From Candidatus Latescibacterota bacterium (GTDB taxonomy: Bacteria; Latescibacterota; UBA2968), in NCBI GenBank assembly GCA_021295695.1, contig JAGWBW010000014.1, positions 1-39,904 on the forward strand: a stretch of DNA of 39,904 nt, read 5' to 3'. Numbering within the stretch: position 1 is the first letter of the stretch; each line of letters opens with the position of its first letter. Made by a program: the position numbers and the translations under genes. Shown here piece by piece: positions 1 to 39,904 of the stretch. Under the pieces are notes generated by a model. That model searched no databases and was not told the origin of the DNA. It was given only the letters and a program-made list of their open reading frames with translations.

Positions 1-126
1 TAAGGATAAAAACTGACCGATGCAGATACCGGTTTGCTTGTGCCAATGGACCACAAAATCAATCACACCATCGCGAATGACCCTCGAAACCTTATGCTGA
101 CTCAGGGCTCCCCAAGACTTTTTTTT
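1..126 (-). pseudogene. IS3-family transposase orfB, N-terminal part only (runs off window start)
   Basis: On the minus strand an open frame begins at the A8 tract (119-126) and stays open to base 1. It reads KSWGALSQHKVSRVIRD and then continues with VIDFVVHW. This resembles the N-terminal region of IS3-family OrfB proteins, before the DDE integrase domain. It lies in the -1 frame relative to orfA, the standard arrangement in IS3 elements where a fused transposase is made by ribosomal frameshifting. The catalytic domain would lie outside the window, so its integrity is unknown. Because orfA is broken, this copy probably cannot make its own transposase. The identity rests on about 40 residues. 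Confidence 0.6.
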
Positions 127-411
127 AGAAAAATGTGCTCTTCCATCAGTTCAGACAACACTTCGTTCTTTGTTGTCAATTTGGCCTGTAGGACAGCAAT
201 CTTTTTGGCTTGCTGTTTCTCCTGCACACTTTGCTTTGGCGCAAAGGCTGAGGCACCTTACTCGAAAAACACAGAGAGGCCACTGGTAGAACATCGTCGG
301 GTGAATCCCATGGGCATCACACAAATCTGATACTGGCACGCCATCTAACAGATGACGACGCAAAATGGACACCTTCTCTTCCGGGGAATATCGCTTACGC
401 TTCTTCGACAT
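102..411 (-). pseudogene. IS3-family transposase orfA, disrupted by frameshift and nonsense codon
   Basis: The start at 411 follows a good SD sequence (AGGAGG, 5 nt spacer). The N-terminus (KRYSPEEKVSILRR, then a helix-turn-helix ending in MFYQW) is a typical IS3 OrfA DNA-binding domain. After the Trp codon at 280-282 the frame is lost by an apparent one-base insertion. The ancestral frame resumes as VFFE, a TAA stop (258-260), then GASAFAPKQSVQEKQQAKK and a leucine-zipper-like segment ending ELMEEHIFLKKSLGEP with a stop at 102-104. The 86-residue open frame ending at 151 is therefore a chimera of the true N-terminus and out-of-frame sequence. The element is probably inactive. Its terminal inverted repeat should lie between 411 and about 480 but cannot be fixed without the other end. 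Confidence 0.75.
119..126 (-). promoter_or_regulatory. A8 slippery tract for -1 ribosomal frameshifting (orfA to orfB)
   Basis: On the minus strand the orfA frame reads CTA AAA AAA AGT. Slipping back one base at the A8 run puts the ribosome into the orfB frame (AAG TCT TGG). A AAA AAA/AAG heptamers at this position are the known frameshift signal of many IS3-family elements. The downstream stimulatory structure was not resolved by eye. Confidence 0.5.
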
Positions 412-505
412 GGACTCCTCCTTTGAGTGAGCCCAATTTATAGCTTATCAATGCAACACAAAAGTCCATTTTTATCTGAAGTATAACAATTTCTCCTCCG
501 TTTTC

Positions 506-526
506 AACACAAAGGAATTTTTTATG
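506..526 (+). repeat. Leader segment shared with the second TBDR gene (copy 1), containing the RBS
   Basis: The 21-nt segment ending at the ATG of the first TBDR differs by one base from 3413-3433 in front of the second TBDR. It contains the SD-like AAAGGA and a T6 spacer. The match shows that the duplication giving the two receptors included the translation start region. Upstream of it the two leaders diverge, and in copy 1 the IS3 remnant begins within about 100 bp. Confidence 0.7.
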
Positions 527-3244
527 AAACTTAAATCCCATTTTAAGTCTCTCGCTCTTGGCATCGTTGTCTTGTTTGTGATGAGTGGCTCCGCGGTATC
601 ACAGGAAAATCCGCGTACCGAAGAGGCGGATACAACAGCTACCTTACCCCCACTTACTGATATACTCGAAGAAGTGGTCATACTCGAAGAATTGGTGGTC
701 ATCGGTTCACGCGCACAACCGCGTTCTGTAGCGGAATCCGCAGTGCCCATCGATGTCGTTACCGGCGAAGATTTCGTCAAGCAAGGCGATACTGATGTAC
801 AAAATCTTCTGAGAGATCTGGTACCCTCTTACAACGTAAATACAAACCCGATTAGCGATGCCTCAACTGTCGTGCGACCGCCCAGCATGCGAGGGCTGGC
901 CCCCGACCACACACTGGTGCTCATCAATGGTAAGCGACGCCACCGCGCCGCTGTTATTCACTGGATAACCAATGGTGTCGCCGACGGCGCACAGGGGCCA
1001 GACATAGCCCCCATCCCCTCTATCGCTCTCAAGCGCGTGGAAGTCCTGCGCGATGGCGCATCCGCACAGTACGGCTCTGACGCCATTGCTGGCGTGTTGA
1101 ATTTCGAGCTTAAAGACAATTACAAAGGTGGTTCTTTTGAGGTCAAACCCGGCATTTTTCAACGAGGCGATGGTTTCGCCTATGCTTTTGCTGGCAATAT
1201 CGGTCTGGGCACGCCAGATGCCTGGGTCAACTTCAGCGCAGAATATGGCAACGAGGATGAAACCGACCGTTCCGTGCAACGCGACGATGCCGCGCGTTTG
1301 ATACGCGTGGGCAATACCTATGTGGAAGATCCCGCGCAAATTTGGGGTCAACCCTACATTAGAGACGACCTGAAACTCTTTGCCAACTACGGTATTAACA
1401 TCAACGACAATGTCAAATTATACGGACATGGCAACTATGCGAGCAAAGAAGTTGAAGGCGGTTTCTACTTCCGAAATCCCAATACGCGAGGTGGCGTATT
1501 CAGGGGACCAGTAATGATGTGGGACGGCACCAACTATTATGATCCGGACAAAGCTGCTGAACTCGGTATTGTGGATGGCGTAAACGGAACGCTGACAGCG
1601 ACATTGCTCGTCGGTAATCTGAGTCAGGTTCTCGAAAAGTCCGAAGATACTGGTCTTAGAATTCCCCAAGCGTTCATCGTGCCCATCGTTTGCCATGTGC
1701 CGGATGCAGCAGCCTTACAACGGGTTTTCGACAATTCCGATTGGTTCACATTTCAGGAACTATTTCCCGGTGGCTTCACGCCCCGATTTGGCGCGTTTAT
1801 GGATGATCGCGCCTTTCTGGCGGGTATCAAGGGATCGCAAGGGCTGCTGACCTGGGATCTCAGCGCGTCTTATGGGCGCAACGAAGCCGATTACTTCATC
1901 TTCAATACCGTGAATGCCTCTTTGGGTCCCAACCAACCCTGGCCCAATGCACCAACAGTTGATCCCAGTCACGAAGATGCACCGTATTTTGATCCCGGAA
2001 CCTATATCGAGACAGATACCAATTTCAACTTCGATATCACCTATCCGTTTAGCGAGCAATTCTTCTTTGCGGCCGGTCTTGAATACCGCACAGAAAATTT
2101 TGAAATCGTGCAGGGACAACGAGAATCATGGGTAAAAGGCCCGCTGGCAGAGTATGGATTTACTGTCGCGTCCAACGGGTTCTCGGGGTTTGGTGAAATT
2201 GCCGCAGGCACCTGGAGCCGCTCCAACTGGGCTGTTTATGGAGACGCCGAATTTAATCCGCAGGAGAACTGGTTGCTCGGTGCAGCAATACGCTTTGAAA
2301 ACTTCGATGATTTTGGCTCCACGACCAATTTCAAGCTGGCGACCAATTACGGGCTTAACGAAAATACAAAAGTGCGCGGCAGTTTTAGCACGGGCTTCAG
2401 AGCACCCACACCCGGACAGCAAAATGCGTTTAACGTATCCACGATCTTTGATCCCGCAATCGGTGATTTGACAAATGATGGCACAATTCCGTCAAACAAT
2501 CCCGTCGCAGAATCCAAGGGTGGTGAGCCGCTCGATCCCGAAAAATCGACCAATATCTCGGCTGGTATTGTTTTTGAGATTCCCGTTTTTCCCGTGGATA
2601 CCGGTATCCCACCTGTCAATATAACGGTCGATTATTTCCACATCCTGGTGAAGGGGCGCTTGACGCTCTCGCAGAATTTCTCCCTGACCCAATCAGAAGT
2701 CGATGAACTGCTCAAGGCGGGTATCACGGCTGCGAATTTCATTACGAATTTCAAGTTTTTCATCAATGACTTTGACACCAAAACCCAGGGTATTGACGTC
2801 GTGCTCACGGCTCCGGTGTGGTGTGATGGTCAACTGAGTCTGGCGTATAACCTCACGAACACCGAAGTGACCAAATACAATCCAGCAACCATGGATGATC
2901 AAAGGATTCGAGAAATACAAGAGTCTCTGCCCAAACACCGTGGGAATCTGACGGTAGTCAAACCGTTGAACGATATTGAGATACTGGGTCGCCTCCGGTA
3001 TTACAGTTCGTGGTACGATCAAGAAGATGACTTCGTTTATGGCGACGAATGGATACTGGACGCCGAAGTTAGTTACACCGTTGCCGAGCACTCAACGGTA
3101 ACCGTTGGCGGCCAGAACATCCTCGATATCTATCCCGACATCAATCCACATGCAAGGAGCGGTTCGGGCCATTTGTACAGCCAGTACAGCCCATTTGGTT
3201 TTAGCGGCGCATTCTGGTACGGAAAATACAACTTTAGCTTTTAG
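524..3244 (+). CDS. TonB-dependent outer-membrane receptor (paralogue 1)
   Basis: A 906-residue outer-membrane receptor that should take up a siderophore, vitamin or other ligand using TonB/ExbBD energy. Residues 1-26 form a signal peptide (LALGIVVLFVMSGSAVS). A doubled acidic/valine-rich segment at about 48-63 (LEEVVILEELVVIGSR) includes a TonB-box-like stretch. The plug spans about 68-200, with the conserved LRGLAPDHTLVLINGKRRHR-type region, VEVLRDGASAQYGSDAIAGV and N-terminal NVN region. The remainder is a beta-barrel, including STGFRAPTPGQQ and a C-terminal aromatic end (YNFSF) suited to BAM recognition. The ATG at 524 has AAAGGA upstream. A strong hairpin terminator follows, so it is probably monocistronic. 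The ligand cannot be told from sequence; no partner SusD-like lipoprotein is adjacent. Confidence 0.93.
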   Translation: MKLKSHFKSLALGIVVLFVMSGSAVSQENPRTEEADTTATLPPLTDILEEVVILEELVVIGSRAQPRSVAESAVPIDVVTGEDFVKQGDTDVQNLLRDLVPSYNVNTNPISDASTVVRPPSMRGLAPDHTLVLINGKRRHRAAVIHWITNGVADGAQGPDIAPIPSIALKRVEVLRDGASAQYGSDAIAGVLNFELKDNYKGGSFEVKPGIFQRGDGFAYAFAGNIGLGTPDAWVNFSAEYGNEDETDRSVQRDDAARLIRVGNTYVEDPAQIWGQPYIRDDLKLFANYGININDNVKLYGHGNYASKEVEGGFYFRNPNTRGGVFRGPVMMWDGTNYYDPDKAAELGIVDGVNGTLTATLLVGNLSQVLEKSEDTGLRIPQAFIVPIVCHVPDAAALQRVFDNSDWFTFQELFPGGFTPRFGAFMDDRAFLAGIKGSQGLLTWDLSASYGRNEADYFIFNTVNASLGPNQPWPNAPTVDPSHEDAPYFDPGTYIETDTNFNFDITYPFSEQFFFAAGLEYRTENFEIVQGQRESWVKGPLAEYGFTVASNGFSGFGEIAAGTWSRSNWAVYGDAEFNPQENWLLGAAIRFENFDDFGSTTNFKLATNYGLNENTKVRGSFSTGFRAPTPGQQNAFNVSTIFDPAIGDLTNDGTIPSNNPVAESKGGEPLDPEKSTNISAGIVFEIPVFPVDTGIPPVNITVDYFHILVKGRLTLSQNFSLTQSEVDELLKAGITAANFITNFKFFINDFDTKTQGIDVVLTAPVWCDGQLSLAYNLTNTEVTKYNPATMDDQRIREIQESLPKHRGNLTVVKPLNDIEILGRLRYYSSWYDQEDDFVYGDEWILDAEVSYTVAEHSTVTVGGQNILDIYPDINPHARSGSGHLYSQYSPFGFSGAFWYGKYNFSF

Positions 3245-3276
3245 GTCGTAGTTGAAAGTATTTTTCTCACCCAATC

Positions 3277-3317
3277 AAAAAGAAGGCGAGTTTTTTCAGG
3301 ACTCGCCTTCTTTTTTT
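3277..3317 (+). terminator. Rho-independent terminator after TBDR 1
   Basis: The stem AAAGAAGGCGAGT (3279-3291) pairs with ACTCGCCTTCTTT (3301-3313), loop TTTTTCAGG, followed by a T-run. It is nearly the same as the hairpin after the second TBDR (GAAGCCGAGT arm). Confidence 0.9.
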
Positions 3318-3412
3318 GTTAGCACTAAAAAAGATGTTGATTTATAAGCCGAAATGAGTACAATTTAGAACGATATTTCGTCCATTAGTCTATATTACGC
3401 CCCTGTGTTCAT

Positions 3413-3433
3413 AACACAAAGGAGTTTTTTATG
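3413..3433 (+). repeat. Leader segment shared with the first TBDR gene (copy 2), containing the RBS
   Basis: It matches 506-526 apart from one base (AAAGGAG here, AAAGGAA there) and ends at the ATG of the second TBDR. It holds the SD sequence and T6 spacer. The rest of the 113-bp region upstream (3318-3430) is AT-rich. It has a TATATT at 3391-3396 that could be a -10 element, but no convincing -35. Confidence 0.7.
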
Positions 3434-6097
3434 GAACGTAAATTCCATTTTAAATCCTTCATTTTTGGCGTCGTTGCCTTGCTCGCGATGAGTGGCTCCG
3501 CCATCTCACAGGAAGCACCGCGTACCGAAAGTGCGGATACAACTGCCTTGCCCCCGCTCACAGATATCCTCGAAGAAGTGGTCGTACTCGAAGAATTGGT
3601 AGTTATCGGTACCCGCGCCCAACCGCGTTCTGTCACCGAATCCGCCGTACCCATTGATGTTGTTACCAGCGAAGATTTCGTCAAACAAGGCGGTAGCGAT
3701 GTGCAGGATCTTTTGAGAAATGTCGTACCTTCTTATAATGTCAACCTCCAGCCGATCAGCGATGCGGCAACCATTGTCCGTCCCCCAAATCTGCGAGGGC
3801 TGGCACCCGACCACGCGCTGGTACTCGTCAACGGCAAACGCCGCCATCGCGCATCTGTGATTTACTGGCTGGGCAATGGTCTCTCTGATGCCGCGCAGGG
3901 GCCAGATATATCCGCTATCCCGAGTATTGCCCTCAAACGCGTGGAAGTCCTGCGCGATGGCGCATCCGCGCAATACGGTTCTGATGCCATCGCAGGCGTG
4001 TTGAATTTTGAACTCAAAGATAATTACGAAGGCGGTTCTATTGAAGTCAAACCCGGTATTTTTCGACACGGGGACGGTGGCACTTACGCCCTGGCTGGCA
4101 ACATCGGGCTCGGCACACCAGATACCTGGGTCAACCTCAGCGTGGAATATGGAAATACGGATGAAACCGACCGCTCTGTCCAGCGCGATGATGCCGCGAG
4201 TTTGATTGGCAGGGGCAATACCCATGTAGCCAATCCCGCTCAACCCTGGGGTCAACCCTTTGTTAGAGACGACCTGAAAATTTTTGCCAATTACGGTGCC
4301 ACCATCAACGAGAACATTGAGTTCTACGGGCACGGTAACTATGCGAGCAAGGAAGTTGAAGGCGGGTTCTATTTCCGAAATCCCAATACGCGCGGTGCCG
4401 TATATCAGGGACCCGTATTGATGTGGGACGGCACCGACTACTATACTCAGGCCGAAGCTGAGAAACTGGGTATTGTCCATGGGGTGAACGGGACGCTGAC
4501 AGCGACATTGCTCGTTGGCAATATGAGTGGTGGCGATGTGCCTGTGGTACCCATAACCTGTTCGGTGCCGGATCCGGTAGCTTTAAGACAGGTTTTCGAC
4601 GACCCCAATTTGTTCACATTCCAGGAACTCTTTCCCGGTGGTTTTACGCCTCGGTTTGGCGGAAATACGGAAGACCGTGCCTTTTTGGCGGGTATCAAGG
4701 GGACGCGCTCGCTGTTGACATGGGATCTCAGTGCATCTTATGGTCGCCACCATTCCGATTTTTTCATTTTCAATACGGTGAACGCCTCTCTCGGCCCCAA
4801 TACGCCGACAGAATTTAATCCTGGAGACTATATCCAAACGGATACCAATTTCAACTTTGATATCACCTATCCATTTAGCGAGCAGTTTTTCTTTGCTACT
4901 GGTCTCGAATATCGCGTTGAAAATTTTGAAGTTGTGGCTGGACAGCGCGAGTCTTTCGAAATAGGCCCGCTGGCGAGCCAGGGATTTAGCTCGGGTTCCA
5001 ACGGTTTTCCCGGTTTTGGTGATATTGCAGCGGGAAGCTGGAGCCGCTCCAATTGGGCTGTTTATGGAGATGCCGAATTTAACCCACAAGAAAACTGGTT
5101 GCTCGGTGCAGCACTGCGCTTTGAAAACTTCGAGGGCTTTGGTGCCACGACCAACTTTAAGTTGGCGACCAACTTTAAGGTAAATGAAAACGTGAACGTG
5201 CGCGGCAGCTTTAGCACGGGCTTCAGAGCACCGTCGCCCGGCCAACAAAATGCCTTTAACGTCACGACCGAATTTGGTGAGGATGACGCTGGCAATTTCA
5301 TCCTGGTCAATAGAGGCACGATTCCCTCTACCCACCCAGCAGCCGCACTCGTAGGAGGCGAAGGGCTTAAACCAGAAAAGTCGATCAATATCTCGACGGG
5401 CCTTATTTTAACACTGCCCATTTATCCTGCGGGTACCGGTATTCCCCCACTAAATATAACGCTCGATTACTTCAATATTGGCGTGAAAGATCGCATGGCA
5501 ACCTCCAGCGATAAAGCACTTACGCCTCAACAGACTGAACAGTTGGAGGCCACGGGCATAAACGCGAGAAATTTGCAAGAATTTCGGTTCTTTACCAATA
5601 ACTTTGAGACAAAAACGCAGGGTATTGACCTCGTTCTCACAACTCCCGTAAGGTGTACGGGCACACTGAGCCTCGCGTACAATTATACCTCTACCGAGGT
5701 GACCAAATACGACTCTCAGGTCCTCAATGAACAGCGCATCACGCTATTGGAAAAGGGCCTTCCCAGACATCGCGGAAATTTGACTCTGACACAGCCCCTG
5801 ACTGATTATTGGAGTGCATTGGGCCGCGTCAATTATTACGGTTCCTGGGATGAGTGGAGTGTTGGTCATCAAGTCTTTGGGCGCGCGTTTTTGATTGACC
5901 TCGAGTCCAGTCTCTCAATTGGCGATGGAACGACAATAACCGCTGGCATTCAGAATATTCTCAATGTCGAGCCTGATAATATCGAAGAAGGCGTCAATCC
6001 AGGTCCCATAGTTGGCAGGCCATTTGGCGAGTATAGCCCTTATGGCTTTGGCGGCACATTCCTGTACGCAAAAGCCAATTACGATTTCAAATTTTAA
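3431..6097 (+). CDS. TonB-dependent outer-membrane receptor (paralogue 2)
   Basis: An 888-residue paralogue of the preceding gene with the same layout: signal peptide (IFGVVALLAMSGSAIS), doubled LEEVVVLEELVVIGTR segment, plug with LRGLAPDHALVLVNGKRRHR and RVEVLRDGASAQYGSDA, and a barrel ending in YDFKF. The plug and first barrel strands are most alike. The stretches between about residues 325-420 and the last quarter of the barrel differ in sequence and length, which suggests different extracellular loops and ligands. The start at 3431 has AAAGGAG at 6 nt spacing. The gene is flanked by its own leader and terminator, so it looks like a duplicated single-gene unit. Confidence 0.93.
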   Translation: MERKFHFKSFIFGVVALLAMSGSAISQEAPRTESADTTALPPLTDILEEVVVLEELVVIGTRAQPRSVTESAVPIDVVTSEDFVKQGGSDVQDLLRNVVPSYNVNLQPISDAATIVRPPNLRGLAPDHALVLVNGKRRHRASVIYWLGNGLSDAAQGPDISAIPSIALKRVEVLRDGASAQYGSDAIAGVLNFELKDNYEGGSIEVKPGIFRHGDGGTYALAGNIGLGTPDTWVNLSVEYGNTDETDRSVQRDDAASLIGRGNTHVANPAQPWGQPFVRDDLKIFANYGATINENIEFYGHGNYASKEVEGGFYFRNPNTRGAVYQGPVLMWDGTDYYTQAEAEKLGIVHGVNGTLTATLLVGNMSGGDVPVVPITCSVPDPVALRQVFDDPNLFTFQELFPGGFTPRFGGNTEDRAFLAGIKGTRSLLTWDLSASYGRHHSDFFIFNTVNASLGPNTPTEFNPGDYIQTDTNFNFDITYPFSEQFFFATGLEYRVENFEVVAGQRESFEIGPLASQGFSSGSNGFPGFGDIAAGSWSRSNWAVYGDAEFNPQENWLLGAALRFENFEGFGATTNFKLATNFKVNENVNVRGSFSTGFRAPSPGQQNAFNVTTEFGEDDAGNFILVNRGTIPSTHPAAALVGGEGLKPEKSINISTGLILTLPIYPAGTGIPPLNITLDYFNIGVKDRMATSSDKALTPQQTEQLEATGINARNLQEFRFFTNNFETKTQGIDLVLTTPVRCTGTLSLAYNYTSTEVTKYDSQVLNEQRITLLEKGLPRHRGNLTLTQPLTDYWSALGRVNYYGSWDEWSVGHQVFGRAFLIDLESSLSIGDGTTITAGIQNILNVEPDNIEEGVNPGPIVGRPFGEYSPYGFGGTFLYAKANYDFKF

Positions 6098-6115
6098 GTG
6101 TTATTGGGTCAATTA

Positions 6116-6157
6116 AAAAAGAAGCCGAGTTTTTCAGAAAACTCGGCTTCTTTATTT
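6116..6157. terminator. Bidirectional terminator between TBDR 2 and the YihY-family gene
   Basis: The perfect 13-bp stem GAAGCCGAGTTTT (6121-6133) / AAAACTCGGCTTC (6138-6150) has a TCAG loop. A T-rich run (TTTATTTT) follows on the plus strand, and an A-run at 6115-6120 gives a T-run on the minus strand. It sits between converging genes and can serve both. Confidence 0.88.
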
Positions 6158-7116
6158 TAGAACAAAGAACTTTGAAGATCTGCAGCCGGCCTTTCGCGGC
6201 AGAGTTGGGCGATCTGAGCACCTATAATAAAAATAATTGCCGAGAAGTATATCCACAAGGCTACGACTACCAACAGAACATAAGCCCCGTACAGATAAGA
6301 TATAGAGCCGAAGTGACTCAGGTAATAGCCAAAGGTCCATTCGGTGAGTTTCCACAACAAAGCGGCCCAAAAAGCACCTATAACCAGCACTTTTATCTGG
6401 ATTTTCTGGTATGGGAGCAGCCAGTATAACCCCAGAAATACGGCAAAAATCAAGGCGAGAGAGGTAAGACCATAGAAGTAGGTGATATATGTGTGCAGCA
6501 AGGGCGGGGCGACGTCGATGACGGTAGATAGGATGGGCAACGACAGGACTAATAGAAGAAAAATATATAGTACCAGAAGTACCATAGTAAGATCCTTCAA
6601 TTTGCCCACTGCTATCGGCAAAACCCCGTGCAAAAATTTTATCCAGCGTCCTGGCACACCCATATTATTTGACTGTTCCACTACAGCAGGCCCTGCCTCA
6701 CTCCCTTTCGGCTCAAAATTATGCTCGACCTTGAAGACTGCGTTGAGCAGAGTTCGCATACTGCTGAACAGACTGCTGGCGCTTACTATCAAAATCAACA
6801 GGCCCGAAACCCCATAAGCCTGTTTGAAGGTCATGACGCCAGATACGCGTGAGGAGAGCACTTCCTTCAGGTATGCAGCCTCTTCTGGATATGGGATGAG
6901 CACATCCACCGTTTGATTGACCAGGTGAGCTATCGCCCTCACGTCCAGAATGGCCTCAAGTCCGAAGAAGATGAGGAATACCAGGGGAACGAGACATAAA
7001 AGAGTGGCAAAAGCCAGACCTCCACAGAGTAAGAATAGGTTGTTGTCATTCATTCTGACAAACAGACCGCTCAGATAGTAGGCAAAAAAGCCTTTTTTTC
7101 TCGTTTGTTTATCCAT
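6157..7116 (-). CDS. YihY/BrkB-family inner-membrane protein
   Basis: A 319-residue integral membrane protein of the YihY/UPF0761 (BrkB, formerly 'ribonuclease BN') family; its molecular function is unsettled. The usual order of hydrophobic segments is visible: one near residues 25-52 (GGLAFATLLCLVPLVFLIFF, with the family's early Ala/Leu/Pro pattern), one near 100-120, then segments at about 175-200, 210-235 and 245-260. The closing SYLYGAYVLLVVVALWIYFS region followed by IIGAQIAQL is typical of the family end. The N-terminus is basic (DKQTRKKG). The ATG at 7116 has only a weak SD. The gene stands alone, converging with the second TBDR and diverging from the ABC operon. It has no obvious link to either neighbour. 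Confidence 0.85.
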   Translation of the reverse strand: MDKQTRKKGFFAYYLSGLFVRMNDNNLFLLCGGLAFATLLCLVPLVFLIFFGLEAILDVRAIAHLVNQTVDVLIPYPEEAAYLKEVLSSRVSGVMTFKQAYGVSGLLILIVSASSLFSSMRTLLNAVFKVEHNFEPKGSEAGPAVVEQSNNMGVPGRWIKFLHGVLPIAVGKLKDLTMVLLVLYIFLLLVLSLPILSTVIDVAPPLLHTYITYFYGLTSLALIFAVFLGLYWLLPYQKIQIKVLVIGAFWAALLWKLTEWTFGYYLSHFGSISYLYGAYVLLVVVALWIYFSAIIFIIGAQIAQLCRERPAADLQSSLF

Positions 7117-7256
7117 AGATTTCAGTGGTTAGTTATAGAGGCAACTTCTGCATTCGCCGCTTTACTATATGACAAAAGTTGTGTTCAATATATACTCTGT
7201 GTTCACCCTTTCCAATCCCAAATTCAGATGTTAATAGTGATTTCTCCTACCCTCCT

Positions 7257-7979
7257 ATGATTCAAGTTACAGATGTCACAAAATGGTACGGCACAATCAG
7301 GGCCGTTGAAAGCATCAGCTTTTCGCTTGCACCTGGCGAAATCGTTGGGTTTGTTGGTCCCAATGGCGCAGGCAAAAGCACGGTGCTCAAAATGCTGGCG
7401 ACCTATCTTTTGCCCACCTCGGGAAAAATCGCAATTGATGGCCTCGATGTGGTGACGCATCCGTTGTCCATACGCCGCAAAATTGGCTACCTCTCTGGCG
7501 ACACACCGCTCTATCAGACTATGCGCGTGGATAAATTTTTGAGATTCTGTGGCAAAGCGCGTGGACTTTCTGGCGATATACTCGAAAAAAAACTCGCCTG
7601 GGTTGTCGATATATGCGGCCTCACCCCCCATCTGTACAAACGCATTGACCAATGTTCCACGGGATTTCGCCAGCGCATCGGTGTAGGGGCTGCCCTCATC
7701 CACGACCCACCTATTCTCCTGCTCGATGAACCCACGCACGGTTTTGACCCCCTGCAAGTTCTGGCATTCCGAGACCTGATCCAATCCCTCAGCAAAAATC
7801 GGATTATCTTATTCAGTAGCCATATTATACAGGAAGTCTCTGCACTATCTGATCGCGTGCTCATCATACATCAGGGCAATCTATTAGCCGATGGTTGCAT
7901 AGATGATCTGGCGCGACAAACGGGACAGCCCAAAGACCTCGAGGCCATTTTTACCCATCTTATACATCTTCAAAACTAA
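7257..7979 (+). CDS. ABC transporter ATPase, GldA-like (first Gld module)
   Basis: A 240-residue cytoplasmic ABC ATPase that would power the permease encoded next. Walker A is GPNGAGKST (about residues 38-46), the signature is the variant CSTGFRQR, Walker B is ILLLDEP and the H-loop lies in SSHIIQEV. The order and wording (YLSGDTPLYQTMRV, CSTGFRQRIGVGAALIHDP) match GldA/NatA-type ATPases. The longer frame from 7179 uses TTG and adds 26 residues with no family match, so ATG 7257 (MIQVTDVTKWYG) was chosen. There is no clear SD before it. It is followed after 13 nt by the permease. Confidence 0.88.
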   Translation: MIQVTDVTKWYGTIRAVESISFSLAPGEIVGFVGPNGAGKSTVLKMLATYLLPTSGKIAIDGLDVVTHPLSIRRKIGYLSGDTPLYQTMRVDKFLRFCGKARGLSGDILEKKLAWVVDICGLTPHLYKRIDQCSTGFRQRIGVGAALIHDPPILLLDEPTHGFDPLQVLAFRDLIQSLSKNRIILFSSHIIQEVSALSDRVLIIHQGNLLADGCIDDLARQTGQPKDLEAIFTHLIHLQN

Positions 7980-7992
7980 GGAGAAACCACGC

Positions 7993-8754
7993 ATGCCCGA
8001 TCGATTGCGCCCAAAGGACTTTGCACGGGGCATTGGCGTGATCTTTGTCCGCGAAATCAATGCCTATTTTGATGCGCCAATCGCCTATGTCTATGCCTCG
8101 GTTTTCCACCTCTTGTCCTGTTCGACATTTATGAACGCCTTTTTTCTCAATGGCGTGCTCGAAATGGCACCTTATTTTGATCTGCTCCCCTTTTTTCTTA
8201 TACCATTTGTCCCGGCCATAACCATGCGTTCATGGGCTGAAGAACGCTCCCAACACACCATTGAATTATTGATGACCATGCCCCTGCAATCCATCCAAAT
8301 TGTACTTGGGAAATATTTATCTGCCCTTGTTTTTTACCTGATTGTCCTTTCGGGGACTTTACCCATCGTTCTCATGTTGCTCTTTTTGGGGACCCCAGAT
8401 CTCGGTCTGATCTTTTCTTCCTATTTGGGCGCGCTCTTTCTGGGGGCATTTTTTCTTTCTTTTGGCCTGTTTGTATCGGGTCTTACACGCGATCAAATTG
8501 TCGCTTATGTCGTCGCAGTGCTATTGGGTTTTGTATTTGTGTTGAGCGGGCACGAAAAAGTGGTTGAAATTCTCGACGGATTGGCCCCTGCATATCATAT
8601 CGGCGACCTGTTGTATGAATCGCTTTCCATTGTCCCGCACTACAGTGCCTTTACCCGCGGCATCATCGCTCTGCCCGCAGTGCTCTATTTCACCTTGCTG
8701 AGTGCCTTTTTTCTCTGGATGAATGATCTATTTCTCAAACGAGATCGAGGATGA
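7993..8754 (+). CDS. ABC-2 type permease, GldF-like (first Gld module)
   Basis: A 253-residue inner-membrane permease. About six hydrophobic segments are visible, and the loop PAITMRSWAEERSQHTIELL followed by the P-rich TMPLQ is the diagnostic ABC-2 permease motif (compare PAVTMGVIAREKSAGTHELM in the second module). The start at 7993 follows AAGGAG (7977-7982). The frame opening at 7903 would overlap the ATPase gene by 77 nt and adds no conserved residues. The stop overlaps the start of the next gene (ATGA-type overlap at 8751-8754), which indicates translational coupling. Confidence 0.88.
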   Translation: MPDRLRPKDFARGIGVIFVREINAYFDAPIAYVYASVFHLLSCSTFMNAFFLNGVLEMAPYFDLLPFFLIPFVPAITMRSWAEERSQHTIELLMTMPLQSIQIVLGKYLSALVFYLIVLSGTLPIVLMLLFLGTPDLGLIFSSYLGALFLGAFFLSFGLFVSGLTRDQIVAYVVAVLLGFVFVLSGHEKVVEILDGLAPAYHIGDLLYESLSIVPHYSAFTRGIIALPAVLYFTLLSAFFLWMNDLFLKRDRG

Positions 8755-11700
8755 TGCGGATAAAACCACCTCTGGTCTTTTTTTTTCTATTCGCCCTTGT
8801 ATTTTACACAGGTCGTCTTTTGGAGGACCAGGGCACAGGACGTCTGCATCTGACAGCAACGCTTTCGGCAGATTCACAAATCTTTTATACCAACCTCGAA
8901 GCACCCCTTTCCCTGACATATATTGCAAAGCACCTGAAGGGCGTGAAGACACCTGTGCGAACCCTTTTCGCACGCCTCAAGGCACTGGCTCCCGACCGCA
9001 TAGATTATCGCATTGTGGATCCCGACTCTGAACCTGGACGCACTTATGCCATTAAAAAAAAAGCAGCACCCTTTCATGTGCGCGATATACAACGCGATGA
9101 ACGCAGCGAACAAGCAGTCTGGTCTTCGCTCGTCATTGCTTATGGCGATCATCCCGAAATTTTGATCCCCAAAATAACACCCACAGATATACCTTATCTC
9201 GAACATCTACTGCTCGTCTATCTCAAAGCACTCGCGCATCCCCCACGCCCTGTCATTGCGGTTTCCGCGCCACAAAACTTTACTCTTTTCACAAAATTTC
9301 TCGGTCAATGGGGCGATATTGCCCCCGCCAATTCCGATGCGATGTCACCAGATGCCGATGTGATCTTTTGGATTGATCCCGCAACCGCTAATCCTCGCGC
9401 CCTTCAAAATGCGATTGATAAAGGCCGCACGGTTGTGCTGGCAGGCAGCCCGTATTTTATCGACTACGCGGTCAATGATACTGGAGAAGTTACATACCGC
9501 GCATATTTCAACACGGCCTGGGAAAAACTCCTGACACCGTTGGGAATACGCCCACAGGCCGACCTTTTGATGGATCAAAGCCATAGCCCGATTTTGTTCC
9601 GCGATCAAAAAGACAAAATCCACCAGATCAACGCCCCCTTTCACCTGCGCGTTATGTCGGGTTTTTACGACCTCAAAGGTTTTCTATCACCCGCCAGAGG
9701 CGCGCTAAATTTTGTATCGGCAGGCGCTCTAACAGTCGATTCTCGCGCGGTATCTAAAGCGGGCTATTACCTCGATATTCTGGGCACGACCACGGACAAT
9801 ACGTACATACAACCCATTCCAGCAGAGCCATTTACAAACGATCATATAGAAGAAACACTCACAATAGGGAAACAAAATGTGATGCTGCGTCTCAGGCACC
9901 GGGATCCGTGGAAAGGAGAAATTCTGGTGCTCGCAACATCCAGTCCATTCCGCGACGGCATCTTTAATCAACCCAATTACGCGCACCGCATCTTTCTCCA
10001 GACCATCATGCGTACATTCACCGATCACAACCGCGTTGTGCGTGGTCGCGTTGAAAAGCCCTCACCGCCGCAGATACCACAACTAAGCGTGACTTCGCGT
10101 GTGATCTGGCGGGTCTGTATGGTATTCATCATCCCTTTGATCCTTCTAACTCTGGGCGCGTGCTTGTATTACAGCAGGCAGATACACATATCTTTCAGAC
10201 ACCTTTCTCTACGTGCATGTATTGCGATAGTGGCGCTGATTATCGCATCTCGCTTCTGGTCCTACCAGGGCGGGCAACTCCTTGACCTCACAGCCGAAAA
10301 AATACATACCCCTCTGCCATTTTCTCGGGAGCAAATACAAAATCAAATCCCCAAAGCCGACCTGATTATCCCCACTCGCGCGCATCTTCCACCCGTGTTA
10401 AAAAAAATAGAAACTGAGACCGTTGCCCGGCTCAATAATCTCGGTATCAGCTACACCATCCGACGACCAAACGATCTGCCAACAGCTTATCTCAGCCGAC
10501 TTGGTTTGCGCCCATATCAGGTGAAAACGGTGCGGGACGACGTGATAATCTCTCAGTCCGTTATCAGTGGTCTCTTGCTGCACCGACCCGGCAATGCGAC
10601 AATCATCCCGCGTTTAGACGGCCGAACAACTGATCACCTCGAATTTCTGCTCGCAGCGGCCGTCCGCCGTCTATCCACGGGTAAAACGCCCCATATTGCC
10701 CTTGTCGCAGAATCCCCGCGTCTCTCCCCTGCCGAGGCGCATGAGTATCGCCAGAAACACCTGTCGCCCCCCAGAGGCGCCGATGTATTCAGCGAACTAA
10801 AAACGCTTTTGCGTACTTATGGATACCGCGTAAGCTATGTCAACCCGCGCACACCGCATCTCCCGCCGCAAACCGACCTCGTAATCTGGATACAACCGCG
10901 ACGAGATGCCAGTCCCATGACCGCCCTTTTGAGCCAGTATCTCGCGCGGGGTGGTCGCGCCATTGTGGCACTCCAACACTACAATATCCAACAGCGCCAG
11001 TACTCGGGAGGGGATTTTGAAACCGTGTACTGGCCTCAGCCCCAATACCAGGATTTCAACCGCTATCTGGAACCTCTGGGCATTGCACAGGCGCGCGAAG
11101 TGCTCATGGACCAAACCCGTTCGCGCCTCGCCCTCAAAACTCAGATTTATCGGCGCACAGTCCGTGAATACGACGCACAAGAAGTGGCGTTGCCCTTTCT
11201 CATACGCGCTGTTCCGCCAAATTTTGATACCGCATTGCCCATTGTGCGACAACTCGGCGATCAGCTCTTTATCTGGGGCAATCGCTTTGTACCAGACCCG
11301 AATCGCTTGCAGACACACGGCCTGACGGCAACCCCTCTGATCAGTACATCAAACCGCGCCTGGGCATACCACTGGGCGGGCGGATGGTTGCCCAAAGCCG
11401 CATTTTCTCCGGATTCACTTCTTCTGGGCCATCAACCCCTCGCACTGCTCGTGACAGGCACATTTCCTCTCGCCGAGTTCAAAGCAGCAGACCTCACACT
11501 TACGCATCCAAAGCCCAACCCGAAAGGTGAACTACTGCTGATCGGCAGTTCTGAAATGTTCAAAAATGAGTATCTCTATGCGCCGGGGTTTCAACAGGAG
11601 CAATTCTTGCTCAACGCCGTTGCCTATCTCACACATGGCCCGCAATTTGCCGACCTTCAAGCCCGCCGAAAAATCGCGCCGGGTTTTCCCTATTTGTCCT

Positions 11701-11786
11701 CTGACCAAAAAATCCTCTGGCGCATTCTCGTTGTTGGCTTCGCTCCCCTTTTCTCCATTCTTTATTGCATAAGACGCAGAAGCTAA
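8751..11786 (+). CDS. Tandem GldG-like fusion protein (auxiliary component of the first Gld module)
   Basis: A 1011-residue membrane-anchored protein. It has an N-terminal membrane segment (about 6-18), a large extracytoplasmic part, two hydrophobic segments in the middle (about 449-473 and 480-500), a second extracytoplasmic part and a C-terminal membrane segment (about 990-1006). The halves look homologous. WEKLLTPLGIRPQADLLMDQ at about residue 254 corresponds to FNRYLEPLGIAQAREVLMDQ at about 767, an offset of about 513, roughly half the protein. Each half has the build of a GldG-type auxiliary subunit (DUF4350-like/ABC_transp_aux), and the separate GldG of the second module shows the same FDILEPFGVSLADNLVMD motif. 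The gene overlaps the permease gene by 4 nt. No DUF4340 gene follows. The exact role of GldG proteins is unknown; a part in substrate handling outside the membrane is inference. Confidence 0.75.
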   Translation: MMRIKPPLVFFFLFALVFYTGRLLEDQGTGRLHLTATLSADSQIFYTNLEAPLSLTYIAKHLKGVKTPVRTLFARLKALAPDRIDYRIVDPDSEPGRTYAIKKKAAPFHVRDIQRDERSEQAVWSSLVIAYGDHPEILIPKITPTDIPYLEHLLLVYLKALAHPPRPVIAVSAPQNFTLFTKFLGQWGDIAPANSDAMSPDADVIFWIDPATANPRALQNAIDKGRTVVLAGSPYFIDYAVNDTGEVTYRAYFNTAWEKLLTPLGIRPQADLLMDQSHSPILFRDQKDKIHQINAPFHLRVMSGFYDLKGFLSPARGALNFVSAGALTVDSRAVSKAGYYLDILGTTTDNTYIQPIPAEPFTNDHIEETLTIGKQNVMLRLRHRDPWKGEILVLATSSPFRDGIFNQPNYAHRIFLQTIMRTFTDHNRVVRGRVEKPSPPQIPQLSVTSRVIWRVCMVFIIPLILLTLGACLYYSRQIHISFRHLSLRACIAIVALIIASRFWSYQGGQLLDLTAEKIHTPLPFSREQIQNQIPKADLIIPTRAHLPPVLKKIETETVARLNNLGISYTIRRPNDLPTAYLSRLGLRPYQVKTVRDDVIISQSVISGLLLHRPGNATIIPRLDGRTTDHLEFLLAAAVRRLSTGKTPHIALVAESPRLSPAEAHEYRQKHLSPPRGADVFSELKTLLRTYGYRVSYVNPRTPHLPPQTDLVIWIQPRRDASPMTALLSQYLARGGRAIVALQHYNIQQRQYSGGDFETVYWPQPQYQDFNRYLEPLGIAQAREVLMDQTRSRLALKTQIYRRTVREYDAQEVALPFLIRAVPPNFDTALPIVRQLGDQLFIWGNRFVPDPNRLQTHGLTATPLISTSNRAWAYHWAGGWLPKAAFSPDSLLLGHQPLALLVTGTFPLAEFKAADLTLTHPKPNPKGELLLIGSSEMFKNEYLYAPGFQQEQFLLNAVAYLTHGPQFADLQARRKIAPGFPYLSSDQKILWRILVVGFAPLFSILYCIRRRS

Positions 11787-11843
11787 AAATCACAGAATGT
11801 TAAAATTGCGTTACATCGCGATAATTTTTCTCGGAAGACGCAT

Positions 11844-11873
11844 TTGACAGTTGCCTAATAGAGGCATTTTACT
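11844..11873 (+). promoter_or_regulatory. Possible promoter for the third TBDR
   Basis: TTGACA (11844-11849) and TTTACT (11868-11873) are separated by 18 nt, about 130 bp upstream of the GTG at 12005. The -35 is perfect for sigma70 consensus and the -10 matches 4 of 6. Promoter rules in this lineage are unknown, so this is a weak call. Nothing else was recognised in the 218-bp gap 11787-12004 except the SD sequence. Confidence 0.25.
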
Positions 11874-12004
11874 TTTATTTCTTTTTAATAACTACTCAGT
11901 TTTCCCTGATTTAGAAGTCATCTCCCCTGACCCTGGTCACAGGTCTATCTATTTCTGATTCCCCCCTTCCCCCGTTTTCCCATCCTTATCACAGGAGGTG
12001 TACA

Positions 12005-14514
12005 GTGCAACACAAATATCGTTTTTTCTTTATCTTACTCGGCTTTGCCATACCCATTCTATATGGACCTGCCGTATCGCAGGAAACTACGCGGTACGTA
12101 AGCACAGATACAACGACGTCTATTTTTGACGAAGAGATCATCCTCGAAGAATTGGTGGTCATTGGTTCCCGCGCAAAACCGCGTTCCGTCGTGGAATCAG
12201 CCGTGCCCGTTGATGTGGTTACCAGTGCAGAGATCGTCAAACAAGGCGAAGCCGATTTGCAAAATCTGGTGAGATCGGTTGTGCCTTCCTTCAATGTCAA
12301 CACCCAACCCATCAGCGATGCCTCCACCCTCGTCCGTCCGGCCAATCTGCGCGGCCTGGCACCCGACCATACGCTGGTACTCATCAACGGCAAACGCCGC
12401 CATCGCAGCTCTCTCGTCGTTTGGCATGGCAATGGCGTATCAGATGGCGATCGGTCATTCCAGCGATTGCTCTGAGACAAGTAGAAGTCCTTCGTGATGG
12501 TGCCTCTGCACAATACGGTTCTGATGCCATTGCAGGCGTGATGAGTTTCCAGCTCAAAAATCGCTATCAGGGCGGTTCAATTGAAATCAAACCCGGTATC
12601 TATCAGGCAGGCGATGGTTTTAAATACAGTGTTGCTGGCAATATCGGCCTGGGAAGCGAAAATGCGTGGGCCAACCTCAGCCTGGAATATGGCAACGCGG
12701 ATGATACGGATCGATCTGAACAACGCAATGACGCCAAAGCACTCATTGAGGCTGGCAATACCGATGTGGCCGATCCCGCCCAAATTTGGGGTTCGCCCAT
12801 CATTAGAAATGATCTTAAATTCCTTGCCAACTACGGCGGAAACCTGTCGGAAAACACCAGGTTTTATGGCTATGCCAACTATGCGAGCAAAGAAGTGGAA
12901 GGTGGATTCTTCTTCCGAAATCCCAATACGCGCGGGGGTGTCTTCAGTACCGATGGCGGTAAGACATTGCTCGTGGGCAAATTGAACCCCAATGCGCCCG
13001 ATCCTCCCGTAGTCAACATAATCGACGACGTGGCAGATCCGAACGCGCTACAACAAGTGTTGAATAATAAGAACGACTATTTCACATTCCGCGAACTTTT
13101 CCCCGGCGGTTTTACCCCCCGATTTGGCGGCACCACCGCCGATTATGCTCTTCTCGCGGGTGTTAAAGGTACAAATTTTGACCCGATCTGGACCTGGGAC
13201 CTCAGTGCTTATTACGGAAGGCATGAAGCCGATTTCGTGATTAAAAATACTGTTAATGCCTCTTTGGGACGCGAGACGCCCACGGAGTTTGATCCCGGAG
13301 CCTATATACAACAAGACCTTAACGTAAATCTCGACGTTACATTTCCAGTAAGCGACCAGGTTTTCCTGGCCGCGGGTCTCGAATACAGAAATGAAAAATA
13401 CGAAGTTGTACAGGGACAACCCGAATCCTATCAAATAGGTCCTTTGGCCCCTCAGGGATTTAGTGCTGCGTCCAATGGATTTTCCGGCTTTAGCGATATT
13501 GCGGCCGGTGACTGGAGTCGGTCCAATTACGCGGCTTATGGAGATGCCGAATTTACCCCGTCGGACAATTGGTTACTCGGTCTCGCGCTGCGCTATGAAA
13601 ACTTCAGTGACTTTGGTTCGACCCTCAACTACAAAGTCGCGACCAACTACAGCGTCATAGAAGAAGTGAAATTGCGCGGCAGTTTCAGCACCTGTTTCAG
13701 AGCACCTACCCCCGGTCAGCAAAATTCTTTTAACGTATCGACCCTATTCGATCCCGCGTTAAATGACTTGGTCAACAGGGGGACCATTCCATCAACCCAT
13801 GCCGCGGCAGCATTGGTGGGCGGCCAGCCGCTCGACCCTGAAAAGTCGTACAACTACACGGCTGGCTTTATTGTCGGCCACACAAACACCAGCTTAACCA
13901 TTGACTATTTTCAAATTGATCTGAAAGACCGCCTGGGGATTTCAAAGAACTACTCGCTAACCGATGCCCAGCGCGATCAATTGATCGCTTCGGGCATAAC
14001 GAGTGCGAGAAATATCCAAACCTTTCGCTTCTTCATCAACGACTTCGAAACCAGAACCCGTGGCATTGACGTCGTTTTTGTCACACCTGTGGGCAATGGC
14101 GATTTCAGCTTTATCTATAACCTCACAGACACAAAAGTGACCAAAAACACGGAAACATTGAGTGACACGCGCATTCGGCAACTGGAGGAAGCACTGCCCC
14201 AAAGCCGCGCCAACGCGACCCTGACGCAATCTGTGAAGGAGATGTGGGATGTGTTGATTCGCCTGAGCTATTACACTTCCTGGTGGGACAGAGATAACGA
14301 TCAAACCTATCCCAGCGTATGGCCGTTGGTCGATATTGAAACCAATATGGCACTGAATGAAAACATGCGGCTCACGCTTGGCTCGCGCAATGCCCTCAAT
14401 ACCTTTCCAGAAGAAAATAAGAACAAAGGTTCTGTGGGTGAAAAATACAGCGAGTACACCCCATTTGGTTTTAATGGGGCATTTTGGTATTCAAAAGTCA
14501 GTTATAGCTTTTAG
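12005..14514 (+). pseudogene. TonB-dependent receptor paralogue 3, frameshifted in the plug domain
   Basis: The reading frame starts at GTG 12005 behind a strong SD (AGGAGGTG, 11993-12000). It has a signal peptide, a single ILEELVVIGSR segment and the plug start through NGKRRHRSS. It then runs out of frame into a stop at 12473-12475. The homologous sequence continues in another frame from about 12456 (IPAIALRQVEVLRDG, then a full barrel) to YSKVSYSF at 14514. Against the two paralogues, 16 nt are missing between the codons for SDG and IPAIAL (8 nt present instead of 24). The two frames overlap, so an independent start near 12421 cannot give an exportable receptor. The conserved STGFRAP is STCFRAP here, consistent with relaxed selection. 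Either a recent pseudogene or an assembly error. Confidence 0.85.
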
Positions 14515-14547
14515 CGTTTATCAAAAACTCGGTGTTTTTCAATGCGT

Positions 14548-14580
14548 AAAGGGTCACAGTATATATCACTGTGACCCTTT
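14548..14580. terminator. Hairpin between convergent TBDR 3 and the second Gld module
   Basis: The perfect 13-bp stem AAAGGGTCACAGT (14548-14560) / ACTGTGACCCTTT (14568-14580) has a 7-nt loop. Neither strand has a clear T-run after it, so termination efficiency is uncertain. Its position between converging genes supports a terminator rather than an operator. Confidence 0.6.
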
Positions 14581-14645
14581 ACTATTTCCGTTTATGCGTG
14601 TTCGCGATAGAAATTTATCGCTCAGTATCAATGCGATACATCTTT

Positions 14646-15248
14646 TTACTCTCCATCCCCTACTTTAGCAGAATCCACCACTGCAGGTGCTACATCTACA
14701 GAATCCATCGCTGCCGGCGCGGGTTCTGGGGGTTTCTCTCCCCAGAATGTCGCATCGGTATTCACCTGATAGACAATGCTTCGATCCGTCAAATACACCT
14801 CTGGACCATCGCCAATTCGCACGTAATTGCGCGCCCAATCAGTACTCGACTTGCCAAACACCGCGTGCGTGAGCAACTCTTCTTTCGCGTTATATACCTT
14901 GACATGCGTTCCCGTCGCATCATCTACGGCATACTTAGACCAATTGTCGGCCTTGTTCGTCATCAGAGTCTCGCGGCTCACCTTTAGCACTTGCTCAAAT
15001 AGTGCCGTGATCCGATGGTCCCGAACTTTCAGAGTATCATGTCCCACAATCGTCCACTCGACACCTTCCTTTTGCAGTGTCAGGCTATCGCCCGTCGCCA
15101 TCATTTCAACCCTGTAAATATCATCCGTATGCTGCTCGGGAAAGATCTGGCCTGTGGGAGTCGTATATCCGCTTTCTCGCATCTGCAAAAGCGCGTAAAG
15201 CACCATCAGTACTGCAATCCCGACAAGAAGCCATTTTAGATTACTCAT
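14646..15248 (-). CDS. DUF4340-domain membrane-anchored protein (second Gld module)
   Basis: A 200-residue protein with one N-terminal membrane segment (LKWLLVGIAVLMVLYALL, residues 4-21) and an extracytoplasmic domain of the DUF4340 type (QKEGVEWTIVG ... DHRITALFEQVLK ... YVRIGDGPEVYLTD). The last 30 residues are a low-complexity Ala/Pro/Asp/Val tail. ATG 15248 overlaps the stop of the GldG-like gene by 8 nt, so it is translationally coupled. The in-frame extension to 15284 lies inside that gene and is ignored. DUF4340 proteins commonly follow GldG-type genes in ABC operons; their function is unknown. It is the last gene of the operon. Confidence 0.85.
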   Translation of the reverse strand: MSNLKWLLVGIAVLMVLYALLQMRESGYTTPTGQIFPEQHTDDIYRVEMMATGDSLTLQKEGVEWTIVGHDTLKVRDHRITALFEQVLKVSRETLMTNKADNWSKYAVDDATGTHVKVYNAKEELLTHAVFGKSSTDWARNYVRIGDGPEVYLTDRSIVYQVNTDATFWGEKPPEPAPAAMDSVDVAPAVVDSAKVGDGE

Positions 15249-16749
15249 AGAGTGTCTCCAATCGTTTTGCACGCGCCACCACAAGCCGCCACTGGATCAG
15301 ACCGTAAATAATGACCAGCAGCACGGGCAGCACAATATTGAAGGTTTTCACTGTGGTTCGGGTCGCATCCTCCACCGTTTGCAGAGGTCGCGTTGTAATC
15401 TCGCGCGATCTCAAAGCTACGAGGTCGCGGTCGCCGATGAGCACATCCACCGCATTCATCACAAAGATCCCATTGGACGGCACCTGACCTCCACCATTGT
15501 CGAGCAGAAAATCGGATGTAGATACCAGCACCAATTGGCTCATCACATTTTCCAGGCTGTCTGAGGTAGCCGTCGCATAAACTCCAACCACCTTGCCCGG
15601 TTCATTGAGCGACTGAAACGCCTGATTCTGAATCGGGTTGAGATTGATAAACCCGGCCGCTGCGCCCGAATGATCTGACGTGACCAGCAATGGCTTTACA
15701 AGGCGCGTTGAATCCGCCGTATCGTAAACAATCTCACTGGAAAACAGCATCTGAACTTGCTCTAAGCTATTGACGATTTCGTGATCGGGAAAAGATTGCA
15801 ACACGGGAAAGAAAGGATACTCCACAGCCGAATTAAAGCGCAAAAACCCGCGCTGCTGTGAAACCGTCACTGTGCCACAAATCCGATCCATTACCAGATT
15901 GTCAGCCAGGCTCACGCCAAAAGGTTCGAGAATGTCAAAAATATTGGACTGAATGGGCGTCCCTCGTTGCGCCTGCAGGTCGCCATTGATCTTGCTTTGT
16001 GCCAGGAACAGATTACCTCCCGAGCTGATATAGTTCCTCAACGCGCCGAGAGCATCCTCCGACAGGGAATCGACAACGCCATTGATGAGCAACATCTCAA
16101 TATCATTGGGCACGCCAGCGCTCAAAAAAACCGAGCGTACGTCATAGGCTTCCCGAAGTCGCGCACTCACCTGCTCCATTGCCGGTGCTGAAGCCCCGGT
16201 ATTCGCCACACCGATCACAGAGCGGTTGTCATCAACTAATTTCTTAATCCGTGTTGTAATCTCGTATTCCAGACCCGTGGTCGTTTGAATAACCGGCAAC
16301 GCTTCTCGCTTGTCGCCGTAGAGCAATACCATTCCCATATAAATGCGCTTCACCTCAAACTTATCGTTCTCGAGTACCTGCAATTGCACGGGTTGAATGC
16401 CCGATTTTTGCGCTTCAAGTGCCAATTTTTCATCGTCGTCGGGTCTGTAAAACTCAAATCTGAAATTGCCATCTGAATACGCGGCATATTCTTCCAGAAT
16501 ATCCTGTAAATACCGCCGTGTGTTGCCGTATTGCCCGGGCAAATTTTCAGAAAAATAGACTTTAGCCGTCAAGAAATCTTCGATCTTCTCAAGTATCACC
16601 TTGCTCGATGGCGACAGCGAATAAATTTGATTCTCCGTCAGGTCCAGCCTGAAGAAAAAATTGCGGGAAACCAGATTGCCGAGCGCCACGAGCGCGATAG
16701 CTACCACAATAAAAATCACAAAGTTCTTTTTAGAATCAATAACAGGCAT
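15241..16749 (-). CDS. GldG-like ABC auxiliary protein (second Gld module)
   Basis: A 502-residue protein with an N-terminal membrane segment (about 10-28, FVIFIVVAIALVALGNLVS), the family start FRLDLTENQIYSLSPSSK, an extracytoplasmic alpha/beta region (GVANTGASAP, LLINGVVDSLSEDALGALRNYISSGGNLFLAQ) and a C-terminal membrane segment (about 470-490). This matches the GldG/ABC_transp_aux type, here at normal single-module length. ATG 16749 is preceded by GGAGGTGATC, which overlaps the end of the permease gene. The GTG extension to 16761 has no comparable SD. It lies between permease and DUF4340 genes in one operon. Confidence 0.87.
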   Translation of the reverse strand: MPVIDSKKNFVIFIVVAIALVALGNLVSRNFFFRLDLTENQIYSLSPSSKVILEKIEDFLTAKVYFSENLPGQYGNTRRYLQDILEEYAAYSDGNFRFEFYRPDDDEKLALEAQKSGIQPVQLQVLENDKFEVKRIYMGMVLLYGDKREALPVIQTTTGLEYEITTRIKKLVDDNRSVIGVANTGASAPAMEQVSARLREAYDVRSVFLSAGVPNDIEMLLINGVVDSLSEDALGALRNYISSGGNLFLAQSKINGDLQAQRGTPIQSNIFDILEPFGVSLADNLVMDRICGTVTVSQQRGFLRFNSAVEYPFFPVLQSFPDHEIVNSLEQVQMLFSSEIVYDTADSTRLVKPLLVTSDHSGAAAGFINLNPIQNQAFQSLNEPGKVVGVYATATSDSLENVMSQLVLVSTSDFLLDNGGGQVPSNGIFVMNAVDVLIGDRDLVALRSREITTRPLQTVEDATRTTVKTFNIVLPVLLVIIYGLIQWRLVVARAKRLETLYE

Positions 16750-16751
16750 GA

Positions 16752-17465
16752 TCACCTCCACTTCCGCATGTCAATGCCGCGTACTGTAAGTGCCAAAAAC
16801 AACCAGATCAGTGAGCCGAAATAAACCAGATTACGCGAATCGACAACCCCGCGCGACATATTGGACAAATGGTAATCAACCGCCATAAACTGAAGGGGTC
16901 CGGCAAGAGCCGCAGGCACAAAAATCAGCAACTTATCGAGGAGATAAAATCCCAGTACAAACACTGCCGCGAGAATAAATGCAACGACCTGATTATCCGT
17001 CAAACTACTCGTAAACGTGCCAATAGCTGCGTAAAACGCCCCCACCAGGGCCAGTCCCAAATATCCGCAGATCACCCCGCCGTAGTCGATATTGGTCCCG
17101 ACAACCAAAAGCGTAAAAAAATGTACCAGTGTAAAACCCAGCCCAGCCAACACCAGGGTAAATGCCGACAAGTACTTCCCAATCACAAGTTCAAAATTTT
17201 TAATTGGAAGTGTCGCCATCAATTCGTGTGTGCCCGCGCTTTTTTCACGTGCAATTACCCCCATAGTGACTGCGGGGACAAAAATTAGATAGATCATCGG
17301 CGTAATATTAAATAGTGCCCGCATATCGGACTGATTGAACAAAAAGAACGTATTGCTAAAGAAATACCCGTTAAACAGGGCGAAAAATACCAGGAAAATA
17401 TACGCCATGGGACTCTTAAAATACGCGCCGACTTCTTTGCGGTAAATCGCCATCATATTATTCAT
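16752..17465 (-). CDS. ABC-2 type permease, GldF-like (second Gld module)
   Basis: A 237-residue inner-membrane permease of the GldF type. It has an N-terminal cytoplasmic segment (MAIYRKEVGAYFKSPMAY, the family signature), about six membrane segments and the ABC-2 loop PAVTMGVIAREKSAGTHELMATLP. It is homologous to the product of 7993-8754 (both have RE-x-AYF-SP/AP at the start and GKYLSA in the middle). Its start overlaps the ATPase stop by 8 nt and its stop lies within the RBS of the GldG-like gene, indicating tight translational coupling. Confidence 0.9.
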   Translation of the reverse strand: MNNMMAIYRKEVGAYFKSPMAYIFLVFFALFNGYFFSNTFFLFNQSDMRALFNITPMIYLIFVPAVTMGVIAREKSAGTHELMATLPIKNFELVIGKYLSAFTLVLAGLGFTLVHFFTLLVVGTNIDYGGVICGYLGLALVGAFYAAIGTFTSSLTDNQVVAFILAAVFVLGFYLLDKLLIFVPAALAGPLQFMAVDYHLSNMSRGVVDSRNLVYFGSLIWLFLALTVRGIDMRKWR

Positions 17466-18402
17466 TTCCTCCTCCTTCCCCTGTTAATCCGCGGAACACA
17501 TCTTCGAGGAGAACCTGATTTTGCGTCATCTCCAAAATGGCCCAGCCACTGTTTTTGGCATAATCAAAAATCGCCTCTCGAGGATCTACCTCACGGGCGT
17601 ATTCTATCGACAAAATACTGCGTCCATTTACCGCTTGCATATCGGTAACTTCGATATCATCAACGCTGTTGGACAGCGCGGCGAGACTATCTTCATTGGC
17701 GTATTTTACATCGAGCGTTAGTTGTGTGCGCCCCATAAATCCCGCCATCAACTCTTGACTCGTCCCATTGGCCACAATTTCGCCGTGATCAATAATCACA
17801 ATACGATCCACTGTGGCTTCAATCTCTTGCAAAATATGACTGGATATAATTACCATCTTCTGTTGTCCTAGCTCCCGAATCAGATTCCGAATCTCCACAA
17901 TCTGGTTGGGATCCAGCCCCGAGACCGGTTCATCGAAAATCAGCACTCTGGGATCGTGCAAAATCGCGGCAGACAGCCCGATGCGCTGTCTATATCCCTT
18001 TGAACAAGCAGAAATGGGCAGATGAATTACAGCGCGCAAACCACACTGTTCGACCACGCGATCCAGGGCCGTTTTGAACTCTGTAGCTTCCATGCCGCGA
18101 ATTTGAGATATAAATTCGAGATAGTCATACACTCTCATTTCCCCGTAAAGGGGATTCATTTCGGGCAAATAACCGATTTGCTCGCGAATATCCAGCGAAT
18201 GGTCCTGAATATTCAGGTCGTCTATAAATACATTGCCGGCACTGGGCGCTAAAAACCCCGTCATAATTTTTAATGTCGTGGATTTGCCCGCGCCATTTGC
18301 ACCTAAGAACCCGACGATTTCTCCGTCGTCGATCTCAAAATCAATGCCCTTAAGTGCATGAATGTCGCCGTAGTACTTCTCCAAATTCTCAACTCGAATC
18401 AT
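17458..18402 (-). CDS. ABC transporter ATPase, GldA-like (second Gld module)
   Basis: A 314-residue ABC ATPase: Walker A GANGAGKST (about 35-43), YLPEMNPLYGEMRV, signature CSKGYRQR, Walker B VLIFDEP, D-loop SGLDP and H-loop SSHILQEI. Unlike the 240-residue ATPase of the first module it keeps a C-terminal regulatory-type extension of about 85 residues (TQLTLDVKYANEDS ... VLLEDVFRGLTGE), normal in GldA/NatA-type proteins. The start follows AGGAGG at 11 nt. It is the first gene of the operon gldA-gldF-gldG-DUF4340. Confidence 0.9.
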   Translation of the reverse strand: MIRVENLEKYYGDIHALKGIDFEIDDGEIVGFLGANGAGKSTTLKIMTGFLAPSAGNVFIDDLNIQDHSLDIREQIGYLPEMNPLYGEMRVYDYLEFISQIRGMEATEFKTALDRVVEQCGLRAVIHLPISACSKGYRQRIGLSAAILHDPRVLIFDEPVSGLDPNQIVEIRNLIRELGQQKMVIISSHILQEIEATVDRIVIIDHGEIVANGTSQELMAGFMGRTQLTLDVKYANEDSLAALSNSVDDIEVTDMQAVNGRSILSIEYAREVDPREAIFDYAKNSGWAILEMTQNQVLLEDVFRGLTGEGGGNE

Positions 18403-18531
18403 TCTGGGACTAACCTCCTGTGAGTTAAGCTGTCGCCGTCAGTGATACTATTTGTGTTCCAACGGTCTGCCCGCCCAACACTGCCAACGGCACAGATTTG
18501 GCTCGTGACGAAAACTGTCCATACCCTGAAG

Positions 18532-18562
18532 AGTATATGGGGAAGGACGACTAATTTTTCAA
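18532..18562 (-). promoter_or_regulatory. Possible promoter for the second Gld operon
   Basis: On the minus strand TTGAAA (18557-18562) and TATACT (18532-18537) each match sigma70 consensus at 5 of 6, but the 19-nt spacing is long. It lies about 130 nt upstream of the ATPase start. This is a weak call by eye; the rest of the gap 18403-18629 is AT-rich with nothing else recognised. Confidence 0.25.
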
Positions 18563-18624
18563 GACCGAAAATTTAAACAAGTTTATGGAAAAAAATCAAG
18601 AAAAATCATAAAAAAGGCAACATA

Positions 18625-18656
18625 TAAAAAAAGGGCGGCCTGTCAGCACGCCCTTT
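18625..18656 (-). terminator. Rho-independent terminator after the sppA-amidohydrolase operon
   Basis: On the minus strand AAAGGGCG (18649-18656) pairs with CGCCCTTT (18630-18637) around an 11-nt loop, followed by a T-run (18626-18632). It lies 30 nt past the stop of the amidohydrolase-like gene and separates that operon from the second Gld operon. Confidence 0.88.
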
Positions 18657-18686
18657 CTTTACCTCAATACCCTGTGGCGCAGAATC

Positions 18687-19445
18687 TCATACGTTATCAA
18701 TTCCATAAATCCGCCCCAAATTACCTCCAAAGATCAGGGTCTCTGCCTCGTCGCCCAATTCCAACCGCTGAATCGCCCGCTTGACCTGAATCGGGCGATA
18801 TTCTGGCAAATTGGACCCAAAAACGATCCGTTCGGGTCCCAATTCTTCAACGGCCTGTTTGACCTCATGCGGCACGGTCTCTTCGGGATTAATTGCCCAC
18901 AACTTGTGAAATCGCAAAATCGTTGTACCCAGATATACATCGGGGCATTTTCGACACACCTCAAGAGCTGTGTCAAACCCATCGGGAAATCCCATGTGAT
19001 CCATGATAATCGGCACACCGGGCACTTGTCGCGCCACATTGCCAATACGCTCGGCACTGCAGTTGTCGCGCCCAGAGTGAATCGATACCACAATCCCCAG
19101 GTCTCGCGCCGCCTCGACAAAAGGAATGACCATGGGATCATCCACATTGTATTTGTGAATAGCACCCATCAACTTCACGCCCTGAGCACCGCGATCCACA
19201 TATGTCTTCAAAGCGGAAATCCCTTCTTCACCCCAATGCGGATCTACGAGCGGACAGGGCAAAAGTTGAGGGTATCCCGCTGTCTTGTCGAGCAACCCAT
19301 CATTATCTGGAAGGGGCCTGGTCTGCGGCATTACCACCGCCATCTCAAACCCTGCTTCAGCCTCACATTCCAGCAAAGCATCAACCGTTATCTGCTGTCC
19401 GTACCAGTCATCTGTCAAATACGCTTCAAAATCTGCGGTAATCAT
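18687..19445 (-). CDS. Amidohydrolase-like TIM-barrel protein with degenerate metal site
   Basis: A 252-residue protein of the amidohydrolase_2 (COG2159) fold. It keeps GAQGVKLMG, the strand-5 His (SIHSGR, H123), the strand-6 His (MDHMGFP, H150) and the family ending GNLGRIYGI. Two metal-ligand positions are changed. The N-terminal HxH, normally in a D-x-H-x-H context, is D-F-E-A-Y (residues 5-9). The strand-8 Asp of GSDxP is Asn in FGSNLP (N212). The start at 19445 follows AAGGGAGGG, which overlaps the sppA stop by a few bases; the genes are 14 nt apart and presumably one operon. Substrate unknown; with this ligand set ordinary metal hydrolysis is doubtful. Confidence 0.75.
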   Translation of the reverse strand: MITADFEAYLTDDWYGQQITVDALLECEAEAGFEMAVVMPQTRPLPDNDGLLDKTAGYPQLLPCPLVDPHWGEEGISALKTYVDRGAQGVKLMGAIHKYNVDDPMVIPFVEAARDLGIVVSIHSGRDNCSAERIGNVARQVPGVPIIMDHMGFPDGFDTALEVCRKCPDVYLGTTILRFHKLWAINPEETVPHEVKQAVEELGPERIVFGSNLPEYRPIQVKRAIQRLELGDEAETLIFGGNLGRIYGIDNV

Positions 19446-19459
19446 AATGCCCTCCCTTA

Positions 19460-21214
19460 TTACCGAATATTCATGGGGGCCATCTCCAGAACCTGTCTCG
19501 GCTGCCCCACTGTATGCACAAATCGAAAAACGGGTTGCAAATCTGTGGCGAATTTCATCAACGCATCGCCATTACTCAGTGTGCGGATTAGCCCTTTTTC
19601 CATCACCTGTTCTATCAGTGTCTTTTCTTTGGGAAACACTACGAGATTAAGAGATGCATCGGTGTCCAACTCCAATGCCTCCCGAACCAGACGCATCGCG
19701 GTCTTCATGCCGCCCAATTCATCGATCAGACCGTGCGCCCTGGCATCCTCTCCAGTCCAGATCCGCCCCTTTGCCACAGCGTGAACATCAGCCTGTGACA
19801 TATTGCGTCCTTCGCCTACTTTTGTCGTAAAATCTTCGTAAATGCGATCTAACCACATCTGAAATTTCGCCCATTGTTCGGGTGTAAATTCTGTACCCGA
19901 TCCCCATATCAGTGCATTCTCACCCACCTGCGCCGTATCCCAGGTAATGCCCAGACGTTCCCAAAATTCAGTTGTCACAAATTTTCCTGCTAATACCCCA
20001 ATGGATCCCGTAATGCTGCCGGGTTGTGCCACTATTTTGTCGGCATTCATCGCCACAAAATATCCTCCAGAACCGGCCACATTGCCCATTGATACAACCA
20101 CGGGCTTGTCCGCCTTCTTAGCTTTGGCAACCTCGCGCCATATCGCATCAGAAGCAATGTAAGACCCACCGGGAGAGTCTATTCGAAACAGAATTGCACG
20201 CACATCCTTATCCTTCACAGCATCGCGAAAGGCTTTGGTCAGCGTACTCGCACCCATTGTCCCTGACGCATATAAAGGATCGTAGGTACTCTTGCCGCGA
20301 TGCACAGGTCCCACGCCGTAGATCAACGCCACCTTTGTCCCTTCACTATATGGCTTTTCATCAATGCGCTTGAGATAATTCTTTATATCCAGCCATTTGG
20401 CATCTTTGCCGTGTTCGCTCTTCACCAGATCGCGCACCTCATCCCAATATGCCAGGCTATCTACCAGGCCTTCGGTATGGGCAGATAACGCCAAAAAAGG
20501 TCCGCGATTGATGAGATCGCTCACGGCTTCGGGCGTTGTACCCCGCGCCCTTGAAATGCCCAGGACCATCTGATCGACCATCGACTTTAAAAGTGTTTCA
20601 CTCGCTTCGCGGTGTGCGTCTGTAAATTTGGTTTCGGTATATAGGTTCATCGCATTTTTATACTCATATCGGTGATCCATCTGCACGCCAATCCCAAGCG
20701 TATCCAATGTTCCCCTGACAAAGGGATGCTCCATCGCCAGTCCCATCAAACCCACATCGCCCGAAGGTTGGAGATAGATATGCTCAAATGCCGTCGCCAG
20801 ATAATATCCGACATTGCCCGAGCCAAACTCGCCAAATGTCTCGGCAAAAATCGCGGTGGGTTTTCCGCTTTTGCCAAACGCCAGAACAGCGTCTCTTATT
20901 TCTTGTGCCTGTGCAAATCCCATCGGCGCACCGCCCCCACGAGCCAGCAATCCCACAACGCGATTATCCGAAGCCGCCGCGTCTAAAGCACCGACCACAT
21001 CGCGCAGCGAGCGCGTCTCGTCTGCAATCAACTTTGCAAACGGGTCTTCTGGCACATATTCCGCAATTCCCTGCTCCAGGTTGATCTCCAAAATTACCTG
21101 ATCGGGCACGGGATCCTCGCCGGATAGCAATGCAACTAACACGACGGTCAGGACGACCAGCCCAACCGTAATCCCACCAATCCACGCCAAAATCCGACCT
21201 ATTTTTTTTTTCAT
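19460..21214 (-). CDS. sppA: Signal peptide peptidase SppA, 67-kDa type
   Basis: A 584-residue membrane-bound serine protease that degrades signal peptides left in the membrane. An N-terminal membrane anchor lies at about 8-30. Two tandem ClpP-like/S49 domains follow: the N-terminal one supplies the general-base Lys (YEYKNAMNLYT, K186) and the C-terminal one the nucleophile Ser (NVAGSGGYFVA, S382, after RIDSPGG). Both residues and the spacing of about 200 residues fit E. coli-type long SppA. The start follows GGAGG at 5 nt. Codons 2-4 and the following A form a 10-A run. It is the first gene of a two-gene operon with the amidohydrolase-like gene. Confidence 0.93.
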   Translation of the reverse strand: MKKKIGRILAWIGGITVGLVVLTVVLVALLSGEDPVPDQVILEINLEQGIAEYVPEDPFAKLIADETRSLRDVVGALDAAASDNRVVGLLARGGGAPMGFAQAQEIRDAVLAFGKSGKPTAIFAETFGEFGSGNVGYYLATAFEHIYLQPSGDVGLMGLAMEHPFVRGTLDTLGIGVQMDHRYEYKNAMNLYTETKFTDAHREASETLLKSMVDQMVLGISRARGTTPEAVSDLINRGPFLALSAHTEGLVDSLAYWDEVRDLVKSEHGKDAKWLDIKNYLKRIDEKPYSEGTKVALIYGVGPVHRGKSTYDPLYASGTMGASTLTKAFRDAVKDKDVRAILFRIDSPGGSYIASDAIWREVAKAKKADKPVVVSMGNVAGSGGYFVAMNADKIVAQPGSITGSIGVLAGKFVTTEFWERLGITWDTAQVGENALIWGSGTEFTPEQWAKFQMWLDRIYEDFTTKVGEGRNMSQADVHAVAKGRIWTGEDARAHGLIDELGGMKTAMRLVREALELDTDASLNLVVFPKEKTLIEQVMEKGLIRTLSNGDALMKFATDLQPVFRFVHTVGQPRQVLEMAPMNIR

Positions 21215-21329
21215 AAAGTCCTCCGCATAACAGAATTAAAATGACTTATTCTATCCCGATTAAAATGAGATGCACAAATGTCTTAATGAGTTTCGACAAG
21301 TTAGTGATTTAGGAAAGACCATACAAGAA

Positions 21330-21359
21330 AAAAAAGGGCATTTGAGAAAATGCCCTTTT
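21330..21359 (-). terminator. Rho-independent terminator after the DUF1854/ABC operon
   Basis: The perfect 12-bp stem AAAAGGGCATTT (21332-21343) / AAATGCCCTTTT (21348-21359) has a 4-nt loop. On the minus strand the arm runs directly into a T8 tract. It lies about 30 nt past the DUF1854 stop. Confidence 0.9.
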
Positions 21360-21388
21360 GGGTAATGACGCAGATAGATGCGCTCGCA

Positions 21389-21958
21389 TCACACCACCGA
21401 TTCCAACAATCCCTGACTGCGGCGGTCCAGTGCCCTTATATCGGGTACCTCAAAGCGATTGTTATCCACATCAAAAATCATCAATCGCGTGTCTCCCAAC
21501 CACTGTGCGTTTTCAGCCACGGACTTAGCGACAAATTCGCGTCTGCCCCGGTCGGTATCAACAGTCCAGTACGTCACGCCGTATTCATTTTGCAACGCCA
21601 CGATCTTCTGGATCTCCGCCGTCAAATACCGATTGTCCAGTTCCTCATACACCAGAGCCTGGCTCTCTTCTGGCAAATCAGACAGGTCTTTGATCATGCA
21701 GATCGCTTCATCCTTGATATCCAGAATGCAAAAATAGCGATCCGGTTGTGTCAAAGGCGCGGCCCGCACCACTTTCACGCGAGTATAGGACCGATCCCCT
21801 TCAATCGTCATCCGCAAAATCCACTGTGGCTCCTTAAACAAGCGGATCTTACCCGGATCAACCGATTCGGGATGCACCATCTCAATTGGTATCGGCTTCC
21901 ACTCCTCTGTATTTTCTTCAATTTCTTCCACTTCCATCTCCAGCATATCCGTAGCCAT
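21389..21958 (-). CDS. DUF1854-family protein
   Basis: A 189-residue soluble protein of the DUF1854 family. The N-terminal third is acidic (MEVEEIEENTEEW). The family core is seen in WILRMTIEGDRSYTRVKVVRA, YFCILDIKDEAICMIKDLSDL, the alternating RYLTAEIQKI, and the C-terminal TDRGRREFVAK ... IFDVDNNRFEVPDIRALDRRSQGLLE. ATG 21958 has GGAG at a good distance; the upstream TTG at 21970 is less likely. Relatives have been annotated as cyanophycin-metabolism-associated because they sit beside cyanophycin synthetase and a paired ABC transporter in some proteobacteria. Here it is the last gene after two such ABC genes, with no synthetase. Biochemical function unknown. Confidence 0.82.
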   Translation of the reverse strand: MATDMLEMEVEEIEENTEEWKPIPIEMVHPESVDPGKIRLFKEPQWILRMTIEGDRSYTRVKVVRAAPLTQPDRYFCILDIKDEAICMIKDLSDLPEESQALVYEELDNRYLTAEIQKIVALQNEYGVTYWTVDTDRGRREFVAKSVAENAQWLGDTRLMIFDVDNNRFEVPDIRALDRRSQGLLESVV

Positions 21959-21981
21959 CAAAATCTCCAATCAGAATTACC

Positions 21982-24261
21982 CTACTCCAACTCTACCCCC
22001 ACCGCAGTCATAAACATATCCAATGTCGTCTCTTGCTGCGTCTTGACCAGACGATAAAAAATGCCCTCCCGGTCCATCAACTCTTGATGTGTACCGACTT
22101 CGGCGATATGGCCTTCATCCATAACCACGAGCCGATCCGCGCTGCGAAGGGTTGACAAACGGTGTGCAATGGCAAATGTCGTGCGCCCTTCCACCAGACG
22201 CGCAATCGCCGTTTGAATCTTCTTCTCGGTCGGCGTATCCAGCGAAGACGTGGCCTCATCGAGAATGAGAATCCGCGGATTGTGCAAAATTGCCCGCGCG
22301 ATAGATACCCGCTGTTTTTCGCCACCCGACAAACGCCCGCCGCTTTCCCCCACCCGCATGTCATAACCATCGGGCTTTTTGACGATAAACTCGTGTGCTT
22401 CGGCTGCCATTGCGGCGCGCATCACCTCGTCAAAGGTCGCGTCTGGTTTGCCATAGGCGATATTTTCGGCAATTGTGCCGTCAAACAAAAAGGGTTGCTG
22501 ATGTACCATCCCGATTTGGGATCGCAAATCGCGCAAGTTCACATCGGTCATCGGCACGCCATCCACCAGCAACCGCCCGCGATCGGGATCGTAGAACCGA
22601 CACACCAGATTGATCAGCGTTGACTTCCCAGCGCCGGACTTGCCCACAAGCCCAATCATCTCGCCCGCCTTTACTTCCAGATCAACGCCTTTGAGCACGG
22701 GCTTGCCGGGGTCATAACCAAAGAACACGGACTCGAACTTCAAACCGCCCTCGAGTTTGGGCAGCCGCACAGCATCGGGTTTTTGGTATGGTTCGGGTTC
22801 GAAATCGATCACCTCGAACACGCGTTGTGCGCCAGCAAATGCCCGCAAAATATAACTGTAAAAATCGCCAAACCATCGCAGCGGTTGGTACAACATCCAG
22901 AGATAACTCATAAATGCGATTAACGCACCCAGCGTCAATTCTCCGTCCAGAATCTGTCGTCCGCCAAAATACCAGACAAAAAATACCCCTGCGTTCATAA
23001 ACAGATTTGTCACAGTAAAAAAAATAAACCAGGCCCGTTCGCCCCGGGTATCCACATCGCGCAAATCTTCGTTGTACTGGTCAAATCGCTCGCTCTCTTT
23101 TGCTTCCTGTGCAAATGCTTTCACCACGCGAATGCCGTGAATCGACTCATTTAACTGTGCCGATAGCCTGCCCCACTTGCCCGACCACTGCGTCCAGAAT
23201 GTCATGATGCGGTACCATATCTTTGTGCCAGCGAGCAAAATCAATGGAATGGGTGCCATCACAAACAGCGTGAGCTTCCAGTTCATCCACAACAGAAAAA
23301 CCAGAATACCGACAAATAACAGGCTGTTGGAAAATACAAAATAAAAATCATACACCATAATCCCTTCCATGCGGTCCGTATCATTATTCATGCGAGACGT
23401 CAGCGCGCCCACTTTTCGCCGATCGTAAAAGCGAATGGGTACCATCTGAAAGGCTCGGTAGAGATCTTCCCGCAAATCGCCGATAGCGCGCAACCCCAAC
23501 GACCGACTCAGTGCCGCCATCGTCACATCGGCACCCCAGATCAACACCCGCACAACGACAAGTCCCAACGCCAACAGCCCCAATCGATCAAGGCGATCCG
23601 TTGACGCAATAAACGGAATCGCAACGGCATCCCAGCCCGCTGTCAAAACACCATCAATCACATACTCTGTAATTTTGGGTGGCAACAGCGTCAATAAAGC
23701 ACTGACAAATGTCAGAGCAATGGTTGTAACCAGGCGCACGGGATAAGCGGCCATATAACCCACAATGCGCCGAAACGTCTGCCATTTTTTCAAACACGCA
23801 GCGCACACCCCATTTTTTTCGGGCAACCGACGGCTACACCGTTCGCAGTGCGTCTGCTCCAATTCTGTGGGCAATGTCAGCGGCTCATTATCTGTCAACT
23901 GCCTGATGCCATCGGCTACTTCGGCAAACACAGCGGTGAGAGATGGCGAATACGGTACCTGTATTTCCGGTCCTGCTTTGTGCGTCAACGCCAGGGCACC
24001 CAACCCAACGCGCTCCTCCACTTTCACGTCTTCCACATCGCCAATCGCCATCGTCTGCGTGCCATCCACACCCGCTTCGGGAATTACCAGCACCTGTTGA
24101 TCGGTCACCACCACCCACTGAGGATTGTAATTCAGGAACTCGTCAAGATCCGTCGCCACCTGCATCAGCACGGTCTCGCCATTGGGCTTCGCCGCACTCA
24201 GCTTTTTTGCCACAGATGACGGCAGTTCTTCGATCAATGGTTTTCCAGGTAAATGATTCAT
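21982..24261 (-). CDS. ABC exporter with N-terminal domain and zinc ribbon (half 1)
   Basis: A 759-residue type I ABC half-exporter. Residues about 1-125 form a beta-rich domain (WVVVTDQQVLVIPE ... DVEDVKVEERVG) that resembles a PH-like/GRAM-like fold. A zinc ribbon follows (C139, C142, C153, C156: CERCSRRLPEKNGVCAAC). The six-helix transmembrane domain spans about 165-460. The nucleotide-binding domain has Walker A GKSGAGKST, signature LSGGEKQR, Walker B ILILDEATSSLD with catalytic Glu, and H-loop IAHRLS. It is a close paralogue of the next protein upstream, 6 nt away, so the two probably form a heterodimer. Both ATP sites look competent. The N-terminal extension is unlike ordinary MsbA/LmrA exporters and marks the DUF1854-associated family. 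Confidence 0.88.
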   Translation of the reverse strand: MNHLPGKPLIEELPSSVAKKLSAAKPNGETVLMQVATDLDEFLNYNPQWVVVTDQQVLVIPEAGVDGTQTMAIGDVEDVKVEERVGLGALALTHKAGPEIQVPYSPSLTAVFAEVADGIRQLTDNEPLTLPTELEQTHCERCSRRLPEKNGVCAACLKKWQTFRRIVGYMAAYPVRLVTTIALTFVSALLTLLPPKITEYVIDGVLTAGWDAVAIPFIASTDRLDRLGLLALGLVVVRVLIWGADVTMAALSRSLGLRAIGDLREDLYRAFQMVPIRFYDRRKVGALTSRMNNDTDRMEGIMVYDFYFVFSNSLLFVGILVFLLWMNWKLTLFVMAPIPLILLAGTKIWYRIMTFWTQWSGKWGRLSAQLNESIHGIRVVKAFAQEAKESERFDQYNEDLRDVDTRGERAWFIFFTVTNLFMNAGVFFVWYFGGRQILDGELTLGALIAFMSYLWMLYQPLRWFGDFYSYILRAFAGAQRVFEVIDFEPEPYQKPDAVRLPKLEGGLKFESVFFGYDPGKPVLKGVDLEVKAGEMIGLVGKSGAGKSTLINLVCRFYDPDRGRLLVDGVPMTDVNLRDLRSQIGMVHQQPFLFDGTIAENIAYGKPDATFDEVMRAAMAAEAHEFIVKKPDGYDMRVGESGGRLSGGEKQRVSIARAILHNPRILILDEATSSLDTPTEKKIQTAIARLVEGRTTFAIAHRLSTLRSADRLVVMDEGHIAEVGTHQELMDREGIFYRLVKTQQETTLDMFMTAVGVELE

Positions 24262-24267
24262 GTGAAC

Positions 24268-26496
24268 CTATTCCTTAATCGCAATAATCTGTGAAATCTC
24301 TTCTTGCATCTGAACCAATTTGTAAAACATGCCCTTCTTTTCAAGCAATTCGTGGTGAGTTCCAATTTCCACAATGCGTCCGGCATCCATCACCAGCAAC
24401 CGGTCGGCATTGCGAAGGGTGGATAAACGGTGGGCTATTGCAAAAGTTGTTCGTCCTTTGACCAATCGCACAACCGCATCTTGAATGCGTTTTTCCGTTT
24501 GCACATCAACAGATGATGTTGCCTCGTCTAAGATCAAAATCCTGGGATCGTGTAAAATAGCCCGCGCAATGGACACGCGCTGCCGTTCACCCCCCGAAAG
24601 CGATTCTCCTCGCTCGCCGATAAGCGTATCATAGCCATCGGGCTTCGTCACAATAAAGTCGTGTGCATGGGCCGCCCTGGCCGCTGCCACAATCTCATTG
24701 AATGTGGCGCCCGGCTTGCCATAGCCGATATTTTCTGCAATACTGCCCGAAAACAGGAATGGCTCCTGCAACACAATGCCAATTTGAGACCGCAAATCCT
24801 CCAGCCGAATATCGCGTAAATCCACCCCATCCACCACAATGCTTCCGCGGTCAACATCGTAGAACCGACAAATCAGATTCACCGTTGTCGTCTTGCCCAC
24901 ACCGGACTTTCCCACCAGCCCGATCATTTCCCCCGGTTTGATATCGAGGTCAATTTCGTGAAGCACGGGCTTGCTTTTGTCGTATCCAAATGTGACGTCA
25001 TTGAACGTCACGCGCCCCTCGATATGCGGCATCGGCACGGCATTGGGGTCCTGATACGCTTCGGAAGGCGTGTCGATAATCTCAAAAATGCGCTCTGCAC
25101 CAGCCAGGGCGCGCGTCATCCACGAATTGACCATTCCAAACCATTCCAGCGGACCGTAAAGCAACATCATATAACTGTAAAAAGCCATCAAAGTGCCGAG
25201 CGTCAACTCCCCATCAATCACCTCCAGCCCCCCGTAATACCAGACGATGATCACGCCCGCCGCCGTCAACAGAGTCATCGTTTTGTAAAAAATGCCCTGG
25301 TTGACCTCTGCGGTAATACCGATGCGCGTCAATTTGTCATTGCGCCTTTTGAACACCCGAATTTCCTGCTTTTCCTGTGCAAATGCCTTCACCACGCGAA
25401 TGCCCGTGAGCGCTTCATTGACCCGCGACATCGTCTCAGACCACGACTGCATCCAGCGGGTAAAAAACTTGCGCATCCGCCGATAAAACGCATAGCCCCA
25501 GATCATAATTAACGGAACGGGAATCAGCACCAGAATAGCCAGTGACCAACTCATCATAAACAGCGCGGCGAGAATACCCAGCAACATCATCGCCTCAATC
25601 ACCAGATAGGGCAATCCATCGACGAGAAATTGCTGCAAACGACTGCTGTCACTCGTTACGCGCGACATCACGGCGCCAACTTGTCGTTTGTCGTAAAATT
25701 GCAGGGAGAGCAACTCCAAACGCCTGTAAAGCTGGCTGCGGATATCCGCCGTCACCCGTGCGGAAAGCCATGTAACGGTCCAGCCGTGAGCCCATTCTGC
25801 GCCCCAGATTATCAGCCGGATACCCACCAGAGCCAGCACGAGCCATCCGAGCAAACTGAGACGGGTGGTCTCCAGCACCTCTGAGCCTTCGGGCGGCACC
25901 AGCACATCATCGACAATGAGCTTTGTCACATAAGGCGGAAGCAACTCGGCAACCGTCCCCACAATCGACGCCAGAGCCAGCACAATCGCACGTGCTTTGT
26001 AGGGCTTCAAATACGATGCAATGCGCCCCAACGTTGCAAATTTGTTTAGACAGGCCGGACATATCCCATTTTTTTCAGGCAATAGTCGGCCACACGATTC
26101 GCAGATTGTGCGATCCAGATTCGCATTGATAAAAAATTCTTGCCCCTTGCGCAGTTGCTCAATCCCTCGCGTGGTCTCCGAAAATTTTTGTGCCTGCGTC
26201 AGGGAATAAGGAACATGAACGGTCGGTTTATTTTTTCGATGAATTTCCAGACGCGCACCGCCCACCAGAGCCTCGGTTCGCGCCAGTTCTATTTCTGAAA
26301 TAGGAATATCTGCAATCGTGCCATTTTGCCGCACCAGCACGCGATTGCGCGTCACCACCACCCACTGGTTTCCGAAGTCGCCTTTTTCATCCAGGTCAGT
26401 TTGCACCCGGATAAGTTCGTCTTCCCCTTCGGGCAAAGCGTGTCTCAACCAGTTCAAACTACCGTTTTGTCCATTATCCAGTAAACGATCCATCAT
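24268..26496 (-). CDS. ABC exporter with N-terminal domain and zinc ribbon (half 2)
   Basis: A 742-residue paralogue of the preceding entry with the same order: N-terminal domain (WVVVTRNRVLVRQNGTIADIPISEIELAR, about 45-75), zinc ribbon (C132, C135, C146, C149: CESCGRLLPEKNGICPAC), transmembrane domain, and NBD with GKSGVGKTT, LSGGERQR, ILILDEATSSVD and IAHRLS. Start choice: GTG 26511, ATG 26496 and ATG 26493 are in frame. AGGAG at 26501-26505 favours one of the two ATGs, and 26496 is taken. The gene starts inside the 3' end of the phosphopantetheinyl transferase gene (23-nt overlap), so translation is probably coupled. Confidence 0.88.
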   Translation of the reverse strand: MMDRLLDNGQNGSLNWLRHALPEGEDELIRVQTDLDEKGDFGNQWVVVTRNRVLVRQNGTIADIPISEIELARTEALVGGARLEIHRKNKPTVHVPYSLTQAQKFSETTRGIEQLRKGQEFFINANLDRTICESCGRLLPEKNGICPACLNKFATLGRIASYLKPYKARAIVLALASIVGTVAELLPPYVTKLIVDDVLVPPEGSEVLETTRLSLLGWLVLALVGIRLIIWGAEWAHGWTVTWLSARVTADIRSQLYRRLELLSLQFYDKRQVGAVMSRVTSDSSRLQQFLVDGLPYLVIEAMMLLGILAALFMMSWSLAILVLIPVPLIMIWGYAFYRRMRKFFTRWMQSWSETMSRVNEALTGIRVVKAFAQEKQEIRVFKRRNDKLTRIGITAEVNQGIFYKTMTLLTAAGVIIVWYYGGLEVIDGELTLGTLMAFYSYMMLLYGPLEWFGMVNSWMTRALAGAERIFEIIDTPSEAYQDPNAVPMPHIEGRVTFNDVTFGYDKSKPVLHEIDLDIKPGEMIGLVGKSGVGKTTTVNLICRFYDVDRGSIVVDGVDLRDIRLEDLRSQIGIVLQEPFLFSGSIAENIGYGKPGATFNEIVAAARAAHAHDFIVTKPDGYDTLIGERGESLSGGERQRVSIARAILHDPRILILDEATSSVDVQTEKRIQDAVVRLVKGRTTFAIAHRLSTLRNADRLLVMDAGRIVEIGTHHELLEKKGMFYKLVQMQEEISQIIAIKE

Positions 26497-27250
26497 CTGC
26501 TCCTGAGTCACCCCTGCGTTTTGTCACACCCTTATTCAGACAAAGATCGCGCAACAAGTGTTTCACGATCTTCACCTCAACATCTTTTTTCGCAATCGCT
26601 ACCGACCCGATATAACCCTCTGCGGGTTCGAGGTGTAGCAGTGTCCAATCCTCTATATTGCCTTTTTTTATCCACAACAATTTTGCCTTGCGCCCCAAAC
26701 TGACTTCAAAATTTTTTAATGACTGGGCAAGACCGGTACCCACAGCTTTCAGATATGCCTCTTTGCGCGTCCAGCAACAAAAAAAAGCCCGACGCTGTTC
26801 TTCTCGCGGCAACGCAGACAACCGCTCGTATTCGCCAGGCGCGAAAAAGCGTCTCGCAATATCTTTTAGCTGACCTATCTTACGATCGAGATGCTCAACA
26901 TCAACCCCAATCTCGCAGCATCGAGAAATCGCGACAAGAGCCAGTCCTTCCGAATGGCTCAGATTGAATCGCAATTGGGATTTATCCCAGGGAGATGCCA
27001 GAGTGGGTTTGCCGTGTTCGCCATAAAAAAAAGCCAGTTCACCTGGCTTGCACTCCATGTATTTTGCGAGTATCGCGCGCAGGCATCCGCGTGCAGCAAC
27101 AAAGTGCGTTCGGTGCTTTTCAAAGAGAAACCTATCCGCACGCGCCCACTCATCTGCCGATAGCACCTCGGCCAACAGATGACCATCAAATGTCTCGCGC
27201 TCTAAATCCACTGCCCAGACATGGGCGGTATCAGTTCGCAAAATATCCAT
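26474..27250 (-). CDS. Sfp-type 4'-phosphopantetheinyl transferase
   Basis: A 258-residue enzyme that transfers phosphopantetheine from CoA to a Ser of a carrier protein. The Sfp/Gsp-type pattern is complete: FNLSHS (95-100), the Mg-binding GVDVEH (D117, E119), and CWTRKEAYLKAVGTGL (W160, K163, E164). Sfp-type enzymes usually activate NRPS, PKS or other secondary carrier domains, though in bacteria lacking AcpS they can also serve fatty-acid ACP. No carrier-protein gene is in the window, so the target lies elsewhere. The gene lies 32 nt after the DUF362 gene and overlaps the ABC gene. The last 15 residues are polar and outside the family core. Confidence 0.92.
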   Translation of the reverse strand: MDILRTDTAHVWAVDLERETFDGHLLAEVLSADEWARADRFLFEKHRTHFVAARGCLRAILAKYMECKPGELAFFYGEHGKPTLASPWDKSQLRFNLSHSEGLALVAISRCCEIGVDVEHLDRKIGQLKDIARRFFAPGEYERLSALPREEQRRAFFCCWTRKEAYLKAVGTGLAQSLKNFEVSLGRKAKLLWIKKGNIEDWTLLHLEPAEGYIGSVAIAKKDVEVKIVKHLLRDLCLNKGVTKRRGDSGADDGSFTG

Positions 27251-27282
27251 ATCTCTTGTACTGTTTCAGCAGATTTACCCCG

Positions 27283-28485
27283 TCATTCCAAACAGGCCTC
27301 ATAAGTCTCAAAGCGTTCGCCTTCGGTTTCTTCGGGATCGACTAACTTAAGCCACATCCCCTGGTCCTTTTTTTGTCCACTCAACTGCCTGCGGCTGCCC
27401 AGATTGGCAGGGTCCGCACCGTGCCAGATCACGTCGCCATCTTGCAAAAAGATAAATTCATTCCGATACCGGTCAACGATACCCCGCCGCCGATCCTGGT
27501 AAAGCAGAGCCTGCTCACAGGTGGTGCGGCGCCAGCTTTCCACTATTTTTTCGCTATCTGTGCGCTCCGAATCAAACTCGGCCAGGGGGGCAGATACCTC
27601 GCTTTCAAAATCGATCTCCCGCAAATCAACCGTACCAAAACCGCGCCTGTCCGCGATCAACAAATGATTGCGGTCGCGACGAAAAGGCGGGTTAGGCCAA
27701 TCAGACGCGGGGTCGTGACCCATCAAATGAGCACCACATGCATCGGTAGCAGTTACATGGTCACCCGCTAATAACGCATTGCAGATACGCCCCTGTCCGC
27801 CCCACTCTCTTCCCCATTGCCCGGTTAGTGCATCCACGATATTCAAACAGGGTTGGGTAATCAATCCCAAATCGGGCAACACATAAGACAGGCGGATAAA
27901 GTGGTGATAATAGGATCTTACACGGCCGTGCGGCAGCGTGATCGGAGGCAAACCAAACAGGTTTTTCATGCAAAGCGTAATCCCCATAAACAGATGATTC
28001 TTCATCTTAGCCACAGAAATCACCTCGGCCCCTTCAAAACACGCGCTGAGCGTATAGCGGTCAAACATACATCCGCCCCCCGGCACGTCATACTGTTTGA
28101 AGGGCGGCGCGTTTGAATCGACAAATCCCACATCGTATTCTTTCAAAATATGCGCGTAATTAAAATCCTCACCCATAAGATGTTCGCGCGTATAGGGGTT
28201 GGTATCCGTCGCAATAATTTCCGCACGGGTTCGCTCTCGCAACAAACGCAAAACAGCGCGTGCGACCATATCATCGACCAACTCGCGCCGTCGTCCCATG
28301 TAGTAAATAATGCGGTTGTGTAGCTTCATCATATTGAACTTGATCACAATCCGATTGGCTTTCTCCAGCTTTTCCCACGACCGATGCAATGGGTCTGTAA
28401 TGCGGCGCAAAGTCTGGTATATTTCTTCCTCTGATGTCCGCCAATTGCAATGCGCTGCGCGAACCTTGTAATTCTTCTCCGCCAT
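27283..28485 (-). CDS. DUF362-domain protein
   Basis: A 400-residue protein of the DUF362 type. Family features are the N-terminal NRIVIKFNM stretch, VISVAKMKNHLFMGITLCMKNLFGLPP in the middle and NIVDALTGQWGREWGGQGR, followed by LLAGDHVTATDACGAHLMGHDP. There is no CxxCxxC ferredoxin domain, which many DUF362 proteins carry. Function in this family is not established. ATG 28485 has GAGG at 5 nt. The frame extends upstream to 28785, but that would cross the divergent promoter region and overlap the neighbouring gene, so it was rejected. It is the first gene of the five-gene operon running to 21389. Confidence 0.8.
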   Translation of the reverse strand: MAEKNYKVRAAHCNWRTSEEEIYQTLRRITDPLHRSWEKLEKANRIVIKFNMMKLHNRIIYYMGRRRELVDDMVARAVLRLLRERTRAEIIATDTNPYTREHLMGEDFNYAHILKEYDVGFVDSNAPPFKQYDVPGGGCMFDRYTLSACFEGAEVISVAKMKNHLFMGITLCMKNLFGLPPITLPHGRVRSYYHHFIRLSYVLPDLGLITQPCLNIVDALTGQWGREWGGQGRICNALLAGDHVTATDACGAHLMGHDPASDWPNPPFRRDRNHLLIADRRGFGTVDLREIDFESEVSAPLAEFDSERTDSEKIVESWRRTTCEQALLYQDRRRGIVDRYRNEFIFLQDGDVIWHGADPANLGSRRQLSGQKKDQGMWLKLVDPEETEGERFETYEACLE

Positions 28486-28527
28486 TTCGACCTCTGTGGT
28501 TAAATGCGACGATATTAGAACTGTCCT

Positions 28528-28533
28528 ATTGTA
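28528..28533 (-). promoter_or_regulatory. Possible -10 element for the DUF362/PPTase/ABC operon
   Basis: TACAAT on the minus strand lies about 37 nt before the expected leader of the DUF362 gene. A convincing -35 was not seen; the upstream sequence is T-rich. The element sits in the 151-bp intergenic region shared with the divergent asparagine-synthetase-like gene. Confidence 0.25.
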
Positions 28534-28590
28534 CCTATAAAAGCGAAAAATGAAAAGTGAAATCATAAAGTTTTCCTTATATTGGGTACA

Positions 28591-28596
28591 TATAAT
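28591..28596 (+). promoter_or_regulatory. Possible -10 element for the asparagine-synthetase-like gene
   Basis: A perfect TATAAT lies 40 nt upstream of the ATG at 28637 and would give a leader of about 34 nt. No good -35 at 16-18 nt was found. This position also argues against the longer start at 28550, which would lie upstream of the promoter. Confidence 0.35.
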
Positions 28597-28636
28597 CTCG
28601 GACGAACGCCAGTGGGTATTCAGACAGGTATTTTTT

Positions 28637-30337
28637 ATGCTCGCAGGATTCACATCCCAATCGCCTCTTGACTTCCGCGAACTTACCCGCGCGCTCACGC
28701 GCATGGCAGATAGCCTTGTCGTACACCAAAAAGCGCATCCCTTCGTCGTTGCCCCGCATATTGCGGGTGTCGCGTTCGCACCCAATTGGCGTGCCGCCTC
28801 CCCTGTTTGCCAGACACAGACGGGATATATTGCTTATCTCGACGGTGAATTTTTCAACCGCGCCGCGCTGGCTCGCACTGCTACATCTGACCCCGAATTT
28901 TTGGTTCAGGCCATCACGAGCGAGCGCGAACTACTGAACCGTATCGATGGCCTTTTTGCTGGCGTGGTTTTCGACACGCACAAAAATGAACTGCATATTG
29001 TCACCGATCGCTATGGCTTGCGCCCGCTCTACTGGACGCGCCTGGGCAATCGCATTGCATGGGCCTCTCAGACCAAAGCTTTTCTTGCGCTGCCCGAGTT
29101 TTCGCCTGTGATTGACCCTATTTCCCGCGACATGTTTTTCGCCACCGGGCAATTGCCTTCTGATCGCACCTATCTCAAAGGCGTTGCACCCGTGCCCGCT
29201 GCAACGAAAATGACATTTCGCATCTCAGATGGTAGCCTCACACAGCAGCGCTACTGGTCGTGGGATGAAATTGCCCCCCTTGCAGGGCATCACAGCCAAC
29301 GCGAATTGGCACATGAATTGGGCGCGCGCTTTCGCAATGCCGTAGAACAGAGAACCACGTCGCAAACCGGTCTCGCTCTCAGCGGAGGCCTCGATTCGCG
29401 TGCGATCCTCGCCGCTATGCCCAGCGCCCCTAAAACCTTCACATTTGGCCACTCCGACAGCGCAGATGTTCGCATTGCCACTCAAGCAGCATCTGTAAAA
29501 AACGCGCCACACACCATCCTCCCCCTCCACAGTCAAAATTGGCTTTTGCCGAGAATCTCCGGTGTGTGGTATGCCGATGGCGCACTCGACCTGCTCCACA
29601 TGCACGGCATTGAACACCTCAAACAACAGAAAGAAGCCTGTGATATCTGCTTCAATGGCGCAGGTGGCGATGGGTTAGCAGGTGCAGGCCATCTGTTTCA
29701 TCCAAACGGACTTTCTGCTTATCTGAAAAATAAGCTACACATTCGGACAGACCGCAACACAATCCAACATCTCGAAACGGCATTTAACAATGCGGGATCG
29801 GCACACGCTTTTTACATAGACTGGCGCATGCGTGGGTTCACCGTGCACGGTCCCCGTCTGGGACTCTTACACGGCCTCGAATACCGCTTGCCATTCCTCG
29901 ACAATCAGGTTCAGGAATTTCTCTATTCTATTCCCCTGCAACAAAAAGCCAACAATCGCCTCTACCGACAAATGCTTCTCAAAACCTTTCCCGAATATTT
30001 CAAAAATATTCCCTATCAGGCCACGGGATTTCCCATCTCTCATTCCCCCTGGATCGTCAGGATCCTGCGGCGTCTCACCCGAATGCACAACCGCCCGCCC
30101 CATACCTTTGCCGATTACGCAAATTGGTTGCGCCAATCGCCGGGTAAAAATTTGTGCGACCATCTCCTCTACAACACATCTGAAACCTCCAGGCTCTGGC
30201 AACGCCATCTTGCGGGTGAAGATCACGCTATCATTTTGGGGCGCTACATGACCTATCAACTCTATCTTCTCCAACTTTTTGACGGCAAATACCGCACATC
30301 AGAAGAAGTGGCTGAACTTCTAAAGATTACCCCATAA
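28637..30337 (+). CDS. Asparagine-synthetase-like amidotransferase lacking the Cys nucleophile
   Basis: A 566-residue two-domain protein. The N-terminal Ntn-type glutaminase fold is recognisable (YLDGEFFN at 67-74, LFAGVVFDTH, DRYGLRPLYW at 124-133). The protein starts M-L-A-G-F rather than M-C-G, so the essential Cys1 is absent. The C-terminal synthetase domain has the PP-loop LSGGLDSR (248-255), so adenylation should be possible, and FNGAGGDGLAG where AsnB has the GxGxDE region. Loss of the Cys is known in beta-lactam synthetases and lasso-peptide cyclases, which form amide bonds without glutamine. ATG 28637 has AGG and a T6 spacer, like the TBDR starts. The gene is divergent from the DUF362/PPTase/ABC operon. 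Exact substrate unknown. Confidence 0.82.
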   Translation: MLAGFTSQSPLDFRELTRALTRMADSLVVHQKAHPFVVAPHIAGVAFAPNWRAASPVCQTQTGYIAYLDGEFFNRAALARTATSDPEFLVQAITSERELLNRIDGLFAGVVFDTHKNELHIVTDRYGLRPLYWTRLGNRIAWASQTKAFLALPEFSPVIDPISRDMFFATGQLPSDRTYLKGVAPVPAATKMTFRISDGSLTQQRYWSWDEIAPLAGHHSQRELAHELGARFRNAVEQRTTSQTGLALSGGLDSRAILAAMPSAPKTFTFGHSDSADVRIATQAASVKNAPHTILPLHSQNWLLPRISGVWYADGALDLLHMHGIEHLKQQKEACDICFNGAGGDGLAGAGHLFHPNGLSAYLKNKLHIRTDRNTIQHLETAFNNAGSAHAFYIDWRMRGFTVHGPRLGLLHGLEYRLPFLDNQVQEFLYSIPLQQKANNRLYRQMLLKTFPEYFKNIPYQATGFPISHSPWIVRILRRLTRMHNRPPHTFADYANWLRQSPGKNLCDHLLYNTSETSRLWQRHLAGEDHAIILGRYMTYQLYLLQLFDGKYRTSEEVAELLKITP

Positions 30338-30338
30338 A

Positions 30339-30376
30339 GAAAAACTGCCATCCGATATTTTTGGACGGCAGTTTCT
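30339..30376. terminator. Hairpin terminator between the amidotransferase and higBA
   Basis: AAACTGCC-A-TCC (30342-30353) pairs with GGA-C-GGCAGTTT (30363-30374) with one A/C mismatch and a 9-nt loop. T-rich sequence follows on the plus strand (TTTCTT), and on the minus strand the arm ends in a T-run. It probably serves both converging units. Confidence 0.7.
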
Positions 30377-30416
30377 TAAACAATTTTTACTGTCAATACT
30401 GTAGCACATTACGCAA

Positions 30417-30713
30417 CTACGCAGGTGCAAAAATCTTGACCTCCTTTTCTATCCGATCAGCCAATGTCATTCTTGCTTTTTCTATCTCATAATGTGTTTG
30501 AATGCCTGTCCAGAATTCAACCGACATGCCAAAATAACGAGCAAGTCGAAGTGCTATATCTGCACTAATACCCTTTTCCCCGCGAATAATTTTGTTGATT
30601 TTTATTGCAGGAACGCAAATATCACGAGCAAGACGATAGCAACTGATTCCCATTGGCTTCAGAAATTCTTCTTGCAAAATCTCACCTGGATGAATTGGGG
30701 GCCTGTCTCTCAT
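30417..30713 (-). CDS. higA: HigA-type antitoxin (XRE helix-turn-helix)
   Basis: A 98-residue HigA/VapI-type antitoxin. The family opening HPGEILQEEFLKPMGIS is followed by an XRE helix-turn-helix (YRLARDICVPAIKINKIIRGEKGISADIALRLARYFG, about 25-62) and SVEFWTGIQTHYEIEKAR. It neutralises the adjacent toxin and usually represses its own operon. It lies 9 nt after the toxin gene, in the toxin-first order typical of higBA. The ATG at 30713 is preceded by a GGTG-rich stretch from the toxin's end. Confidence 0.9.
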   Translation of the reverse strand: MRDRPPIHPGEILQEEFLKPMGISCYRLARDICVPAIKINKIIRGEKGISADIALRLARYFGMSVEFWTGIQTHYEIEKARMTLADRIEKEVKIFAPA

Positions 30714-30722
30714 AATAGCACC

Positions 30723-31004
30723 TCAATGATAATCGACGATTTCAACAGCATAAACACCATCCTCATTCCATTCAAAACAAATTCGCCACTGATCATTTAT
30801 GCGAATACTGTGCTGTCCTCTACGATTGCCTTTCAAAGCCTCTAAACGATTAGATGGTGGCACACGCAAATCATTTAAATTTGCCGATTGGTGAAGTAAA
30901 ATCAATTTGCGTTCAGCAATCTGCTGAATATTATGTGGCAATTTTTTGGAAAAACGACCCTTGAATACTTTTTCGGCTTCTCTATCCTTGAAGGTCCTGA
31001 TCAT
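30723..31004 (-). CDS. higB: HigB/RelE-type toxin
   Basis: A 93-residue ParE/RelE-superfamily toxin of the HigB type, expected to cleave mRNA on the ribosome. It shows the family pattern IRTFKDREAEKVFKG, then NDLRVPPSNRLEALKGNRRGQHSIRINDQWRICFEW and a final VEIVDYH. The conserved Arg and the terminal His region are present. The gene starts 63 nt downstream of tamB on the same strand, in an AT-rich gap (31005-31067). Acquisition as a cassette is plausible but unproven. Confidence 0.88.
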   Translation of the reverse strand: MIRTFKDREAEKVFKGRFSKKLPHNIQQIAERKLILLHQSANLNDLRVPPSNRLEALKGNRRGQHSIRINDQWRICFEWNEDGVYAVEIVDYH

Positions 31005-31067
31005 ATAAAAAACTAATCTTATAGGATAATATTGTCAACCGTTGTTATGTCGGTTTTTTTATTTTCC

Positions 31068-34000
31068 TCACCACTCTTTCTTCCAGAATAACCCTACCGA
31101 TCCTCGCCTGCGTTGATTATTACCTTCATTCACCTCTTCTATCTGACTCGCTTCCAATATCACCTCTGGGAAGATCTCAAATTCCATCGTCGCTTCATAA
31201 GCCGTGCTCGAAAAATCCTGTGCGTAACTTATAAACAACCTGTCCCCAATATACTTGCCCAATCGAACCCTGGGGAGATTGCCTTCGCCAATATCGACCT
31301 CCACAAGATCCAGATGCAATTTTTGTCCAATGTGGCGCCCCAGGCGATTTGCAACAACCCCCGCAAACAGGTCCAGCGTATGGTCCAGCGTATGATCGCG
31401 GGAAAACTGAAATTGATCAGCCGGTCTGCCTGTCAACAGTAGAGATGCAATATTCCCCATATCCCTCCCCAATGACGGATCGCTGCTGTCAAACGAAATC
31501 TGCGGATACGTCAATGTCCCCCCCACTATGACAATAATATCAACAGGCTCTGGCTTCTCGCCCTCTGTAATCACAGCACGCACGCGCGTCTCGGCGCGAA
31601 TATCCAGATCGGGATTCCAGTCGGGCCTGCCCTGAAATTGAACCTCGCCCTGTGTAATACGCAAGCGGTTGTTTTGCCAGATGTAATTGCCCCTGCGGCT
31701 CGATATCGTACCGTAAATACGCGAATCTTCGCGATTTTTTATCACATCCAGATCGCCTCCAATTTCCACCTCAAAGGCCGGGTCGCGCAACCACACCTGT
31801 CTGTCAGCAGACACTTGCAGGTGTATTTCCGGGTCCCTCAGAAACGACGGCATTTCCGGGCTAGGTTCTTCAAACAATTCCGTTAAGCGGATCTCCGCCT
31901 GTTTTGTCGCCAGGCTCGGTACCCCGAGCAATTCCGCCAGGCGGATCTCTGCCTGTTTTGTCGCCAGTTTTCCCACAACTTTGCTGCCTTGCAGCGTTCC
32001 CGTGATCTGCAATTGTCCATCTGTCACAATTTGAAGTTCGGGCAGGGCAACTGGTTCAAAATCGCGGAGTTGTGCAGACAAATCCCATCTGCTCGGCAAA
32101 AAACCCTCAAGCATTATATCGCCAGAAAGATTCACCGAAGTCCCAATCGCAAGACTGTCAATCCAAATTTTTTCATCTTCAACCACAGCACGCCCCGAAA
32201 CAGGCGCGTAAGACCGATGCAGTTCGGGCAGGTGGAATACCCCATCTCGAATTTCGAGTACACCCTGAATATCCGGTTTCTCTAAACGACCACGCGCCTC
32301 CAGATCGAAAGATAACATCCCTGAAATCCCCTCAGAGGTACCGAAAAACGCGTTTGGAACTGTGCCAATTACCATTTCCTCAGACCGTTTTATCCCGGCC
32401 AATTCTGTTTTTTCATCCGCTAAGTTTGGGCGTGTCCTCAAAGCGATCCCCTCAGACCGAGCGCGCAAATGCATATCACCTGTACCTGCAATGGGAAAAC
32501 TGCCTAACAGTGCCAGGACTTCATCTCTATCGGGTACGACTTTCACCTCAAAGTGTATCCTGTCATTGCCCAAAGACACCTCTCCTGCGGCACTATCGAA
32601 TCCCACTCTTGATATTTCGCCCTTTGCAAGATCGAATTGAAAAAAAACAAGAGGATCAGTCAATGTGCCGGCAAAAAGCACTTCACCATTGAGAATGCCC
32701 CCCATACCTGAAGCACCCGCGAGAAATGCCCAGGGGCGCAAGTCCAGATCTTTTAACAACACCTCCACGGTTGCCTGAAAACCCTGTTGGTCTCGCGCGA
32801 TCAGACGCCCCGCTGGCCCAGAAAGCACTAAATGCTCGATGTGAACGCCATGAGATGGCGAATACGCAAACCGAACAGGTCCCTCGTTATGCAGCACCAC
32901 CTGATCGACTTTAACGTAAAGTGAATCCATTGCCACCTGAAAATGATCTTCTTTTTGTCCTGCGTGTCCGAAAAAAAGGACGCGGTTGTCCTGCTGTACG
33001 TCACTACCCAACAAAAATGATGTTTCGCCCTGTACATACACAGCATCGAAAAACACAGCTTGCAACGACCGATCTCCCCAGGTCAAGCGATCCACTTTCA
33101 GGTTAACAGCACCTGAATCTGGGCGCGACCATCGCGTATCAATTGCAATATTCTGAAGCGGGATGCCCACCACAACGATGCTATCTGTGCTACCTTGTGC
33201 AGTAAAACCGGGCGCATCCAACGTTCCCGACCAGGTGCCCGATAGAGCCACTGCCCCCGATAAATCTACATCTATCACCTCGCCTATCGCCTCTAAATCC
33301 TGTACATCCATCAGCCATTGGCCCTCAGAATACCGATCAATATGCCCCTGAGTGGAAAACGCCCCACCCTCGCCCGATAGATCAGCGCGAATATCAGATG
33401 CCCACTCAGAATTGACCAGTGCGGAAACTCGCAAACTATCTGCCGCGGCATTACCCACAATATTCCCCGCTAATTCAATGGTCAAATCGCCACCTGCGAT
33501 ACCATCCACATTGCCCGCAAGCGTCAGTGATGTGCCCCACCTTTCAGTATCCGTCAAAAAGGGTAACGCCACCTCCGTCTGGATATTCCCCGCAATAGCT
33601 GGTTTTTCTCCCTCAAAATGCAATTGCCCATTTCCGTTGATGCGCGTTCCCCAATTCTGCAAAGACATCTCAAAATGATCGATAAAAAGCCGTTGCTCTA
33701 CATATCTCGCACCATCAATACGCCCTGTCGCCCGCCCGACTTTTTTGGGCACATAGGGAAAGTGGCCCGCGTGCAAATCGCGAAATCGCATTTCCCATTC
33801 GCCATCCCAGGTGTTCAACCGCGCTTCCCCATTGCCCGCTATATTGCCACTTGGCCCATTAGCAGTGACCTGCGCCCGCAACAGGCCATTTGCCAAATTG
33901 CCGGTAAAACGCACAGAATCAAATCGCGTATCCCCGAACTGTACGCGCCGAAAAACACCCTCGGCAACAGCACGCTCCACGCCAGAAGAATCTATTGCAA

Positions 34001-34976
34001 AAGTAACCATTCCGTCCAGGCGTGTTCTGATACGGGGTAAATCGGTGTCAAATCCATCTGTGTATCCCAACGAAATGAGATCATTGGTCTCGATCTTTAA
34101 GACCACATCTCCACGCAATGCAAACGGCGCAATTCCCATAATGCCATTAAACGCAATTGCAGCTTCTTCATCTTTCACAATCAGTTCTGTAACAAGGGAT
34201 TGTAGACTGCCCTTCACGTTTCCACGCACCTGCATAGCGCGTGTGGGCAGATCGACCAGGTTTCTGAGATCTGCCAGCCACAAAGAATCGGCTTCTAAAA
34301 CGAGATCTACCTCGGGATTATCCAGTTGGCGCACCAATCCGCTCAGCAGAATGCGAGATTCACGGGTATGCAATGCCACATCGTTCAGTTGCAAGTCACC
34401 GCCCTGCAAAATGGCAATGCCTGACAAATTGGTCACTTCCAGCGGTGGATCGAACTGCACCGAGCGAAAACGCTCCAGGATCAAACGGCACTCCGATTCT
34501 CCCGCAAAAATAGCGCCCTTCAGCGCGATATCTCGCACCTGTGTGCCATCAACTACAATATTGGCATCCGCTATCTCCAGCGACTCAATATCCAAAGCCA
34601 AAGGTGGCAGAACATCCCCCCTCAGCGTCTCGGTCCCTTCGCCAGCAGCGTCAATCTGCATCTCAATCCCCGACAACCGCAGCCGACGAACCAAAGCCTT
34701 TCCCCTTATCAGGCTCCAAAAATTGTACGCCACATCGAGCGTATCCACATGCGCCCAATCCCCAACCTGCACATCCACAATGCGACAATCCCCCAGCGGA
34801 TTGCCCTGAATCTCACCAATCCGATAGATATCATCCCCTTGCCGAGACAGGGCGCGTTGCGCCAATCCGCGCAAAAAATCATTGGCATAGCCACTCGCGA
34901 CCAGCATTGCCACCACCGCCAGCACAATGCCCATGCCGACCAGGATCCAGATTATTGATTTCGTTCGTCTGCTCAT
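31068..34976 (-). CDS. tamB: TamB-like protein (DUF490), translocation and assembly module
   Basis: A 1302-residue protein with a basic N-terminus, one membrane anchor (about 8-28, WILVGMGIVLAVVAMLVA) and a very long beta-rich periplasmic part, as in TamB/AsmA-like bridge proteins that span the periplasm and help outer-membrane assembly or lipid transport. The C-terminal DUF490 region includes GNYIWQNNRLRITQGEVQF, PDLDIRAETRV, VGGTLTYPQISFDSSDPSL and a final LFISYAQDFSSTAYEATMEFEI. A 54-bp tandem duplication gives LATKQAEIRLAELLGVPS and LATKQAEIRLTELFEEPS next to each other near residues 1003-1038. It lies 70 nt downstream of a tamA-like gene, the classic pairing. No clear SD was found upstream of 34976. 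Confidence 0.88.
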   Translation of the reverse strand: MSRRTKSIIWILVGMGIVLAVVAMLVASGYANDFLRGLAQRALSRQGDDIYRIGEIQGNPLGDCRIVDVQVGDWAHVDTLDVAYNFWSLIRGKALVRRLRLSGIEMQIDAAGEGTETLRGDVLPPLALDIESLEIADANIVVDGTQVRDIALKGAIFAGESECRLILERFRSVQFDPPLEVTNLSGIAILQGGDLQLNDVALHTRESRILLSGLVRQLDNPEVDLVLEADSLWLADLRNLVDLPTRAMQVRGNVKGSLQSLVTELIVKDEEAAIAFNGIMGIAPFALRGDVVLKIETNDLISLGYTDGFDTDLPRIRTRLDGMVTFAIDSSGVERAVAEGVFRRVQFGDTRFDSVRFTGNLANGLLRAQVTANGPSGNIAGNGEARLNTWDGEWEMRFRDLHAGHFPYVPKKVGRATGRIDGARYVEQRLFIDHFEMSLQNWGTRINGNGQLHFEGEKPAIAGNIQTEVALPFLTDTERWGTSLTLAGNVDGIAGGDLTIELAGNIVGNAAADSLRVSALVNSEWASDIRADLSGEGGAFSTQGHIDRYSEGQWLMDVQDLEAIGEVIDVDLSGAVALSGTWSGTLDAPGFTAQGSTDSIVVVGIPLQNIAIDTRWSRPDSGAVNLKVDRLTWGDRSLQAVFFDAVYVQGETSFLLGSDVQQDNRVLFFGHAGQKEDHFQVAMDSLYVKVDQVVLHNEGPVRFAYSPSHGVHIEHLVLSGPAGRLIARDQQGFQATVEVLLKDLDLRPWAFLAGASGMGGILNGEVLFAGTLTDPLVFFQFDLAKGEISRVGFDSAAGEVSLGNDRIHFEVKVVPDRDEVLALLGSFPIAGTGDMHLRARSEGIALRTRPNLADEKTELAGIKRSEEMVIGTVPNAFFGTSEGISGMLSFDLEARGRLEKPDIQGVLEIRDGVFHLPELHRSYAPVSGRAVVEDEKIWIDSLAIGTSVNLSGDIMLEGFLPSRWDLSAQLRDFEPVALPELQIVTDGQLQITGTLQGSKVVGKLATKQAEIRLAELLGVPSLATKQAEIRLTELFEEPSPEMPSFLRDPEIHLQVSADRQVWLRDPAFEVEIGGDLDVIKNREDSRIYGTISSRRGNYIWQNNRLRITQGEVQFQGRPDWNPDLDIRAETRVRAVITEGEKPEPVDIIVIVGGTLTYPQISFDSSDPSLGRDMGNIASLLLTGRPADQFQFSRDHTLDHTLDLFAGVVANRLGRHIGQKLHLDLVEVDIGEGNLPRVRLGKYIGDRLFISYAQDFSSTAYEATMEFEIFPEVILEASQIEEVNEGNNQRRRGSVGLFWKKEW
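31860..31967 (-). repeat. 54-bp in-frame tandem duplication inside tamB
   Basis: Two direct copies (31914-31967 and 31860-31913) encode 18-residue units that share LATKQAEIRL-EL and end in PS. They differ at several codons, so the duplication is not brand new. It adds a register to the beta-helical body near the start of the DUF490 region. Confidence 0.85.
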
Positions 34977-35013
34977 TTGACTACTGCCTTTTCAGTCGTT
35001 GCTTTTGACTTTT

Positions 35014-35043
35014 CCATCTGCGTCCATCTGCGTCCATCTGCGG
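35014..35043. repeat. Three 10-bp tandem repeats (CCATCTGCGT) between tamA and tamB
   Basis: Units at 35014-35023 and 35024-35033 are identical; the third (35034-35043) differs at its last base. On the coding (minus) strand this reads as repeated ACGCAGATGG. It fills much of the 70-nt spacer between the tamA-like stop and the tamB start. Similar ACGCAGATGG-like arrays occur between genes in many uncultured bacteria; their function is unknown. Confidence 0.85.
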
Positions 35044-35045
35044 AT

Positions 35046-36815
35046 TCAAAATGCCTGCCCTAAACTAATGTGGTACTGAATTCTTTTCTCCACCGTCCTA
35101 TCATCCGACAAGCGGTAGCCTACATCAAATCTCACGGGACCAACCGGACTCAAATATCGAAGTCCCGCGCCCACAGCGTACTTCAGCGATTCGGGGTTAA
35201 AAGCCCCCGACTTCGCATCGACATTGCCCACATCTACAAAAATGGCTGTACCGAGTGAAAAAAATACCTGTGTTCTAATCTCCGCGCTCATCTCTACACG
35301 GCTCAAACCACCTGTTGGCTCGCCCTGATGGTCTTTTGGCCCCAATTCATTCAATCCCCACCCCCGCACGCTATTGAGTCCTCCTGCAAAGAATCGCTCG
35401 ACATTAGGCACCCCCCCCGCCTTGCCCAGTTCTAAAATCACACCGCCCTGCACGCGCAGTGCCAGCACACTTCGCAAGGGCATACGGCGGAACCATCTCC
35501 CCTCTGCTGTTGCCTGCAAAAATTCGCCATCGGATCCCAGAAACTGCCCGCGTTCACGCACTGTGAATTGCGCGAGCATACCCGATTGCGGGTCAAAAAT
35601 ATCGTCGCGAGTATCTACGAGCAACCCGACCTTCATTTCTGCGAACGCGCTATCGGCTGAAAAATCAACCACACCGCCGCTGAACTGAGCGATCAAATCC
35701 GCCACAGTCGTGATATTTCTCTCAAGGGATAAATTCCCTCCCAACTCGTCCTGTACAAACGCTGCCTGCCGTTCGCGCTGCACAAACCCGCTAATATTCA
35801 ACCAATTGTTGCTGCTGAGAAAATACGGTTGCCGCAGACCCAGCACTGTTTCTCTATTCTTTCCAGAAATCCGCCCAGACAATTTGAGCTGGCGAGCACC
35901 CCCACCAAAATTGCGATGGGTCCACGCCCCCGATGTCCACAGATCTTCATCTGTATCATATCCCACGCCCAGGCGCAACGCTTGAAAGGGTCGCTCAGAC
36001 ACGCGCACATCCACATCCACCCGATTTTCCGAACTATCCTTTAAGACCAAAGCCACAGATCGGAACACCCCTGCTCGGTAGAGCAGGTGCTGGCTTTTCT
36101 GCAATGCCGCTTCGCTGAATTGCTCGCCCGATTGAAATGTCAATCCGCGCGAGATGGTGTTCTCTGATACGGCTTTATTGCCCGATATGTGAATAGCATT
36201 TAGAGAACATACGGGACCAGACGCGAGTTTTAGAACGAGTTCGGCCTGCTGTGCCACAATCGTCGTCTCGACCTCGGCTCGCACAAATACATAGCCCCTA
36301 TTACGCAACTCGCTCACAACCTCCGACACGCCCTTGTTCACGCGCTCGTGTGATAGCGGCTTGCCCTCAAGTTGCCCAAAAGCGTTCGCAATATCTTCGC
36401 CACCAATTACCGACGCTCTGGAAATCCGCGTCAAAGGTCCTTCTGTAATATGTATCTCCAGCCCAATCTCATCTGCGCTAAGCTGCTCAATGGTCGAATG
36501 TACCGATACTGCTAAATATCCCAGATCGCGGTAATATGCTCGCAATTTTTCCAGATCAGATGTCAGGGTCAAAGGATCGTATCTGCGTGCATGGACCCAG
36601 GGCAAAAAATCGTACCACGGCGAGGCTCGCGTGACCATCAATGCTTTCAATTCACTTCCCCAAATGGCTCGGTGGCCCGAAATGTAGTGCCACCTCACAA
36701 TGGGGGCATCAGACGGAGTTTCTCCATAGGCTGGCACAGCGATTATTAGAGAGACCAGTATAAAACAGGCCCTCAATCTGACGAAGAGGACCTTTAGGAG
36801 ATTGGTGTAATCCAT
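35046..36815 (-). CDS. tamA: Omp85-family outer-membrane protein (TamA/BamA-like)
   Basis: A 589-residue Omp85-type protein. The signal peptide spans about 1-35 (CFILVSLIIAVPAYG). POTRA repeats follow (about 70-300), seen in TLTSDLEKLRAYYRDLGYLAVSV, RVNKGVSEVVSELRNRGYVFVRAEV and LYRAGVFRSVALVLKD. A 16-strand-type barrel completes it, with the loop-6 motif GGLNSVRGWG and a C-terminal Phe (GQAF) for BAM recognition. ATG 36815 was taken because it starts a normal signal peptide; ATGs at 36833 and 36866 are also in frame and none has a good SD. It is followed by tamB, so this is most likely TamA. BamA is less likely because of the pairing and the smaller number of POTRAs. Confidence 0.85.
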   Translation of the reverse strand: MDYTNLLKVLFVRLRACFILVSLIIAVPAYGETPSDAPIVRWHYISGHRAIWGSELKALMVTRASPWYDFLPWVHARRYDPLTLTSDLEKLRAYYRDLGYLAVSVHSTIEQLSADEIGLEIHITEGPLTRISRASVIGGEDIANAFGQLEGKPLSHERVNKGVSEVVSELRNRGYVFVRAEVETTIVAQQAELVLKLASGPVCSLNAIHISGNKAVSENTISRGLTFQSGEQFSEAALQKSQHLLYRAGVFRSVALVLKDSSENRVDVDVRVSERPFQALRLGVGYDTDEDLWTSGAWTHRNFGGGARQLKLSGRISGKNRETVLGLRQPYFLSSNNWLNISGFVQRERQAAFVQDELGGNLSLERNITTVADLIAQFSGGVVDFSADSAFAEMKVGLLVDTRDDIFDPQSGMLAQFTVRERGQFLGSDGEFLQATAEGRWFRRMPLRSVLALRVQGGVILELGKAGGVPNVERFFAGGLNSVRGWGLNELGPKDHQGEPTGGLSRVEMSAEIRTQVFFSLGTAIFVDVGNVDAKSGAFNPESLKYAVGAGLRYLSPVGPVRFDVGYRLSDDRTVEKRIQYHISLGQAF

Positions 36816-36906
36816 TCTATCACAATGAGTCATGAGAAAATAGGGGTTGAAGGAGACAGGGGCCATGAGATCACGGCATTTTCTGCCTGTTTTTCATCCA
36901 TGAGAG

Positions 36907-38322
36907 CTAAATTTCCCCAATCCGATGCAATTTCAGCAAATTGGTCTCGGCGCGCGCCGTGATCGGCGCACCGGCCAGAATCACCAGCGTATCTCCAAAA
37001 CGCACATTGCCCTCAGAGAGCAACCGCGCTTCAACTTCGGCAACCATGCGATCCGTGTCGTCAATTAGCGTAATTTGACGGGGTTCAACGCCCCAGCACA
37101 AGCACAACCGCCGACATATCCGCGCGCTGGGCGTAAATGCGATAATTGGCGTGCGCGGTCTGCGTTTTGAAATTAGACGCGCAGTAGATCCCGACTGGGT
37201 AAATGCGACAATGGCTTTGGGAGATACCGCAGTTGATACCGCAGCAGCGGCTTGCCCTATCGCATCCGGGAAAGAGAGCGATGAATCCAGATTCAGAATT
37301 GGCGGAGCCAGTTCCACACTCGCTTCGGCCTTCTCAATAATTCGCACCATCATTTGCACGGTTTGAACGGGATATTTGCCAATCGCGGTCTCGCCAGACA
37401 GCATCACCGCATCGGTGCCGTCGAAAATCGCATTGGCCACATCTGACGCCTCGGCGCGCGTGGGGCGAGGGTGATCGGTCATTGACTCCAGCATCTGTGT
37501 GGCCGTAATCACGAATACCCCTGCGCGATTGGCCGCCGATATCACGCGCTTCTGGATCACCGGCACGTCTTCAGGTGATAATTCCACGCCCAGATCGCCC
37601 CGCGCTACCATTACGCCATCGGCAACATCGAGAATATCTTCGAGGTGATCAACGGCTTCGGCGCGTTCCAGCTTTGCAATAACGGGGATCTCTTTCTCTG
37701 CCCGTTCAATAATATGTTGAACCTCTCGCACATCGTCGGGTTCCCGCACAAAAGACAAAGCTATATAATCCACGCCCAATTCGATGCCCAGATCCAGGTC
37801 CTCTCGATCTTTGGTCGTCAGAGAAGGCGCGCTGACCCGCACCCCGGGCAAATTGATACCCTTATTGGATTTTAACAGCCCCCCCACCACAACCTCACAC
37901 ACGACATCCGAGCGATAGACCTCGCGCACTATCAACTCAATATGTCCGTCATCGAGCATAATGCGATCCGCGGGCTTCACATCTCGGGGCAACCCCGCAT
38001 AAGTTGTCGATACACACTCGGCATCGCCCGGCACTTCGCGGGTCGTCACTGTCAGTCTGTTGCCTTCTTTCAATTCAATCGGATCTTCTGCGAGTTTCCC
38101 CACCCGCATTTTTGGTCCCTGCAAATCCTGCAAAATGGCGACACTGCGCTGCATGTTATCCGCAATCTGACGAATGCGCCCGACATTCTCTGCATGTTCA
38201 TCTCGCGTCCCATGTGAAAAATTGAGCCGAAAAACATCCACCCCCGCCCCAATCAGTTGCTCTATCACCCGACCTGAGGAACTCGCAGGACCCAGTGTAC
38301 TCACAATTTTTGCTCTGCGCAT
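36907..38322 (-). CDS. pyk: Pyruvate kinase
   Basis: A 471-residue cytoplasmic enzyme converting phosphoenolpyruvate and ADP to pyruvate and ATP, the last step of glycolysis. Conserved elements are AKIVSTLGPAS, FRLNFSHG (R32, N34, S36, H37), ILQDLQGPKMR, the active-site Lys/Glu as VIAKLER (KIE in most relatives), MVARGDLGVE, ITATQMLESM and PTRAEASDVANAIFDGTDAVMLSGETA. The C-terminal domain is present, so length is normal for the short bacterial form. An A-rich AAAAGG leader precedes ATG 38322. It is on the same strand as tamA with a 91-nt gap; co-transcription is possible. Confidence 0.97.
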   Translation of the reverse strand: MRRAKIVSTLGPASSSGRVIEQLIGAGVDVFRLNFSHGTRDEHAENVGRIRQIADNMQRSVAILQDLQGPKMRVGKLAEDPIELKEGNRLTVTTREVPGDAECVSTTYAGLPRDVKPADRIMLDDGHIELIVREVYRSDVVCEVVVGGLLKSNKGINLPGVRVSAPSLTTKDREDLDLGIELGVDYIALSFVREPDDVREVQHIIERAEKEIPVIAKLERAEAVDHLEDILDVADGVMVARGDLGVELSPEDVPVIQKRVISAANRAGVFVITATQMLESMTDHPRPTRAEASDVANAIFDGTDAVMLSGETAIGKYPVQTVQMMVRIIEKAEASVELAPPILNLDSSLSFPDAIGQAAAAVSTAVSPKAIVAFTQSGSTARLISKRRPRTPIIAFTPSARICRRLCLCWGVEPRQITLIDDTDRMVAEVEARLLSEGNVRFGDTLVILAGAPITARAETNLLKLHRIGEI

Positions 38323-38460
38323 GTTATACCTTTTCAGCGGTTAATTTAGCTGTATCTCTCACATATTCATTTCCCAATAATACAACGCTCGGTCAAACAC
38401 ACCAAACGCTTTTCAAATATAAGATTATTCGACAATATAGAAAATAGACTGCTAAGAAAT

Positions 38461-38495
38461 AAAAAAACCCCACAAAATCAATTGAAGTTGTGGGG
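38461..38495 (-). terminator. Rho-independent terminator downstream of the DUF1703-type gene
   Basis: CCCCACAA (38468-38475) pairs with TTGTGGGG (38488-38495), 12-nt loop. On the minus strand a T7 run (38461-38467) follows. The rest of 38323-38460 is AT-rich and holds the pyk leader; nothing else was recognised in it. Confidence 0.82.
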
Positions 38496-38533
38496 CTAAT
38501 TGCCTGGTGGACAAACACATATATGGAATACTT

Positions 38534-38695
38534 TCAGCAAAACTCCTTCCCTACTTGATAGGCTCGTGCGAGATTCTTTTGCCGCACGCTTTCTCCGCCT
38601 TCTGCCATACCTCCCAACACAACTATATCCGTCTGTGCCACACCTATTTCAGGACGAAGGCGATATTTCTCACGCCCCTGCCACCTCAAAGGCGG
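38534..38695 (-). other. Short unexplained open frame between the DUF1703-type gene and its terminator
   Basis: A 53-codon minus-strand frame without an ATG near its beginning overlaps the 3' end of the DUF1703-type gene in another frame and stops at 38534-38536. The part past the gene reads like ordinary protein (DIVVLGGMAEGGESV, then NLARAYQVGKEFC). It may be a 3' remnant of a lost gene or chance; I do not recognise it. Confidence 0.25.
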
Positions 38696-39904
38696 TTATA
38701 TTGCGGGTATCCTTGCTGAACTCTACCCCGATCAGGTGGATAGGCTGATCCAGACTCCGATATTTGTCCGCGTATCCCTTTGCCTGCAATTGCGCCATCG
38801 CAGCTCCCTCAGACGCCAACTCTACCACCTTGAACTCGAACAGGTAGATGTGATCGCTGAAGTGTACAGCCATATCCACACGCCCATGGCTGCTGCTATC
38901 CTCTACCGTGATATTGAGTCCCAGTCCCGCGAAATAGGAATAGAACACGCTGGCGTAGTAGCCTTCAAAATTGGCGATGTCGTTGTTGGTGTACCACTCA
39001 TAGGGAATACTGGCAAAGAAGGCGTGGAATAAGGTCTCGAGACCGGTGAAGTCGTTGGCTTCCAGCAGGCGGTAGAGTTGCACGCTATTCTCCATCTGCC
39101 GAGACGAATCTTTTACCAGGTAGCGCAACAGGCTCTCGTTGAGGCTTTGGCGCACCTCCCGATTGGGATAGCCCAACCGATAGAGGGACTTGCCGCCGAG
39201 GTTCTCCTCACTGGTAATAGTCAGATACCCGGTCTGAAACAACAGGGCTTCGGTCGCAATTTCATCGACATCGAAGGTTGATAGCAAGTCGCTACCGCCC
39301 ATCATCTCGTCGAGTTTCAAGGAACTGACACTGCGTTTGAACAGGGTCTCGATGAGGAAGGTGGGGGTACCGGTCTCGAACCAATAGGCTTCGAAGCTGC
39401 GGCTTCGGAACAGCAGGAGGATGTCGAAGGGGTTATAGACCTTCTCATCGCCACGCCAGCTATAGCCGTTGTACCAGTCGCGGATTTCATCCCGATCCAG
39501 ACCCGGCAGTTCTGGCGCGAATACCGTGTCGAGGTCTGCTTCGGTATAGCCACAGATAGAGGAATAGCGCGGGTCAATGGTGATGTCGGTCAAGTTGTTG
39601 AGGCCAGAGAACAGATGTACTTTGGAGAACTTGCTGACGCCAGTGAGGAATGTGAACTTGATGTACGCATCATTGGACTTGATGGTCGAATACAGACCGC
39701 GCAAGAAGTCGCGGTTGGCACGGGCGACTTCAGGCTCATCCAGCACATCTAAGATCGGCTTATCGTATTCATCAACAAGAACAGCCACGCGCTGTCCTGC
39801 CTGGCTGTGCAACATCTGGATGATATGGCGAAAGCGTGCTGAAGCAGTATCGTAGTGGCTTTCTACGCCTGTTTCTTTTTCTACAGCGTCCAGTTGTGCC
39901 ATAA
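38670..39904 (-). CDS. AAA-ATPase-like / PD-(D/E)XK nuclease-fold protein (DUF1703 type), N-terminus outside window
   Basis: At least 410 residues of a protein with the AAA-ATPase_like plus DUF1703 (PD-(D/E)XK superfamily) layout. Visible are the Walker-B-like VAVLVDEYDKPILD (near the window edge), FTFLTGVSKFSKVHLFSGLNNL, GYTEADLD, WYNGYSWRG, YNPFDILLLF, and the nuclease-like GRVDMAVHFSDHIYLFEFKV near the end. The Walker A region lies upstream, beyond base 39904, so the ATG at 39902 is internal and the gene is cut by the window. These proteins are common, often multicopy and patchily distributed in uncultured bacteria; a mobile or defence role has been suggested but not shown. Confidence 0.87.
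   Translation of the reverse strand, partial: MAQLDAVEKETGVESHYDTASARFRHIIQMLHSQAGQRVAVLVDEYDKPILDVLDEPEVARANRDFLRGLYSTIKSNDAYIKFTFLTGVSKFSKVHLFSGLNNLTDITIDPRYSSICGYTEADLDTVFAPELPGLDRDEIRDWYNGYSWRGDEKVYNPFDILLLFRSRSFEAYWFETGTPTFLIETLFKRSVSSLKLDEMMGGSDLLSTFDVDEIATEALLFQTGYLTITSEENLGGKSLYRLGYPNREVRQSLNESLLRYLVKDSSRQMENSVQLYRLLEANDFTGLETLFHAFFASIPYEWYTNNDIANFEGYYASVFYSYFAGLGLNITVEDSSSHGRVDMAVHFSDHIYLFEFKVVELASEGAAMAQLQAKGYADKYRSLDQPIHLIGVEFSKDTRNITAFEVAGA

Follow-up and report, generated by a model that had tools for sequence, protein, structure and literature searches.

Why genes for a DUF362 protein, a PPTase, two ABC exporter halves and a DUF1854 protein share one operon, opposite an asparagine-synthetase-like gene, is the question raised by this locus. 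It lies in a stretch of 39,904 nucleotides (the window) from a Candidatus Latescibacterota bacterium, the source genome amounting to 5.3 Mb in 415 contigs and being 94% complete. An earlier note on this DNA had proposed that the six genes produce and export a small amide- or peptide-type product. All six were recovered at the positions given there, and the arrangement as five head-to-tail genes with a terminator is borne out by gene calls, spacings and a 12-bp stem. Read 5' to 3' on the minus strand, the tightly packed operon encodes the DUF362 protein (400 aa; 27283-28485; PF04015, E = 5.7e-21), the Sfp/HetI-type PPTase (26474-27250), the exporter halves ABC1 (24268-26511) and ABC2 (21982-24261) and the DUF1854 protein (21389-21952, alternative start 21970; PF08909, E = 3.7e-39). 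The DUF362 and PPTase genes are 32 nt apart, PPTase and ABC1 overlap by 38 nt from the first GTG and by less with an ATG a few codons on, 6 nt separate ABC1 from ABC2, and 11-29 nt lie between ABC2 and DUF1854. An intrinsic terminator with a 12-bp stem, a 4-nt loop and a T-tract follows on the same strand (21332-21359); the scan as a whole gave 16 terminator-like sites against 13.3 (sd 3.8) in shuffled sequences, which is no excess. Known RNA families were not found in the window. The sixth gene is divergent as described, but the intergenic region measures 154 nt (28486-28639) rather than 151.

The gene order is conserved wherever the divergent gene is found. We searched 60 genomes, the source genome and 59 relatives, and found an orthologue of the synthetase-like gene in 13: the source genome, ten others from its genus and two from sister genera, all Latescibacterota. 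The next best match, at 32% identity, belongs to another family. In every one of the 13, the synthetase-like gene is divergent from DUF362, behind which PPTase, ABC1, ABC2 and DUF1854 follow in one direction; this upholds the linkage of the two strands that the earlier note had suggested. Since 11 of the 13 genomes represent a single genus, in which synteny is expected anyway, it is mainly the two sister genera (ABC identity 65-79%) that count as evidence. The arrangement also tolerates insertions: a 6.3-kb insert that holds a nuclease-like gene (an assignment by eye) separates the two strands in G009, and 2.4 kb lie between DUF362 and PPTase in G013, whose set is split inside the PPTase gene over two contigs that were compared separately. 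Measured from hit to hit, gaps within the operon are often wider in relatives than in the window, reaching 311 nt in G009, and the ABC2-DUF1854 gap ranges from 32 to 157 nt. Behind DUF1854, 8 of the 13 genomes (the window, G001, G003, G005, G007, G010, G013 and G014) have a strong hairpin with a T-rich tail; G004 has a partial one and G009 a weak one, and by the rule used none was found in G002, G006 and G008. Past the terminator, a gene for an SppA-type S49 peptidase (19460-21214, minus strand; PF01343) lies downstream of DUF1854 in all 12 relatives with the set. As 1.0-2.7 kb of other sequence intervene between the two in G002, G004, G006 and G008, we regard SppA as a syntenic neighbour outside the operon.

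Independent occurrence of the amidotransferase-type gene and the operon, which the earlier note had named as evidence against its reading, was observed on one side only. DUF1854 is present in 52 of the 60 genomes and the synthetase-like gene in 13, and three genomes (G011, G012 and G037) carry the ABC-ABC-DUF1854 triple with neither DUF362 nor PPTase beside it, but no synthetase-like orthologue was found without the operon.

The divergent gene (28640-30337, plus strand) encodes a protein with PF00733 (E = 1.2e-16) and GATase_7 (E = 7.6e-14) domains. An upstream ATG at 28550 is out of frame in G001 in an alignment of ten genus members, and because it thus loses the frame in at least one relative, position 28640 is the likely start. 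Over the same number of genus members, the divergent intergenic region has a mean column identity of 89%. The protein resembles TIGR01536, TIGR03104 and the lasso cyclase NF033535 in its GATase-like plus Asn_synthase architecture and in its SGGxDS pyrophosphatase loop, which reads SGGLDS and is intact in 13/13 orthologues. However, it scores far below the NCBIfam cut-offs of these families, and a lasso peptide cyclase was rejected at 74.1 bits against a cut-off of 525. The absence of an N-terminal Cys, remarked on in the earlier note, holds throughout: all 13 orthologues start with MLA, MIA or MPG and lack the catalytic Cys of class II glutamine amidotransferases. GGDGL stands in place of GxGxDE, with the Glu lost in all 13, and the Lys of the KxGF motif is replaced in all except that of G014. 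The roles of GxGxDE and of the KxGF Lys are known from work on AsnB and beta-lactam synthetase, and these residues are thought to be needed for amide formation; the designation as an ATP-dependent amide-forming enzyme is thus not supported. Compared with nine genus members, dN/dS of the synthetase-like gene is 0.11-0.23, next to 0.03-0.12 for DUF1854, 0.03-0.08 for DUF362 and 0.20-0.32 for PPTase, values that indicate purifying selection and no decay. With the active-site residues lost, SGGLDS intact and dN/dS low, the protein is expected to be selected and to bind ATP but need not form amides. It would be of a non-canonical ATP-pyrophosphatase type and, within this genus, probably does not function as an amide synthetase.

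The PPTase was another indication of biosynthesis in the earlier note, as a sign of carrier-protein activation. It has an ACPS domain (PF01648, E = 2.3e-20, 73.1 bits) and reaches 224 bits with the HetI model NF042922, under the cut-off of 370; conservation in six genus relatives stops 7-15 residues before its C-terminus. Each of the 15 genomes of the family, the source genome and 14 others, yielded a single PF01648 protein, which in the source genome is the PPTase of the window. A missed AcpS is unlikely, because elsewhere in the phylum the same search picks up proteins of about 130 aa, the size of AcpS. We infer that the window PPTase would serve fatty acid synthesis and is most likely the housekeeping enzyme of the cell and a passenger in the operon. 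As the sole PF01648 protein found in each family genome, it says nothing on a product-specific carrier. The carrier domains of the source genome are five short stand-alone ACP-like frames of 89-100 aa. Condensation domains, a mark of the NRPS proteins that the earlier note had suggested looking for, were not found in 15 genomes (the source genome, nine of the genus and five of the order), and positive controls were detected; a link to NRPS was discarded on these grounds.

DUF362 appears to have a history of its own. Matches of at least 55% identity occur in 44 of 46 class-level relatives (G001-G046). In G011, G012 and G019 a TamA-like gene and TamB are directly followed by DUF362, with neither PPTase nor ABC pair, and in G019 DUF362 precedes a dioxygenase-like gene (named by eye) and an orthologue (75%) of the amidohydrolase of the window. 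In family f4, a TolC-like gene, also named by eye, stands before DUF362 in 10 of 13 loci (L055-L067), away from this operon. In the window, an Omp85 protein and TamB (31068-34976, minus strand; PF04357) are encoded just upstream, with the synthetase-like gene reversed between TamB and DUF362. The window still shows this old TamA-TamB frame around DUF362, and DUF362 may have been derived from such a neighbourhood. Against solved structures, the DUF362 protein gave only weak matches (best E 0.029).

Both ABC proteins are type IV ABC exporters with PF00664 and PF00005 far above cut-off, and solved homologues of ABC1 include TM_0288, MsbA and P-glycoprotein. Their transmembrane and ATPase domains are those of MsbA and of the heterodimeric exporters TM287/288 and TmrAB, and as in the latter two, two half-transporter genes are adjacent. 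However, the window proteins differ in the added N-terminal domains and in the DUF1854 partner. Heterodimers such as TM287/288 and TmrAB typically have a degenerate ATPase site, whereas the Walker B Glu is present in both window halves and no sign of degeneration was seen. Walker A, the Walker B Glu and the H-loop were found in all 101 ABC open reading frames surveyed, which had been preselected for the zinc motif and the LSGG signature, so that these two are present by construction. The zinc ribbons that the earlier note had assigned to both exporters are corroborated by a motif survey and by invariant Cys. The ribbon of ABC1 (CxxC-x10-CxxC) is encoded at 26050-26103 and that of ABC2 at 23794-23847, both on the minus strand, and the four Cys are invariant in 22 aligned N-termini. 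Among 120 related ABC reading frames picked by length and similarity alone, 114 carry the motif, a share that may in truth be higher, as four of the six exceptions exceed 900 aa and represent extended or merged frames.

The remainder of the N-terminal extension is predicted to adopt a PH-like fold. An AlphaFold2 model of ABC1 residues 1-175, based on the alignment of 22 N-termini from both halves and several phyla, reached a mean pLDDT of 91.2 and contains seven strands, a capping helix, the ribbon and the first transporter helix. The predicted seven-stranded barrel with its C-terminal helix comprises about residues 30-121 (26149-26424, minus strand). Foldseek matched the model to PH-type proteins (GRK2, Sin1, DENND3, SSRP1, Rtt106 and ARAP2) at probability 1.00, with modest E-values: the best was 5.5e-4, and the nine at or below 0.001 comprise eight GRK2 entries and one Leishmania domain. 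The part of GRK2 that is aligned would be its PH domain. TM-scores to the query were 0.31-0.48 among the matches listed, remaining below 0.5 because part of the query lies outside the PH-like domain. Pfam PH models gave no match to window proteins at E 0.01. Overall, the ABC N-terminus is predicted to combine a PH-like fold with a conserved zinc ribbon behind it, and ABC2 has the same N-terminal domains. In open-licence papers we found neither the combination of zinc ribbon, PH domain and exporter nor a bacterial PH domain fused to an ABC transporter.

The tie between DUF1854 and these exporters extends over several phyla. A profile scan of genome contigs with a DUF1854 alignment returned 78 loci from Latescibacterota, records labelled Gemmatimonadetes or Poribacteria, Gammaproteobacteria, Fimbriimonadaceae, Myxococcales, Spirochaetaceae, Clostridia and Paenibacillus. 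Together with 29 loci from the relatives and four from the source genome, which partly represent the same places, 111 loci were evaluated. An ABC exporter lies upstream on the same strand within 400 nt in 99 of them, with cases in Latescibacterota, Poribacteria, Gammaproteobacteria, Spirochaetaceae, Clostridia and Paenibacillus, and an ABC gene lies within 400 nt downstream in 23. Neither was found in 12 loci; three of these are at contig ends (L025, L144, L147) and three have an ABC gene farther upstream (L127, L138, L171). The remaining six (L003, which is C282 of the source genome, L018, L029, L143, L167 and L169) show none in the stretch examined, so an adjacent ABC gene is not universal for DUF1854. 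Latescibacterota usually have the order ABC-ABC-DUF1854, Firmicutes ABC-DUF1854-ABC. In a second type, a lone ABC gene is paired with a DUF1854 subtype of its own and sits beside RND-type pump genes (judged by eye) in the source genome, G013 and G037. The subtypes of both proteins segregate together: in a set of 125 loci that partly overlaps with the 111, 124 were scored, with 107 concordant (94 + 13), 6 discordant (3 + 3) and 11 without an upstream ABC gene. A fusion of DUF1854 to the ABC protein, hinted at by long open frames, was dismissed, as the ABC frames end before DUF1854 in L201-L205. No specific flanking gene recurs with ABC-DUF1854 across phyla among the 30 gene clusters listed; the largest spans 16 loci but is exemplified by an antisense-type frame, and the remaining multi-phylum clusters look, by eye, like generic dehydrogenases and other common enzymes. 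The model of the DUF1854 protein (pLDDT 80.4, pTM 0.64) found nothing in the PDB at E ≤ 0.001 with Foldseek, which suggests a predicted fold without close relative among solved ones and at the same time serves as a rough control for the PH-type matches of the N-terminal domain. DUF1854 gave no match on plasmids, and open-licence papers on DUF1854, PF08909, NF052233 and related names were not found.

What these exporters carry has been suggested by database names. The best NCBIfam matches are NF052233 for both ABC proteins and NF052234 for DUF1854, named as cyanophycin metabolism-associated, and the homology to NF052233 is full-length, including the N-terminal extension (the model covers residues 11-745 and 19-738). 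The scores, however, stay well under the curated cut-offs, with 685 (ABC1) and 589 (ABC2) bits against 880 and 90 bits against 150 for DUF1854. The lack of cyanophycin synthetase observed in the earlier note extends to the genomes of the clade that were searched: CphA was not found above cut-off in any of the 60 genomes, nor in 44 other genomes that account for 44 of the 78 scanned DUF1854 loci, while the control Deinobacterium was detected. A cyanophycin-associated transporter, as these names state, is therefore a reading that we consider close to refuted for this clade as far as gene content can tell, and extremely improbable for the window. An MsbA-kind lipid flippase for the cell envelope would match the TamA-TamB neighbourhood, given that TamB and an Omp85 protein are encoded close by; lipid binding is common among PH folds, and TIGR02203 MsbA is the second-best named family for both halves. 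Yet their scores of 464.9 and 490.4 bits miss its cut-off of 602, and another protein of the source genome (C42) scores higher at 533 bits, itself under the cut-off. LpxB was not found in this 94% complete genome, and since another protein also scores better as MsbA, a lipid A role is unlikely; lipid A export by the ABC pair was dropped as a candidate. The module moreover occurs in Paenibacillus, which has no outer membrane. We regard the flippase as an unlikely though not negligible explanation.

Whether the six genes share a purpose can be judged from the same data. Joint synthesis and export of an amide- or peptide-type product would agree with the intact set in all 13 genomes, sister genera included, with the conserved divergent promoter region and with the intact SGGLDS loop. 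The sole PPTase, the lack of condensation domains in 15 genomes, the altered Cys, Glu and Lys positions of the synthetase-like protein and the separate occurrence of DUF362 and ABC-DUF1854 elsewhere argue against it, and we now consider this reading of the earlier note very improbable. Plain synteny, in which co-transcription would be all that joins the five genes, apart from general upkeep of the envelope, is a far more serious contender and falls only somewhat short of being probable: the operon's parts differ in history, a single genus makes up 11 of the 13 genomes, and the intergenic gaps widen in relatives. Against it, order and direction are kept in two sister genera and the terminator in most genomes, which suggests an advantage of co-expression. 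The explanation we favour, and hold to be rather probable, is that the operon was assembled in this lineage from independent parts around an exporter module consisting of the ABC pair and its dedicated DUF1854 protein.

We read the core of this assembly as what would be a widespread, undescribed exporter module of two PH-like/zinc-ribbon ABC halves and DUF1854. Its computed support consists of the co-occurrence of ABC and DUF1854 genes, the intact ATPase motifs, the Cys quartets that do not vary, the PH-like fold of the model and the independence from CphA. As the gene pairing suggests, ABC1 and ABC2 may form a heterodimer, whose PH-like domains and zinc ribbons could provide a platform on the cytosolic side, at the pore mouth; DUF1854 might bind this platform or the ATPase domains and present or gate the substrate, which would probably be an amphipathic lipid or peptide. 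The best functional parallel that we found is enterocin DD14, in which the PH-domain proteins DdE and DdF are reported to act in export alongside an ABC transporter, and ddE or ddF mutants to be unable to export the bacteriocin although the ABC transporter genes are expressed (PMC8657885). There the PH domains reside on separate proteins and the bacteriocin is known, whereas in the window the exporter itself carries the PH-like domain and a gene for a peptide is not evident. By this analogy we propose that the PH-like and ribbon domains, together with DUF1854, may load or gate an amphipathic substrate. That they define a multi-phylum exporter class, with DUF1854 as a cytosolic subunit of new fold and a docking or sensing platform that loads such a substrate, is a proposal with roughly equal chances of being right or wrong.

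These findings bear on how related loci are to be annotated. A lone PPTase is a poor sign of natural-product synthesis, and the database label 'cyanophycin metabolism-associated' fails for this part of the family. If the proposed exporter class is real, the fusion of such an exporter to a PH-like domain would constitute an unusual regulatory layer for bacteria, and DUF1854 would gain a testable role.

The end of the PPTase gene on the minus strand differs among genomes. The last 7–15 residues of its reading frame (window 26474–26500) are not conserved, and in six relatives from the same genus the protein stops at residues 244–252. Because the PPTase stops earlier in these six, its overlap with ABC1 varies from genome to genome. 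Inserts between neighbouring genes of the set also occur in relatives. DUF362 and the divergent asparagine-synthetase-like gene lie 148–155 nt apart in other genus members, whereas in G009 they are separated by a 6.3-kb stretch that contains a gene named by eye as nuclease-like (L104:11254–12663). In G013, from one sister genus, a gene named by eye as malate/lactate-dehydrogenase-like (L103:10252–11268) separates DUF362 and PPTase. Beyond DUF1854, in the relatives G006 (L211) and G002 (L212), a stretch of about 1 kb that leads to the S49 peptidase gene SppA holds a small gene pair which, judged by eye, looks like an antitoxin with a PIN-type toxin; a different sequence occupies this site in G004 and G008.

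Also present in the window are three TonB-dependent receptors, all in the first 15 kb (524–6097 and 12421–14514), and two copies of an ABC_transp_aux/DUF7088 gene (8751–11786 and 15241–16761), each adjoined by an ABC-2 permease gene. In the organism's own genome, 17 ABC exporters matched MsbA at E ≤ 1e-80, but none of the 17 exceeded the MsbA cut-off (TIGR02203). A search of this genome for LpxB did not find it; the genome has an Omp85 protein and TamB.

Two additional DUF1854 genes stand out. One, a second DUF1854 of the own genome with a single zinc-ribbon ABC (L005:5083–8014), adjoins genes named by eye as RND-type pump genes, a similar arrangement being found in G013 and G037. The other (L006:5434–6039) is an orphan with no ABC neighbour within 400 nt and a tail rich in Arg, Ser and Gly. 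At five loci of the type seen in family f4 (L134, L139, L140, L142 and L117), an adaptor and two permeases come after the ABC-ABC-DUF1854 module; judged by eye, they resemble HlyD and MacB.
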